Source of the DNA: Rossellomorea sp. AcN35-11
GTDB taxonomy: Bacteria > Bacillota > Bacilli > Bacillales > Bacillaceae_B
Assembly: GCA_030388825.1 (NCBI GenBank)
Contig: CP128836.1
Coordinates: 496,001 to 560,000, forward strand
Length of the DNA stretch: 64,000 nucleotides
Direction: 5' to 3'
Position numbers and translations under genes: made by a program. Shown in pieces: positions 1 through 64,000 of the stretch (positions are counted from its first letter, which is position 1; each line of letters begins with the position of its first letter). The notes beneath the pieces are model-generated. The model searched no databases. It had not been told where the DNA came from and saw only the letters and a list, made by a program, of their open reading frames with translations.

Positions 1-204
1 TATATTCAGGAACTATTAGCAGGGAAGAGAGTTACTATTGCTGCCGATGATAGGTACGGCGATTTTATAAGATATGTAGAAAATTCAGGTGACGAGGTTC
101 ACTCCAAATTCAAAAAATATTACCAAAGAGAATTTAAAGATGTTGATGATGAAGCAATCACAGTAGTAGTTGAAATGTGGCTGGAGCTTCCAAAAGCAAG
201 CTGA
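1..204 (+). CDS. 3' end of an unknown protein
   Basis: The reading frame is open from the first base and ends in TGA at 202-204, giving the last 67 residues of a protein that starts outside the window. The visible part is charged and ends in V-E-M-W-L-E-L-P. There is no signal, membrane segment or recognisable motif. A terminator follows 16 bases after the stop, so this is the end of a transcription unit. Function unknown. Confidence 0.6.
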   Translation, partial: YIQELLAGKRVTIAADDRYGDFIRYVENSGDEVHSKFKKYYQREFKDVDDEAITVVVEMWLELPKAS

Positions 205-219
205 ATGCAGAGAAATGAA

Positions 220-244
220 CGGGCTATTAGTCCGGTCTTTTTTT
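220..244 (+). terminator. Rho-independent terminator
   Basis: A six-base-pair stem (CGGGCT with AGTCCG, one G-T pair) with a three-base loop is followed by seven T. It ends the transcript of the upstream partial gene. Confidence 0.6.
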
Positions 245-392
245 ATGTTCAATACAAAGTAATCATAATAGTGTTATGGTAAACTAGCGAAGTGTTTTCC
301 AATGAAACGAGGGGGGAAGGAGAAACATGATAGTATGTACGTTAGTTGGATGGTAGAATTATACATAGATATCAAAGAGAGAAGGTGATGGA

Positions 393-803
393 ATGGTTCT
401 GAAGAGCATCTGGTTTAACTTAACTACAGCTAACAAAATCACACTACATAATATAGAAGAAATGATGACCAACGAAGGCTTTGATGTGAAATTTATCGAC
501 GGACTACTTTACTCATTCAAGAAGAGAATTGAGGTCCACGGGGAAGACCAATTCAGAAAATGGATTTGTGAACTGAATTATACCTTGCCGGAAGAATTCC
601 ACAATAAAGAAACTTGCCTCAGTGTTTATGAGAGATCCTCAGAATGGATTGAAGAGGAAATCCGCAGATTAGAAGCCGAAACTAGACTTTCCTGGACCGA
701 GCAAGCAGCCGACTTAGAAATCGAAGATGAAAGAGCTTGCAAAGTTCAATTAGTCATAAGGCATAGGTTAACAGAGGTTATATCTGACATTTTGGACCAA
801 TAA
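393..803 (+). CDS. hypothetical protein, 136 aa
   Basis: A soluble, charged, probably helical protein. The ATG at 393 is preceded by a GAAGGTG ribosome site at good distance. It has no membrane segment or known motif. Residues about 85-135 are rich in E and R and could form an amphipathic helix pair. The next gene starts 29 bases downstream on the same strand, so the two are probably co-transcribed. I do not recognise a family. Confidence 0.6.
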   Translation: MVLKSIWFNLTTANKITLHNIEEMMTNEGFDVKFIDGLLYSFKKRIEVHGEDQFRKWICELNYTLPEEFHNKETCLSVYERSSEWIEEEIRRLEAETRLSWTEQAADLEIEDERACKVQLVIRHRLTEVISDILDQ

Positions 804-832
804 TAAAACGGCACGAAAGGGAGGGGATTTTA

Positions 833-1327
833 ATGAAAAAGATATTGGCTTTTACCTTACCCATCCTTATTATCTTAATAATGATCTTTATTTATAGGGA
901 ATACGATAAGAGGAGCAGGGCATTTCCTTCACCAGATGCTGCTCTAACAAATCTAACTGAAGACAAATATAAAGTAAGGGAAATCATCTCCACTGAGTAT
1001 TTTGATAACACTGCATATATATTTTATTATGTGGATTATGCAGAGCCGGATTACTTAGAGGTATCTAAGTTCATTAAGAAAGAATATGGATGGGAGAATG
1101 ATGGGGTATTTGCGATCGGGAATGTAAGTAAAAGCAACATAGGGGATTCAATGGGAACTGATGGGACCTTAATGAGATTTTCTAATAACAATACAGAGGA
1201 CTATAACGTAAGCGAGAACAACGTTTCTATAGTTCCTGTAGGGAGAGAAATGTACATTCACTTATTCCATGGACTTTCACCAGGGGAACAAAGTATCATA
1301 CAATCCCTACCCATCGATACTGAGTAA
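833..1327 (+). CDS. membrane-anchored hypothetical protein, 164 aa
   Basis: Residues 4-22 form a hydrophobic segment after an MKK start, followed by a basic stretch, so this is a single-pass protein or uncleaved signal anchor with the remaining ~140 residues outside the cell. No lipobox cysteine is present. The ribosome site GAAAGGGAGGGG precedes the ATG. It is the second gene of a two-gene unit and is followed by the bidirectional terminator at 1437-1488. Function unknown. Confidence 0.6.
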   Translation: MKKILAFTLPILIILIMIFIYREYDKRSRAFPSPDAALTNLTEDKYKVREIISTEYFDNTAYIFYYVDYAEPDYLEVSKFIKKEYGWENDGVFAIGNVSKSNIGDSMGTDGTLMRFSNNNTEDYNVSENNVSIVPVGREMYIHLFHGLSPGEQSIIQSLPIDTE

Positions 1328-1436
1328 GAGAAGGAAATTACGGTTATATCAGGTTTTAGTTCTATTGATGACGTTATGTACGAAGCAGCTACCCAAGTTA
1401 TATAGATAATTAAATTTTAACTCAGAGCACAATTTC

Positions 1437-1488
1437 CACCATAAAAAGCCATGATTTTCAAAATAGAAATCATGGCTTTTTTATGGTG
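1437..1488. terminator. bidirectional terminator between convergent genes
   Basis: A long, nearly perfect hairpin: 21 bases starting CACCATAAAAAGCC pair with ...GGCTTTTTTATGGTG around a short loop. The A-rich and T-rich shoulders allow termination in both directions. It separates the plus-strand unit from the minus-strand recombinase. Confidence 0.85.
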
Positions 1489-1494
1489 CTAATG

Positions 1495-2619
1495 CTATTT
1501 ATCTTTTAATTTCTTTCTGCGCTCTCCTAGAGCCTCTGCAGCTCTTCTTGCTTTTTCTTGAGTAGAGTGGACGTAAAGCATGGTTGTAGAAGTCGAAGTA
1601 TGGCCTAGCTGTTCCATTACTAACGTCAAATCTTTAGTTTCTTCAAGAAGGTTGGTTGCATATGTATGTCTCAATTTATGCGGACTCATTGCAACATTAT
1701 TATTAAAAACTTTAGTGTATTTCCTTACTAAGTCTTGAATGGTTCTAATAGAGAGAGGGGAGGTTTTCCCGTTATATATTGTTACGAAGACATATTCATG
1801 ACCTTCATTGCCAGCTTTATATCTGTCTTTACGCACCTCCAAATATTCACGTAGATCTTCCATAGCATCCGGGATCACTTGAACAACATCAGTTTTATCG
1901 CCTTTACGGATTACTTTAATACGATTAGTTTCGAAGTTTATGTCACGAAGCCTCAAATCCGCTAATTCATTCAAACGAACTCCACTGGACAGAAAAACTG
2001 ATAATATCGCATAATCTCTTTCCTTATCGCGTAAAAAGTAAGATTTTTTCCTTTCGGATAATCCTTTTTCATATTCATGTTTTAGAAAATCTAAAAACTC
2101 TATATCTTTATCTTCAATAAATATGGAATCAGCAATCTTACGAGCTCTTTCACCTAAGGTTTCATTAGGTTTTTTCACTGTTATTTTCTGCATAACATTC
2201 CGATGAAAGTATGGTTCTCCAGTACCCCTAATTTCTGATTGGGAAGTTAGGTACTTAAATAAAGACCTGATTGAGGATTTCTTTCGGTTTACAGAAGTTT
2301 TTTCTCTAGTTTTTGTCTCGTTTTTTGACTTTTGAACCTGTTCACCTTTGACTTTCTCGAAATAGAAGAGGGCATCTTCTAATGGTAAATGTTCTAAAAC
2401 TGAAGTAGGAATATCTTTCATTTCCTTGGCATCAGTATAACCTTCAACCATGAGCCATTTAAAGAAGTGGATGAAGTCTTTAAGATAATTATATAACGTA
2501 GAACTAGACATATCCTCGGACTCTTTAAAACGAGCATATTTTTGAACATATTCAGGGAGAGAAGGGAGGAGGGCCTCATATTTTTCTTTGTGCTTTAAAT
2601 GTTGCCTAGATGTAGCCAT
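1495..2619 (-). CDS. xerS: XerS-like tyrosine recombinase, 374 aa
   Basis: Tyrosine site-specific recombinase that breaks and rejoins DNA at paired sites. The N-terminal SAM-like core-binding domain covers about residues 20-150 and the catalytic domain 165-370. Visible catalytic residues are R215 (SGVRLNELADL), K239 (RKGDK), H314 and R317 (PHKLRHTYA), H340 (QLGHTS) and nucleophile Y349 (MLYVHS). The layout, with motifs GEPYFHRNVMQK and LGERA in the middle, matches streptococcal XerS, the single-recombinase dimer-resolution enzyme, rather than XerC/XerD. Length is as expected (~355-375 aa). Start ATG has a TTGGAGTGATAA ribosome site. A dif-like 28-bp site lies 43 bp upstream of the start, which recalls streptococci, where difSL sits next to xerS. 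It could instead be a mobile-element integrase. Confidence 0.85.
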   Translation of the reverse strand: MATSRQHLKHKEKYEALLPSLPEYVQKYARFKESEDMSSSTLYNYLKDFIHFFKWLMVEGYTDAKEMKDIPTSVLEHLPLEDALFYFEKVKGEQVQKSKNETKTREKTSVNRKKSSIRSLFKYLTSQSEIRGTGEPYFHRNVMQKITVKKPNETLGERARKIADSIFIEDKDIEFLDFLKHEYEKGLSERKKSYFLRDKERDYAILSVFLSSGVRLNELADLRLRDINFETNRIKVIRKGDKTDVVQVIPDAMEDLREYLEVRKDRYKAGNEGHEYVFVTIYNGKTSPLSIRTIQDLVRKYTKVFNNNVAMSPHKLRHTYATNLLEETKDLTLVMEQLGHTSTSTTMLYVHSTQEKARRAAEALGERRKKLKDK

Positions 2620-2661
2620 TTTATCACTCCAAGTGAGTTTATTTGTAAAAATTTGTCTAAT

Positions 2662-2689
2662 TACGTGTAAAATACAATTATTCCACGAA
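2662..2689 (-). other. dif-like recombinase site 1
   Basis: Read on the minus strand: left arm TTCGTGGAATA, six-base centre ATTGTA, right arm TTTTACACGTA. The right arm in reverse complement matches the left arm at 8 of 11 positions. This 11-6-11 layout is that of Xer/dif sites. It lies between the xerS promoter region and start, so it could be a recombination site, an autoregulatory operator, or both. Confidence 0.45.
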
Positions 2690-2822
2690 AATGTTTACAT
2701 AACACTGTTATTGTTAAGTAAGGGAGTTACTTTTTTGTGTCTAAAATAGGTGGTGATTTCATTTAAATTTTATTTGTTTCATCTATTTTGATTAAGTTCT
2801 AATATGTTTTTGAATTGATAAA

Positions 2823-2863
2823 AACTTGATTGTGTATGTGATTTATAACAAAACAATCAAGTT
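2823..2863. repeat. 11-bp perfect inverted repeat, 19-bp spacer
   Basis: AACTTGATTGT at 2823-2833 and its exact complement ACAATCAAGTT at 2853-2863. No T-tract follows, so it is not an obvious terminator. The right end continues into a 13-base motif (AAGTTGGTTA-T/A-TG) that recurs at about 3088 directly after dif-like site 2. Possibly a protein-binding site. Confidence 0.4.
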
Positions 2864-3061
2864 GGTTATTGAAAACCGCCAGGATTCAACTTGTAAGCAG
2901 TTTGCACAACAAAAGAAGAAATAAATGAATGTTAAATTGAACACGATCCTAAACCCATTCTTAATGTAAAATAAATAATTGTGCTTCGAATTACATACGA
3001 AAACCAATATTTTCCCTTAATTAATTATACCAAACGTTTGTTTCTATTTCCACTATTTAAT

Positions 3062-3089
3062 TTCTCGTAAAATTTGTATTATACACGAA
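3062..3089 (-). other. dif-like recombinase site 2
   Basis: Read on the minus strand: left arm TTCGTGTATAA, centre TACAAA, right arm TTTTACGAGAA. It has the same 11-6-11 layout and orientation as the site at 2662-2689 and is identical to it at 17 of 28 positions, with many of the differences in the central region, as expected for two sites bound by one recombinase. The two sites are 372 bp apart. Confidence 0.4.
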
Positions 3090-3511
3090 GTTGGTTAATG
3101 CGGTTTTATCCTCTTCTCTTCCTGGAACCTACACTTATTTTTACTGTTCAAAGAATTTTATGCTTATGTAGTTTTTAGTGAACTTACAATGTTTGGGCTC
3201 TTAAACGAAATTAGATGTATCATCGGTCACTAAACATTATTTAATTGCAAAATTTGAGTATACAATCAAACTGATTTTTTAGTGGCTAAGTTGATAATCG
3301 TCAATCAGCTGAAGATATTTCTTCTGACCAACTTATCCTCTAAATTTATGTAAGTTTTCATTTTTACATCTTTATAATTGATATTATATGAAGTTATTTA
3401 GATTTGATAAAATTAAGGAAGAACCGCATATGATCTCCCCCTCTTTTCATTATCTTAATATGTATGTATTATTTTATTCATCCTTACTACAGGATATCTG
3501 ATTTGATTTAA
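3090..3511. other. AT-rich intergenic region, no gene seen
   Basis: No frame with a credible start and ribosome site was found on either strand. Together with 2620-3061 this makes about 0.9 kb without genes next to the recombinase, unusually long for this dense window. Confidence 0.5.
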
Positions 3512-3760
3512 TTAGTAGCAACCGACATCAAATTTTTCTTTGAGTTCATTTAATGGCCGCAGGGTGATTTCTCGAAACCTACTTGATTCGTAATAAGCTA
3601 CTGGAACATATTCGATGGAATCTTTCTCGTAGATATATTCTTCAATATCGTCACCATCAGCATTTGTGAAATAAGCCGTGAGATCCGTATTTGCAAAACC
3701 TTTTTCACATAAGATCTTATCCCAGTCACTTTTTAGAACATCATACGTCTTAAACTTCAT
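3512..3760 (-). CDS. hypothetical protein, 82 aa
   Basis: A small acidic soluble protein ending in D-V-G-C-Y. The ATG at 3760 is preferred over the in-frame GTG pair just upstream because those GTG codons lie inside the ribosome site AAAGGTGGTG. The composition (DWDKI, YIYEKDSIEYVPV) resembles small immunity-type proteins, but no family is recognised. It is the most downstream gene of the toxin-island run. Confidence 0.55.
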   Translation of the reverse strand: MKFKTYDVLKSDWDKILCEKGFANTDLTAYFTNADGDDIEEYIYEKDSIEYVPVAYYESSRFREITLRPLNELKEKFDVGCY

Positions 3761-3872
3761 AACTTTCACCACCTTTCATTGAAAAATGGGAATTACAGCA
3801 ACATTATACCCTTTTAGCCTGCTTTTAAACAGTGAAATCGTCCGTAAAACCTTACTGTATGCCTTAAAGAAT

Positions 3873-3913
3873 TAAAAACACTTCAACCCTCATACCAGAG
3901 CTAAAGTGTTTTT
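3873..3913 (-). terminator. terminator of the 3917-4327 gene
   Basis: AAAAACACTT and AAGTGTTTTT form a 10-bp stem with a T-rich end on the minus strand, directly after the stop codon. Confidence 0.75.
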
Positions 3914-3916
3914 AGT

Positions 3917-4327
3917 TTATTTTAATGATGAAAAGATAGATTTAATGTTTTTGAGTGCCTCTTTCGCCTCTTTCTCATAATCACCGACATCATTATGAGC
4001 ATAATTATAGTTAAAATTGATAACACCATTAAATTTTGATGACAACACAACACGTTTAATGTCATCGTCATCTAATGCCGCTACGCACGCAAATCCAGCA
4101 GAAGTTAAATGGACTTGATTCGCTTTAAACTCTTCCCACGAAGGAACAGCGTCCTCGTAAACAGCAATATGTGAATCTTGTGGAATCAAATACCTTTCAT
4201 CAAACTCCTTTGGTTCTGGATTTAGAAACCCACACTCTTTAATTCGTAGGCATTCAGATAGCATGAAAGCATAAGCGTATTTAATATCCTCTTCTTTGCT
4301 ATTAGTTTTAATGATCACCTCAGACAA
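3917..4327 (-). CDS. hypothetical protein, 136 aa
   Basis: A soluble, mostly polar protein without signal or membrane segment. Start TTG at 4327 lies nine bases after a GGGGAAGGGG ribosome site. Motifs such as VPSWEEFKANQVHL and a C-terminal helix are visible, but I do not recognise a family. It forms its own transcription unit, with terminator hairpins on both sides (3873-3913 and 4363-4406). This single-gene pattern repeats through the island downstream of the RHS toxin, so a role as an immunity protein is possible, by position only. Confidence 0.55.
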   Translation of the reverse strand: MSEVIIKTNSKEEDIKYAYAFMLSECLRIKECGFLNPEPKEFDERYLIPQDSHIAVYEDAVPSWEEFKANQVHLTSAGFACVAALDDDDIKRVVLSSKFNGVINFNYNYAHNDVGDYEKEAKEALKNIKSIFSSLK

Positions 4328-4362
4328 TTAAAAAACCCCTTCCCCTTAAATTTTGTTGGCAA

Positions 4363-4406
4363 CAAAAAAAAGCACCACGAATTTTCATGAAATTCGCAGT
4401 GCTTCT
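4363..4406 (-). terminator. terminator hairpin, repeated-family variant
   Basis: On the minus strand AGAAGCACTGCGAATTTC pairs with GAAATTCGTGGTGCTT and is followed by eight T. It is a diverged relative of the GGAGCACTGGCAG hairpin family in this island. Confidence 0.7.
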
Positions 4407-4524
4407 GTCTGTTACATTTATTTTACCATGTCATTTCCATCTAAATCCATTAATTTTGAACCCCTCTTAGACCCCGGCATTATCAATGAAATACACTTTT
4501 CCTTATTTTAAATAGAGATAATCT

Positions 4525-4818
4525 TTAATTTGTTACTTCATAATAATAATAAACCTCTTCATCATCATGACACACCATAATTAACATATTATTGCATGTA
4601 ACTGCAAAGTGGCTAATTATCTTATCGTCGTGTCGAAACTCACCGTCACAAACATTATGAGCTGCATAAGAACTTGATGACGTATAAGCAAGCCCTAAAT
4701 CTATTGGAGAATAAAAGATTTCATCTTCGTAAAGCTCAGTTAAGAGATGTTCTATTCCACGCACTTCTAGGTTGCTCAACTCTTTCTTAAAGGTTAACTC
4801 TGCGCTGATCAATCTCAA
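4525..4818 (-). CDS. hypothetical protein, 97 aa
   Basis: A small acidic protein. TTG at 4818 is chosen as start because GAAGGGAGGG sits seven to eleven bases upstream. An ATG further upstream lies inside the preceding terminator hairpin and cannot be used. The C-terminal half ends in a run of tyrosines (EEVYYYYEVTN). No membrane segment is present. Single-gene unit bounded by terminator hairpins. Unrecognised. Confidence 0.55.
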   Translation of the reverse strand: MRLISAELTFKKELSNLEVRGIEHLLTELYEDEIFYSPIDLGLAYTSSSSYAAHNVCDGEFRHDDKIISHFAVTCNNMLIMVCHDDEEVYYYYEVTN

Positions 4819-4841
4819 AACAAACCCTCCCTTCAATATAC

Positions 4842-4888
4842 AAAAAAGGAGCACAGGCAGAATCTATCTTTCTGCCCAGTGCTCCTGG
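4842..4888 (-). terminator. terminator hairpin, repeated family
   Basis: On the minus strand AGGAGCACTGGGCAGAA pairs with TTCTGCCTGTGCTCCT and is followed by six T. It ends the 4911-5450 gene. The flank CCAGGAGCACTGG with upstream ATAAC recurs at 6616, 16010, 19908, 21149 and elsewhere. Confidence 0.85.
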
Positions 4889-4910
4889 TTATCTTTGATA
4901 TCAATGCCAA

Positions 4911-5450
4911 TTAATAGTGCCAGTAATTTTTCAACAGAATATTCCCATACTCAATTTCAGGCTTGAATGTTAACACTTCCTCGTCACTAACCTTCACTTT
5001 TGATCCTTCCCTCATGCCTTCATAAGTGGTTCTAACTGTTATATTCTCTATATCTTTCAATTCATAATCGTCCAATTCTAAAGAGATATTATTAGTGACT
5101 ATGAATTTCCCCTTTTTTTCAAAGTGATCATAAGAAACATTCTCCACAAAATTAGCATTTATATATATTTCAGATGTCACCTTGTTAACTTCCGCAAAAT
5201 CTCCGCCTATCGTAATATGAGTCTCTAAGGGAATTTTCTCCTCCCATACACTGTATACGAGAGGTACCATTGTTGTGAAGTCGGGTCTTGGCTCAATTAC
5301 CACAAATGAAAATGGTTTGTTGTGACTTTGGGCCGGCACTCTATTTGAATCAACATCAAAAGATACTATCTTAGAGAACAAAGTGCATCCAGTTATAAAT
5401 GAACAAAATCCTAAAACCAAAAAAATCGTTAACACACTTTTTATACTCAA
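4911..5450 (-). CDS. lipoprotein, 179 aa
   Basis: A secreted membrane-anchored lipoprotein. The N-terminus has a hydrophobic signal segment (residues about 5-20) ending in the lipobox F-I-T-G-C, and the mature part of ~155 residues looks beta-rich and acidic. TTG at 5450 is preferred because AAGGGG lies seven bases upstream. An in-frame TTG two codons earlier sits too close. Just upstream is a gene for a three-TM protein. Envelope location fits a role in protecting against a cell-surface toxin, but that is inference from the neighbourhood. Confidence 0.6.
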   Translation of the reverse strand: MSIKSVLTIFLVLGFCSFITGCTLFSKIVSFDVDSNRVPAQSHNKPFSFVVIEPRPDFTTMVPLVYSVWEEKIPLETHITIGGDFAEVNKVTSEIYINANFVENVSYDHFEKKGKFIVTNNISLELDDYELKDIENITVRTTYEGMREGSKVKVSDEEVLTFKPEIEYGNILLKNYWHY

Positions 5451-5488
5451 AAGCAATCCCCTTCCCTTTTAAGTCTATTCCAACTCCA

Positions 5489-5740
5489 TCACACACTCCC
5501 AGCTGTAAGTGATATTGCAGCCATCGATAATGTAAGAAAGGTAAGGAACGCTCCTAAAACTACACTCTTCCATTTCTTTTTAAAGAGCAAGACAACTGTA
5601 CAACCGGACTGGATAAGCCAAGCTACCAACAAGAAATATTTAATAGAGCCATATGGATCATCAACGATATTTGAAGACACTAAGGATAAGAGAAACACTG
5701 CAATCAATAATATAAAAGCATTTTCAAACTTCATAAACAT
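5489..5740 (-). CDS. small membrane protein, 83 aa
   Basis: Three hydrophobic segments, at about residues 7-24, 33-52 and 60-78, with short loops, so almost the whole chain lies in the membrane. The ribosome site AAGAAGGGGG precedes two possible ATG codons, residues 1 and 3. It lies in a row of four small membrane or lipoprotein genes between 4.9 and 6.6 kb. Unrecognised. The context suggests an envelope immunity role. Confidence 0.55.
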   Translation of the reverse strand: MFMKFENAFILLIAVFLLSLVSSNIVDDPYGSIKYFLLVAWLIQSGCTVVLLFKKKWKSVVLGAFLTFLTLSMAAISLTAGSV

Positions 5741-5788
5741 CCAACCCCCTTCTTCTAATGCATATTACGGTTCTTTATCAATCGAACT

Positions 5789-6223
5789 CTACACTTTAAT
5801 ATCAGAGATCGCAAACATGATAAAAGCAACTAAAATCACAGCATTAGGCATAAACATCAAAACTCTCTTCATTACTGATAGCGACGATTTTTTCTCTGAT
5901 TGTAAAGAAACGACAAGAACATACATATTAAACACAAATGTTATAAGGAATAAAGGAAAATATACCGCTTCTATATTTCGAAGGAATCCCCAAACAGTTT
6001 CATTAATCATCAAAATTGAGAAAATAACTAGGAAGAAAGCGCGGACCAAGATCATCAATAAAACATTAAGAAAAAATTGCTTCTTTTCAACCTGGAAACG
6101 CCCCCGCGTTACCAACTCCGTTATAATCACAACTATTAAGTATAAAATCGATTCAACCAGACCATATAAACCTATTAGCAGAAATCCGAGAAACGAGAAA
6201 AACACCGGCAACAACACAAACAC
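5789..6223 (-). CDS. membrane protein, 144 aa
   Basis: Four hydrophobic segments (about residues 3-35, 55-75, 85-105 and 120-140). GTG at 6223 is chosen because GGAGGGG sits six bases upstream. The in-frame upstream TTG would place the ribosome site inside the gene. No motif is recognised. It is the second of a run of membrane genes downstream of the RHS toxin. Confidence 0.55.
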   Translation of the reverse strand: MFVLLPVFFSFLGFLLIGLYGLVESILYLIVVIITELVTRGRFQVEKKQFFLNVLLMILVRAFFLVIFSILMINETVWGFLRNIEAVYFPLFLITFVFNMYVLVVSLQSEKKSSLSVMKRVLMFMPNAVILVAFIMFAISDIKV

Positions 6224-6262
6224 TCTATCCCCTCCATAACCCAAAAGCCAGGAAATCCACCT

Positions 6263-6592
6263 TTAGTCATTTGTATTTATATCACCTTGAACTAAATTCA
6301 GGTTCATTTTTATTCCCTTAATGACCTTCAAAGTCAGTTTGACCGGCAGAAATGACACCAGACCAATAATAAGCCCCCAAATGCCGAATATAAGGGGTGA
6401 AAGGAAGATACTAAAAATCCCTGCCAGCACTCCAGTTAACTGAATGGGGCCAATATAAGCATAAACGTCACCATTAAAAATGCTTAAAATAAATAAAATA
6501 GCACCCAAAACCAACCCAACCGATAAAGATAGGATGAGCATTAGCTTAAGGTATGAACCAAAACCAATTCCTTTAACATGTAGATGCTCCAT
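6263..6592 (-). CDS. membrane protein, 109 aa
   Basis: Two strongly hydrophobic regions, about residues 16-40 and 50-85, the second long enough for two passes, so three TM helices are likely. ATG at 6592 follows GAAGGAGTG. The in-frame upstream ATG lies in the terminator hairpin and is not credible. It is preceded by a repeated-family hairpin (6616-6654), so it is transcribed separately from the RHS and RDD-like genes. Unrecognised family. Confidence 0.55.
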   Translation of the reverse strand: MEHLHVKGIGFGSYLKLMLILSLSVGLVLGAILFILSIFNGDVYAYIGPIQLTGVLAGIFSIFLSPLIFGIWGLIIGLVSFLPVKLTLKVIKGIKMNLNLVQGDINTND

Positions 6593-6615
6593 ATTAAACA
6601 CTCCTTCATATAAAT

Positions 6616-6654
6616 AAAAAAGAAGCACAGACAGATTTCTCTGCCAGTGCTTCC
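6616..6654 (-). terminator. terminator hairpin, repeated family
   Basis: On the minus strand GGAAGCACTGGCAGAG pairs with CTGTCTGTGCTTC and T-rich sequence follows. It sits 160 bases after the RDD-like gene and ends that transcript. Confidence 0.75.
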
Positions 6655-6818
6655 GGTTACTTATATTTTATCATATATATATAGACATCAAATCTTTACC
6701 GGTACAATGAACAACGTTCCCTCAATACTCCGCTTTTCCCCTAAGTTATAAGCAGTGTCACTGCTTGTAATTATGGTTTTATCTTTGAATTATCAATCAA
6801 CAATAGTAGATTTTTAGC

Positions 6819-7226
6819 TTATCTTTTCACTAAAAATATCTTCGACATCCTTTCGTGAGCAAATCCGCTTTCTATTATGCCGGTCTGAAGTACAAAAACA
6901 GGGAACAAAAGCAACCAAAGGGTATAATGACCCAATAAATTACGAAAACTCAACTCTTTTGTATCGCTAGACAACTTATAACCCATTAGTTTCATTCCGA
7001 GAGTTTTCTGGAATTTAGCATACACTACTATTAGTGTTATTGCTGTAGGAATTAAAGCCAGCAACATATATATTTCATTCATATCCAAAACATTAATAAC
7101 AGACATAAATGATACCAATGTTAAACTCACAACAGACATGTCAATACCCATCATTAACACGAACTGTGTTGCTTGTTTCATGCTACCTACCCAGGTATTG
7201 AATTCTTTACTTGAACCATCATTCAT
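6819..7226 (-). CDS. RDD-like membrane protein; candidate RHS immunity protein
   Basis: Three or four hydrophobic segments: residues about 20-48, 52-72 and 100-120. The pattern KFQKTLGMKLMGYKL between the second and third resembles the GxTxGKxxxG-type motif of RDD-family membrane proteins, but the full Arg-Asp-Asp signature is incomplete. ATG at 7226 follows GGAGAGGG. Only 16 bases separate it from the stop of the RHS gene, so it is co-transcribed with it and is the first gene after the toxin. In WapA/RHS systems that position is taken by the cognate immunity gene (established for WapA/WapI). A membrane immunity protein would fit a membrane-acting toxin tip. Function is inferred from position. 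Confidence 0.6.
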   Translation of the reverse strand: MNDGSSKEFNTWVGSMKQATQFVLMMGIDMSVVSLTLVSFMSVINVLDMNEIYMLLALIPTAITLIVVYAKFQKTLGMKLMGYKLSSDTKELSFRNLLGHYTLWLLLFPVFVLQTGIIESGFAHERMSKIFLVKR

Positions 7227-7242
7227 CACTATTACCCTCTCC

Positions 7243-10200
7243 TCACCAAGTTATTTCCACACTCGCGCCATACAGCGCACTCGCACCCATCCTTATTCCT
7301 TGGTTATCAAGCTTAAATTCAGCCCCTAAGGACAAAACTCTCCCTTCAGCTTTAACATTAAAGAACCCTAAATCTACAGGTACAAATTCAGCAGAATACA
7401 CACTCCCCATAAAGGCGGCATCTATTACAGTCCCTTGTGTAAAATCTGTAACCCAATAAGTTTTCGCATTTGCTATCCTAGTTTGTATCATTTTGTTTTC
7501 ACTCTCATACTTATACAAACCTACATCATTGAGTCCTGCCCCGACTTTCAGAATACCAATATCTGCGAAAGGTTCAATGTATGCTCCATATGATGTTCCA
7601 CCATTATTATGTTCATGGATACTAGCACTTTTAGTTGGAACTTTATTCATTGGTCTAGTTTCTTTCTCTAATTGGCCGAGTACACTCTTTAAATTCTTAC
7701 CCATTTCTCCTAAATCCGGATGGTGATATCGCCCTCCATGTTTATTCACATCGTCTGGATGAACCATATACATACCACTCGGATCAATAAGTTTAAGGGG
7801 GTTGTTCGCGACATAGGCGTAAAGATTCAAATAAGGCACACTATCCCTACTTAAGAAACGCCCAATCTCAGCATCATAATATCGTGCATTTAAGTAGTAA
7901 AGGCCTGTCTCTTCATCATAGAAGTAACTTGCATAGCGGAATGGGTTTTCGTCTTTCAGCAGCTTGCCGTTACCAGTTGTAGTCGTACCTTTTGCCGAAA
8001 GGATATTCCCATAGGAATCATAGCTGTATGAGACCACTTTGTTCCCTGCAGTATTGAATAACCCGATGACATCTCCACGGTGATTTAACTCATAGTAGTA
8101 GTTTTTGTCTACAGTTCCGGTGTGATCGGTCATGGCGATTAGCACACCACCGACATTACGAGTGAAACTGTATTTTAAATTGTTGTTTTCGTCCGTGATA
8201 TACGAAAGATGTCCGTTATCATAATAATATCGTTCCGTCTTATCACTTGTCACTTTTTTGTTGCGCTTTCCGTTGTAATTGTATTCATAATGCCCTAACA
8301 GAATATCACTGTCAGTGCGAACCTCTTGAATACTACCTTCGGGGTTGAAAGTATAGTTCCTTTCGCCATCTGATAAGGTTTGACCGTTTTCATCATAAAT
8401 ACGCTCTACACCATCAACCGATTGAAGTTGGTTAGCAGCATCATACTCATAATTAGTAGTTTCACCATCTTTCGTCATGGTTAACCGATTCCCAAACTCA
8501 TCAAACGTGTAAGATACTTCACTTACCTTCGTACCATCTCCATTGTAATTCACTTCCCTTTTTAATCTCTGAGCATTGTCATATTCATATACCACACTAG
8601 ATACAACTTCATCACCATCATACTTTTTAACCTCAGTAATGTTACCAAGTTCATCATAAGTGAATCTTTCATCATGAAGAGTTCGATCACCGCTGTGATT
8701 TTCACTCCACATGCGTTCCACTTGCCCTAGTTCATCATAATCAATGTAGACATTGTATGTTTGGCCGGCATAATCAGCAGTACCCACCGTATTGATTGTT
8801 CGTTTAGGGCGACCTTGTTCATCAAATACGTTTACTGAAGAGATTCCTTGATTCGAGTTATCCATCCTTTCAGGAGTCCCATCCTCAAAGTACTGATAAG
8901 CCAATCCATGTGTTTGTGAACCTACTTGATGATTAAAGCTCGTTACAGCACCACTGTTGTCATATCCGATGTCTAGGGTATTCCTTACTCCATTCACCTC
9001 TGGATAAGTCACCTGAGTAATTCGAGTAAGATCTGTGTCGTATTTATAACTTGTTTTCTCTGAACCATTTTTAGTGGTTTGAGTTAATTGCCCTGATGTG
9101 TCATATGCAAACTCCCACGCCGGCGAAGTGCTGCCATTATAAAACACATCAACTAATTGTTTAAAGTCATTGTATCCGAAGTTTACAGTTGTTCCATTCG
9201 GGTATTTTACCTTTGAGATAGAACCATCGATATCGTGATAGAAGTTTGTTGATTGTTGAAGTTGATCAATCTTTTCTATCACTTCACCGAACGAGTTGTA
9301 ATTCGTTTTGAGTGAGTTTAAGAAGTAACCCGTTTGATGATTATAATACCTCGACTCAATAACATTACCTACATTGTCATAAGTATATCTAGTCTCCAAG
9401 TTACTAGAGTTAAATGTCTTTTTCACTCGGTCCAAGTCATCATACTCTTGCTCAGAATACACTCCACTTTTAGCAAAGTCGATTCTCTTAACACTTCCAC
9501 GATTGTCTACTGTATATGAAGTAGTGTTTCCTTTTGGATCTATAACACTCTCAAGATAGTTCCCTTGAAGATCATAGTTAAATGTAGTTTCAATTGATTG
9601 GGATTCAACACGCACTGCATCAAAATAAGCCGTGCCGTTTCTATCCACATCATCGCGCCCAATAAGGCCCACTTTAAAGTAGGATAAATCCGGAAAGGTG
9701 TTTTTCCAATACGCTACGTCCAACTCGGTTTTTATACGAGTCCAATCAGACTCCCCACTAACTTTTTCACTCCATAATTCTTTTATTTTATTCTTACTAG
9801 AGTCGTAAAGGTTAAACTTAAGATAAGCATCTCCATCCCAATTGGCATTCGTTTTGGCCATTGCTGTTGCTGTATAGACCTCTCCACTTTGAACTGCAGC
9901 ATAGTCTTCGGTATTTAGAGACACCCATCCTTCTGGGTTAACAATACGGAATCCAGCTTCTCCAATGAACGCCTCACCTTCGTCGGCAGTCCATGTTCCA
10001 TCTCCACCCTTACCAGTTTCAATAAACTCTTCCCAGTACAAAGGCTTATTGCTGTACTGCTCAGTGTATTCCAAACTACCGTTTTGAATAATGTTATATT
10101 CACTTACCGCAGCATTTTGAGCCATGTCACGGATGACAAATACATCATCAAACCACGCAGTTCCAGTTTCTCCTCTTAATCGGACGAAAACACTGAACCC

Positions 10201-13200
10201 TTTGTAATCCTTTCCTGCAACCAGACTATTTTCTTTGTATTGCCATTTGTCCTTTGTTCCACTATCAAATGTGGCAGATTTCTGTTCGGTTGTACCATCT
10301 GAATACATGAACCGAAATAACACATCGTAATTTCCGCCAGCATCACTCACCTCTAATGATTTTGAGAATCCACCCCAAGTCAGCTTATCCCCTTTGTTAC
10401 CCGCTATATCAATATCTTGTTGATAATAAGCGTTTCCGCCTTGCCCATGAAGAACAACCGACGTTTCACTTCCTTTACTACCTACAGATGTATCAAGTCC
10501 ATCATTAGCAGTTACATCAAGAGAAGGAACCCACCCATCCGGTGAACCGTCTTGGTTATGATCTGATTCAAAATCAAAATTTGTTACAAAATTATAGCTG
10601 TTAATTCGAGAAGCATCTTGTAATTGAAAGTTATCGAACCACGCATCACCCGTATTTAAAACAATATAAATCCTTACGAAATTTGCATTTTCCGGAACGG
10701 TCATTGAGGCCGTTTTCTTAGACCAATCAATATCTCTATTTGTATAACTTAATACATTTCGATCAAGTTCAGAGCTGTTTCTATCCTGAAACCAAAGAGC
10801 TCGCACTTCCATAGAACCTAAATTCGAAGACTTCTCAGCCCACGATAGATTTAATTTTGTTTTTGGCTTTACCTCCATGTATTCGGAAACTAGTAGAACA
10901 TCATCCGTACTTCCGTTCGATTGGAGTTTCATGCTGTATTTACCTTCTACACTGTCACTAGAGGCAGAAACAAGGCCAGTAGAAAGTACATCATGCTGCC
11001 AATGCAAAGGCATCCCGTTCGACCAGTCTTCCAGTCCGCTATTTCTGACCAGGTTATTCCCTAGACTAATAGGAACAGTAGAACTAACTAAATTACCATA
11101 TTCATCGTAGTCTTTCATGGAAGCGCTAGAAGAACCCGTGACCGAATCAGTATGATTGTCCTTTTCATCATAGAAGTTCCGATACACTTCTCCACCATAT
11201 CCCGTTACTTGAGTCACGTTGTTTCTTTCATCATAGGTGTAAGTTTTCCTGAATTGCTTTGGATTATTTACCTCTCGAACATTTCCTTCTTCTCCATAGT
11301 AAATCACTGTATTCTTCTGTTTTGGGTCAGTAATTTGAGATAAAAGGTTTTGTTGATCCCACTGATATTTCACAGTTAGGGGATTAGCATCAGAGATGTT
11401 TTCTTGAACCTCAAGCAAGTTACCTACATCATTTAAGATGTACCTTGTTTGAACCCCTTTTGAATCCGTTTTAATTACACTTGGGCTTCCATCCGCTTGC
11501 ACACCATACTCATACTCTGTCGTGATGGTTTGATTCACAAATTCATGTTTTTTCACAGACACATCATCAAACCAGGCAGTTCCTGTCCCTTGAGCCAAAC
11601 GAAGGTAAACATTAAGATTATCGTAATCTGCACCCATTACAAATTCCTTCTCACGGTAATGCCAGGAATCATCAGCACCATCGAAAGTAAGGACTTCCCA
11701 CTGTTTCGTTCCGTTTGTATCGATATATTCAAAGATTACTTGATAGCTTCCTGTTACATTACCATCCGACTTACTCCAACCAGATAAGGTGAAGCTATCT
11801 CCTTTTTGACCTGAAATATTATAATTTTGGCGCACCCAATTGTATTCGCTATCGTTATGAATTACTAGAGAACTCTTTCCAGTATGGGCTACCGTTGTGT
11901 CAATTCCATCTGAAGTTGATAACGTACTGGCTATTTCGAATTCATCAGGATACCCGTCTGAATCTCTATCTGATTCAAAGCTATTATTCTTCAATAGATT
12001 TTCTTCCGGGATTTTTTTCAGCGAGATATCATCAAACCAAGCCATCCCTTCTCCTTGAGCAAGACGAACGTACACGTTATAAGAATCATAGTCGCCCTTT
12101 GTTGTGAATGTTTTCTCTCGGTGATGCCATGTTGTATCCTTCCCATTAAAGAGCAGTTTCTCCCACTCCTTCGAACCGTCCGGTTTGATATATTCAAAAA
12201 TCACATCATAATTACCGGTCACAGTTCCATCAGACATACTCCAAGCGGATAATCTGAATTTATCTCCTGCATTGCCAGATTCATCGTATTCCTGTCGTAT
12301 CCAATTCAATTCACTGTCATTATGGATAACAAAGGAGCTTCCACCAGAGCGGGATTGAGTGGTATCCACCTTGTCTTGAGCAGATATTGTACTCGGCGCA
12401 TAAAAACCATCTGGTATTCCATCTTGATCTACGCCTTGTTCAAAACTCCCGTTCGTAATTAGGTTGTCCGTGTATAGTCTATTGACAGATAGACTATCAA
12501 ACCAAGCAGTTCCGGTTCCACTACCTAACCGCGCATACACATTGTAAGATACATAATCCGAGTTAGTCGTGAATGTTTTCTCTCTGTAATGCCACGATTG
12601 ATCAGTTCCATCAAAAGCAACCGTTTCCCAAACTACCGAACCGTCTGATTTAATATATTCAAAAATCACATCATACTTACCAGTGACATTCCCATCACTC
12701 TTACTCCATGCTGACAACTTAAATTCGTCGCCTTTTTTACCTGGAGAATCAAATTCTTTTCGAACCCAATTTATTTCACTGTCATTATGAATCACAAATG
12801 AATTTTCCCCTGCACGAGAAGTAGAAGTATCGATTTTATCTAAATCTGATATTGTGCTTGGTGCATTAAACCCATCCGGCATTCCATCTTGGTCTACATC
12901 TTCCTCAAACCCACCATTAACTACTACATTTTCTTGAATGACTTCTTGTTCTGAATCAAATTCAACGTTCTCTTGTGTAAATTTTTGAACCTTGCCATCA
13001 GTTGTATAAGAAATAACGGTTGCGTTTCCTTCTTCATCTGTAATACTTGTTAAATTATGATTTGAATCGTATCCATATTTAACAGATGTGAGAATATCTC
13101 CTGAACCATTCTCTTTCTTCACCTCAACCAGGTCACCATTCGCACCATAGATATAACGAACTGTAGTAACGTCCGTACCAACAATCTTAGTCAGATGCTT

Positions 13201-15111
13201 GCCATCTTCATAAAGAAAATCAATATACCTTCCTGAAGCATCTATCATTTTAACAACGTTACCTGCAGCATTTCTTTCATATGTTGTTTTATTTCCATTA
13301 GAGTCAGTAATTGCAGTTAGGTATCCACTTTGATTAAATCCATAAACCGAGTTGGATTTATTCTTAATTTCGTAGGTTTTAGCTGTCGCATCGAAGGACA
13401 AATCCAAGAAGACTCCAGGAGGAGCTTTGAATTCTCCACCTTTTCGACTGAAGTGGTGGACTGTCCCATCAGGATCTGTCACTTTTACAACACGACTCTC
13501 CAGAGGATCTTTTGCCTCTATACGGTAACTATCGCTAAGTCTCCAGCCATGCCCTAAGATACCTTCTTCATTAGAGTGTGAATTGTAAGTGCGTGAAACA
13601 GATATTGGAATCCCCCTACCAGGCAGGTAGACATCAAGACCACCATCCACATAGTTACCATTAAGCAGATTCACATTGTTGTCATAAGCCCAGAAATCCT
13701 CACTTCCTAGCGGCTGCACTTTGTAAGTAACCATAAGTTTTGGGGGTGATTCTGATACTCTTTCACTTGAGGAAAAATGATCATAGCCTGAAACGGATTC
13801 ATCTCTATGTTTAACTACTACGCCATAGTTCTCCTCCGCACCGTCATACCATTGTTTCGTTAAAGGCGTAATATCAAATTTATACTGGCCTAAGTTCCCT
13901 ACATTGACGCTGCTTGCCGGTGTTTGTGAATAATTAGGTTGGGTATTCCAAGATAACGTGGTATCTGACCACTTTCCTATGACTTGATGAATATCTACCG
14001 TTGCAACATCACCTTCAGTGTCGTAATTTTCTAGAGACAGTTCCGCTTTTTCAATTACAGCACCACTTTGAAGGACCGGTAGTGCAAAATCTACATAAGC
14101 ACGATTAACTCCCCACGTATTTCTACCCACTTGAAGGTAACCATGACCACCAAAATCGTCACTAGTTGGTTCTGCATCATATACAAAAGTGTCATTAACC
14201 CCTAATTCCTCTGAATCAAGCGTTACCGTGGGATCGATCGTGACAGGGAATTCACGGTCTTCTTCGCTAAGCCATTTCTCAGGAAGGGAGTATTTTAGGA
14301 TTAAAACTTCACCCTCTTCTTCCATTTCAACAGAAATACCAGTTGTAACTTGACCTTTATTGTCATATGCAAAAGGACTAGGAATTGAAAAAATTGTTTC
14401 CTCACCTTTGGTAAGCGTTATTTTTCCATCCTTCTCTTTATTAACTTCTAAACCATTTGTATCAACTTCATACTCATATGTATGCGGTGCCTTTTTGGAA
14501 TGCAGAATAATATCTTCTTTCATCCCACTTGTTAGCGATGTATATCTGATATCTGCATCCTTAAACACCTTCTCGTATGTAATTGAGTTACCTTCTACTT
14601 TAGGTCTTTTTCCTTTTGTGTTAAGGGGCGTAATTGTGAGAACATGACCTTCCCACTCTACTTCTTTCTTCGCCTCTTTTGAGAATCTTAACTTGTGTTT
14701 GTTCGCTTTATTTCCGTATTCAAACTCCCCCTGCTTCTCATTGACGATGCTATTATCGATTTCAACCCATTTTCCTGATTTGTCCTTGAAATGAATCGGA
14801 GAAGAGTAAATTTCAGCTGTTATGGAGCCATCTTCATTCAGGAAGTGTTTTGATCCTTTCGTTTTCCGGTCTTTTAATTCTTTCTTTTTTCCCTTTTCTT
14901 TTTTGGGAAACTTTTTCGGAAGCTGCTTTTTCTTTTCTTTCTTATAATCCTTTTCCTCTTGTTTAGTGTCAGATGATTCCTCTGCAGACACAAGGTTACT
15001 TGGCATAACGGATGTAAAGAACATGACAAGCACTATGAGTAACGTAACAATTCGTCCTTGTCGCATGCTTCTTTTCGAACTGTTTTCTCTTCTATCTAGA
15101 TCTTTTTCCAC
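7243..15111 (-). CDS. WapA-like secreted RHS/YD-repeat polymorphic toxin, 2622 aa
   Basis: Large contact-dependent toxin of the WapA/RHS type. Residues ~20-43 form a Sec signal (hydrophobic run, then VSAEE), followed by a lysine-rich spacer to ~90. A DNRLRE-type domain lies at ~300-460 (NDTFVYDAEPTSDDFGG to PPKLMVTY) and a DUF6531-like RHS entry at ~475-515. YD repeats follow. Six jelly-roll, carbohydrate-binding-like modules come in two groups of three (~730-1190 and ~1350-1840), each ending near TAWFDDVSV. More YD repeats lead to the RHS core (RYYDAEIGRFLSRDS to DPSGMY) ending at ~2440. The ~180-residue C-terminus is the variable toxin tip. It contains HGGRYHHPDLGEMGK, then a Gly-rich beta-like tail, and I do not recognise it. 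GTG start follows AGGAGGAATTAAAT. Length is close to B. subtilis WapA (2334 aa). Confidence 0.9.
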   Translation of the reverse strand: MEKDLDRRENSSKRSMRQGRIVTLLIVLVMFFTSVMPSNLVSAEESSDTKQEEKDYKKEKKKQLPKKFPKKEKGKKKELKDRKTKGSKHFLNEDGSITAEIYSSPIHFKDKSGKWVEIDNSIVNEKQGEFEYGNKANKHKLRFSKEAKKEVEWEGHVLTITPLNTKGKRPKVEGNSITYEKVFKDADIRYTSLTSGMKEDIILHSKKAPHTYEYEVDTNGLEVNKEKDGKITLTKGEETIFSIPSPFAYDNKGQVTTGISVEMEEEGEVLILKYSLPEKWLSEEDREFPVTIDPTVTLDSEELGVNDTFVYDAEPTSDDFGGHGYLQVGRNTWGVNRAYVDFALPVLQSGAVIEKAELSLENYDTEGDVATVDIHQVIGKWSDTTLSWNTQPNYSQTPASSVNVGNLGQYKFDITPLTKQWYDGAEENYGVVVKHRDESVSGYDHFSSSERVSESPPKLMVTYKVQPLGSEDFWAYDNNVNLLNGNYVDGGLDVYLPGRGIPISVSRTYNSHSNEEGILGHGWRLSDSYRIEAKDPLESRVVKVTDPDGTVHHFSRKGGEFKAPPGVFLDLSFDATAKTYEIKNKSNSVYGFNQSGYLTAITDSNGNKTTYERNAAGNVVKMIDASGRYIDFLYEDGKHLTKIVGTDVTTVRYIYGANGDLVEVKKENGSGDILTSVKYGYDSNHNLTSITDEEGNATVISYTTDGKVQKFTQENVEFDSEQEVIQENVVVNGGFEEDVDQDGMPDGFNAPSTISDLDKIDTSTSRAGENSFVIHNDSEINWVRKEFDSPGKKGDEFKLSAWSKSDGNVTGKYDVIFEYIKSDGSVVWETVAFDGTDQSWHYREKTFTTNSDYVSYNVYARLGSGTGTAWFDSLSVNRLYTDNLITNGSFEQGVDQDGIPDGFYAPSTISAQDKVDTTQSRSGGSSFVIHNDSELNWIRQEYDESGNAGDKFRLSAWSMSDGTVTGNYDVIFEYIKPDGSKEWEKLLFNGKDTTWHHREKTFTTKGDYDSYNVYVRLAQGEGMAWFDDISLKKIPEENLLKNNSFESDRDSDGYPDEFEIASTLSTSDGIDTTVAHTGKSSLVIHNDSEYNWVRQNYNISGQKGDSFTLSGWSKSDGNVTGSYQVIFEYIDTNGTKQWEVLTFDGADDSWHYREKEFVMGADYDNLNVYLRLAQGTGTAWFDDVSVKKHEFVNQTITTEYEYGVQADGSPSVIKTDSKGVQTRYILNDVGNLLEVQENISDANPLTVKYQWDQQNLLSQITDPKQKNTVIYYGEEGNVREVNNPKQFRKTYTYDERNNVTQVTGYGGEVYRNFYDEKDNHTDSVTGSSSASMKDYDEYGNLVSSTVPISLGNNLVRNSGLEDWSNGMPLHWQHDVLSTGLVSASSDSVEGKYSMKLQSNGSTDDVLLVSEYMEVKPKTKLNLSWAEKSSNLGSMEVRALWFQDRNSSELDRNVLSYTNRDIDWSKKTASMTVPENANFVRIYIVLNTGDAWFDNFQLQDASRINSYNFVTNFDFESDHNQDGSPDGWVPSLDVTANDGLDTSVGSKGSETSVVLHGQGGNAYYQQDIDIAGNKGDKLTWGGFSKSLEVSDAGGNYDVLFRFMYSDGTTEQKSATFDSGTKDKWQYKENSLVAGKDYKGFSVFVRLRGETGTAWFDDVFVIRDMAQNAAVSEYNIIQNGSLEYTEQYSNKPLYWEEFIETGKGGDGTWTADEGEAFIGEAGFRIVNPEGWVSLNTEDYAAVQSGEVYTATAMAKTNANWDGDAYLKFNLYDSSKNKIKELWSEKVSGESDWTRIKTELDVAYWKNTFPDLSYFKVGLIGRDDVDRNGTAYFDAVRVESQSIETTFNYDLQGNYLESVIDPKGNTTSYTVDNRGSVKRIDFAKSGVYSEQEYDDLDRVKKTFNSSNLETRYTYDNVGNVIESRYYNHQTGYFLNSLKTNYNSFGEVIEKIDQLQQSTNFYHDIDGSISKVKYPNGTTVNFGYNDFKQLVDVFYNGSTSPAWEFAYDTSGQLTQTTKNGSEKTSYKYDTDLTRITQVTYPEVNGVRNTLDIGYDNSGAVTSFNHQVGSQTHGLAYQYFEDGTPERMDNSNQGISSVNVFDEQGRPKRTINTVGTADYAGQTYNVYIDYDELGQVERMWSENHSGDRTLHDERFTYDELGNITEVKKYDGDEVVSSVVYEYDNAQRLKREVNYNGDGTKVSEVSYTFDEFGNRLTMTKDGETTNYEYDAANQLQSVDGVERIYDENGQTLSDGERNYTFNPEGSIQEVRTDSDILLGHYEYNYNGKRNKKVTSDKTERYYYDNGHLSYITDENNNLKYSFTRNVGGVLIAMTDHTGTVDKNYYYELNHRGDVIGLFNTAGNKVVSYSYDSYGNILSAKGTTTTGNGKLLKDENPFRYASYFYDEETGLYYLNARYYDAEIGRFLSRDSVPYLNLYAYVANNPLKLIDPSGMYMVHPDDVNKHGGRYHHPDLGEMGKNLKSVLGQLEKETRPMNKVPTKSASIHEHNNGGTSYGAYIEPFADIGILKVGAGLNDVGLYKYESENKMIQTRIANAKTYWVTDFTQGTVIDAAFMGSVYSAEFVPVDLGFFNVKAEGRVLSLGAEFKLDNQGIRMGASALYGASVEITW

Positions 15112-15223
15112 ATTTAATTCCTCCTGGTGTGTTTTTGGACTATTAGCTAGTAATAAGTACTTCTACATGGTAAGGGGTATCAAAAGTCATGTCGAAAAAT
15201 GACGAGGTAAGAAAAATAAATCA

Positions 15224-15259
15224 AAAAATAGCCCTGCAGATTTCTGCAGGGCTATTTTT
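15224..15259 (-). terminator. terminator upstream of the RHS gene
   Basis: A perfect stem: AAAAATAGCCCTGCAG with its complement and a short loop, A/T shoulders on both sides. It overlaps the stop codon (15252-15254) of the upstream hydrolase gene and isolates the RHS promoter region (15112-15220). Confidence 0.85.
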
Positions 15260-15977
15260 GAAATGTTGACCACTTCAACTTTTCATCAAAGTAGATCTTT
15301 TTAGGTCTCAAGAATCCATTTCTAAATGAAAGCTTATGACCATCCTTTATTTCATTGAGTATTTCTTCATTCATTTTCTGGTAGCAGTATTGTCTAAATG
15401 GAAAGGACCGATATTCTTTCATGTCATAAGTAATTCTTCTCTTAATTGGAGGATATTCATAAAGAAGTCCTTCATAAGTCACTTCAGAATTGTCCAAATC
15501 AACAAAGTCACTAGGTTTTACAAGACTACTATTCTTTTCAAGGAGCTGGTATCCACTTTTCCTAAAGATCTCTGAAACAAACTGAGAACAGAAATATGAA
15601 TTTTTGACTTCTAAGGGTTTATTTAACACAACGCCAAATAGACCAATTAGGTTATAGTAGTACTTACTCTCTTGCTCTTTGAACATCTCTATAAGGCGCA
15701 CTATTTCTCTGTATTGAGCCGAAGATACATTCACTTTAATTACCCGTATTTCAGTGTCAGGGAACCAACTGTACGTACCTACTTCTACATCTTCATGTAC
15801 AAATCCACCACTTAAAGGATTAATAGGATCCTTCCTCCCGAAGCTATACATATCCCTTAATTCTTCATCCAACGATATTGAAGCATGATTGTACTTATCT
15901 TTTGTGTACTGCTTGATCATTTTCGATAATGCCGTACCTGTTGATGATAAAACAATGAAGACGGATTTCTTTTCCAA
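15252..15977 (-). CDS. permuted NlpC/P60 (YiiX-like) papain-fold hydrolase
   Basis: A cytoplasmic protein of 241 aa with the circularly permuted papain-like layout. The catalytic histidine comes first, H31 in KYNHASISLD, and the cysteine later, C130 in SYFCSQFVSEIF. These are the signatures of the YiiX/YebB-like NlpC/P60 group, whose members cleave amide or acyl bonds of peptidoglycan peptides, lipids or proteins. The substrate here is unknown. No signal peptide is seen, so it acts inside the cell or is released another way. TTG start follows GGAGGGATACGA. It has its own terminator and lies directly upstream of the RHS gene, which may be only an island neighbourhood effect. Confidence 0.7.
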   Translation of the reverse strand: MEKKSVFIVLSSTGTALSKMIKQYTKDKYNHASISLDEELRDMYSFGRKDPINPLSGGFVHEDVEVGTYSWFPDTEIRVIKVNVSSAQYREIVRLIEMFKEQESKYYYNLIGLFGVVLNKPLEVKNSYFCSQFVSEIFRKSGYQLLEKNSSLVKPSDFVDLDNSEVTYEGLLYEYPPIKRRITYDMKEYRSFPFRQYCYQKMNEEILNEIKDGHKLSFRNGFLRPKKIYFDEKLKWSTFQK

Positions 15978-16009
15978 TCGTATCCCTCCTTTTCAATTCA
16001 CAAACCAAC

Positions 16010-16050
16010 AAAAAAGGAACACAGGCAGTATTTAGCTGCCAGTGCTCCTG
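16010..16050 (-). terminator. terminator hairpin, repeated family
   Basis: On the minus strand AGGAGCACTGGCAGCT pairs with TACTGCCTGTGTTCCT and six T follow. The flank ATAGATAACC is shared with other copies. Confidence 0.85.
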
Positions 16051-16084
16051 GTTATCTATATTTTACCACTCATTACCTTGACAT

Positions 16085-16924
16085 TTAACTATTCCTCAAC
16101 CTTCCTTTTCGAAGCAAGTCTTCACCTCTAACGCCCCTCTTGTATCTTCTTTTAATAGTTGATAAAGGCAATCCAGCTTCATTAGCCCAAGCATTTGCCG
16201 TTTTACTAACATCATTTATCTCAAGAAGTTCATTATGATATCCCATTGGTGCTAATAATTTTTCTCCTCTGAGTCCCTTATAGTATCTGGCTTGAAGTGT
16301 TTTATATGGAATATTACTGTCTTCTGACCACTCCGGAAGAGACTTCGTTACACCCTTAATTGTAACAATGATACTATCTCTTTTATTTCTTGATTGCTCG
16401 AGATTAGTGCTCCACCTACAGTTATCAGGGGTGTAATTACCGTCCACATCAATCCGATCAATTGACAAATCCTTGTTGTACCCGTTTTTTAGAGCCCACT
16501 CTTTAAAGACTTCAAACGAATCTAACCACTCTACACAAACACTAATACCTCTTCCACCATACTCGGCATAACGGTCATTTTTTTCATTTGTACACCTTTG
16601 TTTAATTTGAGTCCAAGTATTATATAATCTTGTCCGCCGCATCCCATGAGTTTTGCTTGCCTCTTCAATTTTTAAAAAAGCACAATTCCCAGGATGGTAT
16701 CCATCTTCTTTGTTTTTCCTTACTAATTGCAACCCCTCTTTATAACCATTTAACTTTGACCAATCTACAAATGCTACAGGATCGTCTTTCCATTCATCAC
16801 AAATCCAGATATCACCTTTCTTATGCCGATTATCTTCATTACTGCTATAACATTTACTCCTCATGGATTTCCAAACCTTATATATTTTCGTTCTGCTTAA
16901 ACCATGCTTTTTTATAAAAACCAA
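16085..16924 (-). CDS. HNH/AP2-type homing endonuclease-like protein, 279 aa
   Basis: Two modules of the kind found in phage homing endonucleases. An N-terminal degenerate copy (VWKSMRSKCYSS to GYHPGNCAFLKIEEAS) is followed by an intact one: WTQIKQRCTN, YAEYGGRGISVCVEWLDSFEVF, then SIDRIDVDGNYTPDNCRWST. The D-R-I-D-N-Y-x-P-x-N-C-R-W pattern is the HNH active-site region of these enzymes. The C-terminus has two related DNA-binding repeats (LPEWSEDSNIPYKTLQARYYKG and a second copy ending IKRRYKRGVRGEDLL). TTG at 16924 has AAAGGAG eight bases upstream. In-frame sequence further upstream overlaps a terminator and is not used. The protein nicks or cleaves DNA and promotes its own spread. Confidence 0.75.
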   Translation of the reverse strand: MVFIKKHGLSRTKIYKVWKSMRSKCYSSNEDNRHKKGDIWICDEWKDDPVAFVDWSKLNGYKEGLQLVRKNKEDGYHPGNCAFLKIEEASKTHGMRRTRLYNTWTQIKQRCTNEKNDRYAEYGGRGISVCVEWLDSFEVFKEWALKNGYNKDLSIDRIDVDGNYTPDNCRWSTNLEQSRNKRDSIIVTIKGVTKSLPEWSEDSNIPYKTLQARYYKGLRGEKLLAPMGYHNELLEINDVSKTANAWANEAGLPLSTIKRRYKRGVRGEDLLRKGRLRNS

Positions 16925-17035
16925 TATCAATACTCCTTTCATATCTAAAAAAACGCTCCGAATACGAAGCCGATTGCACCTATATAATATCACATATTTT
17001 TCCATCACATCGTGAAACTCACTGGTATAATAACT

Positions 17036-17075
17036 TAAAAAGAGCACAGGCAATATTAGCTGCCTGTGCTCCTGG
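17036..17075 (-). terminator. terminator hairpin, repeated family
   Basis: On the minus strand AGGAGCACAGGCAGCTAA pairs with TATTGCCTGTGCTCTT and T-rich sequence follows. It ends the 17115-17483 gene. Confidence 0.8.
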
Positions 17076-17114
17076 TAATAAAGCAAGAACAAAGAATGTT
17101 CCGCTCTGAAATCT

Positions 17115-17483
17115 TTATTTTTTAGGTCTCGGTTGATATTCATCTAATTCTACATAACCTAATACAACTATATCATCAGGATGAACATCAAATGACCTTG
17201 CGTAATACTTCGGAGTCTTTTTTACAGTAACAAACGGAAAACCATTCTCTCCTTCATCAACCACTTCAGGGTCACGGATATACGCTATTGAACCTACGTA
17301 TCTCTCATAGTTTCCCCATTGAAAATCTGGATGGGCGGCATATTTTCCATTTATCAATACTTTTTGTCCGTATTCAAGACCTCGGTTATTTCTTTTATTT
17401 ATTTCCTCAAATATCTGATCCGAAAGACTAAGCAGTTCCTCTTGTGACATATTTGCTAGGTTTATCCCTATTATTTGCTGCAT
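17115..17483 (-). CDS. hypothetical protein, 122 aa
   Basis: A soluble protein. N-terminal helix (MSQEELLSLSDQIFEEINKR), then a beta-rich part with RYVGSIAYIRDPEVV and FVTVKKTPKYYARSFDVHPDDI, which could be a small SH3- or KOW-like barrel. ATG follows AAGGGGCGTAATAG. Single-gene unit followed by a repeated-family hairpin. Unrecognised. Confidence 0.55.
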   Translation of the reverse strand: MQQIIGINLANMSQEELLSLSDQIFEEINKRNNRGLEYGQKVLINGKYAAHPDFQWGNYERYVGSIAYIRDPEVVDEGENGFPFVTVKKTPKYYARSFDVHPDDIVVLGYVELDEYQPRPKK

Positions 17484-17607
17484 CTATTACGCCCCTTGTT
17501 ATTACATCTTTTCCTAAATGATATCATCGGGCATTTTATCCGGCGACAAGAAGCGATATTGAAAAATGCATAACCGGCAAGAAGCACCAACCTCCTAGAA
17601 ATAGAGA

Positions 17608-17709
17608 TTAATTAAATAACGCCGGCAACCCCTTCATAGGGACATCAAGGTAATTCAAAGCGGCCGCTACACCTAATACAATTGCTAATAACAAAAAAGA
17701 AAGGACCAT
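17608..17709 (-). CDS. possible 33-aa membrane peptide
   Basis: A short frame starting ATG (MVLSFLLLAIVLGVAAA) with one TM segment and ending LPALFN. No clear ribosome site is present, so it may be the remnant of a longer membrane protein. The rest of the 17484-17818 gap holds no other supportable gene. Confidence 0.25.
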   Translation of the reverse strand: MVLSFLLLAIVLGVAAALNYLDVPMKGLPALFN

Positions 17710-17818
17710 TTGGTATTATCCGATAACCCTTCTATCCATTTACACATTCAATCATCCTTTCAAGCGGGGCTTTTTTAATTACCTCCAACTCAATAATCTT
17801 TCCAATCAAATAGACGAA

Positions 17819-18397
17819 CTAGAACGACAAAAGATTGTTGTATCTTGCATCAATATACAAATGATTAACTTCTGAAGTTAATTGTTTATATCCAAAACTT
17901 TTATACCATGTGACCAATTGCTGTTGCTTCTTTTCATCTTTAAATGACAACAATTCATCATGGTCATCTAGAAAAATGGGTTTCGCCATTAAGGTAATTA
18001 TTTGCGAATTCATAACCTCACTCAAATAGAAATTCACTTGCTTGAATACAAAAGACCCTATCCCTTTGTTTCGATACTCTTCATCAATGAATATCCGATC
18101 AATTATTCCTACTCTGTAGAAGTCTTCTATGTCATCATTTTCAACTCCATCTAATAACTCAAAAACCAAATCACTCGTATCACTGGAACACCCATCAGCT
18201 GCCACAATCAATGAATCCCAATATTCATCAAATATATACAATTTAATTGTACCAATTTTGACTTCTTCCTCTGTTGATAAATTCAAGGATTTTATATCCG
18301 CCCGAACATCCACATTACCTTCACCATAAGAATGTTCCCAAGTGGATATTTTAACTATATTTCCATGGTCTAAAGACATTATTTCCTTAAGTAACAT
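17819..18397 (-). CDS. GNAT-family acetyltransferase-like protein, 192 aa
   Basis: Residues about 85-120 (IDRIFIDEEYRNKGIGSFVFKQV) carry the GNAT motif A, with R-N-K-G-I-G for acetyl-CoA pyrophosphate binding, and WYKSFGYKQLT near residue 170 matches motif B. It probably transfers an acyl group from acyl-CoA to an unknown acceptor. ATG at 18397 follows GAAGGGGG. The upstream in-frame ATG lies at a terminator. A second, longer protein with the same domain lies at 62918-63871. Function in this island is unknown. Confidence 0.65.
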   Translation of the reverse strand: MLLKEIMSLDHGNIVKISTWEHSYGEGNVDVRADIKSLNLSTEEEVKIGTIKLYIFDEYWDSLIVAADGCSSDTSDLVFELLDGVENDDIEDFYRVGIIDRIFIDEEYRNKGIGSFVFKQVNFYLSEVMNSQIITLMAKPIFLDDHDELLSFKDEKKQQQLVTWYKSFGYKQLTSEVNHLYIDARYNNLLSF

Positions 18398-18424
18398 CTT
18401 CTTGTCCCCCTTCTTATTTTTTAC

Positions 18425-18463
18425 GAAAAAAAGCACTAGCGAAATTAATCACCAGTGCTCCTG
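18425..18463 (-). terminator. terminator hairpin, repeated-family variant
   Basis: On the minus strand AGGAGCACTGGTGATTAA pairs with AGCTAGTGCTTTTTTT regions. The outer GAGCACTGG arm and the flanking GTGATAAAATAATGTAAC are shared with the family. Confidence 0.7.
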
Positions 18464-18501
18464 TTACATTATTTTATCACCTCAATTTCATCCAAATCCA
18501 T

Positions 18502-19290
18502 TTAACCTTTGAATTTGCACCTTGGAAAATTAGAACAACCTGTAAATGAACCGTACTTACCCTTTCTTTCGACTAAATTTCCACCACAGTGTGGACAGAC
18601 TTTATTAGCCACTTTTTGTTTTCGGTTGTATTTTCGCTCATTGAGTGACGCTACATGTTTCTGCGATACCTCTTCACCACTTTTAGCAGCGCCAATTATC
18701 GCCTGGTACATTTCGCTTACTTGTGTATCCGTAAACACTTTTTCGTTGTGCTTTCTAACAACGGTAGCTAACTGCCTCATATACACAACTTCTGCTGAAT
18801 CAAACGAATCATTGAATTTAAATGTAGCTTCATTTCCAAAAACAATAATTGAGTGGAAATACTTTTGTTTTTTAAGTAGATACGACAAAGCCCTTATATG
18901 ACCTTTGTTCTGAATAATCGGATTTAAAAACTTATCCTTCCTTTTATATATAGTTTGAGTCCATTGTTTAGCATTCTCATACCCAAAAATCCACCCCTTG
19001 TAATTCTTTGTTTCAATTACAAATATCCCATAAGGAGAAACAACAACATGATCAAGCTGAGTACTATTTCCATTTTTATTAGAAATAACAATATCATTTA
19101 TTACACGATACTCAGGACCCAAATTACTCAAGACACGCGCGACCATCCTTTCACCAGTTGCACCTTTCCGTTTAGCGCTTGATGAAAGTGATCCACTCAC
19201 TAGAACTACAATTCCGATTATAAGCAATAGTGGGAGTGCGAAAAACACCGCCATTGCCATCAAAGCACTTATAAATCCGAAAACTTCCAT
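18502..19290 (-). CDS. NERD-domain nuclease with topoisomerase-type zinc ribbon, 262 aa
   Basis: A membrane-anchored nuclease-related protein. TM segment at residues 7-33. The NERD domain covers about 43-160 with [11 protein letters not shown]80-H and V-I-E93-T-K95-N, which give the D-ExK constellation of PD-(D/E)xK-like nucleases. The C-terminal zinc ribbon of topoisomerase I type uses C232, C235, C252 and C258 (CPHCGG ... GCSNFPRC). The combination TM-NERD-zinc ribbon is common in Bacillota. It should bind or cut DNA near the membrane. The pathway is not known. ATG follows AGGAGG. Single-gene unit with the repeated hairpin variant downstream. Confidence 0.8.
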
Positions 19291-19306
19291 CTTAATTTCC
19301 TCCTAA

Positions 19307-19350
19307 CAAAAAAGCACTGCACCCCTCTTTCAGGGATGCAGTGCTTCTGC
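19307..19350 (-). terminator. terminator hairpin, repeated-family variant
   Basis: On the minus strand AGAAGCACTGCATCCCTG pairs with AGGGGTGCAGTGCTTTTT. Same outer arm GCACTGC as the copy at 4363. It ends the 19399-19659 gene transcript. Confidence 0.75.
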
Positions 19351-19398
19351 AAATTGCGTTATTATAATACTCATCATCTATCCGCCTTGTCCTCCTGG

Positions 19399-19659
19399 TT
19401 ATCTAAATCCCTTATCTATACTTTTGATTGCCTTCTTCACTGTTTTAACAAGACTCGAATTTAGCTTAATGTCCTTTATCACTTCTTCTAATAGTATACG
19501 AAACTCCCCTAAATATTCACTTGATGTTGTGAAAGTGTTTCTTGTGAAATAACTAACATCTCGTGATATATCCGCCTCGTCTTGTAATAGCAGTTCTTCT
19601 GATAAAACCCCAGCAAACTTCTTCAAGTCCTCCATGCTTTTAAATTCCCATTTATTCAC
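19399..19659 (-). CDS. hypothetical protein, 86 aa
   Basis: A helical soluble protein (KWEFKSMEDLKKFAGVLSEE ...). GTG at 19659 overlaps the TGA stop of the upstream gene in a GTGA arrangement, with GGGGTGTG just upstream, so translation is probably coupled. The upstream in-frame ATG is less likely. Two-gene unit with 19656-19886, as is common for toxin-antitoxin or immunity pairs. No family recognised. Confidence 0.5.
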   Translation of the reverse strand: MNKWEFKSMEDLKKFAGVLSEELLLQDEADISRDVSYFTRNTFTTSSEYLGEFRILLEEVIKDIKLNSSLVKTVKKAIKSIDKGFR

Positions 19660-19886
19660 GGAACATACACACCCCATACGTTATTAGAAAATTCTCCGGC
19701 CGCAAAAACAATGTGTTTATCATCTCTAATGACTTTCCATACCGTGAAGGTAAATCCTTGCCCATAAATAGGATCAGTTACTTTAGCTTCTTTACCGGTA
19801 TCTATCCACTTTTCTTTGAAAATATCAATACCATTCAAAATGAAAGAATCATCTAAAGTACTACCCTTAAATTTATATTTTTTCAT
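19656..19886 (-). CDS. hypothetical protein, 76 aa
   Basis: A small beta-rich protein with many aromatic residues (GQGFTFTVWKVIRDD, NNVWGVYVP at the end). ATG at 19886 follows AGGGAGGG. The earlier frame overlaps a terminator. It is the first gene of a translationally coupled pair with 19399-19659. No family recognised. Confidence 0.55.
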   Translation of the reverse strand: MKKYKFKGSTLDDSFILNGIDIFKEKWIDTGKEAKVTDPIYGQGFTFTVWKVIRDDKHIVFAAGEFSNNVWGVYVP

Positions 19887-19907
19887 CATAACCCTCCCTT
19901 GAAAGTG

Positions 19908-19951
19908 AAAAAGGAGCACAGACAGAATCTATCTCCTGCCCAGTGCTCCTG
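19908..19951 (-). terminator. terminator hairpin, repeated family
   Basis: On the minus strand AGGAGCACTGGGCAGGAG pairs with TTCTGTCTGTGCTCCT and T-rich sequence follows. Very close in sequence to the copy at 4842-4888. Confidence 0.85.
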
Positions 19952-19964
19952 GTTAAATTTAATG

Positions 19965-20191
19965 TTATTCATCACTTGGCAGTGGCAATATAATCGGTTT
20001 TTGCTCCAATGCCCACTCAACTATTTCTTCTGCACTTAAATCTTCATCGCACCAGTAAATCTTGTCTGAAACCTCGTACTTCAATTCTTTTTTCAAGAAA
20101 ATTAACATTTCATTTTCTTCTTGTTCTGTTCCTTCTGCTTTTTGTAATCTTTCAATAATCTTTATATACCTTTTTTATTAACCTGACTCAC
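19965..20191 (-). pseudogene. colicin/pyocin-immunity-like protein, apparently frameshifted
   Basis: Two frames join into one sensible protein. A GTG start with GGAGG upstream gives MSQVNKK, then after a one-base shift in a six-adenine run (20171-20176 on the plus strand) the frame continues YIKIIERLQKAEG...EVSDKIYWCDEDLSAEEIVEWAL...PIIL. The VSDxIyw and SAEEIVxxAL motifs and the EG-T-E-x-E start of helix two are typical of the colicin/pyocin nuclease immunity family (PF01320-like), common in Bacillus toxin islands. Expected length ~76 aa against ~85 in the family. The frameshift may be real decay or a sequencing error in the homopolymer. Confidence 0.5.
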
Positions 20192-20257
20192 GAAATAACG
20201 TCCTCCTCTTTATATTATGAATAACAGTTAGCGTCTTGATAATTAAACTCCTCAACC

Positions 20258-20383
20258 TTATAAAAGCGAACCCATCCCAATCACGAACAGTAAGAGAGAA
20301 ATCATGAATAACCTCCCGCCTATCCCTAGAAATATAGATACAACATTCTCTAAAAACCCAAACAGGAAACGCTTTTTAATCAC
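20258..20383 (-). CDS. small membrane protein, 41 aa
   Basis: GTG at 20383 follows AAAGGAAGAG. The chain is basic at the start (IKKRF) and has one long hydrophobic stretch ending in LLLFVIGMGSLL. Longer readings of the same frame lack a ribosome site. The opposite-strand frame overlaps but has no start signal. Function unknown. Confidence 0.45.
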   Translation of the reverse strand: MIKKRFLFGFLENVVSIFLGIGGRLFMISLLLFVIGMGSLL

Positions 20384-20524
20384 GTTTTTCCTTCTCTTCC
20401 TTTCTACATTCAGTCTATATAAACTTAGCGACACCCAGCTATTCCAAGCAATATCAAAGCAACACTTTCTACAGTTCTCATACCTTGCTCCTCCGATTTC
20501 ACCATCTTTCATAATAAAAATTAA

Positions 20525-20866
20525 TTATTCATTTTGATTTTCAATTAATTCTAAAAATATATCTTGAAGTCCTCCTTCTGCACCCTCATTCAACAGAACT
20601 TTAAAATCTAATACCTCTCCCTCTAAAGTTGAGCTGCCGTCAATAAGACCTAACACATTAGAAATTGTGTCGATCATGGTTTGTTCAACTATCCTTAACA
20701 TAACTTCTTTATCAACAGGATTCAGATTATCAAAGAGCGTTATTGCCGACTTCCAGTGTTCGTCCGTACTTGAGTTTACTTTAGTTGATTCATATGTGTG
20801 CTTGTATAAAACTAGATTTTCCTTCACTATTGATTGGTATATGGCTTCCACTAATTTTTCTCTCAC
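20525..20866 (-). CDS. hypothetical protein, 113 aa
   Basis: A soluble acidic protein. The C-terminal half reads DGSSTLEGEVLDFKVLLN then GGLQDIFLELIE, a pattern of small proteins encoded in Bacillus toxin-immunity islands, though I cannot name a family. GTG start follows GAGGGTGAGGGT. It lies between two small membrane protein genes. Confidence 0.5.
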   Translation of the reverse strand: MREKLVEAIYQSIVKENLVLYKHTYESTKVNSSTDEHWKSAITLFDNLNPVDKEVMLRIVEQTMIDTISNVLGLIDGSSTLEGEVLDFKVLLNEGAEGGLQDIFLELIENQNE

Positions 20867-20899
20867 ACCCTCACCCTCTCTCTTTTCTACAAAGATCCA

Positions 20900-21133
20900 T
20901 TACCAAACGAAATAATCTAACAGTGTTATCACCAGTGGGAATAAAAGAATGAAGAGAACCATCTTTTTTTCACGTTTCTTTATTTGCTCTGGTGAAAGAG
21001 GAACAGGAACATCGTACCCCTTTCTAACAACTTCTGAATTACTCGGTTCCGCAAACTTACTTAACTTACTATCTAAGAACACCCAAAACAATACTCCTAC
21101 CAATGCGAACAGATACCTGATTACAAACTCCAT
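20900..21133 (-). CDS. small membrane protein, 77 aa
   Basis: TM segments at residues about 5-21 and 58-75 flank a charged loop that contains VPLSPEQIKKREKK. ATG follows GAGGTGAAATT. A repeated-family terminator lies just upstream at 21149-21188, so this is the first gene of its unit. Unrecognised. Confidence 0.55.
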   Translation of the reverse strand: MEFVIRYLFALVGVLFWVFLDSKLSKFAEPSNSEVVRKGYDVPVPLSPEQIKKREKKMVLFILLFPLVITLLDYFVW

Positions 21134-21148
21134 AATTTCACCTCACGA

Positions 21149-21188
21149 CAAAAAAGAGCACAAGCAGCTTTAGCCGCCAGTACTCCTG
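21149..21188 (-). terminator. terminator hairpin, repeated family
   Basis: On the minus strand AGGAGTACTGGCGGCTAA pairs with AGCTGCTTGTGCTCTTTT. Flank GATAACC shared with other copies. It ends the 21305-22219 transcript or protects the next gene. Confidence 0.8.
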
Positions 21189-21304
21189 GTTATCTTTAGT
21201 TTATCACTTTATTCAGTTAATTTCTTAGATACTGCGCATTATGAATGTAATGCGCTGTGTCTGTGTAATTGAACTTTATAATTGTTGAACATTGAATAGT
21301 ATGA

Positions 21305-22219
21305 TTATATATATCGTCCTTGAGCAATATCCCCACTAACTGAATTTGATAAGAAACCGGAATAAAATTCAGATAGTACTTTTATATCTTCTTTATTGCG
21401 GCCATCATTAATCATTCCAATTAATATTGGCACAACTTCCGATTTGAAGTATGTTCTATCGATTTTATCTTTAAGCACTTTTTGATGCCTCAGCTTATAT
21501 CTATTATTTAATTCCTTCCAAATATCCTCCGCTAAGCACTTATCCTTTTCCGTTTTCCTCTTTTTTAGTTCAGATTGTTTCTTTGCTTGTAACTCTTCCT
21601 CCCTTATCTTTTCCTTAACTATTTCGGTGCTTCTTTTTACAAGATAACTCAGATTCATCTTACCTACTTCTACTGATAATTCTGTAGGCAAGTCAAACAC
21701 AATAAAATCACCTATAATATCAGTCATCAATATTAGTTGAGTGATTTCTTTTGCCGTATGAATCTCCTCACCTTCCTCCTTAACCCCCTCTATAAAATCA
21801 TTAAAACGGTCTGGGTGCTCCCGCCTCAATTCAATAACTGCCGATATCAATTGATCAACTACCCACTCGTCAGTTAATTCATCCAATTCATCAGTGTAAT
21901 ATTTATGAAGCAATCCACACCCACTCACAAAACTAGCTTCAGAAATTCCGTTGTATTCATTTTCTGTGAAAGATTCAAGCGAGGTATAATCTTTCAATTG
22001 AAACGGCTCATTTGTATCTATAAGTTCACCACTATAGTCCCATGGAGGATCGAAGTCATGAGTGACCTCTTTTCTCGTTTCGCTCAAAAACACTCTGGCT
22101 ATCCATTCTGAAACTTGCTGGATGTATTTGTACTTATTTTGCCGAGAGATTTCTTTGGTTTTATCAATCAACAACTCACAAAAATATTCTTCGTGCTCCA
22201 CAATTTTCAAACCCTTCAT
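21305..22219 (-). CDS. hypothetical protein, 304 aa
   Basis: A soluble, acidic protein with a charged coiled-coil-like stretch at about residues 195-225 (KEKIREEELQAKKQSELKKR). The N-terminal half contains HDFDPPWDYSGEL, and the middle a long helical part. No catalytic motif is recognised. The ribosome site is weak at the first ATG. GTG at codon 8 has AAGGG at usable distance, so the start is uncertain. Largest of the unknown genes at the upstream end of the toxin island. Confidence 0.5.
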   Translation of the reverse strand: MKGLKIVEHEEYFCELLIDKTKEISRQNKYKYIQQVSEWIARVFLSETRKEVTHDFDPPWDYSGELIDTNEPFQLKDYTSLESFTENEYNGISEASFVSGCGLLHKYYTDELDELTDEWVVDQLISAVIELRREHPDRFNDFIEGVKEEGEEIHTAKEITQLILMTDIIGDFIVFDLPTELSVEVGKMNLSYLVKRSTEIVKEKIREEELQAKKQSELKKRKTEKDKCLAEDIWKELNNRYKLRHQKVLKDKIDRTYFKSEVVPILIGMINDGRNKEDIKVLSEFYSGFLSNSVSGDIAQGRYI

Positions 22220-22292
22220 TTATATTTTGAATTATTTTACCAATAACTAACAATAAACACAAAGTCTCACTGTTACAAAGGAATCACTCAAC

Positions 22293-22324
22293 GAAAAAAG
22301 CCCTCAGATAACTGAGTGGCTTTC
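22293..22324 (-). terminator. terminator of the XRE operon
   Basis: On the minus strand AAAGCCACTCAG pairs with CTGAGGGCTTTTTT around a four-base loop. It lies 185 bases after the stop of the 22509-23660 gene. Confidence 0.7.
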
Positions 22325-22508
22325 TGTCCTGTGACATGTTGCATTGTCATCAATAATCATGTTCTGGTCAATAAATTGAGCAGGTAATGACCTTTGGTAA
22401 TATGATGCTATTTGTTTTCAGGACAGATGCTACAATCCCTCGAAATTGAATTGTTGGCTAATAAATGTAGTAAAGTTTATTGTATCTTGCTTTTGAGATA
22501 AATATCTT

Positions 22509-23660
22509 TTACACTTCATACTCCAAATATTTTTCCTCTAATCCCTCCTCTAAATATTTACATAACCCCACTGCCATTAAACTAGGGTTCTCGAATATAA
22601 ATTTGTTTTCTGGCTTTTTAAAGTGATCCGCTATTTCCACGAACCACCCTTCCGTTGCAATAAGTACTTCCTCAAGAACATCATCATACTCTACCAACCC
22701 GCTAAACTTATGATTTTGTGCTCCTAATCCATCTACATAGATACAGCCAAAGGCGTGACCAAACCCGAAAACGTATCTAAAATCCTTTTCAGAATTCAGC
22801 CTCTCTTTTTCTTCCAAAAAGACACAAAACACAGACATAATCGAATCAAGAACAGAGAATGCAGTACAGCTTTTCTTTCGGGCTTCCTCATTGATTACGA
22901 TTCCGTTTCCCAACCACAATTCTTCCAGTATGTATCCACTAAGTTCTTTTAAGCAATTAGGGTTAAATGGACAATCTTCGTATTTCTCAAACCTTCCTGA
23001 CAAATAGGTGAAATGAAAAATATTTTTAATAACCGGCGCAGTAATGGCTATTTTTTTTACCTGTTCTGATACACTTATTCCAGATTTATTTAAAGTAGGA
23101 TTTGCTATGAATAGCATCTTTGTTACAGCCATCGAAAGAACATCCATCGTGAAAGGATTGTCTTCCACTTCTTGTCCATACTCAGCCCAATCCCTTAAGA
23201 TCCCGCTAGACATCAATGCCAATGTATCTATCGCTTTATTTATAGGAACCTCCACTTCCATATTGACACTTAATTCACGATTTAACACATTTGAAAAACC
23301 ATCAACAATATCAGCTATATTTTCAAAGTCATCTAGCAATTTATCAGTCAGTACACTATTCACCATATTTAACTTTAGTGTACTTCCTTTTGATAAGGGC
23401 ATTAACTCTTTCACCACAACATACACCTTAACCTCATTCATTTCTAACGAACATTTAACCTCTAAAACATCTTCTAATCCGTTTTCAAATTCTTTAGCAA
23501 CTTCCAATATTGCATCTTCATAAGGACCCATCAATTCTTTATATTGCTCTTCGACTTCACAAATTAATCCTTCTCTACTCTTTTTCACTTTTAACAATGT
23601 TTCACTTTCGCCCTCTTTTAAATTATAAAGACAGCTGTAATATTCTGGTGTTTTTTTCAC
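22509..23660 (-). CDS. unknown acidic protein paired with an XRE regulator, 383 aa
   Basis: A large soluble, mostly helical and acidic protein with no membrane segment. It contains a cysteine pair in CPFNPNC and a C-terminal part ending KYLEEGLEEKYLEYEV. GTG at 23660 sits eight bases after AAGGAG and two bases after the stop of the XRE gene, so the two are translationally coupled. The constant link to a repressor-type gene suggests that its level or activity is controlled by that protein, but no function can be assigned. Confidence 0.55.
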   Translation of the reverse strand: MKKTPEYYSCLYNLKEGESETLLKVKKSREGLICEVEEQYKELMGPYEDAILEVAKEFENGLEDVLEVKCSLEMNEVKVYVVVKELMPLSKGSTLKLNMVNSVLTDKLLDDFENIADIVDGFSNVLNRELSVNMEVEVPINKAIDTLALMSSGILRDWAEYGQEVEDNPFTMDVLSMAVTKMLFIANPTLNKSGISVSEQVKKIAITAPVIKNIFHFTYLSGRFEKYEDCPFNPNCLKELSGYILEELWLGNGIVINEEARKKSCTAFSVLDSIMSVFCVFLEEKERLNSEKDFRYVFGFGHAFGCIYVDGLGAQNHKFSGLVEYDDVLEEVLIATEGWFVEIADHFKKPENKFIFENPSLMAVGLCKYLEEGLEEKYLEYEV

Positions 23661-23662
23661 TT

Positions 23663-24106
23663 CTACCACTCCTTTTTATATTTACTCGACTTTCTGAACT
23701 GATCAACAAGCAATAGCACCTTATTTAAATGAATCACTAATTCTGAATCCTCGATCCTTCGGGCCTCTTCCACAATTTTTAGCAATTGTTCTAAACTGTA
23801 CTTCTCTTTATTTTCAATAACACGACCATTCACTGTAACGGTTCGATTCTTTATCACTTCTTCAAGATTTACCTGGCCACCATCTCTTATGACCGGCTCA
23901 GAACTACATACATCTTCCAATGGAAATCCTAGTACATTTGAATATTTCATCAAAACCTCAAAAGAAGGTTTTGATGAGTTGTTTTCTAATCTACTTATGT
24001 AACCCTTACTTACTTCTAATTGCCCAGATAGTACTTCAATCGTCATATCTGCAGACATTCTTTTTCCCTTTAAGTAACAACCTAAATCCTTAATCGTTAT
24101 AAGCAC
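23663..24106 (-). CDS. XRE-family helix-turn-helix regulator, 147 aa
   Basis: Residues ~20-75 form a Cro/CI-type HTH: MTIEVLSGQLEVSKGYISRLE then PSFEVLMKYSNVLGFPLEDV. The second part is a helical domain (LEQLLKIVEEARRIEDSELV) likely used for dimerisation. It resembles SinR/SlrR-type or phage repressors. GTG at 24106 has GGAGG eight bases upstream. It is the first gene of a two-gene operon with the 383-aa protein and likely controls its own promoter between 24107 and 24219. Confidence 0.75.
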   Translation of the reverse strand: MLITIKDLGCYLKGKRMSADMTIEVLSGQLEVSKGYISRLENNSSKPSFEVLMKYSNVLGFPLEDVCSSEPVIRDGGQVNLEEVIKNRTVTVNGRVIENKEKYSLEQLLKIVEEARRIEDSELVIHLNKVLLLVDQFRKSSKYKKEW

Positions 24107-24218
24107 CAATCACACCTCCAGTGTTAATTATTATATTCATTGTTTACTTTTTTAAACACACGAGGTTTATTTTTGTAAACTCTTTAATGCAACTCTTCTC
24201 CACAAAAGGGCGGCCAAA

Positions 24219-24263
24219 CAAAAATCGCCCTATCCCTTTAGCTCCAAAGGTTGAAGGCGATTT
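24219..24263 (-). terminator. terminator of the 24427-24768 gene
   Basis: AAATCGCC and GGCGATTT arms on the plus strand, with an inner CCTTTAGC/CCAAAGG pair. On the minus strand the stem ends in ATTTTTGTTTG. The remainder of the 24107-24426 gap holds the likely XRE operon promoter and nothing else seen. Confidence 0.65.
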
Positions 24264-24426
24264 AAATAGTGAGTTTCGTTAATTTGTATTTTATGTATAG
24301 ATGTAAAATGACAAACAGAAAGGGAAGACCACCAATTCGGTCTCCCTTCTCTCGATAATCTATATATTTTTGATTAAGCTTGTTCCCGTAAACATTCTGA
24401 ACAATCTCGGCAACACCTTATTTGTT

Positions 24427-24768
24427 TTACTTCATCCCAGTCATAAAATTAATTAGATCACTTCCTAATATCTGCTTTCTCACACCGCTATCTTTAACTA
24501 CCGTTGCTAACATTCCAGTCCTACACCATCTACGTACCGTTTCCTTATGTACATTCAGAACCTCGGATACATACCCTGTGTCATAAAATTTTTCTGGGTC
24601 TATCAAATCTACATTTGCAGCCACCGATTGACTGTGAACCTTCTTAATTTTCATACTTGTTACTTCTTTTTTTAGATCTTCTAATTCTTCCCTTAACAGG
24701 CGTATTTCCTTCTGCTGCCCTTGCATAAAATTTGAAAATTCTTTAAAGATATTTTCATTTACACTCAT
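24427..24768 (-). CDS. excisionase-like HTH protein with N-terminal coiled coil, 113 aa
   Basis: Residues 1-45 form an amphipathic coiled coil (QQKEIRLLREELEDLKKEV). Residues ~60-105 carry a MerR/excisionase-type winged HTH: YDTGYVSEVLNVHKETVRRW then GMLATVVKDSGVRK. Such proteins bind DNA as recombination directionality factors or regulators. ATG follows GGGAGG at 11 bases. A single-gene unit with its own terminator. Phage-like neighbours (XRE upstream regulator, HNH nuclease) fit a prophage remnant. Confidence 0.7.
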   Translation of the reverse strand: MSVNENIFKEFSNFMQGQQKEIRLLREELEDLKKEVTSMKIKKVHSQSVAANVDLIDPEKFYDTGYVSEVLNVHKETVRRWCRTGMLATVVKDSGVRKQILGSDLINFMTGMK

Positions 24769-25030
24769 TAAAGTTATATCCTCCCACCAGACAATGTTTT
24801 CTATCTTTATCGTTATGTTAAATCATAAATAGCGCTCAGGATATTACTAGTTAAAAAACATATTATTCACTATTAATTTTCTCATTCTTAGGTTGAAATT
24901 CAGGAGCGGATACATACCAAGATTTATATTCATCTTTTTGTAACCGCGACTACCATTGTTCAAGTCGGTTTATGATGATTTATACTCTAAAAAAACTCCC
25001 GACCCTCATAGAGCGCCAGGAGCAATTTGT

Positions 25031-25456
25031 TTAATAACCCTTATACAAATCGAAGTTTCTATAGCCTTCGATCCACTCTAAATCTTCGTTTAATTCATAT
25101 AATAAGGATTGAACTTCTTCTGCATCATCTTCATCCAATTGCTCTTTTTTCTTCTCAAGACGAGCAATTTCATTTGTGGTGTGTTTCTCAAAAATATCTA
25201 GATTGCCTTGGATTTCAGGAACGGCATCCTCATTAATATGACAGTAGTTACCATCTTCAATACACAAATTCATAATGTAGAATGCCTGGATAAGCATGTC
25301 GTAATCTTTATCTTTAGATTGACTTTCTTCCTTTAGTTTCTTGAAGTGATCCATGAGAAAATTTGTATATCTCAGAATGAATCCATTTTCTTCTTCTGCA
25401 ATTCCGACTACCACCGGATTTAATACTGTTTTAACTTGAGAACGTTCAATTAGCAT
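25031..25456 (-). CDS. hypothetical protein, 141 aa
   Basis: A soluble, very acidic protein with a coiled-coil-like stretch IARLEKKKEQLDEDDAEEVQ and the end LEWIEGYRNFDLYKGY. ATG at 25456 has GGAG eight bases upstream. A longer frame has no ribosome site. Unrecognised. Confidence 0.55.
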   Translation of the reverse strand: MLIERSQVKTVLNPVVVGIAEEENGFILRYTNFLMDHFKKLKEESQSKDKDYDMLIQAFYIMNLCIEDGNYCHINEDAVPEIQGNLDIFEKHTTNEIARLEKKKEQLDEDDAEEVQSLLYELNEDLEWIEGYRNFDLYKGY

Positions 25457-25545
25457 GTGATAAGCTCCTTTATGATAAAATGACATGTTTAATGTAACTC
25501 TTTATAATATAAGTGGCTATCACAGGCGAAAAAATCGGATGGATT

Positions 25546-25728
25546 TTAACGAATTTCTATTACTGGAGTTTGTATTGATTTGTTTCCCTTTTTAACTTTG
25601 TGTAACTTAAATACCATATCAGAGGTACGTTCAAAATAGCCTCTTTTTTTATGCCAACTCATTCCGCATTTACAATGTTGCAACCCTATAAATTGTTGCT
25701 TCATCTTCTTACCGCATATACATTTCAT
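25546..25728 (-). CDS. small zinc-ribbon-like protein, 60 aa
   Basis: Two C-x-C pairs, CICGKKM and HCKCGMSWHKK, could hold one zinc ion. The rest is basic. ATG at 25728 follows GGGGTGAGAAC. It lies 26 bases after the large HTH/TPR-like gene on the same strand and is likely co-transcribed with it. Function unknown; possibly nucleic-acid binding. Confidence 0.5.
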   Translation of the reverse strand: MKCICGKKMKQQFIGLQHCKCGMSWHKKRGYFERTSDMVFKLHKVKKGNKSIQTPVIEIR

Positions 25729-25753
25729 GTTCTCACCCCACACATCTCTATTG

Positions 25754-27331
25754 CTAGTATTTTAACTTATTCGAAACTTTTGTTCGCCATTCATTTGATA
25801 AACCTTTAGCCCTTTCAATATCAATACCTAGCAAATAGGTTCTTTTGGGCCTTCGAGGATCAATCACCATTAATAATTCCTCTTCTATTTCTTTCACAAT
25901 AGCATCTTCCAGTTTGAATTCATGTAAGTCAATATTCAACTTAGGTTTATGTGAGAATATTGCTGTTTCGCATACCTCAAACCTAGTCCAACCGTTAAAC
26001 AACTCAACGATATGAGATATATTCGCTCTTGGAGATTTATTAAAGTATTTAATGAATAAATCGTGTTTTTCTTGTTTATCTTTAATAATCCGACCAGGTA
26101 TTTCAGGCAGCGGAGCTGGATCCCCTTTGTCAAGGACGCTAAAAGTATCTCGCTCACGATACCAAAGTGCATACTTCTCTGGTTCATTTTCCAAGATATC
26201 TACATCTTCTTCGAAGTTTAAATGCATGTTGTTATCTAAATCGATTCGAGATTGAACATAGGATAGTAAGTCCAAAGCTTTATCCGTATCTCCTTTTTCA
26301 GCCAAGAGATAGGACAAGAATAGATAAGTGTGATAATACTCATCTTCTGAATCACATATGAATCCTTCAAAATCCCTCGGAATAATCGTTTCGTATTGCT
26401 CTTTAGCAAGAGTAAGATAGTTCTCGGCCATCAAAAGATAGCCATGCTTCAAATACTGTAATGCCATGTGATAATACGTTTCAGGACAATACACCAGTCG
26501 TTTCTCAACGAACTTCCCTGCTTTTTCGACTTCCTCCGGTGTAGAGCAATCATCCATGTTATGGTTTACACCGTAGGAATAAGAACTAGCTGTATCATTT
26601 ATAGCAAACGTTCGTTGGGATTCTTCAACCTCCGAGTTTATACATTCCAGGTGAAATTCTTGCCATTTCAACTTCCATTCAAACTCTTCTTCCTTCATAG
26701 AGGTCCAATCCCCTCTTACTTGGAGCACTTTCCTAGACTCGATGATACGCAGAAAATTTTCAGCTTGTCCAAGGGTCCAAACAGGTGTAGCAGCTAGTAT
26801 ATCAACAGGCTCAGGCATTGGATTACCATTGGAACGGAATGCCGTTAATTTGCGCTGGCTCCATCCGATAATCCCTGCAAATTCTTTAATGCCGATACGT
26901 TTAGAAAGTCTTGTGAATTGCTCATTATAAACATAGTGAAGGTCATCTCTCACTTGGTAATCATGAACAACTTTTGGTGCTTCTATTAATAACTCTAGTA
27001 ATTGTTTGGTATAACGTACCCAAGAACGCCAAAAATCTGTATCTAAAAGGTTTTTAAAATACTCTAACTCATGATATAAGGTCGAAAGTGTTTTCCCCTC
27101 CACCACTGCATAGATAGCATGATCAAGACGAGCTATTTCTCCTAGTTCGAAGAGATCATATCGTTCTTGAAAAAAACTTTTTTGAACGTTAGGTTCGGTT
27201 TCTATCTTCTTTTTTGAATCCTTCTGCCAAATGCGAACAAACAATTCATGTCGTATGTAAGCAAAAAATGTTCCAAGATCACAATATTCTTTGTATTGTT
27301 TTATCGGATATCCTGTATTCATTTTTTCCAT
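25754..27331 (-). CDS. HTH and TPR-like repeat protein, 525 aa
   Basis: A large soluble protein of unknown family. Around residues 140-190 there is a helix-turn-helix-like region (GIKEFAGIIGWSQRKLTAFR then PEPVDILAATPVWTLGQAENF). Residues ~275-370 form TPR-like helix pairs (YYHMALQYLKHGYLLMAENYLTLAKEQ, YLFLSYLLAEKGDTDKALDLL). The C-terminus returns to a helical, charged fold. Two palindromic operator-like sites lie 15-75 bp upstream (27349-27369, 27386-27406), so it is tightly regulated, possibly by itself. ATG follows AGGTGGGG. A large regulator of phage-like type is the best guess. Confidence 0.55.
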   Translation of the reverse strand: MEKMNTGYPIKQYKEYCDLGTFFAYIRHELFVRIWQKDSKKKIETEPNVQKSFFQERYDLFELGEIARLDHAIYAVVEGKTLSTLYHELEYFKNLLDTDFWRSWVRYTKQLLELLIEAPKVVHDYQVRDDLHYVYNEQFTRLSKRIGIKEFAGIIGWSQRKLTAFRSNGNPMPEPVDILAATPVWTLGQAENFLRIIESRKVLQVRGDWTSMKEEEFEWKLKWQEFHLECINSEVEESQRTFAINDTASSYSYGVNHNMDDCSTPEEVEKAGKFVEKRLVYCPETYYHMALQYLKHGYLLMAENYLTLAKEQYETIIPRDFEGFICDSEDEYYHTYLFLSYLLAEKGDTDKALDLLSYVQSRIDLDNNMHLNFEEDVDILENEPEKYALWYRERDTFSVLDKGDPAPLPEIPGRIIKDKQEKHDLFIKYFNKSPRANISHIVELFNGWTRFEVCETAIFSHKPKLNIDLHEFKLEDAIVKEIEEELLMVIDPRRPKRTYLLGIDIERAKGLSNEWRTKVSNKLKY

Positions 27332-27348
27332 ATTATCCCCACCTTCGA

Positions 27349-27369
27349 TTTAGTGTAAATTACACTTAA
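27349..27369. promoter_or_regulatory. palindromic operator-like site 1
   Basis: Near-perfect palindrome AGTGTAAATTACACT flanked by TT and TAA, about 20-35 bp upstream of the 25754-27331 start codon. Same core as site 2. Confidence 0.55.
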
Positions 27370-27385
27370 TATAACTCATACTAAA

Positions 27386-27406
27386 TTAAGTGTCAATTAC
27401 ACTTAA
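27386..27406. promoter_or_regulatory. palindromic operator-like site 2
   Basis: Arms TTAAGTGT and ACACTTAA are exact complements around a five-base centre. Centres of the two sites are 37 bp apart. Together they probably form a cooperative operator in the promoter of the HTH/TPR-like gene. Confidence 0.6.
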
Positions 27407-27453
27407 TTGTATTTGGATGTAATAAATATCTACCTTTCACATTCCGTTTAACA

Positions 27454-27488
27454 AAAAGCCCACTCGCTGCATGAAGCAGGAGCGGGCA
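27454..27488 (-). terminator. terminator of the HNH gene
   Basis: On the minus strand GCCCGCTCCTGC pairs with GCAGCGAGTGGGC and TTTTTG follows. Confidence 0.8.
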
Positions 27489-27511
27489 CCAATTAACTAG
27501 TTATCTGTATT

Positions 27512-28243
27512 CTATCTTAAATATTTTCGTAGCAGTGATTCTTCAGTACGACTACCATAGAGGAAAAATTTTATTAACTGAGAAGCTTCTTTTTGGGTCA
27601 AGGATTGCACATTACAAAGTGCCAACCCTCTTTGTTGTGCCAAAGATTTCAAATAAGGCAATTGTCTATCACTTACCGGTTTTTCAACCTTTGGTTCCTC
27701 CGTCTTATTTGCCCCTCTTGGTACAAATTGAATTACATTAGAACCTACTATCGATTGCTTCTCTTCTTTGGTTTTTCTCTTTGAATGCTTCTTTTTATGG
27801 CAGCCCTGACAGATGGTAGCCAGGTTGCTTTCGTGGTCGCTTCCACCCTCTTCTACAGGCTTTATATGGTCTACCTCAGCCTCTGACCTACGTTTACCAT
27901 CCCTATCCGGTTTTGGATGTAAATAAGGGATCGGGAGCTTCATACCATACTCATTAATTCGAGCCATGTCCTTCCCACAGGTTTGGCAAGTAAAGTGGTC
28001 CCTGCACATAATCAGGTAAGGAAGCAACGCACTTCTTTCCAAATACACAGCTCTACCGTACGCCAACCTACAATTATCCGAGCAATAGTCTCTCTTTTTC
28101 CCAGGGAGATCACCGGCACACCATTTACAAATGGATTTCCCATCTCGATAATCCGGTATGGGATGATTGAAAAGGTCATTGGGATACAAGTACCTATAAC
28201 GTGTAAGCGAAGGCCATTCTCTTTTACGGAATTGAGAATACAC
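27512..28243 (-). CDS. HNH endonuclease with two zinc knuckles, 243 aa
   Basis: A DNA-cutting protein of the phage HNH type. An N-terminal knuckle uses C39, C42, C54 and C58 (CKWC ... CSDNC). The HNH domain has zinc ligands C86/C89 (CQTC) and C145/C148 (CQGC) and the active-site residues D125-H126 (EVDHIKP), N140 (ESNLATIC) and H149. The C-terminal ~50 residues (SDRQLPYLKSLAQQRGL, LTQKEASQLIKFF) match a small helical domain common on phage proteins. GTG start has a weak ribosome site; the frame is open further upstream without a better start. A homing or mobile nuclease role is likely. Confidence 0.8.
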   Translation of the reverse strand: MYSQFRKREWPSLTRYRYLYPNDLFNHPIPDYRDGKSICKWCAGDLPGKKRDYCSDNCRLAYGRAVYLERSALLPYLIMCRDHFTCQTCGKDMARINEYGMKLPIPYLHPKPDRDGKRRSEAEVDHIKPVEEGGSDHESNLATICQGCHKKKHSKRKTKEEKQSIVGSNVIQFVPRGANKTEEPKVEKPVSDRQLPYLKSLAQQRGLALCNVQSLTQKEASQLIKFFLYGSRTEESLLRKYLR

Positions 28244-28336
28244 ACATTTTTTTCTTGCAGCACAAAAATAGCTTTTGATGCGCCGTAATAGGAATTAGAT
28301 TGATATCGGTTATATCTGTTTGGATCTGTCTTTGTA

Positions 28337-28951
28337 TTAACTGTATGTGCCTACTTTTCCATCTTTAAATCGAAGGAGATTGGAAAACGGATCTATCGCC
28401 ACAGCACCTTTGGTTCTCTGTAAAAAGCTTATTAACTCAGAAGTATGTATAAAATATGGTTCCATCTTATGCGCATCTTCAAATGTGTAGAAGCGACTTG
28501 CGAACGTTACACCAAGAATGACAACATAATTTGAGAGTAGCAGGTCTTCTCTTTCTGATTTTCGATAGTCTTTACTTTTAATTGTTGGATATTCGTAAAT
28601 TTCCATATCGCTATATAACTCGTTTAATTCTCTTGCAAGAGTGTTAGTGATAAAATGAACATTTCGGCCACTTACTTTAAAATCTATTTTCGCATCAACG
28701 ATAGGGCTTTCTTCTAGTCTGCCGTTTTTGGTATGATAAACCTTTTCTTTTCCTACTACAATTTTATCTGATCTATCTTTGATGAAAACTGCATAAAACC
28801 AGCCTCCAAGCTTAATAAAATAACATTTAGATTTTTCTAGGCCTAACTTTTCAATATTCACGACCATTTCTTCGATCGTATCGGTTCCATGGTATATAAA
28901 GTATTTATCCGAGAATTGCTCAGGTGGTTCATTTGTAATGTGGTTTGCCAA
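28337..28951 (-). CDS. hypothetical protein, 204 aa
   Basis: A soluble protein with beta-rich character (YFIKLGGWFYAVFIKD, DAKIDFKVSGRNVHF) and the end DP-FSNLLRFKDGKVG. TTG start follows AGAGGTGCTATAA. No signal, membrane segment or catalytic motif is recognised. It lies between the HNH gene and another unknown gene in the phage-like segment. Confidence 0.55.
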   Translation of the reverse strand: MANHITNEPPEQFSDKYFIYHGTDTIEEMVVNIEKLGLEKSKCYFIKLGGWFYAVFIKDRSDKIVVGKEKVYHTKNGRLEESPIVDAKIDFKVSGRNVHFITNTLARELNELYSDMEIYEYPTIKSKDYRKSEREDLLLSNYVVILGVTFASRFYTFEDAHKMEPYFIHTSELISFLQRTKGAVAIDPFSNLLRFKDGKVGTYS

Positions 28952-29036
28952 TTATAGCACCTCTTTACCTACTGTTTCTCAACAAGATTTTCACCATCAC
29001 TATTTAACAGATCCATATTTGAGAAAGCGCTACTTT

Positions 29037-29756
29037 TTACACATTTTTTATTATGCTTGGAATGTCTTCGTCAATGGATGTAAACATGTTATTGGTATAT
29101 GCTAGTCCATAACCCAAGAATACTCCATGGGCTAATTGAAAAATGGTTTCAGTGAATCCCCAATCATCAAAAAACATATAGTCCCAATCCCAGAAAACCA
29201 GTGTACGATCATCCGGTCCATTTATGCCTTGTAAACGAGTGAAATCCGTGGCCAATATTGTATACTCTTCAGCGAATTCTTTCGCGCACTCAATTTGCCC
29301 CTCTTCAGTTTCATGAAAATCACATTCATACACAACAGCGTAATGATTAAGTAGCCTCTTAAGTTCCGATTTTCTCACTTTCACTTGATGAGGTGTATAA
29401 TCCTCACCCATTCGAGACTGACTTTTAATAAACCTGACGAGCATATATTCAATAAAAACATCTGGCACGTGTTCTTCTTCACTATTTAATTGTGTCATAA
29501 ACTGAGCAACCTTTTTAGAAGTAAACACAGCGGCATCTACATCAATCAAAGCCATTTCTCTTATGATTTTTTCCGGGAATATTTTTAATACCTTTTCTAC
29601 CTTCACTTTTGTGTAAAGAGTTTCAGCATTCTCTAGTTCATAACCTTCTTCAAAATAAGGTACCAAATGAGCCTTGATTGTTTCAGTTAAACAATAGCTA
29701 GATAACTTATGCAATTTTGGAGCTTGTTCAAAAGCTAGGTTTGCAAGTCTTAACAT
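29037..29756 (-). CDS. hypothetical protein, 239 aa
   Basis: A soluble, mostly helical acidic protein. The motif DDRTLVFWDWDYMFFDDWGFTET near the C-terminus is striking, with many aromatic and acidic residues, but I do not recognise it. ATG at 29756 has GGAG eight bases upstream. A 20-bp palindrome (29816-29835) lies in its promoter region. Possibly a defence- or immunity-type gene, with no direct evidence. Confidence 0.55.
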   Translation of the reverse strand: MLRLANLAFEQAPKLHKLSSYCLTETIKAHLVPYFEEGYELENAETLYTKVKVEKVLKIFPEKIIREMALIDVDAAVFTSKKVAQFMTQLNSEEEHVPDVFIEYMLVRFIKSQSRMGEDYTPHQVKVRKSELKRLLNHYAVVYECDFHETEEGQIECAKEFAEEYTILATDFTRLQGINGPDDRTLVFWDWDYMFFDDWGFTETIFQLAHGVFLGYGLAYTNNMFTSIDEDIPSIIKNV

Positions 29757-29815
29757 TTCATCCACTCCTAATTCATTTTCTATTACGATAAGGGGAACTA
29801 ATCACTTTTTCTCTG

Positions 29816-29835
29816 TTGCACTTTAAAAAGTGCAA
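29816..29835. promoter_or_regulatory. 20-bp palindrome upstream of the 29037-29756 gene
   Basis: TTGCACTTT and AAAGTGCAA are exact complements around AA. No T-tract follows on either strand, so an operator is more likely than a terminator. The rest of 29757-30160 holds only a weak imperfect hairpin near 29880-29925. Confidence 0.5.
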
Positions 29836-30160
29836 AGGAAAATCTTTCTTAAATGATAAATTTAGCATAACTAAAGAAGAAATCCCCGTCTACATACTAT
29901 AGTACACAAACGAGGAATCTTTTTTGATGGGTATGAGCTTCTTGGAGGGATTGCGTTCCCAAGTTTTATTTTTCATAACTAGCTATTAGAATTATACAAT
30001 AGATGTGATTCAGCCCATTCTCTACTGTTTAACATACCTTCTCTTACAGTAAATTGTCCACACACTCCAGGTATTATTTTTCATAAAATTAATACTTATA
30101 GTGTACATTTACAGAAAGAACTCCATTAACAAAGCATGAAGTAAGTCACACATTATAGGA

Positions 30161-30967
30161 TTAACAACTTGTATCACAATCAGATTTTAAAAATGCCTCT
30201 TCCACCGTGTTCGCTGCTTTTTCTTGGATACCAGATGTAACATGAGAATAAATTCCTAATGTCACACTTACATTGTTATGGCCAAAACGCTCTTGAACAA
30301 CCTTAGGATTAACCCCTTCCTCTAAGAGGTGAGTGGCGTGTGTGTGTCTCAGAGAATGAAAAGTAATTTTAGGAAGAGCGGTTTTCTCTGTTATAGTATA
30401 ATATTCTCTTAATTTATTGTTAGGGTCAATAAAACCTCCAACTTGATTAGGGAAAACTATATCTTTATTAATACTATAGAATCCTAACTCTTCATGGAGG
30501 ATATCGTTTTTTTCTTTTTGTCTCTTCAGTGCTTCAACAACAAAAGGAGACAAAGCAATGTACCTTTTTGACATTTTGGTTTTAGGTTCTTTGATAACCA
30601 AACCCTTTTTTGGAAGATAAGCCAGTGTCTGCTTTATATATATTCTTCCCTTAAGCAGGTCCACATTTTTCCATTCCAAAGCAAGAAGTTCACCCTTCCT
30701 TGCCCCTGTAAACACAGCTGTAGTATAAAATTCTTCTTGTTTATATAGCTTTGCAGCCCTTAGGAATTCTTTAACCTGTGAATAATTCCATGTTTGAATG
30801 ATCTTATCCTGGATTCTTGGAACTGTAGCTCCTACTGCAGGGTTTCTATTTGTAAATTCCCACTTTATAGCTTGCTGTAAAGAGTTTTTTAAGAGGTTAT
30901 GTATCTCTTTAATGGTTTTGGGTGAGTACCCCTCATCATGCTTTTCGCTATAAAAGTCATCTATCAT
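30161..30967 (-). pseudogene. phage-type tyrosine integrase, N-terminally truncated
   Basis: The catalytic domain is complete: R90 (TGARKGELLAL), K129/K131 region (EPKTKMSKR), H204 and R207 (FHSLRHTHATHLL), H230 (RFGHNN) and Y240 (LGIYSH). Upstream of the first ATG the same frame continues for 29 codons (LLDNHIIPYFKDLTIKEITTF), the normal core-binding domain start, until an in-frame TAG at 31055-31057. The arm-binding domain and part of the core-binding domain are lost: 268 aa against ~370-390 in the family. It is most like Tn916/phage integrases. Probably the inactive trace of an integrated element; its partner genes are no longer adjacent. Confidence 0.8.
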
Positions 30968-31054
30968 AAAAGTTGTTATTTCTTTTATAGTTAAATCTTT
31001 GAAGTAAGGAATTATATGATTGTCTAATAAAGACCTACTTGTTACAGCTGTACT
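30968..31054 (-). pseudogene. in-frame 5' remnant of the truncated integrase
   Basis: 29 codons without a start, reading into the integrase at 30967. They encode LLDNHIIPYF and the TIKEITT motif of the core-binding domain. Ends upstream at TAG 31055-31057. Confidence 0.6.
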
Positions 31055-31070
31055 CTAGGTCTTCTAGTAT

Positions 31071-31160
31071 TTAATCACCATCAAACCAGTCATCACCGTA
31101 AGGAAGATAGACCCACCAGTTTATAACCCCTTTAATCAATCTCCTTTAAATTCACAAATC
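31071..31160 (-). pseudogene. fragment with a proline-dehydrogenase signature
   Basis: A 21-codon frame (TTG start, AAGGAG upstream, TAA at 31071-31073) encodes VYLPYGDDWF. This is the conserved C-terminal motif of monofunctional proline dehydrogenases, and the intact gene at 36706-37608 has VYIPYGDDWF. Only the motif and a few flanking residues remain. It lies between the integrase remnant and a terminator, so it is likely debris of a recombination event. Confidence 0.4.
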
Positions 31161-31162
31161 AA

Positions 31163-31201
31163 CAAAAGGAACACAAGCAGTATTTAGCTGCCAGTGCTCC
31201 T
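31163..31201 (-). terminator. terminator hairpin, repeated family
   Basis: On the minus strand AGGAGCACTGGCAGCT pairs with TACTGCTTGTGTTCCT and TTTTG follows. Nearly identical to the copy at 16010-16050, which lies 15 kb away. Confidence 0.8.
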
Positions 31202-31215
31202 ATCGTTTCTTTGTA

Positions 31216-32889
31216 TTACTGTTCAATATAAGGTGGTTCAGCCAGATGTTCTGTTGTTTGACGTAAGGCCCTGTGAAACACATCGTAGTTAACATATGCT
31301 TTCGGGAACGACATAATCACCCTATCCTTTTTGTCATACAAAACAACCATCTTCTTTCTCTTTTTCTCAATAACAACTCGTTTGAGTTTTTCCTGGCCGA
31401 CCACAACCCGATTTCCTTTTGCCTCAAAGATTACATTTGTGTGATCAAGTTTAACCGTATGGTCCCTTCGTTCTTTGGTTTTAGAGATTACTTTTATAAT
31501 CAATAGACCCAAGAAGATAATCGTTAATCCTTCGTCCATATGATGGAAAATCGTCCGGTAAGAAAAATAAACAGCGAACCAAAAGATTAAAATACTTCCC
31601 TTACCCCAATTCGGTCTCCCTTCATAGATTATTTCTTTTAAGGATTCTTCCCTTTTCTCTTGTTCTTCTATAACAAGTTTATGGACATGTTGATCTAAGC
31701 TTTTTGAGTCAAATGGTTCGAAATCCGTTTTCGTTCGGTCCCACATATACGATTCATCTTCACCTGCTTCGAGGTTGTATCCTCCAACTAACGCTACATA
31801 CTTTTCATCATCCTCAGACTGAAAGCTAGCTATATAACATCTAATCGGTTGTTTATAATAATTTTCAGTATCCACAGTTTTTTCAATTGAAATATCATCA
31901 GGAAATCGTCCATACTCTTTGTTATGGATCAAATGATAAAACAGATGTGTTTTTGCGAATAATGGCTGCTTTTTCCCTCCAGGACTGAAAAGATGCTCTT
32001 TCCTCATACTTGTAAGAGAATCATAAAAATACACACTAGATTCAATGTGCTTAGAACAAAATTGAAGTACATCCTCCCCAACATCGATATTACGTTGCAA
32101 ACAAACAATTGAAGCATTCGAAGCCAGAATAGGATCCTTAAAGTACAGTGATTCAGTTAACAACTCTTTAGTTTCGTCGCTGAAATAATATTCCATAAGA
32201 GAAAGATATGTGAACATATCATTTCTGATATCAATATAGTTATTTTTCCAGGAAGTATAAACGTACTTAGTTTTATAGGATTCATTAAAAGCTAAATAAT
32301 CCTGTTTTTTTAGTTTGTAATCCTCCAACAATACAGGTATAACATAGTTCTTATTGATTGGCCTTATATATTCGTTTGATACACATTGCAACAGCAACCT
32401 GTAAAAAGAATGTTTGTGAATGGGTTCTTCAAGCTTTTTGAGATTTTTATCCACTAACTTGACGATAACGAATGGTACTTTTTGAAGAGAATTCAAATAC
32501 GGATCTAAATTTGAGATTTGGAGCTCTTCTTCCAACAATTCATAAAGCCCATTCACACACTTTTCATCTCCAATGTCGCACAATATATCTACTGCAATTG
32601 GCTTAGCCTCTTTAGGCAGGTGAGAGAAGACTTTTAGAACCTCATAAGCTAACTCAGGATGGTTATAACTATGAGCAAACTTCAAAAGTTGATAACCAGG
32701 CACATCCCATTCAGCAACAGGCTGATGTGTTCTAATCGCAGCATTAACCATGTCATAAAGGATGGACTGACTAAACGTATCATCCTCTTCTGCAAACCTT
32801 TCTATTGATTGAAAGGCAGCTAACCTTTTCTCTGGATTAGGATTATTCGTATCTTTAATCCATTTTTTAAGTTTCCAATCATTAAACAA
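31216..32889 (-). CDS. HEAT-like repeat protein with C-terminal membrane pair, 557 aa
   Basis: Residues ~1-330 are helical repeats of HEAT/ARM character (RLAAFQSIERFAEEDD, ELAYEVLKVFSHLPKEAKPIAVDIL). A mixed region (~330-420) follows. Two TM helices lie at about 431-447 and 452-468, and the last ~85 residues are a basic, beta-rich tail (DRVIMSFPKAYVNYDVF). TTG start has AAGGAG eight bases upstream. Flanked by a repeated-family terminator downstream and the hairpin 32912-32960 upstream, as for the island genes. A scaffold or sensor at the membrane is possible. Family not recognised. Confidence 0.6.
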   Translation of the reverse strand: MFNDWKLKKWIKDTNNPNPEKRLAAFQSIERFAEEDDTFSQSILYDMVNAAIRTHQPVAEWDVPGYQLLKFAHSYNHPELAYEVLKVFSHLPKEAKPIAVDILCDIGDEKCVNGLYELLEEELQISNLDPYLNSLQKVPFVIVKLVDKNLKKLEEPIHKHSFYRLLLQCVSNEYIRPINKNYVIPVLLEDYKLKKQDYLAFNESYKTKYVYTSWKNNYIDIRNDMFTYLSLMEYYFSDETKELLTESLYFKDPILASNASIVCLQRNIDVGEDVLQFCSKHIESSVYFYDSLTSMRKEHLFSPGGKKQPLFAKTHLFYHLIHNKEYGRFPDDISIEKTVDTENYYKQPIRCYIASFQSEDDEKYVALVGGYNLEAGEDESYMWDRTKTDFEPFDSKSLDQHVHKLVIEEQEKREESLKEIIYEGRPNWGKGSILIFWFAVYFSYRTIFHHMDEGLTIIFLGLLIIKVISKTKERRDHTVKLDHTNVIFEAKGNRVVVGQEKLKRVVIEKKRKKMVVLYDKKDRVIMSFPKAYVNYDVFHRALRQTTEHLAEPPYIEQ

Positions 32890-32911
32890 ATAACCAACTC
32901 CTTAGCAAAAA

Positions 32912-32960
32912 ATAGAGAAGCACTCCTATATCTATTGTAGATATAAGAGTGCTTCTCTTA
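32912..32960 (-). terminator. terminator hairpin upstream of the HEAT-like gene
   Basis: A long stem: AGAGAAGCACTC ... GAGTGCTTCTCT with an inner TATATCTA/TAGATATA pair. T-rich on both shoulders. The outer AGCACT arm resembles the island family. Confidence 0.75.
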
Positions 32961-32964
32961 TGGG

Positions 32965-33140
32965 ATTTAATAAACTACGCTCTTTAATTTTAACAAGTCC
33001 CCTGAAAGGTGGCGAGCACAGGCAAAAAACATTTATGATTCCACTATATTTCTGACCCCATAATCGTTGCTCCGCACTACAACTCCAGAAAGTTCCGGCC
33101 GATAATCCAGTCGTGCTAACACCATGTTCAAACCCATTTA
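32965..33140 (-). pseudogene. decayed copy of the 34892-35518 gene
   Basis: One frame encodes LNMVLARLDYRPELSGVVVR, which aligns with LNRVKSQLSRRPELSEVVVR of the intact gene at 34892-35518. Further on it contains a stop codon and drifts. No start codon or complete domain remains. The alternative frame here (CSAEQRLWGQKY) is a shadow. The region to 33307 holds nothing else. Confidence 0.5.
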
Positions 33141-33307
33141 ATAAATATACTTCGTGCCTCATGAAGTTTAATAATTGATGCCTTAAAATTAAGTAGACGA
33201 AATATAGAAGTTTAATTCTTCAACTAAACCCTTGAATTAAGTAAATCATTTCCCAATGAAGTCTCATGTATATTCAAAACATCATACGATATGAATGAAA
33301 GTCTCTA

Positions 33308-34405
33308 TCATTCTTGAAGCGCTATAGGATTGGCGTAACACTCATAAACGTAATTTCTAAATTCTTTTACAGTCATGCCGTTTAATTCCGCGAGGTAGTG
33401 AAGAGCCTTTCTCCACTTCTTAACATTTAATTGCTTTGCAATGTCTTTCCGCTGAATCCATTCAAATGGATTGTAGTAGTTCTTAGAAATATTCAAGCTC
33501 CCAGCTATCGGCAGCATATTTCCCTTTATCGTTCCTCCATGTCCAGTTGCAAGAGCTATAAAGTGATCTAAGTGAATATCATCGTTTGAATTACTACTGA
33601 TCGCACACTGGTGGTAAAAATGATCCATTAACTCTGTTGAGTCTTGTGCCGAAAAGGTATGAGGAAGTAATTTCTCAATCGCTCTCCTTCGCTGGTTGCT
33701 AGCAGATTTAATGTGTCTATTCTCTTTGCTATACAGACGTTTTCGTTCTTTAATTATTTTCGCATTCTTAAGCCTGTATTCTTTACGTCTTTCCCTAATT
33801 GAATCCTTGTTTTCTTCTGACCAACGTTTTTTATATTCCTTGAACCATTCTGCGTTACGTGTAGAATACTCTTTCTTTCTCTCAGCTATAACTTCAGCAT
33901 TCGCCTTGTTATATTCCTTTTGTCTTTTTAAAATAACAGGCTTGTTTTCCTCATAATGTCGCTTACTGTTCCCCTTAATTACATCTCTATTTTCCTTATA
34001 ATAAGCTCTGTTATAGTGTTTATATCTCTCTTTGTTTTGCTCATAATGTTCCTTACGTTTTCGTCTTAAATCATCTGCATTATCCTTAGCGTATTGTTTC
34101 ATGTATTTAGCGATAGATTCCTTGTTTTCAGTTCTATATTTTCTTTCTCGTTCTCTGAAGCGTTCAGCATTCTTCTTTCTATATTCACGCTTATTGGCAG
34201 CTATCTTCTCTTTGTTATCTTGTATGTATTTCTTATCCTGTTTTTTCTTGCATTCTTTACACTGAGATGATTTCCCGAACTTACCCTTCTTATCGTTATT
34301 GAAATGATCTAGAGTTGTGAGAGTATCGCATTTGGTACAAATTTTAGCAGCGATGTCAACTCCATCAATGACCACTATTTCTAATTCAACCCTTTTCCTT
34401 TTCAT
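33308..34405 (-). CDS. HNH-like nuclease with zinc finger and helical-repeat stalk, 365 aa
   Basis: N-terminal zinc finger: C23 and C26 (CTKC), C49 and C52 (CKEC). Residues ~55-235 are about 15 copies of a short charged helical repeat of the type YRxxNxExFxxRxKxY, likely one long basic alpha-helical rod. The C-terminal ~90 residues resemble HNH nucleases of phages: DIHLDHFIALATGHGGT then GNMLPIAGSLNISKNYYNPFEW, with D-H and the later N as active-site candidates. It probably binds DNA through the finger and cuts it with the tip. ATG follows AAGGTG. An unusual architecture for a homing-type nuclease. Confidence 0.7.
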   Translation of the reverse strand: MKRKRVELEIVVIDGVDIAAKICTKCDTLTTLDHFNNDKKGKFGKSSQCKECKKKQDKKYIQDNKEKIAANKREYRKKNAERFRERERKYRTENKESIAKYMKQYAKDNADDLRRKRKEHYEQNKERYKHYNRAYYKENRDVIKGNSKRHYEENKPVILKRQKEYNKANAEVIAERKKEYSTRNAEWFKEYKKRWSEENKDSIRERRKEYRLKNAKIIKERKRLYSKENRHIKSASNQRRRAIEKLLPHTFSAQDSTELMDHFYHQCAISSNSNDDIHLDHFIALATGHGGTIKGNMLPIAGSLNISKNYYNPFEWIQRKDIAKQLNVKKWRKALHYLAELNGMTVKEFRNYVYECYANPIALQE

Positions 34406-34419
34406 TTACTTCAAACACC

Positions 34420-34665
34420 TTACTTTCTTTGATGAATAATAAATATCGGATGATTTAGTATTAGTATGTAGACGAACAGACTTAAAACAAATTTTAAAGC
34501 TATTAACGTGATAGGTACATTATATACACTGAATATAATCAATCGCATAAATAGAAGAGAGCAAATTCTGTAGGGATCATATATGAACATTTCTCTACTC
34601 CATACTTTACTTACCCAGATATTAAACTGACCTTCTGGATTAATTACACCGTTGTTCCGGCCGAG
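34420..34665 (-). pseudogene. membrane protein fragment without a start
   Basis: An 81-codon open frame begins after a stop at 34666-34668 with no ATG, GTG or TTG near a ribosome site. It encodes FNIWVSKVWSREMF and a long hydrophobic part ending FIIHQRK. The FNxWV start recalls the RDD-like protein at 6819-7226. Probably the remains of a membrane gene. Confidence 0.35.
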
Positions 34666-34764
34666 TTATATAATTCTTGAAGATTCAATAAACCCCTCAT
34701 AAGAGGGAGGATTTCTTCTAGATTTTACATATCCCTAATAATAATGGCGAATGCTAGCGAAATT

Positions 34765-34812
34765 AAAAAAGCACCCCTACCCTCGTTTAAACGAAAGAAG
34801 AAGCGCTTAATA
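34765..34812 (-). terminator. terminator of the 34892-35518 gene
   Basis: On the minus strand AAGCGCTTCTTC and CTTTCG pair, with G-T wobbles, with CGAGGG and GGGGTGCTT, and TTTTTT follows. Confidence 0.6.
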
Positions 34813-34891
34813 TATCAATCTATTCTAGTGGATTTTATAACCAAGATTCGATTGTACCTGAGTAACCTAACGAGCTAGATAGTTATTTGCT

Positions 34892-35518
34892 TCATTTCCT
34901 ACCACACAAATCAAATCTATTACCCTGGGGGATATACAGATCCAACACTTCTTTAACCCACATAGGATCATAATCATTGTTCTTATAAGAAAACCTAAGG
35001 GTTCTAAGTCCCATCCGATTAGCGGTACCTTGCCCAAATTCCCCGTAGTGCTCGACTTCAATAATATTTCTGTGTTTAATCGTGTTCACGAAAGCCCCGA
35101 TGAATAAGAATTCCTCTGACTCCAATAACTCGCTGATCCGTACCACAACCTCGGAAAGTTCGGGCCGTCTAGACAGTTGTGATTTCACTCTGTTCAAGTC
35201 CACTCTATGAATAGGCATGGGGTCCTCCAACAGAGTAACATTAAGTATCTGACCCATCAGGTCTGCAAGCGGGTGTATAGCCTGTAATGCCGCTATAAAT
35301 TCAAACTCGCTTTTTGTTTCTATTTCAGCGGCAACTCTTGATACAGACACTTCGTTTGGACCTGAGGTTGAATAGAGAGAATCCCAATATTCTTTCGACG
35401 ATTCAGAGTGGTAGTGACTTCGATTAATGTTGTATTCCATCGACTCGATAAAATCCTCCGGCACAGTGATACCCTTAAAAATAGCACTTCTCCTGAACTC
35501 CTCCACATTCCACGTCAT
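34892..35518 (-). CDS. hypothetical helical protein, 208 aa
   Basis: A soluble, helical protein. The segment FIAALQAIHPLADLMGQILN and the later AFVNTIKHRNIIEVEHYGEF give a helical pair with a K-H-R-N motif that recalls HEPN-like proteins, although the exact RxxxxH motif is absent. ATG at 35518 has GGAG nine bases upstream; an ATG six bases earlier is too close. A decayed paralogue lies at 32965-33140. Function unknown. Confidence 0.55.
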   Translation of the reverse strand: MTWNVEEFRRSAIFKGITVPEDFIESMEYNINRSHYHSESSKEYWDSLYSTSGPNEVSVSRVAAEIETKSEFEFIAALQAIHPLADLMGQILNVTLLEDPMPIHRVDLNRVKSQLSRRPELSEVVVRISELLESEEFLFIGAFVNTIKHRNIIEVEHYGEFGQGTANRMGLRTLRFSYKNNDYDPMWVKEVLDLYIPQGNRFDLCGRK

Positions 35519-35722
35519 AAACATCTTCTCCTTTTAAAAGAGTTGTAATCTAAGAAACTAGAAACATACCCTATGATACCCATTTTCTATTTATTATATT
35601 CTCCCTGAAGATTAATAAATTGAGTTTCAAAACTAGGAAAATGTAATAAAGGAGTTTAATTCTACAATTAAACCTTTTTATTTACGTAACTCATCCACTC
35701 CTTTAGGGGTGGGAGTATCAAC

Positions 35723-35754
35723 AAAGAGAACGAATCGAAAAATTGATTCTCTTT
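35723..35754 (-). terminator. terminator of the GIY-YIG gene
   Basis: AAAGAGAA and TTCTCTTT form the stem around a 16-base AT-rich loop. A second small hairpin, CCACTCCT/AGGGGTGG, lies next to it near 35697-35715. The rest of 35519-35826 shows no gene. Confidence 0.55.
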
Positions 35755-35826
35755 ATACGCATTCCCCTGTATGACTCAGATGAACATCACGAGGTCATAT
35801 TAATCGGGTTTTGAGTATGCTGCGTA

Positions 35827-36510
35827 CTATTCTTGAACCTTCCTTAATCGCCTTACCTTACCAGATTTCAACTTATTGAATTGCTGCAGGATATCACCGT
35901 AGGGAATGTCTCCAACCGGAAACTTAAAACCATGTTTTTCAAACCAGTCATCACAGGCTTTACCGCAATCATATTTCTCAATCAATTCTATATCTTTAGT
36001 ATTTGTCGCGCTCCCGAAAACACCTGATATTGATGCAAGAACCCTGATTTTAGTTGTCTTATCCAAATTATTTAAAATATCCAACTTTACTTTGCTTCTA
36101 TTCATCCCTTTAGTAAATTCAAAGATATGCTCCTGCTTAACCACCTTAGGCTCTGCAAGTCGAAATGAAATTTTATCCATACCGACCTCATTTTTCAACT
36201 TTATATATATAGTCATTTCATTCGCACTAGCAAAATCGCCGCCACGGACTTTCTCCCATCCGTACTTTTCCATCGCTTGTAAGGTCACTTCATTTTCTTT
36301 TTTGATGGCTTCATCAGATGTACAAACACCTATTCCAATGACATCCACCATGGATATGGGTTTGTAAATTTGGGTCCATTGAGAACCCTTTCCTCTTTCG
36401 TGTTTGGAAAATCTAGATTCAAGATTATCCGTCTGTCCTACATAGTAATTACCGCCCTCTAACTCTAATATGTATATAAAACGCTCAACTTTCTCAAAAT
36501 GAAACGCCAT
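35827..36510 (-). CDS. GIY-YIG nuclease-domain protein, 227 aa
   Basis: Residues ~10-90 carry the GIY-YIG domain: FIYILELEGGNYYVGQT gives the YI-YVG pair, then NLESRFSKHERGKGSQWT supplies the catalytic arginine and histidine-lysine region, followed by E (ENEV) and KYGWEKVRGGDF. The C-terminal ~130 residues (ASISGVFGSATN, GKACDDWFEKHGF) have no recognised fold. Such proteins nick DNA in homing or repair. ATG at 36510 follows GAAGGT. Own terminator downstream. Confidence 0.8.
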   Translation of the reverse strand: MAFHFEKVERFIYILELEGGNYYVGQTDNLESRFSKHERGKGSQWTQIYKPISMVDVIGIGVCTSDEAIKKENEVTLQAMEKYGWEKVRGGDFASANEMTIYIKLKNEVGMDKISFRLAEPKVVKQEHIFEFTKGMNRSKVKLDILNNLDKTTKIRVLASISGVFGSATNTKDIELIEKYDCGKACDDWFEKHGFKFPVGDIPYGDILQQFNKLKSGKVRRLRKVQE

Positions 36511-36656
36511 GACCAACCTTCTTTCATACTCTCATTTACCAAAGAATTTTTCCTATCTACAAATATCACATTCTTATATTAAACAGTAAATTGGTTAAGC
36601 TCAATAATTCACCGTGTATATTTTTCGATTTCCTCCCTTGATCCCAATTCCAAAAG

Positions 36657-36686
36657 ATAAAAAGAAGCATAAATGACTTTATGCCA
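36657..36686 (-). terminator. terminator of the proline dehydrogenase gene
   Basis: GCATAAA and TTTATGC form the stem around four bases; on the minus strand TTCTTTTT follows. Confidence 0.7.
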
Positions 36687-36705
36687 CTCATACTCCTTCT
36701 ATTCT

Positions 36706-37608
36706 TTAAAACAAATTCTTCACAATAAACCAGACATTCGCCGGCCGCTCCGCCAACCTTCTCATAAAATATCCAAACCAGTCATCCCCATACGGTATAT
36801 ATACTCTAAGCTTATACCCTTCTTGGATTAACTTCTTTTGTAGGTCAATAGCAATCCCATATAGCATCTGAAACTCGTACTGCTCTTTCTGTATTTTCTC
36901 TTCTCGGATAAAACTAATTAGTTGATCGATGATAGTAGAATCATGAGTGGCTATACCGACATAGTTACCATTCAACAAATGAGTCTTCACCAAATTCATG
37001 TAATTTTCATCCACGTCTTTTTTGTTCGGGAATGCCACCTCAGACGATTCTTTATACGCACCCTTACATATCCTTAAACTGGCATTGTAATGATCTAATT
37101 CATTTACATCTTCCAAACTCTTATGAAGATATGATTGAATAACGGTCCCGACCGTACCTTTATAAATATCATGCAGCCTTTTGAACATGGATAGTGTGGC
37201 TTCATTTCTTGAGTGATCCTCCATGTCGATCTGAACAAATATATTATAACTCTTAGCTACTTCAAGAATCTTAGTCATATTGTTGAAGCATAGATCTTCT
37301 GATATGTCTAAGCCTAATTGTGTGAGCTTAAGCGATAAGCTAGCATCTATCTTCGATGCGTGGATCGCTTCTAAAGTGTCTATGCAATTCCCCGTTGCAG
37401 CTATAGCTTCCTGTTCACTCGACACAAATTCACCCAGGCAATCAATCGTAGCCAAGAACCCTTGCTCATTTATTTTTGTTGCCGCCTTCACCACGGAATC
37501 GATGGAAGCACCAGCCACGAATTTTTTAGCACCCAATTTCAACCCATGTTTCTTAGCTAACTTTTCAACTTTTTTATTTGTAGATAAAAATAAAAAGAAC
37601 TTTCGCAT
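36706..37608 (-). CDS. putB: proline dehydrogenase (monofunctional), 300 aa
   Basis: FAD enzyme that oxidises L-proline to pyrroline-5-carboxylate, the first step of proline catabolism. Visible conserved parts: GFLATIDCLGEFV (N-terminal strand), LRICKGAYKES, NYVGIATHDSTII, YEFQMLYGI and the C-terminal substrate motif LRVYIPYGDDWFGYFMRRLAERPANV (positions about 268-293). Length agrees with B. subtilis PutB/FadM (~303 aa). ATG follows GGGAGGGTG. No P5C dehydrogenase or proline transporter gene is adjacent, unlike put operons, so this is a lone metabolic gene within the accessory region, with its own terminator. Confidence 0.9.
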   Translation of the reverse strand: MRKFFLFLSTNKKVEKLAKKHGLKLGAKKFVAGASIDSVVKAATKINEQGFLATIDCLGEFVSSEQEAIAATGNCIDTLEAIHASKIDASLSLKLTQLGLDISEDLCFNNMTKILEVAKSYNIFVQIDMEDHSRNEATLSMFKRLHDIYKGTVGTVIQSYLHKSLEDVNELDHYNASLRICKGAYKESSEVAFPNKKDVDENYMNLVKTHLLNGNYVGIATHDSTIIDQLISFIREEKIQKEQYEFQMLYGIAIDLQKKLIQEGYKLRVYIPYGDDWFGYFMRRLAERPANVWFIVKNLF

Positions 37609-37673
37609 GACCCTTTCACCCTCCCCTTTAACTTAAAACTATTTCCGATAATGATGTAAACGCTTCCAAAGAA

Positions 37674-37718
37674 CAAAAAAATAAAACACCACAACTCTTT
37701 TCAAAAGAATTGTAGTGC
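37674..37718 (-). terminator. terminator hairpin between 38010 and 37608
   Basis: CACCACAACTCTTTT pairs with GAATTGTAGTG across four bases. On the minus strand the T-rich tail TTTTATTTTTT follows. The rest of 37609-38009 shows no gene. Confidence 0.7.
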
Positions 37719-38009
37719 TTCTACCTCTATTACATCATATCATGAATATCCTGAACCAAGCTATCGAACTTACGTTATCTCCCCACCTAATCCTGCGAAT
37801 CACTTTAGGTCGTAATCCAGATAAAAAGGGGTTTTGAGTAACCAGAATTCAAGATTATCTACATTAACAATCATAAATGGATTTTACTCGAAATCGGCAT
37901 AGCTGCTCCTATTCTCAGACAACGATATAAAACTCCATGAAAAAGCCGACTCCTTTATTTTAACAGAAAACCGGTTGTTGCTTTTATACTTCGAAAACAA
38001 CTCCCCGGA

Positions 38010-38606
38010 TCATTCCTGCAAATCTTCATAATGCCACATCATACCTTCGACTATTGCATCAGCAAAATCATATTCCACTTTCTTTCGAGATTTAACTATC
38101 CAGGTGCCTTTTTCTCCGAAGCTTTGCCCTATAATCATAGAATTAGGATTGGCTTCTATAAGCGCCTCTTTCGACATTCCTTCACCCACTATAGTGACAC
38201 CCTCGACTTCCTTTTCTTTAAGGATCTCAGGCGAATAAACCTTCTCATTACCATTTAAAAACACTCTATACTTTTTCAGTTCAATTTCTACAGGATCGAT
38301 CCTACCAACCCTTTTTTTCACCATTCCAACAACATCAAACACATAAACATAATCAGAACTAAACAGCTCATCATTTCTTTTAATCTCATATTCTACAATA
38401 TACTGATACGGTTCTTCCATATTATTCATGTTATATTGAGTATCGATTAAATTAAAGGTCCACTCTTGTTTTAACAATTCAACTCTCTCATAGTATTCTT
38501 TATTGGAATACGAAATAAAATACACCAAAGAGGAGATACACAACACCACTACAAACCATAAATTCTTTTTCGTTTTTGGTGATAATTCTCCTGTTTTCTT
38601 TTCCAT
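38010..38606 (-). CDS. single-pass membrane protein, 198 aa
   Basis: TM segment at about residues 17-35 (LWFVVVLCISSLVYFIS) after a basic start, then a ~160-residue soluble, extracellular part rich in beta structure. ATG at 38606 has GAGGTGG seven bases upstream, so the in-frame GTG three codons before is not used. No lipobox or motif is recognised. Function unknown. Confidence 0.55.
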   Translation of the reverse strand: MEKKTGELSPKTKKNLWFVVVLCISSLVYFISYSNKEYYERVELLKQEWTFNLIDTQYNMNNMEEPYQYIVEYEIKRNDELFSSDYVYVFDVVGMVKKRVGRIDPVEIELKKYRVFLNGNEKVYSPEILKEKEVEGVTIVGEGMSKEALIEANPNSMIIGQSFGEKGTWIVKSRKKVEYDFADAIVEGMMWHYEDLQE

Positions 38607-38850
38607 ACAAACCACCTCTTTTAACTCATTGTGTTGGGAGTATCAAACCCTTACCTAATACTCATGCTTCTAAAACAATCGTAAATAGCAATCGCATATA
38701 GGATAGGATTTATAGATATTATTTCAGCTAGGATAATCTATGCAAAGCATAAGTGATTTATCTGATGCCGGGCCCGGATGATCCCTTACATTTGAGTAGA
38801 TTGGAAAGAGTTTAGAGACATATTATCTATGTATCATCCAGCTAAATAAC

Positions 38851-38881
38851 AAAAAGCAAGGTCTGCTATATAGACCTTGCT
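38851..38881 (-). terminator. terminator of the DUF4145 gene
   Basis: AGCAAGGTCT and AGACCTTGCT form a 10-bp perfect stem. On the minus strand TTTTTG follows. The rest of 38607-38951 shows no gene. Confidence 0.8.
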
Positions 38882-38951
38882 AGTTTCCTATATCATACTT
38901 CAGAGAAAACCTAACAGCTTTATGGTATCTTCAAGATTATAACTTGGGCTT

Positions 38952-39752
38952 TTATCGGCTTGTCCTTTCCGAAGAACTCCTTCCACTCACTTGTACATGA
39001 ATAGTCGGAGAAAAGTAAGAAACTAAAGCGTCAGCGTAGGCTTCGGCCTGAACATATTTAAGCCCTTCAAGCCCTAACATCTCGATATCTTCTGAATCCT
39101 GTACAGCGTCTTGGACCCTCACCGATACACTGTAATCTCTTGTTAACCTCTCCCTCAATATCGAGACTGTCATCGCTATAGCATATTTTTTAATATAGTG
39201 AGACGGGATTTCCAGGAGTTCTATTTGATCGTTAGCCCATTCTTTAATTTTCATTGTTTTTATCTCATCTATACTGAGTTCGACTTGAGGTTTTTTGGTA
39301 GTCTCAGAAACAAACAATGTATACAATGTATACTTTGCTTCATTTTCAGTCATTGAATAAATACTTAACCACCCATCTATGGCGTGGATGTAGTCTAAAC
39401 ACAACTCAATATCTTTTTTTATCTGTGAATCTTCATGAACTGCTTCGTTTCCTTTAATACGAATATAGTTTAATTGGTTGAACATTTTCATATGGACCTT
39501 CTCTTCATCCGGATCATACCCAATACTTTTAATTCGGTCTTCCACCAATCGCGTTTTGTTATAAAAACTTTCGTGTGGATCTGAGTAAATACTAAATTGC
39601 AACAAGATATCATCCAATAGTTTTTCTGCCACATACCTAATCTTAAAAAGAGCGCTTTGAGGATCAGAATCTTTGTATTGTTTAGAAAGAGCAAGTTCCT
39701 CAAATAGTTTAGGGTGTTGTTCCTTTATGTAACCAACCACTTCTGCAGCCAT
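38952..39752 (-). CDS. DUF4145-like (HEPN-type) domain protein, 266 aa
   Basis: Residues ~30-125 match the DUF4145 helical domain: LFKIRYVAEKLLDDIL, the loop with R, then FNQLNYIRIKGNEAVHE, where R-x-x-G-N-x-A-x-H is the usual signature. The C-terminal part (KKYAIAMTVSILRERLT ...) is unassigned. This domain occurs in restriction-modification and other defence proteins and as a stand-alone gene. ATG at 39752 follows AAGGGGG. No modification genes are nearby, so the role is open. Confidence 0.65.
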   Translation of the reverse strand: MAAEVVGYIKEQHPKLFEELALSKQYKDSDPQSALFKIRYVAEKLLDDILLQFSIYSDPHESFYNKTRLVEDRIKSIGYDPDEEKVHMKMFNQLNYIRIKGNEAVHEDSQIKKDIELCLDYIHAIDGWLSIYSMTENEAKYTLYTLFVSETTKKPQVELSIDEIKTMKIKEWANDQIELLEIPSHYIKKYAIAMTVSILRERLTRDYSVSVRVQDAVQDSEDIEMLGLEGLKYVQAEAYADALVSYFSPTIHVQVSGRSSSERTSR

Positions 39753-39887
39753 CTCCAAGCCCCCTTAAGCATATAATAAACACCACAACTCTAAGCCTAT
39801 ACTATATATATACTACGAACTCTAATTTTTTCCTATTCTATATGAGGAAGTATTTAGGTTTCAGTAAATGAACCCTCTTCTCAACAA

Positions 39888-39927
39888 GAAAACATCTCCA
39901 CAATTTTTATACTGCAGAGATGTTTTC
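39888..39927 (-). terminator. terminator of the FxLYD-like lipoprotein gene
   Basis: GAAAACATCTC and GAGATGTTTTC, an 11-bp perfect stem with an 18-base loop. Confidence 0.75.
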
Positions 39928-39935
39928 AAACGTAT

Positions 39936-40440
39936 CTATTTTTCTCTAATCGTTTCACCTTGGAACTCATAATAACTGTAGTCAAATTTATTTATTGAAA
40001 CACTGAAATTCTTTGTTTCTCCAGGATTGATTCCATCCCCCAGGAATATGAGTCATGTAATTCTTTACTATATTACCGTCATCATCAAAGAAGTATACAC
40101 TAAAGTACCCATCCAATGGTTTACTTCCAATGTTGGTCATCTGACCCGTAAGATCGCCGGTAATTGAATTATAATTGACCGTAGTATTGGTGATTTCTAT
40201 ATACTCAAAGTTACTTTTATAATGGAGCTCTGCCGTTTTCTCCGGATCTTCATCCCTAATGTATTTTTCACCTTTACGTAGAGCATTAATTTCTTTTTGT
40301 GCTTCGACTGCCTCTAAGTATTTCCCTTTAGCGGCTAGACCATCTACTTCCTTTTGTAATTCTTCGATTCTACCTTCAGTAGAACACGCTGTCAGCAATA
40401 GAGAGGCTGCAGCAACTAGTAATAATCCCTTCATTCTCAT
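39936..40440 (-). pseudogene. FxLYD-like lipoprotein with a late frameshift
   Basis: An N-terminal signal (LLLVAAASLLLTAC) with lipobox L-T-A-C makes this an outer-face lipoprotein. A helical linker (RIEELQKEVDGLAAKG) is followed by a beta domain (YIEITNTTVNYNSITGDLTG). The main frame stops early at 39988, but at a run of five cytosines on the plus strand (40037-40041) a one-base shift continues the domain as LGDGINPGETKNFSVS and FDYSYYEFQGETI, a typical FxLYD ending, to TAG at 39936-39938. So the C-terminus is broken by one base: true decay, or a homopolymer error. ATG at 40440 is the most plausible start. Confidence 0.6.
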
Positions 40441-40461
40441 TAAACCCAACTCTCTGCAATA

Positions 40462-41145
40462 TTAATCTTCTTTCTCTGATTCAGACATTGTGATTACACT
40501 CTGATCGAAATCCCCAGCAATATAGAAATTCCCATTCTGATCTCGATATAGATTTGGACTTTGTTTCTTTTGTGGTACACCATGAGGGGTGGCCGGTCTA
40601 GTTTTCATTACATTGTTACACTGCCAACAACGCACATCTTTGGTTCCAACTCTTATGTACTTATTGGACTCACTTTTACATTTAGGGCATTTATACCGAC
40701 ATCTATACATAGGACGGTTTAGTGAATCATACTTAATACCAGTTTCAAAATAATTATTATCTGAGAATTGATAATCTGGGTGATATCCTTCTACAACACT
40801 CTCTTCTGGACTCGAAGCAGGTTGTATAACTTCTGATTCGTTATTCTTCTCTTCATATGCAGCTGTAAACTCTTCGGCAGTTACCTTTGTTTTTTGCGAA
40901 TTCTTTTCTTTATGAGAACCGTCATGTTCATAATCACTGTGAGAATCCATTTCATTGAAGAATTCTTTATATGCTTTACCGCTTCTGCGGTACACCTCAG
41001 CCATCTCTTTAAAATCAACATCTAAATCGAAAAAACGGAACACTCCATCCATCAAAGCAAGTTGATGTTGGGGTTCAACATCCATTAATTTCATCTCAGA
41101 TTCCTTTTCTCCATCTTTTAGCTTTATGTAAACTTCTTTCGTCAT
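40462..41145 (-). CDS. zinc-ribbon hypothetical protein, 227 aa
   Basis: Residues ~145-180 contain a C4 zinc ribbon: C153 and C156 (CPKC), C173 and C176 (CWQC). The N-terminal ~70 residues are helical and acidic, and 85-125 is a low-complexity acidic linker. ATG follows AGGAGGG. Phage-type proteins with this layout occur in Bacillus. Function unknown; nucleic-acid or partner binding is likely through the ribbon. Confidence 0.55.
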   Translation of the reverse strand: MTKEVYIKLKDGEKESEMKLMDVEPQHQLALMDGVFRFFDLDVDFKEMAEVYRRSGKAYKEFFNEMDSHSDYEHDGSHKEKNSQKTKVTAEEFTAAYEEKNNESEVIQPASSPEESVVEGYHPDYQFSDNNYFETGIKYDSLNRPMYRCRYKCPKCKSESNKYIRVGTKDVRCWQCNNVMKTRPATPHGVPQKKQSPNLYRDQNGNFYIAGDFDQSVITMSESEKED

Positions 41146-41201
41146 AACTTCCCTCCTAAACTAAAAAAGATTAATTCAATCTCTTCCAATCTGACCTATA
41201 A

Positions 41202-41357
41202 CTATCCCATTATCGAAATAAGATCCGAACAGTCGATATTATATTCAACATATTGACCATCATCCCAATTGACCGCAAATGTACCGTTTTTAGTTACCCA
41301 TTTGACTGTCCCTAAACCACCATTTTCATTCCATATTACACGTTGGCCTTCCTCCAC
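41202..41357 (-). CDS. small KOW/SH3-like protein, 51 aa
   Basis: GTG at 41357 has GGGGG seven bases upstream. The product (EEGQRVIWNENGGLGTVKWV then FAVNWDDGQYVEYN) has the beta-barrel pattern of small KOW- or Tudor-like folds. Overlapping longer frames lack a ribosome site. It starts the small-gene array region. Function unknown. Confidence 0.5.
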   Translation of the reverse strand: MEEGQRVIWNENGGLGTVKWVTKNGTFAVNWDDGQYVEYNIDCSDLISIMG

Positions 41358-41542
41358 AATAATTCCCCCTCTATAAACTTTTTTATTAATGATCTTAAAC
41401 AAAGCATAACTGTACAGTTAAGCCACTCATGACCTTTTTCCATCTAGTTCTTAAAAAACTTTCATGTGAATGCATGCTGCAGGTTATCATTATTTATTAA
41501 ATACTACTTTCAACATGAAGCCGAAAGTAATTAGGATGAAAT

Positions 41543-41758
41543 TTAGTAAGAAAAAGGTACATTATAAGTACCATTAGGAAGTATAATATTTTTAAATATA
41601 TCTGCCAAATATACAACCTTCTTTCTGGGGAATCTTTTTTTCTCTGTTAGAACTAATTTATTTTCATCAGTATTAGCAACTTCGTTCGTTCCCCCAGGAG
41701 GGATCCCAGGGCGAATATTACAGACCCCACACTTATTTCTTTCGTTTGTTAAAGACAT
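41543..41758 (-). CDS. hypothetical protein, 71 aa
   Basis: Contains CGVCNIRPG and PPGGTNE near the start, then a basic helical part. No ribosome site precedes the ATG, but it lies eight bases after the stop of the next gene upstream, so translation could restart there. A zinc half-site is possible. Low confidence. Confidence 0.35.
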   Translation of the reverse strand: MSLTNERNKCGVCNIRPGIPPGGTNEVANTDENKLVLTEKKRFPRKKVVYLADIFKNIILPNGTYNVPFSY

Positions 41759-41766
41759 TTACAAAA

Positions 41767-41955
41767 TTAGCTCATTAGATATGTCTTCCCAAGTTTTATT
41801 CTTTCATGAACATACTCTTTTACTTCATGAAATGTAAAATTACTAGTTAAGTGTAGAGGCAAATACTTCTCCCAAGCCTCAACCAATGAACATCTGAACA
41901 AATCACTGGTAGAAACCAACGTATTAGCGGTCCTTATCAGTTCTTTATTCGTCAT
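41767..41955 (-). CDS. hypothetical protein, 62 aa
   Basis: ATG at 41955 follows AGGAGGAAGT. The product is helical (ELIRTANTLVSTSDLF, FHEVKEYVHERI). A longer frame upstream has no ribosome site. Unrecognised. Confidence 0.5.
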   Translation of the reverse strand: MTNKELIRTANTLVSTSDLFRCSLVEAWEKYLPLHLTSNFTFHEVKEYVHERIKLGKTYLMS

Positions 41956-42042
41956 GTTTACTTCCTCCTGAAATAATGGCAAACAAATTCCTCCTTTACC
42001 CATTAAATTCATTGCCATTTACGAACCACTATGAATCACAAC

Positions 42043-42216
42043 TCAACTACTGATAACAATGAAATTCCTAAGAACCTCTTTTAATGAGATGAATTCACCA
42101 TTCTCATAAGCACCTAGTAGCCCGTCCTTATTGATGATTTTATAATTGATACCGGAGTTAACAAACCTAATGGTATCCCCTTCGTATACTTCCTTCCCAA
42201 ACTTATCCTTCACCAT
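42043..42216 (-). CDS. hypothetical protein, 57 aa
   Basis: A small gene starting ATG at 42216 eight bases after AAGGAAG. Product: VKDKFGKEVYEGDTIRFVN, then YKIINKDGLLGAYENGEFI, a beta-rich fold of KOW-like type. It starts close after the stop of the 42255-42566 gene. Unrecognised family. Confidence 0.5.
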   Translation of the reverse strand: MVKDKFGKEVYEGDTIRFVNSGINYKIINKDGLLGAYENGEFISLKEVLRNFIVISS

Positions 42217-42254
42217 ATCGATAACTTCCTTAAAGTTATTTTTCTTATGAAGTG

Positions 42255-42566
42255 TTATTTTGACAGTTCAATTTCTCCGTCAGGATGCTTCTTCATTTCT
42301 ACTATTAAGTCCTGGAGCCACGGCAAGGCATGTTTATATTTTCCCCAACCATTAGGAGAATCGAACTTTTTAAAACGCTCTGGATCATCAGCCATCTCAC
42401 TTAACCCTTTTTCAAGCGCCGGTAACACCTCACTTGGCATCTTTCCATCTGAATCATAGAGAGCATCATACACGCCAGCCTCTTTCCACATAGCCTTTAG
42501 ATTGTGAGTGATGTCTTTACTTACCACTTCAATACCTTCTTTAATTACACAAATGTCCAAACTCAT
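42255..42566 (-). CDS. hypothetical protein, 103 aa
   Basis: ATG at 42566 follows GAGGAGG. Longer frame upstream is not supported. Product is helical and acidic with the aromatic motif NGWGKYKHALPWLQDL near residue 75, reminiscent of small phage or immunity proteins. Function unknown. Confidence 0.55.
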   Translation of the reverse strand: MSLDICVIKEGIEVVSKDITHNLKAMWKEAGVYDALYDSDGKMPSEVLPALEKGLSEMADDPERFKKFDSPNGWGKYKHALPWLQDLIVEMKKHPDGEIELSK

Positions 42567-42603
42567 AATATTATCCTCCTCATTTAGCCCATCGGGACAA
42601 AAA

Positions 42604-42729
42604 TTAAAGATATACAATTAACCAGTCATAGCCGCACTTGTTACATTTTGCTTCCAACGTATCACCATTTTTCTCAAACGTACCGACATCATATTCAACG
42701 ATTGTTGGGGGACTCTGAAAAGTCATCAT
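42604..42729 (-). CDS. tiny zinc-half-site protein, 41 aa
   Basis: ATG at 42729 follows AGGTGGG. The product ends in KCNKCGYDWLIVYL, a single CxxC knuckle as in DUF-type phage peptides. Other frames between here and 42849 are short and unsupported. Confidence 0.4.
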   Translation of the reverse strand: MMTFQSPPTIVEYDVGTFEKNGDTLEAKCNKCGYDWLIVYL

Positions 42730-42848
42730 ACTTCCCACCTGAGGATGATGACTTCCTCACCATCCCACTCCGTTTGACCATTTCAACACTTTTTCTCCAC
42801 TAATAATTCCTTCTCGTATATATTTTCGCTACGGAGTAAATTAACAAT

Positions 42849-43247
42849 CTATTTTAGAACGTCACTTTGTTCAGCGTATATCCAATCAGAATCATAATCT
42901 TCAATAGGTGGTATTTTTCCCAACTTCTCGACCGATTTTTTCACCATTTTTGAAAGGTGTTCATCGAAATCACTCATTTCTTCAATGAGTTTTTTTATTC
43001 CCTCGCCAACTTTCAAGAAATAAATCATTGACCCTTCTTTGGTCTCAGTGAGTGCGTGAACCTCTTCAGTCAACGGGAGATTGAGGACTCTCATTCCTGA
43101 AGTAACTTCAGAAATGTTAATTCCCGATTCCAAAGGAAGTGCACAGAACCTATAATCACCCACTCTTATTTCGTGACCGACTGTTGGCACCCATTCCGAA
43201 CCAGCAATATAAAAAGTTTGAGTTTGTTCGTTTACTGATATTTTCAC
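42849..43247 (-). CDS. small-array family A protein, copy 1, 132 aa
   Basis: Member of a three-gene family with the genes at 46365-46763 and 47542-47940. The product opens KISVNEQTQTFYIAGSEWVP and has RVGDYRFCALPLESGINISE in the middle and DYDSDWIYAEQSDVLK at the end. Beta-rich first half, helical second half. GTG start has GGAG 11 bases upstream. Function unknown. The family does not look like an enzyme and has no signal, so an intracellular regulatory or inhibitory role is as likely as any. Confidence 0.6.
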   Translation of the reverse strand: MKISVNEQTQTFYIAGSEWVPTVGHEIRVGDYRFCALPLESGINISEVTSGMRVLNLPLTEEVHALTETKEGSMIYFLKVGEGIKKLIEEMSDFDEHLSKMVKKSVEKLGKIPPIEDYDSDWIYAEQSDVLK

Positions 43248-43282
43248 TTCATTTCCACTCCTTTTGTTTGGTGAGAAACACC

Positions 43283-43320
43283 CTCAAGAATCAATTAAAC
43301 TCTTTCGTTGGATAGTCCAT
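43283..43320 (-). repeat. intergenic repeat copy 1 of the small-gene array
   Basis: First recognised copy: plus strand CAAGAATCAATTAAACTC then TTTCGTTGGATAGTCCA. It sits between the 43320-43475 stop and the start of family A copy 1. Confidence 0.7.
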
Positions 43321-43475
43321 CATTGGAACTTAGCAATTATCTTCAATTCCTCTATATGTGCGTTCCAGTGTTGTTCTTGATACCCATTCATTAAGTCGCA
43401 CATATCTTCATTTACATTAATGACAATCCACCTACTTTTACGAAACTCAACAAAGTCTCCTATGTCAATTTTCAT
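43320..43475 (-). CDS. hypothetical protein, 51 aa
   Basis: ATG at 43475 follows AGAAGGAGTG. The product (KIDIGDFVEFRKSRWIVINV) starts as a small beta-barrel, then is helical. Stop lies in an intergenic repeat copy (43283-43320). Unrecognised. Confidence 0.5.
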   Translation of the reverse strand: MKIDIGDFVEFRKSRWIVINVNEDMCDLMNGYQEQHWNAHIEELKIIAKFQ

Positions 43476-43534
43476 AATTTCACTCCTTCTCTATATTGGT
43501 CAAGAAACTATTAAACTCTTTTGGTAATAGCTCT

Positions 43535-43762
43535 CTACCTGTCTAATGCTTTTGTAGCTATTAAACCTATTCTTTCGGGGTTTAAAGCCCAACTTTTATT
43601 GTCGTAATATACAGCTGTTTCATTTATTTCTTCTAATGCCTTTTGTAATTTTTCTACTGTTCCCACCACTTCTTTCATCGAATCTGTATCAAAGAGATAT
43701 CCATATTCCTCAGCCCGTTCTATTTCTTTTTTCCAAAACTCAATTTTTTCGTTTAGATCCAT
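43535..43762 (-). CDS. hypothetical coiled-coil protein, 75 aa
   Basis: Helical and acidic (NEKIEFWKKEIERAEEYG, VEKLQKALEEINETAVYY). ATG follows AGAGGTA. A degenerate repeat copy (43481-43530) lies just after it, ahead of the 43320-43475 gene. Unrecognised. Confidence 0.5.
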   Translation of the reverse strand: MDLNEKIEFWKKEIERAEEYGYLFDTDSMKEVVGTVEKLQKALEEINETAVYYDNKSWALNPERIGLIATKALDR

Positions 43763-43890
43763 TACCTCTCACTCCCTCGAAATATAAGTTAGGATTTATT
43801 TATGTCAGATAGTGCGGTATCTAAAAGATTTCCAATAAATCCACTCCTTAGTTATATAAGTCTTTAGTAAAATTGAATCTATTGGTCTTG

Positions 43891-44088
43891 TTACGACATG
43901 CGTTTTAGCAAAGTACTTGCAGACTTTTTTATCACTTCTATCCTTTCTTTTTCAGAAAGTTCTTCAAAAGCATCTGCAACTTCATTAGGGATACCCTCAA
44001 AAGAACCTTCTAACTCAATGATTGCTGATACAAACTCCATATTACTATTTGAAATCCAATCCACTACAATCCGTTGCATCTTTTTCAC
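43891..44088 (-). CDS. small-array family B protein, copy 1, 65 aa
   Basis: Close relative of the gene at 50342-50539: both open RIVV-D/E-WI-S/L-NSNME and end KKSA...LKRMS. Helical, acidic. GTG start follows AAGAAGGGACAG. Function unknown. Confidence 0.55.
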   Translation of the reverse strand: MKKMQRIVVDWISNSNMEFVSAIIELEGSFEGIPNEVADAFEELSEKERIEVIKKSASTLLKRMS

Positions 44089-44133
44089 TACTGTCCCTTC
44101 TTTCTGCGTACTTTCAGTAGGATAGAGAGTTGG

Positions 44134-44505
44134 TTATATTGGTAAAACGTCGATTTCTACTGGTTTTTCGTATGTCCAGTAACTACATATGGATTTGGAT
44201 TTAAATGTTTCGTCTAATATTGATTGGATTCTTTCGATAGCCCCTTTTTCCATTTCATCCATTGAAACAGAATAAAAATCCTCATATAAATCGCAAGACT
44301 CATTCTCTAAATAATTTTCAACCATCGTCCCTGCGTCAGGCTCCCAACGCCTTTTTTTGATTGTATACCAATTGTTTGAAAGATGACTTTCTTCACCCAT
44401 CTCAATGATCTCCTTTTTTAACTCAGCGACCGTATATACAGTATGCGAATCTTCAACAGCTACCTCAACATCATCTTCTAACTCTGAAAGTTTTAATTTG
44501 TCCAT
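44134..44505 (-). CDS. hypothetical phage-like protein, 123 aa
   Basis: Soluble. Contains EDSHTVYTVAELKKEI near residue 20, WYTIKKRRWEPDAG, and the acidic end EKPVEIDVLPI. This style is common in Bacillus phage early genes. ATG follows AAAGGAGAATTT. No family recognised. Confidence 0.55.
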   Translation of the reverse strand: MDKLKLSELEDDVEVAVEDSHTVYTVAELKKEIIEMGEESHLSNNWYTIKKRRWEPDAGTMVENYLENESCDLYEDFYSVSMDEMEKGAIERIQSILDETFKSKSICSYWTYEKPVEIDVLPI

Positions 44506-44551
44506 TTAAAAATTCTCCTTTGCTTTGTGACCCATTTTTACCGATTAACTA

Positions 44552-44865
44552 CTAACCTATAACTATGCCAAACAATTCTTTCTGCATTCTTTTCTCTTTA
44601 GACCATAACACGTCTCTTTCTTTTCCCAATCTTTGAATTTTTGCGAGACACTCTATATCCTTAGTTTCGTTATACTTGTGGGCTAATTCTGTACACTCGT
44701 TTAATATTTTTTCAATCTTATTGTTTATTTCTTTATACCGTTCCCACATAATAATCTTATTAATAGGTTCTACATGTTGAGGAATATAAGATTGAATTTG
44801 TTTTATGTAAAAAATCAATTCTTTCTTTGTGTATTGTTGAAATTCCTGTTCTGAAAAAGTAATCG
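44552..44865 (-). CDS. hypothetical helical protein, possible ATT start, 104 aa
   Basis: The best start is ATT at 44865, eight bases after GGAGG, giving (M)TFSEQEFQQYTKKELIFYIK. The next candidate start, TTG at 44818, has no ribosome site and would drop a well-formed N-terminal helix. The product is helical with several coiled-coil-like heptads (KIEKILNECTELAHKYNE). ATT starts are rare (infC is the classical case). Function unknown. Confidence 0.45.
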
Positions 44866-44931
44866 TAATATCCTCCTCTTCCGAACTCCATTTTTTCTAT
44901 AAACTACTAATCTAGATGATCCGATAGTTCA

Positions 44932-45237
44932 TTAATAAATACAGGAGACTGCTATAAATGGCTTTCCATCCCATTGCATATCCACAATTTCTCTGACAGT
45001 AATCATGTCAGGATCGCCTTCACTTTTTCTTACTTTGTGTTCCGGCGAAACAACCTCGACATCTTCGTAATCATAAAGCTCTTCATCCGATAAACCAGTA
45101 AAGTTTTTATACCACTCTCTTGCTTCATCTTGCGTATATGCTGCTACTGCATCACTTTCGCAAAGTTGAAAAACATGAACATCCTGCAACCCTTTTTCTT
45201 GTGAAACCTGAACCTCGCCTAATTTTGACTCTTCCAT
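44932..45237 (-). CDS. hypothetical protein, 101 aa
   Basis: Acidic, soluble; contains TQDEAREWYKNFTGLSDEEL and MITVREIVDMQWDGKPFIAV. ATG follows CGGGGGATGG. The pattern resembles small phage early proteins. Unrecognised. Confidence 0.5.
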   Translation of the reverse strand: MEESKLGEVQVSQEKGLQDVHVFQLCESDAVAAYTQDEAREWYKNFTGLSDEELYDYEDVEVVSPEHKVRKSEGDPDMITVREIVDMQWDGKPFIAVSCIY

Positions 45238-45286
45238 TATCCATCCCCCGTTTCTATATACATTACTGTCTTTTCTTTTTCATCGA

Positions 45287-45526
45287 TCAAACTGATTTTC
45301 TTCTTCCTTCCAGGGCATCGTAGCTGTCTACCTGACCTGAGAGATATAAATCCTGTAAAATGTCGAGTAACTGGCTTATTGTTATATGTCCTAATCCATC
45401 CTCTTCATGTTGCATGAGCTGTTTTATATGAATTGAATTTCTAATATGATCTTCGAGGCCACCACCAATTTTATTCACGTAAATTTGTTTATTAATCAAA
45501 TCTTGTCGTTTCTGAGGATCCTTCAT
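45287..45526 (-). CDS. hypothetical protein, 79 aa
   Basis: Helical, acidic (SQLLDILQDLYLSGQVDSYD). ATG at 45526 overlaps the stop of the preceding frame. Ribosome site AGGGGG upstream. Unrecognised. Confidence 0.5.
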   Translation of the reverse strand: MKDPQKRQDLINKQIYVNKIGGGLEDHIRNSIHIKQLMQHEEDGLGHITISQLLDILQDLYLSGQVDSYDALEGRRKSV

Positions 45527-45634
45527 GTTATTGCCCCCTTATAACAATTTTGACATTCATTACAGATGCATTGTGCACTCCAATAATCAGCAGCTGGGTT
45601 AAACTCCTTAAAATCTTCCCACCTTTTTACTCAT
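45523..45634 (-). pseudogene. frameshifted small cysteine-rich gene
   Basis: Starts ATG at 45634 (GAAGGATGATGTAGT upstream). One frame gives MSKKVGRF and a stop; a one-base shift near the start gives RWEDFKEFNPAADYWS then CICNECQNCYKGAIT, with three cysteine pairs, to TGA 45523-45525. Length 112 nt is not a multiple of three, which supports a one-base change. Decay or sequencing error. Confidence 0.4.
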
Positions 45635-45665
45635 ACTACATCATCCTTCGATATTGCCCTTTATG

Positions 45666-45703
45666 AGTCAAGAGGCTCTTAAACTCATTCGTCGAACTGC
45701 GAC
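45666..45703 (-). repeat. intergenic repeat copy of the small-gene array
   Basis: Plus strand AGTCAAGAGGCTCTTAAAC then TCATTCGTCGAACTGCGAC. Contains the AAGAGGCTCTT palindrome seen in several copies. Confidence 0.8.
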
Positions 45704-45704
45704 A

Positions 45705-45901
45705 CTATTTTAATTTCGGATTACTGATTACACTGTTGAAAAACTCACTAGTCACTTCTGCATTGGGTACAGCAAATTCATTTTCCTCAAACTCTGAATC
45801 GTTTTCAATTTCAACAACGTCAACAATCGCTCCTATATTGTTGTAGTGAACCTGATACTTATAGCATCCTTACCACAAATGTACAATTGTCTGATTTTCA
45901 A
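45705..45901 (-). pseudogene. frameshifted acidic small gene
   Basis: TTG at 45901 starts LKIRQLYICGKD, which stops, while a one-base shift gives CYKYQVHYNNIGAIVDVVE and an acidic tail (EFEENEFAVPNAEVTSEF) to TAG at 45705-45707. Length is not a multiple of three. Same family style as neighbours; decayed or a homopolymer error. Confidence 0.4.
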
Positions 45902-45907
45902 TAAAAC

Positions 45908-45960
45908 CACTCCTTCGTTTTATAGGTCAAGAACCTATTAAACTCTTTCGTCGGACTATG
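45908..45960 (-). repeat. intergenic repeat copy of the small-gene array
   Basis: Plus strand TCCTTCGTTTTATAGGTCAA, then GAACCTATTAAACTCTTTCG and TCGGACTATG. A full-length copy including the ribosome site of the next gene on the minus strand. Confidence 0.8.
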
Positions 45961-46096
45961 CAATAATTTCTTCTATCTCTTTTATCCTGTTCTTCACCCA
46001 ATTTAGTTCTTCAAATACTAAAATGTCTTTCCCCCATTTTAAGTGTTCTTGTAATTTTTCCCTTTCCACTTGCAGTTCTTCAATTGTTTTCACCAT
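45956..46096 (-). CDS. small coiled-coil peptide, 46 aa
   Basis: ATG at 46096 with AAGGAGTG seven bases upstream. Almost entirely a charged amphipathic helix (VKTIEELQVEREKLQEHLK then NRIKEIEEIIA). Likely a small regulator or a partner-binding peptide. Function unknown. Confidence 0.5.
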   Translation of the reverse strand: MVKTIEELQVEREKLQEHLKWGKDILVFEELNWVKNRIKEIEEIIA

Positions 46097-46100
46097 TGTC

Positions 46101-46154
46101 ACTCCTTCGCTATATTGGTCAAGAGGCTCTTAAACTCTTTCGTCGAATAGTTCA
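46101..46154 (-). repeat. intergenic repeat copy of the small-gene array
   Basis: Plus strand ACTCCTTCGCTATATTGGTC, then AAGAGGCTCTTAAACTCTTT and CGTCGAATAGTTCA. On the coding strand it begins at the stop codon of one gene (TGAAC...) and ends in the GAAGGAGTG ribosome site of the next. Confidence 0.85.
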
Positions 46155-46298
46155 TTGCTTATGGTTTTTGAAATACTCAAAAGTCTCTTTTAGGAACGAT
46201 AGCTTTAATGACTTCTGATTACCTACATCGACTATTCCTATGGCTTTTCTTCGATTGAACTCTTTCAAAAGTTCTTCACGTTTTTCTGATGGTTTCAC
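46152..46298 (-). CDS. hypothetical peptide, 48 aa
   Basis: GTG at 46298 with GGAGTG just upstream. Product KPSEKREELLKEFNRRKAIG then KETFEYFKNHKQ. Helical and basic/acidic mixed. Stop codon lies in the repeat (TGAAC). Unrecognised. Confidence 0.5.
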   Translation of the reverse strand: MKPSEKREELLKEFNRRKAIGIVDVGNQKSLKLSFLKETFEYFKNHKQ

Positions 46299-46303
46299 AA
46301 AAT

Positions 46304-46360
46304 CACTCCTTCGCTACATTGGTCAAGAGGCTCTTAAACTCTTTCGTCGGATTGTTCATT
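46304..46360 (-). repeat. intergenic repeat copy of the small-gene array
   Basis: Plus strand ACTCCTTCGCTACATTGGTC, then AAGAGGCTCTTAAACTCTTT and CGTCGGATTGTTCATTTAATC. Its left end is shared with the copy at 47476-47537, where the 460-bp duplicated block begins. Confidence 0.85.
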
Positions 46361-46364
46361 TAAT

Positions 46365-46763
46365 CTAATTTAAAATGTCGCTTTGTTCAGCGAATATCCA
46401 ATCGGAATCATAGTCTTCAATTGGTGGCATTTCTCCCAATCTTTCGACCGATGTTTTCACCATTTCTGAAAGGTGTTTATCGAAGTCCTTCATTCCTTCA
46501 ATGAGTCTTTTTATTCGCTCGCCAACTTTTAAGAAATAAATCATTGATCCTTCTTTGGTCTCGGTGATTGTGTGAACCTCTTCAGACATCGGCAGCTTGA
46601 GTACTCTCATTCCAGAAGTGACTTCAGAAATGTTAATTCCCGATTCTAAAGGAAGAGCACAGAATCTATAATCACCTACTCTTATTTCATGACCTACTGT
46701 AGGCACCCATTCCAAGCAAGCAAGGTAAAAAGTTTGAGTTTGTTCATTTACTGATATTTTCAT
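46365..46763 (-). CDS. small-array family A protein, copy 2, 132 aa
   Basis: Same family as 42849-43247 and almost identical to 47542-47940. Over the 460-bp block 46334-46793 I find only three base differences from copy 3, all in the coding part and all changing an amino acid (S/N, T/I and T/A). The start ATG at 46763 follows GGAGTGCAAATG. The very low divergence means a recent copy event. Function unknown. Confidence 0.6.
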   Translation of the reverse strand: MKISVNEQTQTFYLACLEWVPTVGHEIRVGDYRFCALPLESGINISEVTSGMRVLKLPMSEEVHTITETKEGSMIYFLKVGERIKRLIEGMKDFDKHLSEMVKTSVERLGEMPPIEDYDSDWIFAEQSDILN

Positions 46764-46807
46764 CATTTGCACTCCTTTCTTATTGCGCCACATGTGTCTT
46801 GCGATTA

Positions 46808-47002
46808 TTAATCGATTCTGTTTATTCGAATACTTTTGATTACTTCTTTCGGAACGTCTGCATCTTGCGTTAATAGTTTTTCCATCTGCTCGTGCATGTG
46901 ATAATTAAATGTTTTATTTTGAACTTCGAGTAATTCATCAACTTCTTTCGTATCTTCATCTTTAAATGGAATTTCTAATTCAATCGTTACGAATGCTTTC
47001 AT
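46808..47002 (-). CDS. hypothetical protein, 64 aa
   Basis: Starts MKAFVTIELEIPFKDED, a beta-then-helix pattern, and ends IKSIRINRID. ATG follows AAAGGAGATGGAGAA. Helical middle (YHMHEQMEKLLTQDA). Resembles small antitoxin-like proteins only in size. Unrecognised. Confidence 0.5.
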   Translation of the reverse strand: MKAFVTIELEIPFKDEDTKEVDELLEVQNKTFNYHMHEQMEKLLTQDADVPKEVIKSIRINRID

Positions 47003-47010
47003 TTCTCCAT

Positions 47011-47070
47011 CTCCTTTAGTGCATAATTTTGGTCAAGAGGCTCTTAAACTCTTTCGTCGAAAAGTTCATT
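47011..47070 (-). repeat. intergenic repeat copy of the small-gene array
   Basis: Plus strand CTCCTTTAGTGCATAATTTT, then GGTCAAGAGGCTCTTAAACTC and TTTCGTCGAAAAGTTCA. Confidence 0.8.
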
Positions 47071-47167
47071 AACCATTCTTAAATTTTCTACACCTAAGAC
47101 ATTGGTAATCTCCTAAATGACCTTTATAACACCAACGATGACCGATGAATATACATAACCATTTCAT
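47069..47167 (-). CDS. DUF1660-like small cysteine/histidine protein, 32 aa
   Basis: Starts KWLCIFIGHRWCYKG and ends CLRCRKFKNG. The LC...GH.W ... CxxC pattern is that of the DUF1660 phage peptides, probably a single-zinc fold. ATG at 47167 with GGAG upstream. Function unknown. Confidence 0.5.
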   Translation of the reverse strand: MKWLCIFIGHRWCYKGHLGDYQCLRCRKFKNG

Positions 47168-47174
47168 TTATCTA

Positions 47175-47230
47175 ACTCCTTCGCTATATTGGTCAAGAAC
47201 CTATTAAACTCTTACATCGGAATGTTCATC
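47175..47230 (-). repeat. intergenic repeat copy of the small-gene array
   Basis: Plus strand ACTCCTTCGCTATATTGGTC, then AAGAACCTATTAAACTCTTA and CATCGGAATGTTCATC. Confidence 0.8.
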
Positions 47231-47468
47231 AATCAAGTTTCATAAAATGTTCTGATAAAGTATCTTCGTGTATTTCAATCCATCTGCCATGATTGTCATT
47301 TGTAATTTGAATTAATCGGATACTTTCTTTGCCGGCAATCATTTTATAGGAGTCCTCATCTACTTCCCATCCTGTGCTTGTCGGGATTGTCATAGTATCT
47401 CCTGTACGATAACCATCTTCATCGTAATGCTCTAACTCTAACGGTTTAATACATTCATATTTTCTCAC
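47229..47468 (-). CDS. hypothetical protein, 79 aa
   Basis: Starts RKYECIKPLELEHYDEDGYR, then TGDTMTIPTSTGWEV and IHEDTLSEHFMKLD. A beta-rich fold of a kind common in Bacillus phage early genes. GTG start with AAAGGAGAA upstream. Unrecognised. Confidence 0.5.
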   Translation of the reverse strand: MRKYECIKPLELEHYDEDGYRTGDTMTIPTSTGWEVDEDSYKMIAGKESIRLIQITNDNHGRWIEIHEDTLSEHFMKLD

Positions 47469-47475
47469 GTTTTTT

Positions 47476-47537
47476 CTCCTTTCTACTGCTCAATTTATGT
47501 CGAGAATCTATTAAACTCTTTCGTCGGATTGTTCATT
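47476..47537 (-). repeat. intergenic repeat copy of the small-gene array
   Basis: Plus strand CTCCTTTCTACTGCTCAATT, then TATGTCGAGAATCTATTAAAC and TCTTTCGTCGGATTGTTCA. Its right part matches the copy at 46304-46360, consistent with the duplicated 460-bp block. Confidence 0.8.
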
Positions 47538-47541
47538 TAAT

Positions 47542-47940
47542 CTAATTTAAAATGTCGTTTTGTTCAGCGAATATCCAATCGGAATCATAGTCTTCAATTG
47601 GTGGCATTTCTCCCAATCTTTCGACCGATATTTTCACCATTTCTGAAAGGTGTTTATCGAAGTCCTTCATTCCTTCAATGAGTCTTTTTATTCGCTCGCC
47701 AACTTTTAAGAAATAAATCATTGATCCTTCTTTGGTCTCGGTGATTGCGTGAACCTCTTCAGACATCGGCAGCTTGAGTACTCTCATTCCAGAAGTGACT
47801 TCAGAAATGTTAATTCCCGATTCTAAAGGAAGAGCACAGAATCTATAATCACCTACTCTTATTTCATGACCTACTGTAGGCACCCATTCCAAGCAAGCAA
47901 GGTAAAAAGTTTGAGTTTGTTCATTTACTGATATTTTCAT
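47542..47940 (-). CDS. small-array family A protein, copy 3, 132 aa
   Basis: Twin of 46365-46763 (three base changes, all amino-acid changing), 1,177 bp away, with the same ribosome site and upstream 30 bases. The duplicated block runs from the middle of one intergenic repeat to just upstream of the gene start. The genes between the copies are not duplicated, so this was not a simple tandem duplication. Confidence 0.6.
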   Translation of the reverse strand: MKISVNEQTQTFYLACLEWVPTVGHEIRVGDYRFCALPLESGINISEVTSGMRVLKLPMSEEVHAITETKEGSMIYFLKVGERIKRLIEGMKDFDKHLSEMVKISVERLGEMPPIEDYDSDWIFAEQNDILN

Positions 47941-47946
47941 CATTTG

Positions 47947-48010
47947 CACTCCTTTCTTATTGCGCCACATTTGTCGAGAATCTATTAAACTCTTTCTTCG
48001 AAATGTTCAA
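47947..48010 (-). repeat. intergenic repeat copy of the small-gene array
   Basis: Plus strand CTCCTTTCTTATTGCGCCAC, then ATTTGTCGAGAATCTATTAAA and CTCTTTCTTCGAAATGTTCA. Confidence 0.75.
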
Positions 48011-48234
48011 TAAACCTCTTCCACTTCATCCATTTCAAATAATCTTTTATTACAGTCCAAACAATAGGCATACTTACTCTCTTTGTGGTTTAAATGTGCA
48101 TACAATTCTGTATTATCTGCCTCTGAACCATCATAATGATAGCGTTGAACTGAGCTTCCAGTTACTTGTATCTTCGAATAAAAACCACTGGCAGATTGAC
48201 AATGAGGGCATTCTTCAATTGGAGCTTTGTACAT
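48007..48234 (-). CDS. zinc-ribbon protein, 75 aa
   Basis: Two cysteine pairs, CPHCQS near the start and CLDCNKRL near the end, form a zinc ribbon. The middle (KIQVTGSSVQRYHYDGSEAD) is polar. ATG follows GAAAGGAGAT. Phage proteins of this type usually bind nucleic acid or a polymerase. Exact role unknown. Confidence 0.6.
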   Translation of the reverse strand: MYKAPIEECPHCQSASGFYSKIQVTGSSVQRYHYDGSEADNTELYAHLNHKESKYAYCLDCNKRLFEMDEVEEVY

Positions 48235-48241
48235 TTTTTAA

Positions 48242-48303
48242 TCTCCTTTCTTGTTGCGTATTCTGGGTCAAGAATCTATTAACTCCTTCTTCGTATAGTT
48301 CAG
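48242..48303 (-). repeat. intergenic repeat copy of the small-gene array
   Basis: Plus strand CTCCTTTCTTGTTGCGTATT, then CTGGGTCAAGAATCTATTAAC and TCCTTCTTCGTATAGTTCA. Confidence 0.75.
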
Positions 48304-48307
48304 CAAA

Positions 48308-48469
48308 TTACCCTTTTATTACTTTAAGTAATTTAGTATTTTTATAACCCTTTTTCAACATATCGTACATAGTTAAAGCAACTTGGTCATTGTCGGTTTC
48401 CTGTTGTTGTATTCCGTTTTCGTTTTCCCATTGGACAATATATACATTTTTATGCTTGACGGTTTCCAA
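48308..48469 (-). CDS. hypothetical protein, 53 aa
   Basis: TTG at 48469 has AAGGAG eight to nine bases upstream; an in-frame ATG just before it overlaps the ribosome site. Product ETVKHKNVYIVQWENENGIQ then MYDMLKKGYKNTKLLKVIKG. Small beta-then-helix protein. Unrecognised. Confidence 0.45.
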   Translation of the reverse strand: METVKHKNVYIVQWENENGIQQQETDNDQVALTMYDMLKKGYKNTKLLKVIKG

Positions 48470-48478
48470 AAAAAGCAT

Positions 48479-48540
48479 CTCCTTTTTGTTGCACTTTATG
48501 TATCAAGGATCTATTAAACTCTTACGTCGAACTATTCAGT
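48479..48540 (-). repeat. intergenic repeat copy of the small-gene array
   Basis: Plus strand CTCCTTTTTGTTGCACTTTA, then TGTATCAAGGATCTATTAAAC and TCTTACGTCGAACTATTCA. Confidence 0.75.
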
Positions 48541-48701
48541 AATTGGTTTACAACTTTGACATATTCTAATGTTATAGGGGGTTTCTCCTTTAAAAGCTGA
48601 ATCAAAAAGGTAAGTGTACTTAGAATACTTCTCTATAAGGTTTCGGCAATAATCACAGGTGTATTCTCTCCTTGAACAACCACTTTAACTACATTACTCA
48701 A
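48532..48701 (-). pseudogene. frameshifted zinc-ribbon-like gene
   Basis: One frame starts TTG (48701) with VKVVVQGEN and stops. A +2 shift gives RREYTCDYCRNLIEKYS, then FDSAFKGETPYNIRI and CQSCKPITE to TAG at 48532-48534, with CxxC pairs. The frame with the cysteines has no start codon. Length is not a multiple of three. Decay or sequencing error. Confidence 0.35.
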
Positions 48702-48714
48702 GTTTGTTCCTATT

Positions 48715-48864
48715 TTATTTCTCAATCTTTTCTCTCAATCTCTGTATGCTTTCCATTGTTTCTTCATCAGGGGATATAGAGACAAAGTACATTTCAATCA
48801 ATTCATCAATCATCTTTTTATTGTCAGATGTAAGATAGACATTTCCACCTTTATAAGCGCCCAC
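48715..48864 (-). CDS. small-array family C protein, copy 1, 49 aa
   Basis: GTG at 48864 has GGAGG upstream. Product GAYKGGNVYLTSDNKKMIDE, then SPDEETMESIQRLREKIEK. Same layout as the gene at 50913-51050 (VYL, acidic middle, helix ending E-K-x-x-K). Function unknown. Confidence 0.45.
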   Translation of the reverse strand: MGAYKGGNVYLTSDNKKMIDELIEMYFVSISPDEETMESIQRLREKIEK

Positions 48865-48870
48865 TCAAAG

Positions 48871-48925
48871 ACCTCCTTCCTGCACCACATTTGTCAATTC
48901 AGCATACTGTTGTCGAACTGGGACA
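48871..48925 (-). repeat. degenerate intergenic repeat copy
   Basis: Plus strand CTCCTTCCTGCACCACATTT and GTTGTCGAACTGGGACAC remain; the central GGTCAAGA...TTAAACTC part is lost. Confidence 0.5.
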
Positions 48926-48927
48926 CA

Positions 48928-49197
48928 CTATTCTTTTTTTAATGCCATTTTTAACGCTTCTAACATTGAATCAATTCCCCAACCTCTAAAGTCTATTGCT
49001 GTTTTAATCCCCTTAGTTAATCGAACGTTTTCCTTTTCAAGTGAATCAACCTTTTGAGCCTGTTCCAGCAACCATTGATAATGGTTTGGTTGGATTTCAT
49101 AAGAAATCGTCTTGTCTGTCATTCCATCTAATATAGGTTCAGAAGAATTCATAACCTCTCTGATTTTTCCCTTAGTTTCACTCTCGTTATATGGCAT
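48928..49197 (-). CDS. hypothetical protein, 89 aa
   Basis: Contains PNHYQWLLEQAQKVDSLEKE, a helix with coiled-coil character, and the end SMLEALKMALKKE. ATG follows AAAGGAGGAATTATAA. A related style to the gene at 51606-51917 (xYxWLxEQ). Unrecognised. Confidence 0.5.
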   Translation of the reverse strand: MPYNESETKGKIREVMNSSEPILDGMTDKTISYEIQPNHYQWLLEQAQKVDSLEKENVRLTKGIKTAIDFRGWGIDSMLEALKMALKKE

Positions 49198-49205
49198 TTA
49201 TAATT

Positions 49206-49261
49206 CCTCCTTTAATTGCACTCCATTGGTCAAGAATTTATTAGACTCATTCGTAGGTTTG
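49206..49261 (-). repeat. intergenic repeat copy of the small-gene array
   Basis: Plus strand CTCCTTTAATTGCACTCCAT, then TGGTCAAGAATTTATTAGAC and TCATTCGTAGG. Confidence 0.7.
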
Positions 49262-49265
49262 AGTA

Positions 49266-49421
49266 TTAGGACTTAATTAAACCAACTAATCTTTCATCAC
49301 TAACTTTATGAGCAATACCCACACTTCCATATTTATCATAAATATCGAAACCACCACTTTTATTGCTTTTGTATCGCTTTCCAACTACTTTTGCTAATGC
49401 TCTTTTCCTTAATGACTTCAA
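49266..49421 (-). CDS. basic small protein, 51 aa
   Basis: TTG at 49421 with GAGGGG upstream. Product KSLRKRALAKVVGKRYKSNK then GFDIYDKYGSVGIAHKVSDE and RLVGLIKS. Basic N-terminus suggests nucleic-acid binding. Unrecognised. Confidence 0.4.
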   Translation of the reverse strand: MKSLRKRALAKVVGKRYKSNKSGGFDIYDKYGSVGIAHKVSDERLVGLIKS

Positions 49422-49430
49422 TTATACCCC

Positions 49431-49490
49431 TCTTTTTTTGCGTATCTTTGGTCAAGAATCTATAAACCTCTTTCGCCGGATTGTTCAGTA
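49431..49490 (-). repeat. intergenic repeat copy of the small-gene array
   Basis: Plus strand TCTTTTTTTGCGTATCTTTG, then GTCAAGAATCTATAAACCTC and TTTCGCCGGATTGTTCA. Confidence 0.75.
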
Positions 49491-49492
49491 AA

Positions 49493-50278
49493 TCATTCGT
49501 CATCTTCATCAAATAAGAAGTATTTTTCCTCTACTTCGAGTGCTTCAATATCGCCTAAGTCAATAACTGTCATTTCTACACTTCTTAGAATAAAGTGGTC
49601 ATCATCTTCTTTATTTGTTCTTCTTAAAAGATTGTTAAACGACCATATCCTTGCGCTTGGAAATGCTTTTTTTATCATTACTTCAAGTAGATTTCGGTTA
49701 TTGTCATTGTCAATCAGGTCTAATCCGTACCCTCGTCTTTTTGGAGTAAATGTAAATCCTTGCTCCATTAAGTATTCGACCTTTGTTTTCAATTTTTCTT
49801 TGTCAGACGAAGGAGTTTTAGAGTACCTCGATGTGAAAGAATCAATCATGAAGCCTAACTCCAATTTCGCAATGCCACCAGCAGTGATTGACCTTTCTTT
49901 GATGAAGTTAAACCCTTCAACGTCCCACCATTTATCTATTTTCTTAAAGGCTAGTTCTACATTTGCTGCTATGCTGCTAATGGATTGCTGACTTTCTAAT
50001 GCCTTTTCTAAGTCATTTATTTGTTTTTGATAATATTGACCGATTGATTCAGTCATTTCCTTTTCACGTTCACTTTCTTTCCCAGTAAATCCAATCGTTT
50101 CTTTTACAGTATTCATATAATTATCAACTAACTTTGGTAGGGTTTCTTTCATGTCTTCACTTAGAGAATCATCCTTTACCCATTCAAGCAACGTAGCCAT
50201 AGAACTATAGGCTTGTTTTATTTCACGCTCAACTACCTCTTTTTGATCTTGATTAAAATTCAACTTTGGATTTCCCAC
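49493..50278 (-). CDS. hypothetical protein, 261 aa
   Basis: Largest gene in the small-gene array. Helical N-terminal half (LEKALESQQSISSIAANVEL), then a region with KTPSSDKEKLKTKVEYLMEQ, RRGYGLDLIDNDNNRNLLEV and an acidic end (FLFDEDDE). GTG start follows GGAGG. No family is recognised. The acidic tail and helical build recall phage host-takeover proteins, a guess only. Confidence 0.5.
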   Translation of the reverse strand: MGNPKLNFNQDQKEVVEREIKQAYSSMATLLEWVKDDSLSEDMKETLPKLVDNYMNTVKETIGFTGKESEREKEMTESIGQYYQKQINDLEKALESQQSISSIAANVELAFKKIDKWWDVEGFNFIKERSITAGGIAKLELGFMIDSFTSRYSKTPSSDKEKLKTKVEYLMEQGFTFTPKRRGYGLDLIDNDNNRNLLEVMIKKAFPSARIWSFNNLLRRTNKEDDDHFILRSVEMTVIDLGDIEALEVEEKYFLFDEDDE

Positions 50279-50285
50279 TCAAAAA

Positions 50286-50349
50286 CCTCCTCTTCTTTTG
50301 TTACTGCGTTACATTGGTCAATATTAAACTCTTACGTCGTACTACGACA
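50286..50349 (-). repeat. intergenic repeat copy of the small-gene array
   Basis: Plus strand CTCCTCTTCTTTTGTTACTG, then GGTCAATATTAAACTCTTAC and GTCGTACTACGAC. A shortened copy. Confidence 0.65.
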
Positions 50350-50539
50350 TACGCTTTAAATATAAGTGTGCAGATTTTTTAATCACTTCTACTGTTTCTT
50401 TTTCGGTAAGTTCTTCAAAAGCATATGCAACTTCATCAGGTATACTCTCAAAGGAACCTTCCAACTCAATGATTGCTGCTAAATACTCCATATTACTGTT
50501 TAAAATCCATTCCACTACAATTCGTTGATTCTTTTTCAT
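50342..50539 (-). CDS. small-array family B protein, copy 2, 65 aa
   Basis: Paralogue of 43891-44088. Product opens KKNQRIVVEWILNSNMEYLA and ends EVIKKSAHLYLKRMS. ATG follows AAGTAGGG. The two copies lie about 6.4 kb apart at opposite ends of the array. Function unknown. Confidence 0.55.
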   Translation of the reverse strand: MKKNQRIVVEWILNSNMEYLAAIIELEGSFESIPDEVAYAFEELTEKETVEVIKKSAHLYLKRMS

Positions 50540-50554
50540 TACTATCCCTACTTT

Positions 50555-50610
50555 CTTCCTGCACAGTATTGGTCAAGGATCTATTAAACTCTTTCGCCTA
50601 TAGTGCATTA
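50555..50610 (-). repeat. intergenic repeat copy of the small-gene array
   Basis: Plus strand TCTTCCTGCACAGTATTGGT, then CAAGGATCTATTAAACTCTT and TCGCCTATAGTGCA. Confidence 0.75.
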
Positions 50611-50847
50611 TTTGGAATCGTTTAAATAAAGTTCAATTTCACTTGCTACAATTAGAGACCCCTCACCACTCAACTCATAAATCCCATAATAATTAGGATA
50701 AAAACCACTATCAATGATTCTCCTTATATTGCATTTTGTACCCCGTATCAACCATTCCAAGTGGTCTCTCTTCTCTTGTCTAATATTTATCAGAATCAGA
50801 AGAACAACCCTATCAGCAACTTTAATGAGTTGAAAGTTTGGCTCCAT
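50608..50847 (-). CDS. hypothetical protein, 79 aa
   Basis: Starts NFQLIKVADRVVLLILINI, then RDHLEWLIRGTKCNIRRII and YPNYYGIYELSGEGSLIVAS. An alpha/beta fold. ATG with AAGGAG about 12 bases upstream. Unrecognised. Confidence 0.45.
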   Translation of the reverse strand: MEPNFQLIKVADRVVLLILINIRQEKRDHLEWLIRGTKCNIRRIIDSGFYPNYYGIYELSGEGSLIVASEIELYLNDSK

Positions 50848-50858
50848 TTATTCAAGCA

Positions 50859-50914
50859 ACTCCTTCGCTATATTTGTAGAGAATCTATTAAACTCTTTCG
50901 TGGGGTAGTTCATT
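50859..50914 (-). repeat. intergenic repeat copy of the small-gene array
   Basis: Plus strand ACTCCTTCGCTATATTTGTA, then GAGAATCTATTAAACTCTTT and CGTGGGGTAGTTCA. Confidence 0.75.
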
Positions 50915-51050
50915 ACTTAGATAGCTTTTCAAGCATTTTGTAATACCAATCACAGTCTTCTTCTGACAAATCTCCACTATCCAATTCATTGCGAAGCAAC
51001 GCATAAAGCCTTTCTGCGTCTTTATCAGCAAGATAAACCTGTTTACCCAT
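50913..51050 (-). CDS. small-array family C protein, copy 2, 45 aa
   Basis: ATG at 51050 with GGAGGT upstream. Product GKQVYLADKDAERLYALLRN then SGDLSEEDCDWYYKMLEKL. Related in layout to 48715-48864. Helical after a short strand. Function unknown. Confidence 0.5.
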   Translation of the reverse strand: MGKQVYLADKDAERLYALLRNELDSGDLSEEDCDWYYKMLEKLSK

Positions 51051-51057
51051 AAGAATA

Positions 51058-51120
51058 CCTCCTTTTACTGCACTACATTGGTCAAGAACCTATTAAACTC
51101 TTTCATCGAAATATACAGCA
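51058..51120 (-). repeat. intergenic repeat copy of the small-gene array
   Basis: Plus strand CTCCTTTTACTGCACTACAT, then TGGTCAAGAACCTATTAAAC and TCTTTCATCGAAATATACA. Last clear copy; a trace may persist near 51580-51600. Confidence 0.75.
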
Positions 51121-51127
51121 AATTTCA

Positions 51128-51442
51128 CTATGTTTTACTTATTAAATCTTTTATAAAAATCTCGAAATAATCATTTCTGAGCTTTTTGTAAATTTCAACA
51201 ATTAACCCCTCTACGGCATTGCGTTCTTTCATCTTCTTTAACGCTTTTCGTTGATGTAATAATTCATTTATCTCTAGTAATATAGTTTTGAGCTGACTTA
51301 TAACCAATTCAGCTTCATGCTCTGTCTTGCTTTTATGAACCACTTCCCATTTACTTTGAAACATTTGAACATTCTTTTCATGTATTAGTATTACATCGAA
51401 TCCCTCACAATCAAGATTAGGGAATTCACTTCCAATATGCAA
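51128..51442 (-). CDS. hypothetical protein, 104 aa
   Basis: Helical, with ELVISQLKTILLEINELLHQ and basic RKALKKMKERNAV. The TTG start has no clear ribosome site and a stop lies ten codons upstream, so the true N-terminus may be lost. Unrecognised. Confidence 0.4.
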   Translation of the reverse strand: MHIGSEFPNLDCEGFDVILIHEKNVQMFQSKWEVVHKSKTEHEAELVISQLKTILLEINELLHQRKALKKMKERNAVEGLIVEIYKKLRNDYFEIFIKDLISKT

Positions 51443-51605
51443 AAAGTGCTCGGCATTATTTTTATTATCTCAAACGTAATTTTTAAACAAAGAAATATAA
51501 GCAAAAAATTATCCATACTGATAGAGTGACTGAGAATGTGGAGGTAATGATCTCATTTTGAGAAGATGGATAACCTCTACTCTAGTTCTATCATCGTACT
51601 ACGAC

Positions 51606-51917
51606 CTAGATTCTATTATTGATTATCTCTTGAATTACATCTCCAGCATCATAAAAACCAAGCTTAGTGGAAACCCAATATAGGTCTATCAATTGGTCAA
51701 GAGCAGCATCTTGTCTTTGAGGGCAATCTTTAACTTTTTTCATTTCTTCTTTCCAGTTAGCCCCCTTCTGAACAGCTTCAGTATTTGCTATTTCGATCAC
51801 TTGTTCCATTAACCAATCGAAATCACCTTCATAAATGGTCACTAATGATTCCTCTCTGCCGGATGGTGGGAACTCCTTAGCCAGTTTCAAATTTTCTAGC
51901 CTTTCATAAGAATTCAT
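51606..51917 (-). CDS. hypothetical protein, 103 aa
   Basis: Acidic. Contains YEGDFDWLMEQVIEIANTEA and an aromatic middle (LIDLYWVSTKLGFYDAG). ATG follows GAGGAGGAATTAG. Resembles in style the gene at 48928-49197. Unrecognised. Confidence 0.5.
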   Translation of the reverse strand: MNSYERLENLKLAKEFPPSGREESLVTIYEGDFDWLMEQVIEIANTEAVQKGANWKEEMKKVKDCPQRQDAALDQLIDLYWVSTKLGFYDAGDVIQEIINNRI

Positions 51918-52111
51918 CTAATTCCTCCTCTAAACAAATTCAGATTTAAAAATAATTAGAATACATCCTTGAGATGAACAAATCGATCTTGCTGATATAG
52001 ATACAGGAAGGATTTATCACTTATACGTATTGAATTAGATTGTGGAGACTTATCGCTAAACCAAGACTCTATTTTTGATTAACCACTCTCCCTCAGGACA
52101 TATTAAAAACA

Positions 52112-52330
52112 TTACTTTCCACTAAATTCTAGCCTTACTTCTGTATGTAACGTATTGTATGTATGCGAATTTCCATCTCTTTTTACCCACTCTCTATAGC
52201 AAGCACTTACCTGATCGTGACTTTCATGAAATTGCGCGGACCAGAAAACAGATTCCCAAATTTTATCTTTTGTTTCCACCACTAACTCAGTTTCACTCAT
52301 ACTCGATATCTCTTCAGCATAACCTTCCAT
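52112..52330 (-). CDS. hypothetical protein, 72 aa
   Basis: Acidic, aromatic (ETKDKIWESVFWSAQFHESH). ATG follows AGAAAGGTGGAAGAG. Unrecognised. Confidence 0.45.
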   Translation of the reverse strand: MEGYAEEISSMSETELVVETKDKIWESVFWSAQFHESHDQVSACYREWVKRDGNSHTYNTLHTEVRLEFSGK

Positions 52331-52392
52331 AACTCTTCCACCTTTCTCAATTACAAAACACTCTAACCACGATATCCACCATCAAATTTCCC

Positions 52393-52479
52393 TTAATAAC
52401 TGTTACCAAGAATAGTAAATATGCCGTTGTGCTCTTTGAATTGATATTCCTCTCCACATAACTCACAATGCGTGTTCAA
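52393..52479 (-). CDS. tiny zinc-half-site peptide, 28 aa
   Basis: TTG at 52479 overlaps the TGA of the upstream frame and has GAAGGA at nine bases. Product starts NTHCELCGEEYQFKEH, a CxxC knuckle. Very short; low confidence. Confidence 0.3.
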   Translation of the reverse strand: MNTHCELCGEEYQFKEHNGIFTILGNSY

Positions 52480-52738
52480 TGTTTCGGTTCCTTCTCCAGA
52501 CCAATCAGTTTTATGACTTTTTTAGAGAGTTCACCATCTGCTTTAATTCTTAAGCTTTGTGTTACCACAAACGTCCTAATCATAATGATTTCTCCAGGAC
52601 AACTAGTGCAGTAGGATTTATGGCTTGTTCGATCTTGATGGCAACTTACATGGGATAACCTACCTCCACCCACTCAATATAGCTCTTTCTTATATGCACA
52701 GTCTTTTTACAATAAAAACACGGTTTGTCATTAGCCAT
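52476..52738 (-). pseudogene. possible frameshifted zinc-ribbon protein
   Basis: ATG at 52738 starts ANDKPCFYCKKTVHIRKSYI and stops at 52646. A different frame continues SCHQDRTSHKSYCTSCPGE and then IIMIRTFVVTQSLRIKADG to TGA at 52476. The two halves each carry a cysteine pair (CFYC, CTSC), which together make one ribbon, so a one-base change probably split one gene. Alternatively the last 35 residues, starting MIRTFVV with GGAG upstream, are a separate peptide (52476-52583). Confidence 0.35.
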
Positions 52739-52876
52739 CTCTAATTCCCCCTTTTATATCCACGCTATTACCAACGATTAAATGTAAAAAAGTGAGTGTT
52801 AAAATCCAATAAATTTATCGTAGCACTAAGACCTAAACTTGGATAGAATTAGGGAATTCAAATTTAGATAGAACAC

Positions 52877-53848
52877 CTAATCATCACTTTTAAATACATC
52901 TATATTCATTTCATCCATCACTTTTTGTTTAGCGGCATCCGTAACATGAGTATATCTTTGGGTGGTATTTAAATTTGAATGCCCTAACAACTCCTGAACA
53001 GTTCTAATATCATATCCTTGTTGAAGCAACATAGTGGCAAAGGTATGACGAAGCTTATGACTGGATATGTTCCGATCTTTTAGCTGTTCATGTTCCGTTT
53101 GCTCATTCAGTGCCTTACGGATATTCTCTGTGATTCTTTGGATCCTCCTCTTGGATAACCTCTTTCCGAATCTACTTAAAAACAGAGCATCTTCATGCCC
53201 TTTCATCGGGTATTCTCTATGGTTCTCAATGTAGTCATTGATAACTTGATACAAGTCTTTAGGTAGTGGAATATACCTTGTTTTATTACCTTTACCTTTT
53301 ACAGACAACCCTTTTTGACCATGGTTAATGCTTGATTTATTCAGTGAGTGAACCTCTTCAACCCTCAGACCGCAGTATGTCATTAAGCCCAAGATCACTT
53401 TATTTCTTTTCACGTACATCTTCTTGCTCACTTTTGCGATTTGGGAGAAAAACACCCCTAATTCACTTTTCTCCAAATAGGAAGGTAAAGAGTTTCTTTC
53501 CTCTTTGGCCCTTTCAATTCCTTCAACCGGATTTGAGCTCACTACCTCGTATTCAATCAAACATTTATAAAAAGCTCGAACGGCCATTAATTTATAATTT
53601 CTTGTGCCGGGACCATTCCCCAATTTATTCTTCAAGTAATTCAAATACAAATTAATTTCTAATTTACGAACATCCTGGAGCGGTACAGGTTCAGAAACCT
53701 TATTGATCCGATTGATAAATTCTAAGAAAGAAGAAACATGACTTAAATAATTTTTGATTGTGTGCTGGGAGTAATCTTTATTGTCCATATGCGTTTCAAA
53801 AACGAGCAATTCGTCATTATAGCAACGTTTTATCTCCTCTTTTTGCAA
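52877..53848 (-). CDS. XerC/XerD-like tyrosine recombinase, 323 aa
   Basis: Site-specific tyrosine recombinase. N-terminal core-binding domain (about 15-110), catalytic domain (125-310) with R162 (GLRVEEVHSL), K186 (KGKGNK), H264 and R267 (SSHKLRHTFATML), H290 (LLGHSN) and Y299 (RYTHV). Length fits XerC/XerD and mobile-element recombinases. TTG start follows AAAGGGG. No accompanying attachment repeat was recognised. It stands at the upstream border of the small-gene array and so could be its mobiliser, an untested idea. Confidence 0.85.
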   Translation of the reverse strand: MQKEEIKRCYNDELLVFETHMDNKDYSQHTIKNYLSHVSSFLEFINRINKVSEPVPLQDVRKLEINLYLNYLKNKLGNGPGTRNYKLMAVRAFYKCLIEYEVVSSNPVEGIERAKEERNSLPSYLEKSELGVFFSQIAKVSKKMYVKRNKVILGLMTYCGLRVEEVHSLNKSSINHGQKGLSVKGKGNKTRYIPLPKDLYQVINDYIENHREYPMKGHEDALFLSRFGKRLSKRRIQRITENIRKALNEQTEHEQLKDRNISSHKLRHTFATMLLQQGYDIRTVQELLGHSNLNTTQRYTHVTDAAKQKVMDEMNIDVFKSDD

Positions 53849-53983
53849 AGAAATTACCCCTTTCTATTATTTTTTCAATCTATGAATATGTCACATTATT
53901 AATATAATACGCCATGTCCACGATATGAGCAAAATATGGAATTTTAATTAGTTATTGGTAATGGATTGGTCGATAGCGAAATT

Positions 53984-54014
53984 AAAAAGAAGGCCATAAA
54001 AATGACCTTCTTTT
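53984..54014 (-). terminator. terminator upstream of the recombinase gene
   Basis: AAAAGAAGGCCA pairs with TGACCTTCTTTT around AAAA. T-rich on both shoulders. The rest of 53849-54189 shows no gene. Confidence 0.7.
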
Positions 54015-54189
54015 CACTACTTAGAGCTTTATTAATTACTGACCTGAAACTATTGAAAATGTAATCGTAGATTCATATGACGTTGGACCTGACGGGTACT
54101 TCGCTAATCGACTTCAAATCCTTACTAACACTTCCAGCGCCCAAAGAACTAAAATAAAGGATAAACAAGTCAAGAGAACTTTTCATCCA

Positions 54190-54285
54190 TCAATCTTCCT
54201 CCCTATAACTAGCAATCCTATACAACTCATAACATAGCATGAAGAAGCTCATAGCACCGAACAGAACCCCACAAAACTCGAACAA
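54190..54285 (-). CDS. possible 31-aa membrane peptide
   Basis: TTG at 54285 with AAAGGT upstream, starting next to the stop of the hydrolase gene. Product FEFCGVLFGAMSFFMLCYEL then YRIASYREED: one TM segment and a charged tail. Plausible but short. Confidence 0.3.
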   Translation of the reverse strand: MFEFCGVLFGAMSFFMLCYELYRIASYREED

Positions 54286-54288
54286 AAT

Positions 54289-55221
54289 CTACCTTTGGTA
54301 CCTAAGGTTGTTTATACTGGTGCACACTTCATTTAATTCATCACTATTTAAGAGTTTTCTTTTATATTTTTGAGGAAGCAACTCGTATCCAACATCTATC
54401 CCTTTAAGTCCCCCAGCAATAGCAGCAATCGTATCACTATCGCCTCCTTTATTCGCAGCTTGTACAACCACTTCTTCATAAGTCTCACAGTTTAGAAGAT
54501 GATACAAGACCCATCTAAAGGTATTTTCGACAAATCCATCATGAGGGACATCCGGTTCCCGCCGATAATCTCCTTCATAGATTGTTCCTTTAATTTCATT
54601 ATAGATAGCAGTCCTCAATGGCACCCCATCCAACAACCCATAGGCGATCATATTATAAATCACGCACGTTTCTTCCGACCGAACATCATAATGAGTCATT
54701 TTAGACTGGTCCACACTTACTTTCCGAATGGTTTCGACATCAGAATATATCAAAGCTACAGGCAAACACCTCATAAGCGAACCGTTACCAGCGGACTTCT
54801 CATGCAGGTATTGGTAATGAGCCATCTCTGCAATTGATGCCCAATCAGAACCGTACAACACTTGAACACTTTTATTTTTAAATAAACTTAGCACCGTATT
54901 CACAATAAAACCGATATCTTTTGGATTAGTCCCCTTCCATTCTAGAAAACGATCACCTATGCTAAGAATAGGGTTTGATGGATTATCGATTATCCCCTTC
55001 GCTAACTCCAAAGTCATTGCAGTATCATCAGTTGTTTCCCCGGGTGCAAGCTTCATGATTCCTCCACCGATGATTTCATCTACATGGCCATAAAAATCCT
55101 TGATTTGAGATTCATTTAAAAACTCGGTAGTGGCTCCTAGTGCATCGCCAATAGCTAGACCATGTAAACCACCCTTAATTTTGTCCATTAAATCCATATG
55201 CGCTCCATAAATTTGATTCAC
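54289..55221 (-). CDS. ADP-ribosylglycohydrolase (DraG-like), 310 aa
   Basis: Hydrolase that removes ADP-ribose from proteins or other targets, with two magnesium ions. Conserved parts: GLAIGDALGATTEF, TTDDTAMTLELA (metal ligands T-D-D), GNGSLMRCLPVAL and NKGGDSDTIAAIAGG (D-S-D ligands). Length fits DraG/ARH family members (~300 aa). Start ambiguous: GTG at 55221 with AGAGGT upstream is used; ATG eight codons later with GGAG is also possible. No matching ADP-ribosyltransferase gene was seen, so it may act on a host or phage enzyme. Confidence 0.85.
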   Translation of the reverse strand: MNQIYGAHMDLMDKIKGGLHGLAIGDALGATTEFLNESQIKDFYGHVDEIIGGGIMKLAPGETTDDTAMTLELAKGIIDNPSNPILSIGDRFLEWKGTNPKDIGFIVNTVLSLFKNKSVQVLYGSDWASIAEMAHYQYLHEKSAGNGSLMRCLPVALIYSDVETIRKVSVDQSKMTHYDVRSEETCVIYNMIAYGLLDGVPLRTAIYNEIKGTIYEGDYRREPDVPHDGFVENTFRWVLYHLLNCETYEEVVVQAANKGGDSDTIAAIAGGLKGIDVGYELLPQKYKRKLLNSDELNEVCTSINNLRYQR

Positions 55222-55246
55222 AACTTCCACACCTCTTTTTTACATT

Positions 55247-55835
55247 TTATTTCTGTTGTTTGTTCCAAACGTGTAGGATTAAGTCATACCTGGCATCTTT
55301 CGAGAACCTATTCCCCATATCCAGTTCCAGCTCCTTATATTCAATGTAAGGATCAATTGCATTTCCATGTATCTCTATTGCGACAGAACCGGAATACCTC
55401 TCACCATTAATCGTTTCAAACTCAACGTACTTCTTTTCTAAAGGCGTATTTATGTAGTCTATTTCAAAGTTATTGACCGATTGCTCCCTTTTGAATGCAG
55501 GAAAATGATAACTTACCAACTCTTCCTTCGTGTACGCTTTCTCTTCAAGATATTCTTTCGTTTTACTATCTTCATAAAGCATTACACATACTTCTAGTGG
55601 CAGAGCGACAATAACAACATATACGATCAAGCTCTTTATAACCCTGAGAAGCAAAGATGGCCAAAAGCTTCTCTTTTTATTCTTATTAAAAACACTTAAA
55701 ATTGTTCGATGTAAAAAGAGAATACCAACAAAGAACAGCACCACTTGAAAAAAAATCTACATTTTCATTTATGACTCCTATAACTTTTTGCATGAAATTC
55801 ATATCACTAATTTCCTGCAGCTCTTTTAAACTCAT
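55247..55835 (-). pseudogene. two-TM membrane protein, frameshifted at an A8 run
   Basis: The likely start is ATG at 55835 with GAGGGGA upstream, giving SLKELQEISDMNFMQKVIGV. At a run of eight adenines (55748-55755 plus strand, T8 on the coding strand) the frame must lose one base to continue QVVLFFVGILFLHR and the rest. With eight T it hits a stop soon. Without the shift the frame that is open to 55744 starts at an unlikely GTG. The intact protein would have two TM helices (~30-52 and 65-90 in the joined frame) and an outside domain. Such runs slip easily; phase variation, decay or sequencing error are all possible. Confidence 0.5.
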
Positions 55836-55944
55836 AAGTTCCCCTCTCAGCTGAACAATTCCCAAGGATGCAAGCTCTTTACATTCGTGTCTATCAACTC
55901 AGCCCACAAACCCAGCAGCCAGATTTAATAAAAACCAATCTTAC

Positions 55945-56589
55945 TTAAAACCTCAGATGGGGCATATCTTTATTTTTCTTCTCCTTTATATTCTTCTCTG
56001 CTTCTTTCTTAGTGTCGAATATATTATTGAATTGCATTCCTTCCACCCTAAAACCTTTTGTTTTTTGATGGCTAATCACAGCAAGCTTTTTACGAGATAC
56101 CATGACTACCGGATAAATATCATAACCGTGAACATAATACCCCACTTCACCTTCCATCCACTCACCTGTCTCCAACCGACCTTCAAAAGTATTCATTGGT
56201 TCCGGATATTTTCTTATTTTGTTCCTTCTACTAAGAAACTCCTCAATTGGCTCCTTCTCAGAAACTTTTAACAAATAAGCAATATCAGGATTATAGACAA
56301 CGGTGTTTTCAAGATTCACCACCTTAAGGATTAATTCATTGTTCACTCTCCTAGTGGACAAAATGATACCGTTTTTCCCTCCAGATGTACGAATAGGAAG
56401 GCCCGGAAATAAACCTTCTTCCCCTAACTTTTCTCCCTCTAGTACACCATGTTTGATGTACTTATCAACATTTCTAAATAATTGTTCTTTAGCTTTTTCG
56501 ATTGTATCTACATCATTTTCTTGTCCTGCTACAGTCACAGAAACAGGACCTTCAAAATTAAAAATTACTGTCTTTTTAGAGTATGTCAT
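55945..56589 (-). CDS. hypothetical protein, 214 aa
   Basis: Soluble, basic/acidic mixed. Contains VIFNFEGPVSVTVAGQENDV near the start and RRNKIRKYPEPMNTFEGRLE in the middle; the tail is lysine-rich (KKEAEKNIKEKKNKD). ATG at 56589 follows AGAGGTAGGAAA; a longer frame lacks a ribosome site. Unrecognised. Confidence 0.55.
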   Translation of the reverse strand: MTYSKKTVIFNFEGPVSVTVAGQENDVDTIEKAKEQLFRNVDKYIKHGVLEGEKLGEEGLFPGLPIRTSGGKNGIILSTRRVNNELILKVVNLENTVVYNPDIAYLLKVSEKEPIEEFLSRRNKIRKYPEPMNTFEGRLETGEWMEGEVGYYVHGYDIYPVVMVSRKKLAVISHQKTKGFRVEGMQFNNIFDTKKEAEKNIKEKKNKDMPHLRF

Positions 56590-56693
56590 TTTCCTACCTC
56601 TTTTCGGAGAACTCCTTTTTCGATTTACAATGGAGGCATTGTGAATACTGGACAACAACCCCCTGCAGCATCACTCTCAAAGGACATTCACGT

Positions 56694-57377
56694 TTATATT
56701 ATTGTGTTTATTAGTTCCTTAAACTGTTGAAGCGGTTGATGATTGGCTTTCTTCTGGTAGGTATGTTCTAGTTTAGAAATAAAACCTTCTTTGTCTTCAA
56801 TGGATGACCGATACAAAACATACTGCCCACGAAGGTCGGGGTCTTGAGCGATTTTCTCTAAAAAACCTAAAGTGCCTCTTTGAGTATTTAGATACATTTG
56901 ACCAAACAGTTTCATTTCTTTTTCAGATAAATCTTTTTTACAACACACATCCCAACCTAAAGCGGACGGATTAAAGTTTTCAGATTCAACCTGCTTGATT
57001 CTGACTAACTCGCTAATTTCTTTCATCAACGATAGAGGAAACCATGTTTTCTCCAGCAGTCCGTGATCTATTTTTTCACTCACAAGACTAAGAACTGCCA
57101 CTTCATTAATCGCTTCATTCCTCATGATTAATTGCGCTCTATTTTCTGGCCGTAAGAATTGCTCTATTTCCAGTATATAAGGAAAGTACCTGGCACAAGT
57201 TGAGTAGCCCGCTATCACTTGAGTCAACATAAACGCTTGAGCATTCTTATCCCTTTCTTCTTTTACTGAAAAATCGTCTTTCTGTATTTCCTTGATCCTC
57301 TCGATAAGGGTTTCATTATCAACCCTAATCCCATTTTTGATTATTTCGAGGCGCGGCAAAAACCAAACTCTTCTCAT
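56694..57377 (-). CDS. hypothetical helical protein, 227 aa
   Basis: Helical, soluble. Contains IERIKEIQKDDFSVKEERDK and several hydrophobic helices (EIEQFLRPENRAQLIM, INEVAVLSLVSEKIDHG). No RxxxxH or other HEPN motif. ATG follows AAAGGAGATAAT. It lies 75 bases after the minimal nucleotidyltransferase gene on the same strand, the usual place for a partner of a type VII-like MNT toxin-antitoxin pair, but the fold does not fit HEPN. Unassigned. Confidence 0.5.
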   Translation of the reverse strand: MRRVWFLPRLEIIKNGIRVDNETLIERIKEIQKDDFSVKEERDKNAQAFMLTQVIAGYSTCARYFPYILEIEQFLRPENRAQLIMRNEAINEVAVLSLVSEKIDHGLLEKTWFPLSLMKEISELVRIKQVESENFNPSALGWDVCCKKDLSEKEMKLFGQMYLNTQRGTLGFLEKIAQDPDLRGQYVLYRSSIEDKEGFISKLEHTYQKKANHQPLQQFKELINTII

Positions 57378-57451
57378 AATGATTATCTCCTTTAAATGCG
57401 AGATCGCAGTTTACATCCACATTTAATTTGTAACGTATGTTGGTTCCGAAT

Positions 57452-57676
57452 TCATTCAAGATAAGGCCTGCAAATACGTTTAACCGGTATCCCAGGGAAT
57501 AAGTAGGGATAATTCTCTAAGGACCTCTCAATGTTATCTACCTTTATAGCCAAGTCAAAATCAGAAAAAAGCTTATTTGTCCCCTTAATCATTGAACCAA
57601 AAACCAAGGCATTCTCAATCCGATACTCCAAGAGTTCTTCTTGTATTACATTAATTCTGCTTAGTAACTTCTCCAT
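57452..57676 (-). CDS. minimal nucleotidyltransferase (MNT-like), 74 aa
   Basis: The motif GSMIKGTNKLFSDFD gives G27-S28, ten residues, then D39-x-D41, the nucleotidyltransferase signature of MNT antitoxins and kanamycin-type enzymes. At 74 aa it is shorter than usual (~100-140), ending CRPYLE; it may be a minimal or C-terminally truncated form. ATG at 57676 follows GAAGGG. In HEPN-MNT systems the MNT modifies or inhibits the HEPN RNase by adenylylation (established for HepT/MntA). The neighbour at 56694-57377 is the only candidate partner here. Confidence 0.65.
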   Translation of the reverse strand: MEKLLSRINVIQEELLEYRIENALVFGSMIKGTNKLFSDFDLAIKVDNIERSLENYPYLFPGIPVKRICRPYLE

Positions 57677-57863
57677 TGTATTAACACCCTTCATCAGCCA
57701 AAACTTTCAACACTTAAAAGCGTAGGCCTTCTTTAATGTCGTGCCCGCTATGTATAGAACAATTTAATCTCACCACCCTCATTTTATTATGGGGATGGAT
57801 GACAGGCGAACATAGGCGATAAACAGCCAGGAAGGGTTCTTTCTTTCCAGTAAATTAAACTAC

Positions 57864-57892
57864 TTGAACAGGAACATGTGTTCTTATAAAAT
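57864..57892 (+). promoter_or_regulatory. sigma-A-like promoter with LexA/DinR box
   Basis: -35 TTGAAC (57864-57869), 17-bp spacer, -10 TAAAAT (57887-57892). The spacer holds GGAACATGTGTTCT (57871-57884), which fits the Bacillota LexA consensus CGAACRNRYGTTYC at 12 of 14 positions, including GAAC-N4-GTTC. LexA bound here would block transcription, so the small WYL-like gene downstream is likely SOS-induced. Confidence 0.6.
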
Positions 57893-57913
57893 TATAGTAT
57901 AGGAGATGATTTC

Positions 57914-58132
57914 ATGAACGTACTGCTTCAATACTCACTAGAAAATAAATCACCAATTGAACTTATTTATATGAATAACGCCGGCAATATGACTCAAAGA
58001 AAGATAATTGTAAGACAGGTGAAAGAGAATAGGGTTTTGGCTTACGACCTCCGAAAGCAACAACTTCGAACATTCAAGCTAGAGAACATCCTTTCAGTCG
58101 ATAAACAAAGAAGAAGGCTTAATTATGCTTGA
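57914..58132 (+). CDS. small WYL-like protein, 72 aa, likely SOS-regulated
   Basis: The product reads like a single WYL domain core: SPIELIYMNNAGNMTQRKII, then VLAYDLRKQQLRTFKLENIL with the R-T-F-x-L-x-x-I signature. Such small WYL proteins occur near yolD/uvrX in Bacillus and phages. ATG follows AGGAG. One of few plus-strand genes; a LexA box lies in its promoter. Ends before the shared terminator at 58184-58215. A damage-response role is a reasonable inference. Confidence 0.65.
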   Translation: MNVLLQYSLENKSPIELIYMNNAGNMTQRKIIVRQVKENRVLAYDLRKQQLRTFKLENILSVDKQRRRLNYA

Positions 58133-58183
58133 ACAAAACCAATCCCCCTCTCATTGATACTCGTTTCCACATTTATCAAAAAG

Positions 58184-58215
58184 ACCCACTCCATCAATTA
58201 CTCCCGGAGTGGGTT
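58184..58215. terminator. bidirectional terminator of convergent genes
   Basis: ACCCACTCC and GGAGTGGGT form the stem; TTTAGTTT follows on the plus strand and TCTTTTTG on the minus strand. Confidence 0.8.
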
Positions 58216-58267
58216 TAGTTTATTAATTCTTAAGTTATTTCGGCTTCTTTAAGATTAAGACTAAAAT

Positions 58268-58837
58268 TTAGTGAACTCTTTTTGAACTACAATATCCTTG
58301 AAAAATGCTTTCCTTTGCGTTATTCCAAGTACCAAAGTACTTTTCATAACTACTACTATAAGGCAGACCATGCTTAGTTGCGTGTAGATTCCAAGCCCTC
58401 CTAGACGCGAAGTGAACAGAATGTTCTATAGCTATTTTCGTAAGCGCTTCTTTACTGTGAACAAGATTGTTTTCAGTGTAATCAACACCTAAAATTATTC
58501 TTCGAGCTTCATTCCAAGAACCAAAATGTTTAGCAAATGTTTTTTCCCACGGTAGTGAGTGTTCCTTAGCATGAGCATTCCATTCATCTTTCGTATTAAA
58601 ATGGGTTTTGTGTTTTTTGGCTATAAGCGTTAAAAGCTGCTTCATATCTTCAGCACTCTGGAAAAAGATCTCTTTTTTCGCATCGGACCAAGAACCAAAA
58701 TGTTTTACAAAACAGGAAGAAGAGGGAAGTTGATTTTTTTCCGCATGAAGATCCCAGGTTTTAATTCGCGTAAAATATTTTTCATGTTCAATGGCTATCC
58801 TTTCTAACTCTTTGGCACTATATTCTTTTTCAGACAT
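58268..58837 (-). CDS. protein of three homing-endonuclease-associated repeats, 189 aa
   Basis: Three copies of a ~58-residue unit: WDLHAEKNQLPSSSCFVKHF-GSW, WNAHAKEHSLPWEKTFAKHF-GSW and WNLHATKHGLPYSSSYEKYF-GTW. The W-x-x-HA-x8-LP ... FG-S-W pattern is the HNHR repeat of homing endonucleases, a DNA-binding module of phage HNH enzymes. There is no nuclease domain here, so it may be a DNA-binding partner or regulator. ATG at 58837 with weak GGATG upstream. The 58838-59165 gap holds no gene seen. Confidence 0.7.
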   Translation of the reverse strand: MSEKEYSAKELERIAIEHEKYFTRIKTWDLHAEKNQLPSSSCFVKHFGSWSDAKKEIFFQSAEDMKQLLTLIAKKHKTHFNTKDEWNAHAKEHSLPWEKTFAKHFGSWNEARRIILGVDYTENNLVHSKEALTKIAIEHSVHFASRRAWNLHATKHGLPYSSSYEKYFGTWNNAKESIFQGYCSSKRVH

Positions 58838-59165
58838 CAAACCACACATCCTATTACTTATTATTGTTACACACAATATTAACACACCCCGAAAATTTCA
58901 AGCCTAAAACGAAGTCGATTTTCATAATAGCATCTATTTTTCTCGGAGACTCCCACAAAAACTCTTAAACCCACTTTAATTGCACCAATTTCTCACAAAG
59001 GATTTTCTTCTTGTTTCTTTGCTTTCAATTTAAAGGATTGAACCGGCATTTATATTATAGGAGAAAGGCATGCGTCAATTCGTATACCTTTTAACAATTA
59101 ACCCTTTTGCACCTCGAAACGGATCGGTTTAATTAGCTAACGGAGTGGGTTCTAACAATACAAAC

Positions 59166-59765
59166 TTACTGAAAGTATTTGATTGGTTCCAGATCATATT
59201 TTTGGTTCAATTCATTTAATTCTCGCTCAAATCTCTTTTGTTTTAATTTTATCGCCCTTACATTCCCATCAACACTTTCTAATATTGTATCTCTCATACT
59301 TTCCGACTCTTCAGACGCATACCTTTGGAGTGAGGAAATTACCATTGTTTGATCATCTATAGATTCTTCTAAGATAGCTCTAGTGTTTCCTAGTTTGATA
59401 AGATCTTCAGTTGGCAAGCTTTTCGGTAATTCCAATTCTCTTAACTGTTTATTGTATTCCTCGAATTGTCTTGACTGTTCACTTAGTGCCTCGTTTGTCT
59501 TCTCCAGGAAATAAGTATCCTTGTTAGCCACTAGCATGTTATCCCATAGAGAGTCATCCTCCATGAAGGAAAACCAGTCATTGGAGATATTATCTAGCAT
59601 TGCTAGCATGTCATTCTCCCAGTTTAGTAACTCCCCTTTACGCTTTTCTGAATTATCAACTTCTGCTTTCACATTATCTTGAGGACTAACACCTTCACTT
59701 GTAGTAGAGCTACACCCCACCAAAAATAAGAACACCGCTGTAATACTAAATAGGAACGAACGCAC
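59166..59765 (-). CDS. lipoprotein, 199 aa
   Basis: Signal with lipobox L-F-L-V-G-C, then a polar linker and a helical, acidic mature part with AILEESIDDQTMVISSLQRY and the C-terminal LKQKRFERELNELNQKYDL. Start GTG at 59765 has GAGGG eight bases upstream. Anchored at the outer membrane face. No family recognised; helical surface lipoproteins of this kind are common in Bacillus. Confidence 0.6.
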   Translation of the reverse strand: MRSFLFSITAVFLFLVGCSSTTSEGVSPQDNVKAEVDNSEKRKGELLNWENDMLAMLDNISNDWFSFMEDDSLWDNMLVANKDTYFLEKTNEALSEQSRQFEEYNKQLRELELPKSLPTEDLIKLGNTRAILEESIDDQTMVISSLQRYASEESESMRDTILESVDGNVRAIKLKQKRFERELNELNQKYDLEPIKYFQ

Positions 59766-59961
59766 AATAACCACCCTCTCTTATCTATGTCCAAGCCCAA
59801 TATAACATAATGTGGAAAGTCAGGCACAAATTGACCAGCGATAAGACCGATCCTTCACAACAACTCTCAAATCACGTCGATTTTTCACGTCTGTTCTTAA
59901 ACATCTATGGAGAAAATAACGAATAGATATAAATTATAGAACGAGGAAAGGAGCATGTTAT

Positions 59962-60108
59962 ATGGGGAAAGTCATTCACTTACATAACAAGCCCAAAAAA
60001 CTAAAATTAGGAGACAGAAAAGAAAACATGAAAAAGAAACTAGAACCGATTGAGCGACAGAAACAAAAGATTGAAGAATTAAAGAAGAGCATAAAAAAAG
60101 GCAGATAG
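59962..60108 (+). CDS. basic coiled-coil peptide, 48 aa
   Basis: ATG at 59962 with GAAAGGAGC upstream. Product MGKVIHLHNKPKKLKLGDRK, then a charged helix KKLEPIERQKQKIEELKKSI and GR. Highly basic. A hairpin GATAGC...GCTATC overlaps its end. Function unknown; possibly nucleic-acid binding. Confidence 0.5.
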   Translation: MGKVIHLHNKPKKLKLGDRKENMKKKLEPIERQKQKIEELKKSIKKGR

Positions 60109-60138
60109 CATTTAGCTATCCACCTTCCGAACTTTTGA

Positions 60139-60294
60139 TTAGTACACTTTCGCTTTGCCGGACCCTCGCTTAGGACCGTCTTTGATGACAGCCACACGGC
60201 GACGAAGTTCCGATTTCTTTTGCTCCAATTTTTCCTGGCGTTCTTTATTAATGTCTTTTTGCGATTTGAATTGTATGATTTTCAGTTCAGCCAC
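60139..60294 (-). CDS. basic peptide coupled to the two-TM protein, 51 aa
   Basis: GTG at 60294 lies inside the last codons of the 60287-61486 gene (8-base overlap) with AGGAGG nine bases upstream, a translational-coupling arrangement. Product AELKIIQFKSQKDINKERQE, then KKSELRRRVAVIKDGPKRGS. Basic and helical. Unrecognised. Confidence 0.55.
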   Translation of the reverse strand: MAELKIIQFKSQKDINKERQEKLEQKKSELRRRVAVIKDGPKRGSGKAKVY

Positions 60295-61486
60295 GTTCGT
60301 TCGCCTCCTTTTGGGCACCGTATTCCACCCCTTCTGCTACAAGGGACAAAGCGTGGATTAGCCGGTACACTTCTCTTGAGTCAATTATATCATTTTTTAC
60401 CAACAAATGATTAACTTTTTTATTATCCGTATCAAAATGGAAATTATAGACCCACTGTTTCGTTCTATCAATATTCATTTTAAGCGACACCACAGTATGA
60501 TTCTCATACGGTTCGTTAATGACAGGCTCTTTCATATCTTTTTTTATAACCTCAACCGCTCCCCAATTTTTGTACTCTGGATCCTCCAGCTCAATAACTT
60601 TCGGTGAGCGGCCGGATGTTCCCACATCTTCTAGCTTATGTATTTTATTTCCCCTTTGTTCGTACAATGTAAACCCACAAATTAAGTTCAAGTCCTTAGT
60701 TGTGAAGACTCCGTTCCTCATTCTGAATAGAACGTTATTGATGTCTTTAATTAATTCAATAATATATTCAGTACCTCTAGAAGCCTCTTTAATAGTAGCA
60801 TCATAGACTTCAATAAGCGTTTCATACTCCCGTATGATCTTATTTGTTTCCTCTTCATTTCGTTTTTCTTGTCGATCATACAGGCCCCTTATAAGACGGT
60901 ACTTTAATTCGACTTGAACCTTATCTTTTTCGAAGTATTTCGTTATCTTATCTGATAAGCCTGTGATTTCCTCGTTACCAGCCTGCATCTTTCCAAAGTA
61001 GTCATATACACCTTGGAAGTAGAAGTCGCCTTGTTCGTCCAATAGAGCCCTTTTAAACATGTCATACTCCTGCCTTCTAAATTTCCTGTATGCGCCGGTA
61101 TGGAAATGAGGACTATTGAAATTCAACAGGTAGGACAAAAATACAATAACAGAAAACACATAACCTGAAATTAAGCCTAAAGCTGTCACACCCACTAAAT
61201 CAACGAAATGATCGATTCGACTTAGTGTTGATTGATAGAGAATCGCTCCGATACCCGTAGCTGGGACCAGTAATGCAGTAAGTGTTTCAGCTGAGAACTT
61301 TTTCAACCCTTCATGAACCTTCATCACCCTTTTGTACTCTCTAACAGGAGACATCAAGAGCCAAGTAATCCAATTCGAATATCTTTCATCTATATAACTA
61401 GCTTTTATTCGTTCGAGCGGCTTATCGAACGCCTTACTCATAGCAAGCAACCGACTATGATAGTTTTTTGTTATATCATCCGACAT
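60287..61486 (-). CDS. two-TM membrane protein, 399 aa
   Basis: Start ATG at 61486 follows GGAGGAG; a longer frame upstream is not supported. TM helices at about residues 65-82 (TALLVPATGIGAILYQ) and 92-115 (VDLVGVTALGLISGYVFSVI). The rest is cytoplasmic, helical and basic, with KIIREYETLIEVYDATIKEA. No catalytic motif or known family. Coupled gene downstream (60139-60294). Unknown. Confidence 0.55.
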   Translation of the reverse strand: MSDDITKNYHSRLLAMSKAFDKPLERIKASYIDERYSNWITWLLMSPVREYKRVMKVHEGLKKFSAETLTALLVPATGIGAILYQSTLSRIDHFVDLVGVTALGLISGYVFSVIVFLSYLLNFNSPHFHTGAYRKFRRQEYDMFKRALLDEQGDFYFQGVYDYFGKMQAGNEEITGLSDKITKYFEKDKVQVELKYRLIRGLYDRQEKRNEEETNKIIREYETLIEVYDATIKEASRGTEYIIELIKDINNVLFRMRNGVFTTKDLNLICGFTLYEQRGNKIHKLEDVGTSGRSPKVIELEDPEYKNWGAVEVIKKDMKEPVINEPYENHTVVSLKMNIDRTKQWVYNFHFDTDNKKVNHLLVKNDIIDSREVYRLIHALSLVAEGVEYGAQKEANERG

Positions 61487-61508
61487 CGAATCGCTCCTCC
61501 AGTCTTTT

Positions 61509-61970
61509 TCACGATTCATACAACCCCTCATCCTGACATAACATTGACCGAGGTATATATACATTATAGATGACTTCACAATCACAGTGGCCACCATTTT
61601 CCTCTAAAACATCGATCACACTCTCAATTTTCCACTTCCCATAACTCATGCCTTTAAGCAGGTCGCGAGTATAACGAAGATCATGTTGACACCCTTCCTC
61701 CTCCAATCGTTCCATCAATCGATGAAAGAACAACCTTTCATTAAGTGTACGGACCACTTCTCGTCCCTCTTGTATGCTGAAGTCATCAAATATAATTTGG
61801 TCTTCTGGTAACTCTCTTGTTGGAGAAAATCCAGCAAACCTGCGATTTCGTTCAGCCTTATCTAATTTCCGTTCTTTAGCTGCTTTTTGTTCCGCTTTTG
61901 TTCTATTCCTAAACTCTTTTCTCTTTCTCTTGGCCCGCAACTTCGCTTTTTTATTACTACCCTTTGCCAT
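61509..61970 (-). CDS. DUF2695-family protein, 153 aa
   Basis: Basic N-terminus (KKAKLRAKRKRKEFRNRTKA), then the DUF2695 signature: MERLEEEGCQHDLRYTRDLL, and the C-terminal GGHCDCEVIYNVY, where G-G-x-CDCEV is highly conserved in the family. The two cysteines may bind metal. ATG at 61970 follows GGGGGG; the longer frame upstream has no ribosome site. Members are stand-alone proteins of unknown function in Bacillota. Confidence 0.75.
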   Translation of the reverse strand: MAKGSNKKAKLRAKRKRKEFRNRTKAEQKAAKERKLDKAERNRRFAGFSPTRELPEDQIIFDDFSIQEGREVVRTLNERLFFHRLMERLEEEGCQHDLRYTRDLLKGMSYGKWKIESVIDVLEENGGHCDCEVIYNVYIPRSMLCQDEGLYES

Positions 61971-62112
61971 AAGGCCATATCCCCCCTTAAGCGTTTTCCT
62001 TATTATAACAGTAAAAGGAGAAGTCCTCGAGATTTCGAAGGCCTCTGAACTTCCCAAGTCCATGTCAAAACACCTATATCTTTCTATGGTATTTCGAAGC
62101 AACATAAGTACA

Positions 62113-62140
62113 CTGAACGAAACCTACATTGTGATATAAT
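62113..62140 (+). promoter_or_regulatory. promoter of a small RNA
   Basis: -35 CTGAAC (62113-62118), 16-bp spacer, and an extended -10 TGATATAAT (62132-62140). It points to a short transcript ending at the 62178-62212 hairpin. Confidence 0.5.
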
Positions 62141-62146
62141 ATGCTT

Positions 62147-62213
62147 GTGGGAATCTTGTAATTGGATACCGTCCGGAAGAGGTGCAGGTGTGGGACTTGC
62201 ATCTCTTTTTTGT
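62147..62213 (+). ncRNA. likely small RNA, ~67 nt
   Basis: A promoter-terminator pair with no open frame between. The 3' end is a strong hairpin (AGAGGTGCAGGT with ACTTGCATCTCT, two G-T pairs) followed by six T. The 5' part contains TTGTGGGAATCTTGT, similar to the loop GTGTGGGACTTG, so it may form a second stem. Could be an antisense or trans-acting RNA of a mobile element, such as a copy-number regulator, but no target was found in the window. Confidence 0.45.
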
Positions 62214-62293
62214 GTTTAATTGAGGAGATAGAACAATAAAAAAAGAGAGCTTAATCGCTCCCTTAATGTATGTATTACAAATGTTAATTGACC

Positions 62294-62650
62294 CTACAGT
62301 TTTGTGATAAAGTCGATCTTACTGGTACCTTCCTTCTCCATCACCCTAAATGTTAACTTAGTTTCTTGATGTACTGCGTGATATGTAAACTCTCCTACTT
62401 TCTCGAATGTAAAATCCTTTGTCTTTAAATCTTTAATCCCCCATTCAGACTTTATTTTTAGTAACTCCTCTGTACTTAATACAGCTGGAATATATTTAGC
62501 ATCCAATGTTTCTGAATCATCATTTAAGATCGCCGTTAGTACGTCTTCTACTAGCTTTACTTTTTCCTTTTCCATTGCGTTCTCGTCATTACCGCACGCA
62601 CTTACTAGCAAAGCACTGATGAATGCAATTAAAACTAAACTCTTCTTCAT
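62294..62650 (-). CDS. lipoprotein, 118 aa
   Basis: Signal with lipobox L-L-V-S-A-C, then helix (MEKEKVKLVEDVLTAILNDD) and a beta part (TKLTFRVMEKEGTSKIDFI). ATG follows GGGAGGC. Small surface lipoprotein of unknown role; the 62651-62917 gap upstream shows no gene. Confidence 0.65.
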   Translation of the reverse strand: MKKSLVLIAFISALLVSACGNDENAMEKEKVKLVEDVLTAILNDDSETLDAKYIPAVLSTEELLKIKSEWGIKDLKTKDFTFEKVGEFTYHAVHQETKLTFRVMEKEGTSKIDFITKL

Positions 62651-62877
62651 AAAAGCCTCCCAGAACTATTCTTCCCGATTTTAATTCATTTCCAGTTTCT
62701 TTATGATATCGCACTCTAAAATCATTATTCTCATTGTTATTTCATTGTTGTTTCCCTCCAATGCGTATTTTTTTGCTTTAGTATGACTCCCTTCACTCGT
62801 TCGGGCAATTTTTCATCAGTATGTATTTATCCTTCCAAAGAGTTTAGTTATACTATTTTGTTTCACCAATGCGAATA

Positions 62878-62908
62878 ACAAAAGACCCACCAACAACTTG
62901 GCAGGTCA
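62878..62908 (-). terminator. terminator of the GNAT-like gene
   Basis: On the minus strand GACCTGCCAA pairs with TTGGTGGGTC around GTTG and TTTTG follows. Confidence 0.7.
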
Positions 62909-62917
62909 TGTATACAC

Positions 62918-63871
62918 TTATTCAAAGATATCCGCTTTGTATTCCTCGATCAATGCGGATATGATCGGTTCAAATTCATCACTTTCACAAATTTCTTTTA
63001 TTATCTCATAGTAGTGTTGAGCTAGTTGAAGATCAGGCGCATCCTTTACAATACCTTCTCTAATTTCATCAACAAACATCCCTAAATCGAAGTTAACGAG
63101 GGCAATCTCTAACAAAGTAAAAGGAAGTGCCACCGTTTCCTTCTCCTTATTTTTAATCATTTCCAATGATTGAAGATTGCTGTCGTAAATCGCAATAACT
63201 TCGTCCAGTAACCCTTCTTTCTCAACATCTAAATCACCAACATTACCTTTTAACACAACCGCTTCGTGTTTTGCATATCGGAAGAAGCGGTCCCAGAATG
63301 GAACCTCCGACTTAGGTATAGATAAGGTAGCTCCATCGAGAACATCATCTTCTCCTAAAAGATCTAACCACATGTGGTTAGCATGATCTTCCGTCATCTG
63401 AATGTATCCAAACTGACTATAAAACTGCACCAACCTATGCGTTTTCTCTTCTAAGTTTTCTGCACCCACTCCAGGAGAGGCAATAAGAAGGACAACATCG
63501 ACATCCAGGACTTCTTTCAGGAAATGGTGTAATTGTTCGATCACATGAGAAGCGATCCCTTTTCCTTGAAACTTCTCCTCTATACTGATGCGGTTTAAAA
63601 CTGCAATCCGCTCAAATTCTTTATCAGCACCCACATATGTTTCCATAGCAGCAAAAGCGTCACAATCCACATCCGCTGCATACAACATATTGCCCCATCG
63701 CTCATCAAATACACGCACATCGATGAACCCCGCAGGAACGGACTCACCCTCTTCTACATCTTCATTCATTTTATATACCTTCAAATTACTTTGAATCCTT
63801 AAATAACCTTCTTCTTCAAATGAATGACCCCAATTAATATCCTCTAAGTATAAGTCACCTTGATTCCACAT
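62918..63871 (-). CDS. GNAT-like protein with C-terminal helical domain, 317 aa
   Basis: The N-terminal ~170 residues carry a GNAT domain: VLNRISIEEKFQGKGIASHV, with R/Q-x-x-G-x-G/A, then LVQFYSQFGYIQMT, as in the shorter GNAT gene at 17819-18397. The last ~130 residues are helical and acidic, without a recognised fold, and end EEYKADIFE. ATG follows AAAGGGTGG. Own terminator. It probably acetylates an unknown substrate. Confidence 0.65.
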   Translation of the reverse strand: MWNQGDLYLEDINWGHSFEEEGYLRIQSNLKVYKMNEDVEEGESVPAGFIDVRVFDERWGNMLYAADVDCDAFAAMETYVGADKEFERIAVLNRISIEEKFQGKGIASHVIEQLHHFLKEVLDVDVVLLIASPGVGAENLEEKTHRLVQFYSQFGYIQMTEDHANHMWLDLLGEDDVLDGATLSIPKSEVPFWDRFFRYAKHEAVVLKGNVGDLDVEKEGLLDEVIAIYDSNLQSLEMIKNKEKETVALPFTLLEIALVNFDLGMFVDEIREGIVKDAPDLQLAQHYYEIIKEICESDEFEPIISALIEEYKADIFE

Positions 63872-64000
63872 ATGTATACCACCCTTTAATTTAAACTGCC
63901 CTCATTATATATCCACTGATTACCAATGGATATCCCGGGCGATAATCGTATCTTATAGTTGAACACACTTTGATCAAAAAGAACTTGAGAAAAATGATAA

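Follow-up and report, generated by a model that had tools for sequence, protein, structure and literature searches.

Shared joints suggest that small phage-type genes in two rows are swapped singly together with their own flanking sequences

Introduction

In a 64,000-nucleotide stretch of the Rossellomorea sp. AcN35-11 genome (hereafter the window, whose positions are used throughout), a row of small genes carries one repeated intergenic element of about 50 bp. What is this repeat for: is it a joint at which single genes come and go, or a signal that acts on the genes beside it? The sequence-only reading of this DNA had favoured a cassette array. Our analysis suggests that this row and a second one consist of small phage-type genes, each bearing its own short flanking sequences, which are swapped in and out one at a time at the joints.

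Results

Architecture and copies of the element

We constructed a profile, R1, from the sequence only and obtained 18 matches between 43284 and 51117 (E 2.8e-6 to 1.8e-15), all on the minus (coding) strand, in agreement with the sequence-only reading of about 18 same-orientation copies from 43.3 to 51.1 kb; 15 of these 18 matches were also in the training set. A second array (array 2) with 19 copies, again all on the coding strand, lies in two blocks at C2:333,306-349,340, on the same 628-kb contig (C2), a probable megaplasmid. R1 and the Mantel test described below drew on 32 copies out of 39 (30 from C2, which has 37, and two from Bacillus sp. RO3), leaving out the window copies that start at 50304, 48254 and 43284 and the C2 copies at 333478, 336208, 337901 and 347818. 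Repetition within array 1 was also evident from its self-similar 30-mer pairs, which numbered 268 against 0, 1 and 1 in three shuffles.

Each copy consists of a left half (TGAACAATCCGACGAA) directly after a stop codon, a core (AAGAGTTTAATAGATTCTT or a variant) and a right half (GACCAATATAGYGMAR) ahead of a ribosome site; the right half begins at GAC and extends into the ribosome site. Across both arrays, 30 of 37 copies start within -20 to +10 nt of an upstream stop codon that ends an ORF of at least 30 aa, and in 28 of 37 a Shine-Dalgarno-like site, with a reading frame of at least 28 codons, follows 23-55 nt past the GAC. Most copies therefore have the span proposed earlier, from stop codon through core to ribosome site. 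On the minus strand of the window, copies 1 to 3 occupy 51068..51117, 50863..50915 and 50559..50610, followed by copy 4 at 50304..50350, which has a short core and was outside the training set, copies 5 to 7 at 49438..49490, 49216..49268 and 48489..48541, and copy 8 at 48254..48304, likewise outside the training set. Copies 9 (47960..48012) and 10 (47486..47537, core TAGATTCTC) precede copy 11 at 47179..47230, and copies 12 and 13 (47020..47071 and 46309..46360) share the core GAGCCTCTT. Copies 14 to 16 lie at 46105..46156, 45913..45965 (followed by a frame that appears broken by eye) and 45654..45702, copy 17 at 43486..43523, and copy 18, a left half plus core outside the training set, at 43284..43321.

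The repeat is real, but its earlier description as lying between the genes does not extend to every gene pair: no full copy occurs from 43.53 to 45.65 kb, a part of about 2.1 kb with six minus-strand ORFs, and the joints near 46.8 and 48.9 kb hold half or degenerate copies. The latter spans 48879..48950 on the minus strand, with a clear right half at about 48879-48896 (score 21.1) and the remainder recognised by eye.

Twenty columns of the element are conserved at 90% or more, and conservation peaks at the end of the left half, in the core and at GAC, not beside the ribosome site. This pattern bears on a start-associated translation signal, in which the right half would help initiation and the left half would be accessory. 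Such signals are described for cluster K mycobacteriophages, where a 13-bp SAS (GGGATAGGAGCCC) stands at starts of non-structural genes and about half of the copies have an extended upstream part with 17-bp inverted repeats (ESAS), whose sites stay with gene families in the account that PMC3203893 gives of them. The element resembles SAS/ESAS in having one main orientation at the starts of small non-structural phage genes and in its tie to gene families, as far as that account goes (PMC3203893), and its right half adjoins the ribosome site; its consensus, however, is unrelated, its arms do not pair, and it begins at the stop of the preceding gene. With peak conservation away from the ribosome site, and with the stop-side half the better kept one in the phage Perkons (below), we consider this explanation very improbable.

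One-strand, intergenic, asymmetric and position-specific conservation is also what a pure control site would show, that is, an operator for a repressor, or a stoperator, acting between genes to silence transcription or halt it, with shuffling left to ordinary phage mosaicism independent of the element. Stoperators of cluster A mycobacteriophages are 13 bp long, act with a known repressor and, in the passages of PMC3029335 and PMC6550527 that describe them, are asymmetric, mostly intergenic, present in many copies mainly in one orientation, and phage-specific in sequence. Orientation and place match here, since every copy of either array (18 of 18 and 19 of 19) lies on the coding strand; moreover, different replicons have different cores at an unchanged position, which operators could also show. 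Unlike the 13-bp sites so described, the element comprises two half-sites and a core with unit borders inside it, and its roughly 50 bp and its placement from stop to ribosome site exceed what a 13-bp operator needs; no linked repressor gene was noticed in analyses directed at other questions. The SPbeta repeated element (SPBRE), an intergenic repeat of a Bacillus phage, is another parallel: in the portion of PMC10516654 devoted to it, a 15-bp motif in the promoter regions of ten named genes is bound by MrpR, a protein with a tyrosine-recombinase fold. The present element differs: its 37 copies stand between genes, and promoter-like sites are not enriched in array 1, where sigma-70 type sites from 42.8 to 52.2 kb number 24 against 33.5 +- 5.2 in shuffles. 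Sigma-70 promoters and terminators were both below chance in that array and were rejected, and a leader peptide from the TTG of TTGACC was rejected by eye, as second codon positions vary and third positions are more fixed. Since the halves of one gene, P, stay with that gene and breaks fall within the element, we regard a purely regulatory site as possible but doubtful.

Borders of gene P

Two strains of the same species have between them five copies of gene P, three in the window and two in RO3 (C21 and C30). Copy 2 (46365..46763, minus strand, phrog_5780) is 98% identical to copy 1 of the same family (47542..47940, minus), and copy 3 (42849..43247, minus) is 84% identical to the query copy and lacks the GAC right half. 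Together with another gene pair whose proteins are 75% identical and frames that look broken near 48.6 and 45.8 kb, these copies account for the near-identical, diverged and broken paralogues noted earlier.

Four P copies stand in four contexts and share their 5' border to the base: in 6 of 6 pairs, identity of 89-100% gives way to 28-47% precisely at GAC. On the 3' side homology extends across the left half and ends within the core. All four retain TGAACMATCYGACGA, after which the two RO3 copies diverge immediately, and the two window copies part only after GAGTTTAA. The break at GAC and the 3' homology through the left half define a unit of right half, gene and left half, so that a joint is divided into about 38 + 18 nt between adjoining units. 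Comparison with the other copies places the copy 1 unit at 47521..47975 (minus), with element copy 9 as its upstream joint, and the copy 2 unit at 46344..46798 (minus), which has no upstream left half. A second gene, MKNEL, behaves similarly: in two contexts its homology starts at TCGACCC, with none before. A fixed border, such as exchange of single genes would leave, is seen at four P copies and at MKNEL; P copy 3, which has a different leader, and three other gene groups (MNDPQ, MNDHL and the 50.4/44.0-kb pair) show no common border at GAC. The intergenic space upstream of GAC is just 6-9 nt in three P contexts, so borders that look sharp could come from compact packing alone.

In integron cassette arrays, units of one gene each point the same way and have a joint in common. 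The arrays studied here have these properties too, and a dedicated site-specific system, in which circles of one gene each would be cut out and inserted at the core by a tyrosine recombinase, would account for the exact GAC border in four contexts. Matching joints at P also fit it, both reading GAATCGAC in RO3 C21 and both reading TAGATTCTCGACA at window copy 1; the cores on the two sides of copy 2 and of the RO3 C30 copy are unlike, which speaks against it. A candidate enzyme is encoded 1.8 kb upstream of array 1 on the same strand (52877..53848, minus; Pfam PF00589, Phage_integrase), with R, HxxR and Y seen by eye. The opening 20 kb of RO3 C21 contain only remote kin of it (24%, E 1e-9), and RO3 C30, the phage Perkons and 40 kb around array 2 contain none at E <= 1e-3. 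No tyrosine recombinase lies near array 2, and none was seen travelling with the element.

Nor do the arms pair as in the folded attC sites of integrons. Within copies, pairing scored 173 against 179 +- 6 in shuffles, and 435 of 500 shuffles were equal or better (41 typed copies, with the right arm mis-cut in at least six and absent from Pk75349). No arm covariation was found and RNAalifold gave no fold (energy 0); a hairpin, cruciform or RNA fold was rejected on these results. Equal core alleles at neighbouring joints were not in excess over chance. With neither pairing nor core sharing, and with no linked integrase common to both arrays, an integron-like cassette system is not upheld, and we judge a dedicated site-specific system quite improbable.

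In a Mantel test on 32 copies the left half and the right half varied independently of each other (r 0.066, p 0.26), which favours separate units. This independence may also reflect old divergence: the two parts of the core are likewise uncorrelated (r 0.077), and the right part of the core and the right half are borderline (r 0.124, p 0.067). It is unlikely, in our estimate, that the arrays represent a non-integron form of gene capture in Bacillota phages and plasmids, with two different half-sites per gene, single units moving perhaps as core-closed circles, and the core sequence determining which replicons can exchange.

Distribution, RO3 and Perkons

A profile search, as the earlier reading had proposed, yielded the second array; no array was found outside the species in the sampled Bacilli genomes. 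Under stricter filters, R1 found arrays among 397 genomes of the order in the own genome alone, with one or two weak matches each (E above 1e-4) in 32 others, and among 398 class genomes only the own genome matched at E <= 5e-4. Three stretches of a genome contigs collection matched, of which one, RO3, is real. Phage and plasmid collections gave no useful match to the element, and Rfam gave none at gathering thresholds. In viral contigs the exact core pattern had 0 matches, and the left-half pattern matched at 12 loci, where no left-right pair was seen and which were judged chance by their flanks. Large arrays came up in one strain only, which counts against our preferred explanation.

RO3 contains two prophage-like early regions that have the order of P, MNDHL and MKNEL in common and differ in the genes between, and P is flanked there by the same halves as in the window. 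These regions, together with P at the same 5' base in four contexts, support the proposal that single genes are gained, duplicated and lost at the joints.

In Perkons, a temperate Psychrobacillus phage, left halves stand at stops around a P homologue, with different cores. At 11 bits, 5 of 7 left-half matches coincide with annotated stops (p 6e-7), and four of these surround the P homologue; other cut-offs were weaker (5 of 14, p 5e-5, at 10 bits; 3 of 5, p 3e-4, at 12 bits and identically at 13). This test was post hoc, the halves having already been spotted by eye, and covered the gene-bearing strand of the first 84.4 kb. Right halves alone were not significant (p 0.08-0.34), and the best left-right pair (21.4 bits) does not surpass a lone match in a C2 flank (21.9 bits). 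It is the left half, at the stop, that is better kept. Gene g22 in the element-free part of the array (44134..44505, minus; phrog_17088) is a homologue of Perkons ORF155, which comes after P in that phage; P and g22 are members of phage families. No g22 was found in the viral contigs, and a PADLOC search with ten array proteins returned none at E <= 0.01.

Discussion

We propose, at a probability of about one half, that the arrays are made of accessory gene units of phage type, which recombination over short homologies shuffles at a conserved expression signal. Each unit would bring its own 5' leader (the right half, from GAC to the ribosome site) as well as a 3' tail of its own (the left half), and end-to-end joining of two units would create the composite 50-bp element. 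Recombination within the core and the short homology beside it would add, copy and remove units, most likely through general or phage-encoded annealing recombination rather than a dedicated enzyme. The halves may be kept for gene expression, as leader, transcript end or transcription control; if so, that would keep the joints alike and thereby usable as recombination points. An expression role appears likely on comparative grounds, because left halves stand at stops in an unrelated phage too.

Closest in proposed way of working are the short boundary sequences between lambdoid phage modules that Clark et al. in 2001 reportedly put forward as foci of homologous recombination. As there, homology at P and MKNEL starts or ends at a short conserved intergenic sequence at the gene border; the present case differs in its long arrays on a probable megaplasmid, its bipartite element and its one-base borders in several contexts. 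The boundary-sequence idea is itself cited within the stoperator literature (in a passage of PMC3029335).

How small phage genes travel singly among phages, prophages and plasmids has long been asked. In the present case one gene, P, has borders resolved to a single base in two strains of the same species, and a portion of the signal is also present in a phage from a different genus, which makes the mechanism open to testing with this gene and a single joint.

A repeated element joins small genes in two arrays

The small genes on the minus strand between 43.28 and 51.12 kb of the window are separated by one repeated element, for which alignment of 32 copies gave the consensus TAnTGAACAATnCGACGAAAGAGTTTAATAGATTCTTGACCAATATAGnGCAGn. 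In this joint of about 50 bp, a left half follows the stop codon, a core lies in the centre, and a right half leads from GAC into the ribosome site; conservation across the aligned copies peaks from AAAGAG through TTTAA, AG, CT and GAC. The sequence-only reading had counted about 18 copies in one orientation, and our sequence-only profile model (R1) likewise recovered 18 in this array (array 1), plus 19 in a second array (array 2), which lies on the same contig (C2; 628,214 bases) at 333.3-349.3 kb. Each of the 37 copies is on the coding strand of its array, and the remaining four R1 matches in the genome are weak (E 0.15-0.54). Array 1 also holds some half copies and an element-free stretch (43.53-45.65 kb). 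The source genome comprises 4.8 Mb in two contigs, with the window at C2:496001-560000, and C2 is therefore probably a megaplasmid.

The proposal that the element spans the interval from a stop codon to the next ribosome site held for most copies: 30 of 37 start between -20 and +10 nt from the stop codon of a preceding ORF (at least 30 aa), and in 28 of 37 a Shine-Dalgarno-like site and a frame of at least 28 codons come 23-55 nt past GAC. Beyond the source genome, R1 matched Bacillus sp. RO3, a strain of the same species, with two good copies that both lie on contig C30 and three weak matches (E 0.13-0.43). It revealed no further array in 397 genomes of the order and, at E <= 5e-4, matched only the source genome among 398 genomes of the class, both sets being samples of larger groups.

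Other features were observed on C2. A second repeated intergenic element (about 90-160 bp, copies 73-76% alike) occurs around array 2 at C2:323.3, 341.5 and 351.1 kb (L009:1339-1424, L009:19480-19638 and L010:9052-9200 in our extracted loci) and by eye contains terminator-like hairpins and T runs. Directly upstream of array 2 lies an HNH endonuclease gene (Pfam PF01844; L009:10588-10950), preceded by a left-half-like TGAACAATCCGACGAA that leads directly into its ribosome site. The window also contains a 2622-aa frame with YD-type repeats (7243-15111), WapA/RHS-like by eye.

Unit borders of gene P

Gene P (family phrog_5780) is present in five copies in the window and RO3. Four of them share 89-100% identity over the 18 nt starting at GAC and only 28-47% across the preceding 40 nt (6/6 pairs each; 25-50% over the nearest 12 nt), whereas the fifth, at 43.2 kb, has a different leader. 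On the 3' side, TGAACMATCYGACGA is kept in the same four. The likeness of the two near-identical window copies (47542-47940, copy 1; 46365-46763, copy 2) extends to GAGTTTAA and then diverges into TAGATTCTCGAC versus GAGCCTCTTGAC; in RO3, TGAACMATCYGACGA is followed by CATAGCTTAATAGATTTTTGAC on C30, and GATTCCGAATCGAC replaces the usual core on contig C21. For the small gene MKNEL, which stands at an end of each RO3 contig, homology begins at TCGACCC, with none before it. No such shared border was found for MNDPQ, MNDHL or the 50.4/44.0-kb pair.

The left half is absent at joints at 46.8 kb of the window, at C2:335.66 kb and upstream of P on both RO3 contigs. There, by eye, a core-like stretch encloses the stop codon of the upstream gene (TAA-TAG in TTTAATAG), and the core looks as if it had been added onto the end of that gene.

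Putative working of the joints

These observations fit units in which a gene stands between a right half and a left half, with the core joining one unit to the next, and such a joint could serve general recombination or a phage annealing protein. A dedicated site-specific enzyme could also use it: the same core, TAGATTCTCGACA, stands at both joints of P copy 1, as does GAATCGAC at both joints of P on C21, but P copy 2 and the C30 copy do not fit this equal-core pattern, the arms of the element do not pair, and likeness between cores at neighbouring joints does not exceed chance. Moreover, array 2 lacks a counterpart of the recombinase at 52877-53848, and C21 carries only distant relatives of it. 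C2 as a whole has five tyrosine recombinase matches, at C2:406215, 497555, 526236, 548937 and 582328, with only 548937 near an array.

Left halves were also sought in Perkons, a temperate siphophage of Psychrobacillus (PMC8951557), which carries a P homologue (40% identity) and, after it, a homologue of the window gene at 44134-44505. A scan of its first 84.4 kb, on the strand that bears the genes, gave seven matches at a cut-off of 11 bits, five of which (75038, 75349, 76199, 76560 and 21249) map between -3 and +12 nt relative to an annotated stop, against a share of 3.1% expected by chance (p 6e-7); the counts were 5/14 at 10 bits (p 5e-5) and 3/5 at 12 bits (p 3e-4). The evidence for right halves, at 74835 and 75067, is no more than suggestive (p 0.08-0.34). 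At 75038 and, by eye, 21249, left and right halves are joined through different cores, although the pair at 75038 scores 21.4 bits, not above the 21.9 bits of one match in a C2 flank. Should the Perkons sites prove related, the core of this megaplasmid would be younger than the halves. The halves are placed at stop codons and ribosome sites, and in an unrelated phage too the left half lies at stops; we therefore think that they probably act in expression as well. Array 1 shows no excess of promoter-like or terminator-like sites.

Among known kinds, the boundary sequences of mosaic phages come closest in likely way of working, and SAS/ESAS and stoperators in appearance; the element differs from SAS/ESAS, SPBRE and integron attC in sequence, structure or place. 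No description of it was found in the portions of the literature that our searches returned.

Gene content between the joints

Of ten array proteins compared with PHROG, six fall into its families (including phrog_5780 and phrog_17088), most of them without an assigned function, and a PADLOC comparison of ten proteins, nine of them the same, gave no match; we infer that the array genes are phage accessory genes. The two RO3 loci resemble the early regions of prophages. On C21, regulator-like frames follow an integrase frame that is 33% identical to the window recombinase at 30161; small genes come next and then a gene for a recombination-type ATPase, some of these labels, read from the sequence, being tentative.

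Among 36 genomes of the genus, gene P (E <= 0.001) is confined to the source genome and RO3. Around its relatives in phage 268TH008, plasmid pSH-B74, a Pontibacillus megaplasmid, the IMG/VR locus L062 and short loci L068-L070, there was no array-like excess of self-similar pairs. The homologue at L062:3348-3746 (58%), also found on contig C13 of genome G388, carries an in-frame TAA; both contigs are 11736 long with the gene in the same place, and they may be one sequence.

The end of C30 and the start of C21 carry the same 135-bp start of MKNEL, likely an assembly break at a repeated unit. The gene order is P, MSGINT, MNDPQ, MNDHL, MKNEL on C30 and P, MGKSADMK, MNDHL, about 5.7 kb of other genes and, at the contig end, MKNEL on C21. 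Shared units thus keep their order while the intervening genes differ, in line with the suspected gain and loss of genes between joints. The window has three P copies and one MNDPQ homologue, and an MNDHL homologue lies next to array 2. From this order and placement we conclude that single genes were gained and lost while the joints stayed.
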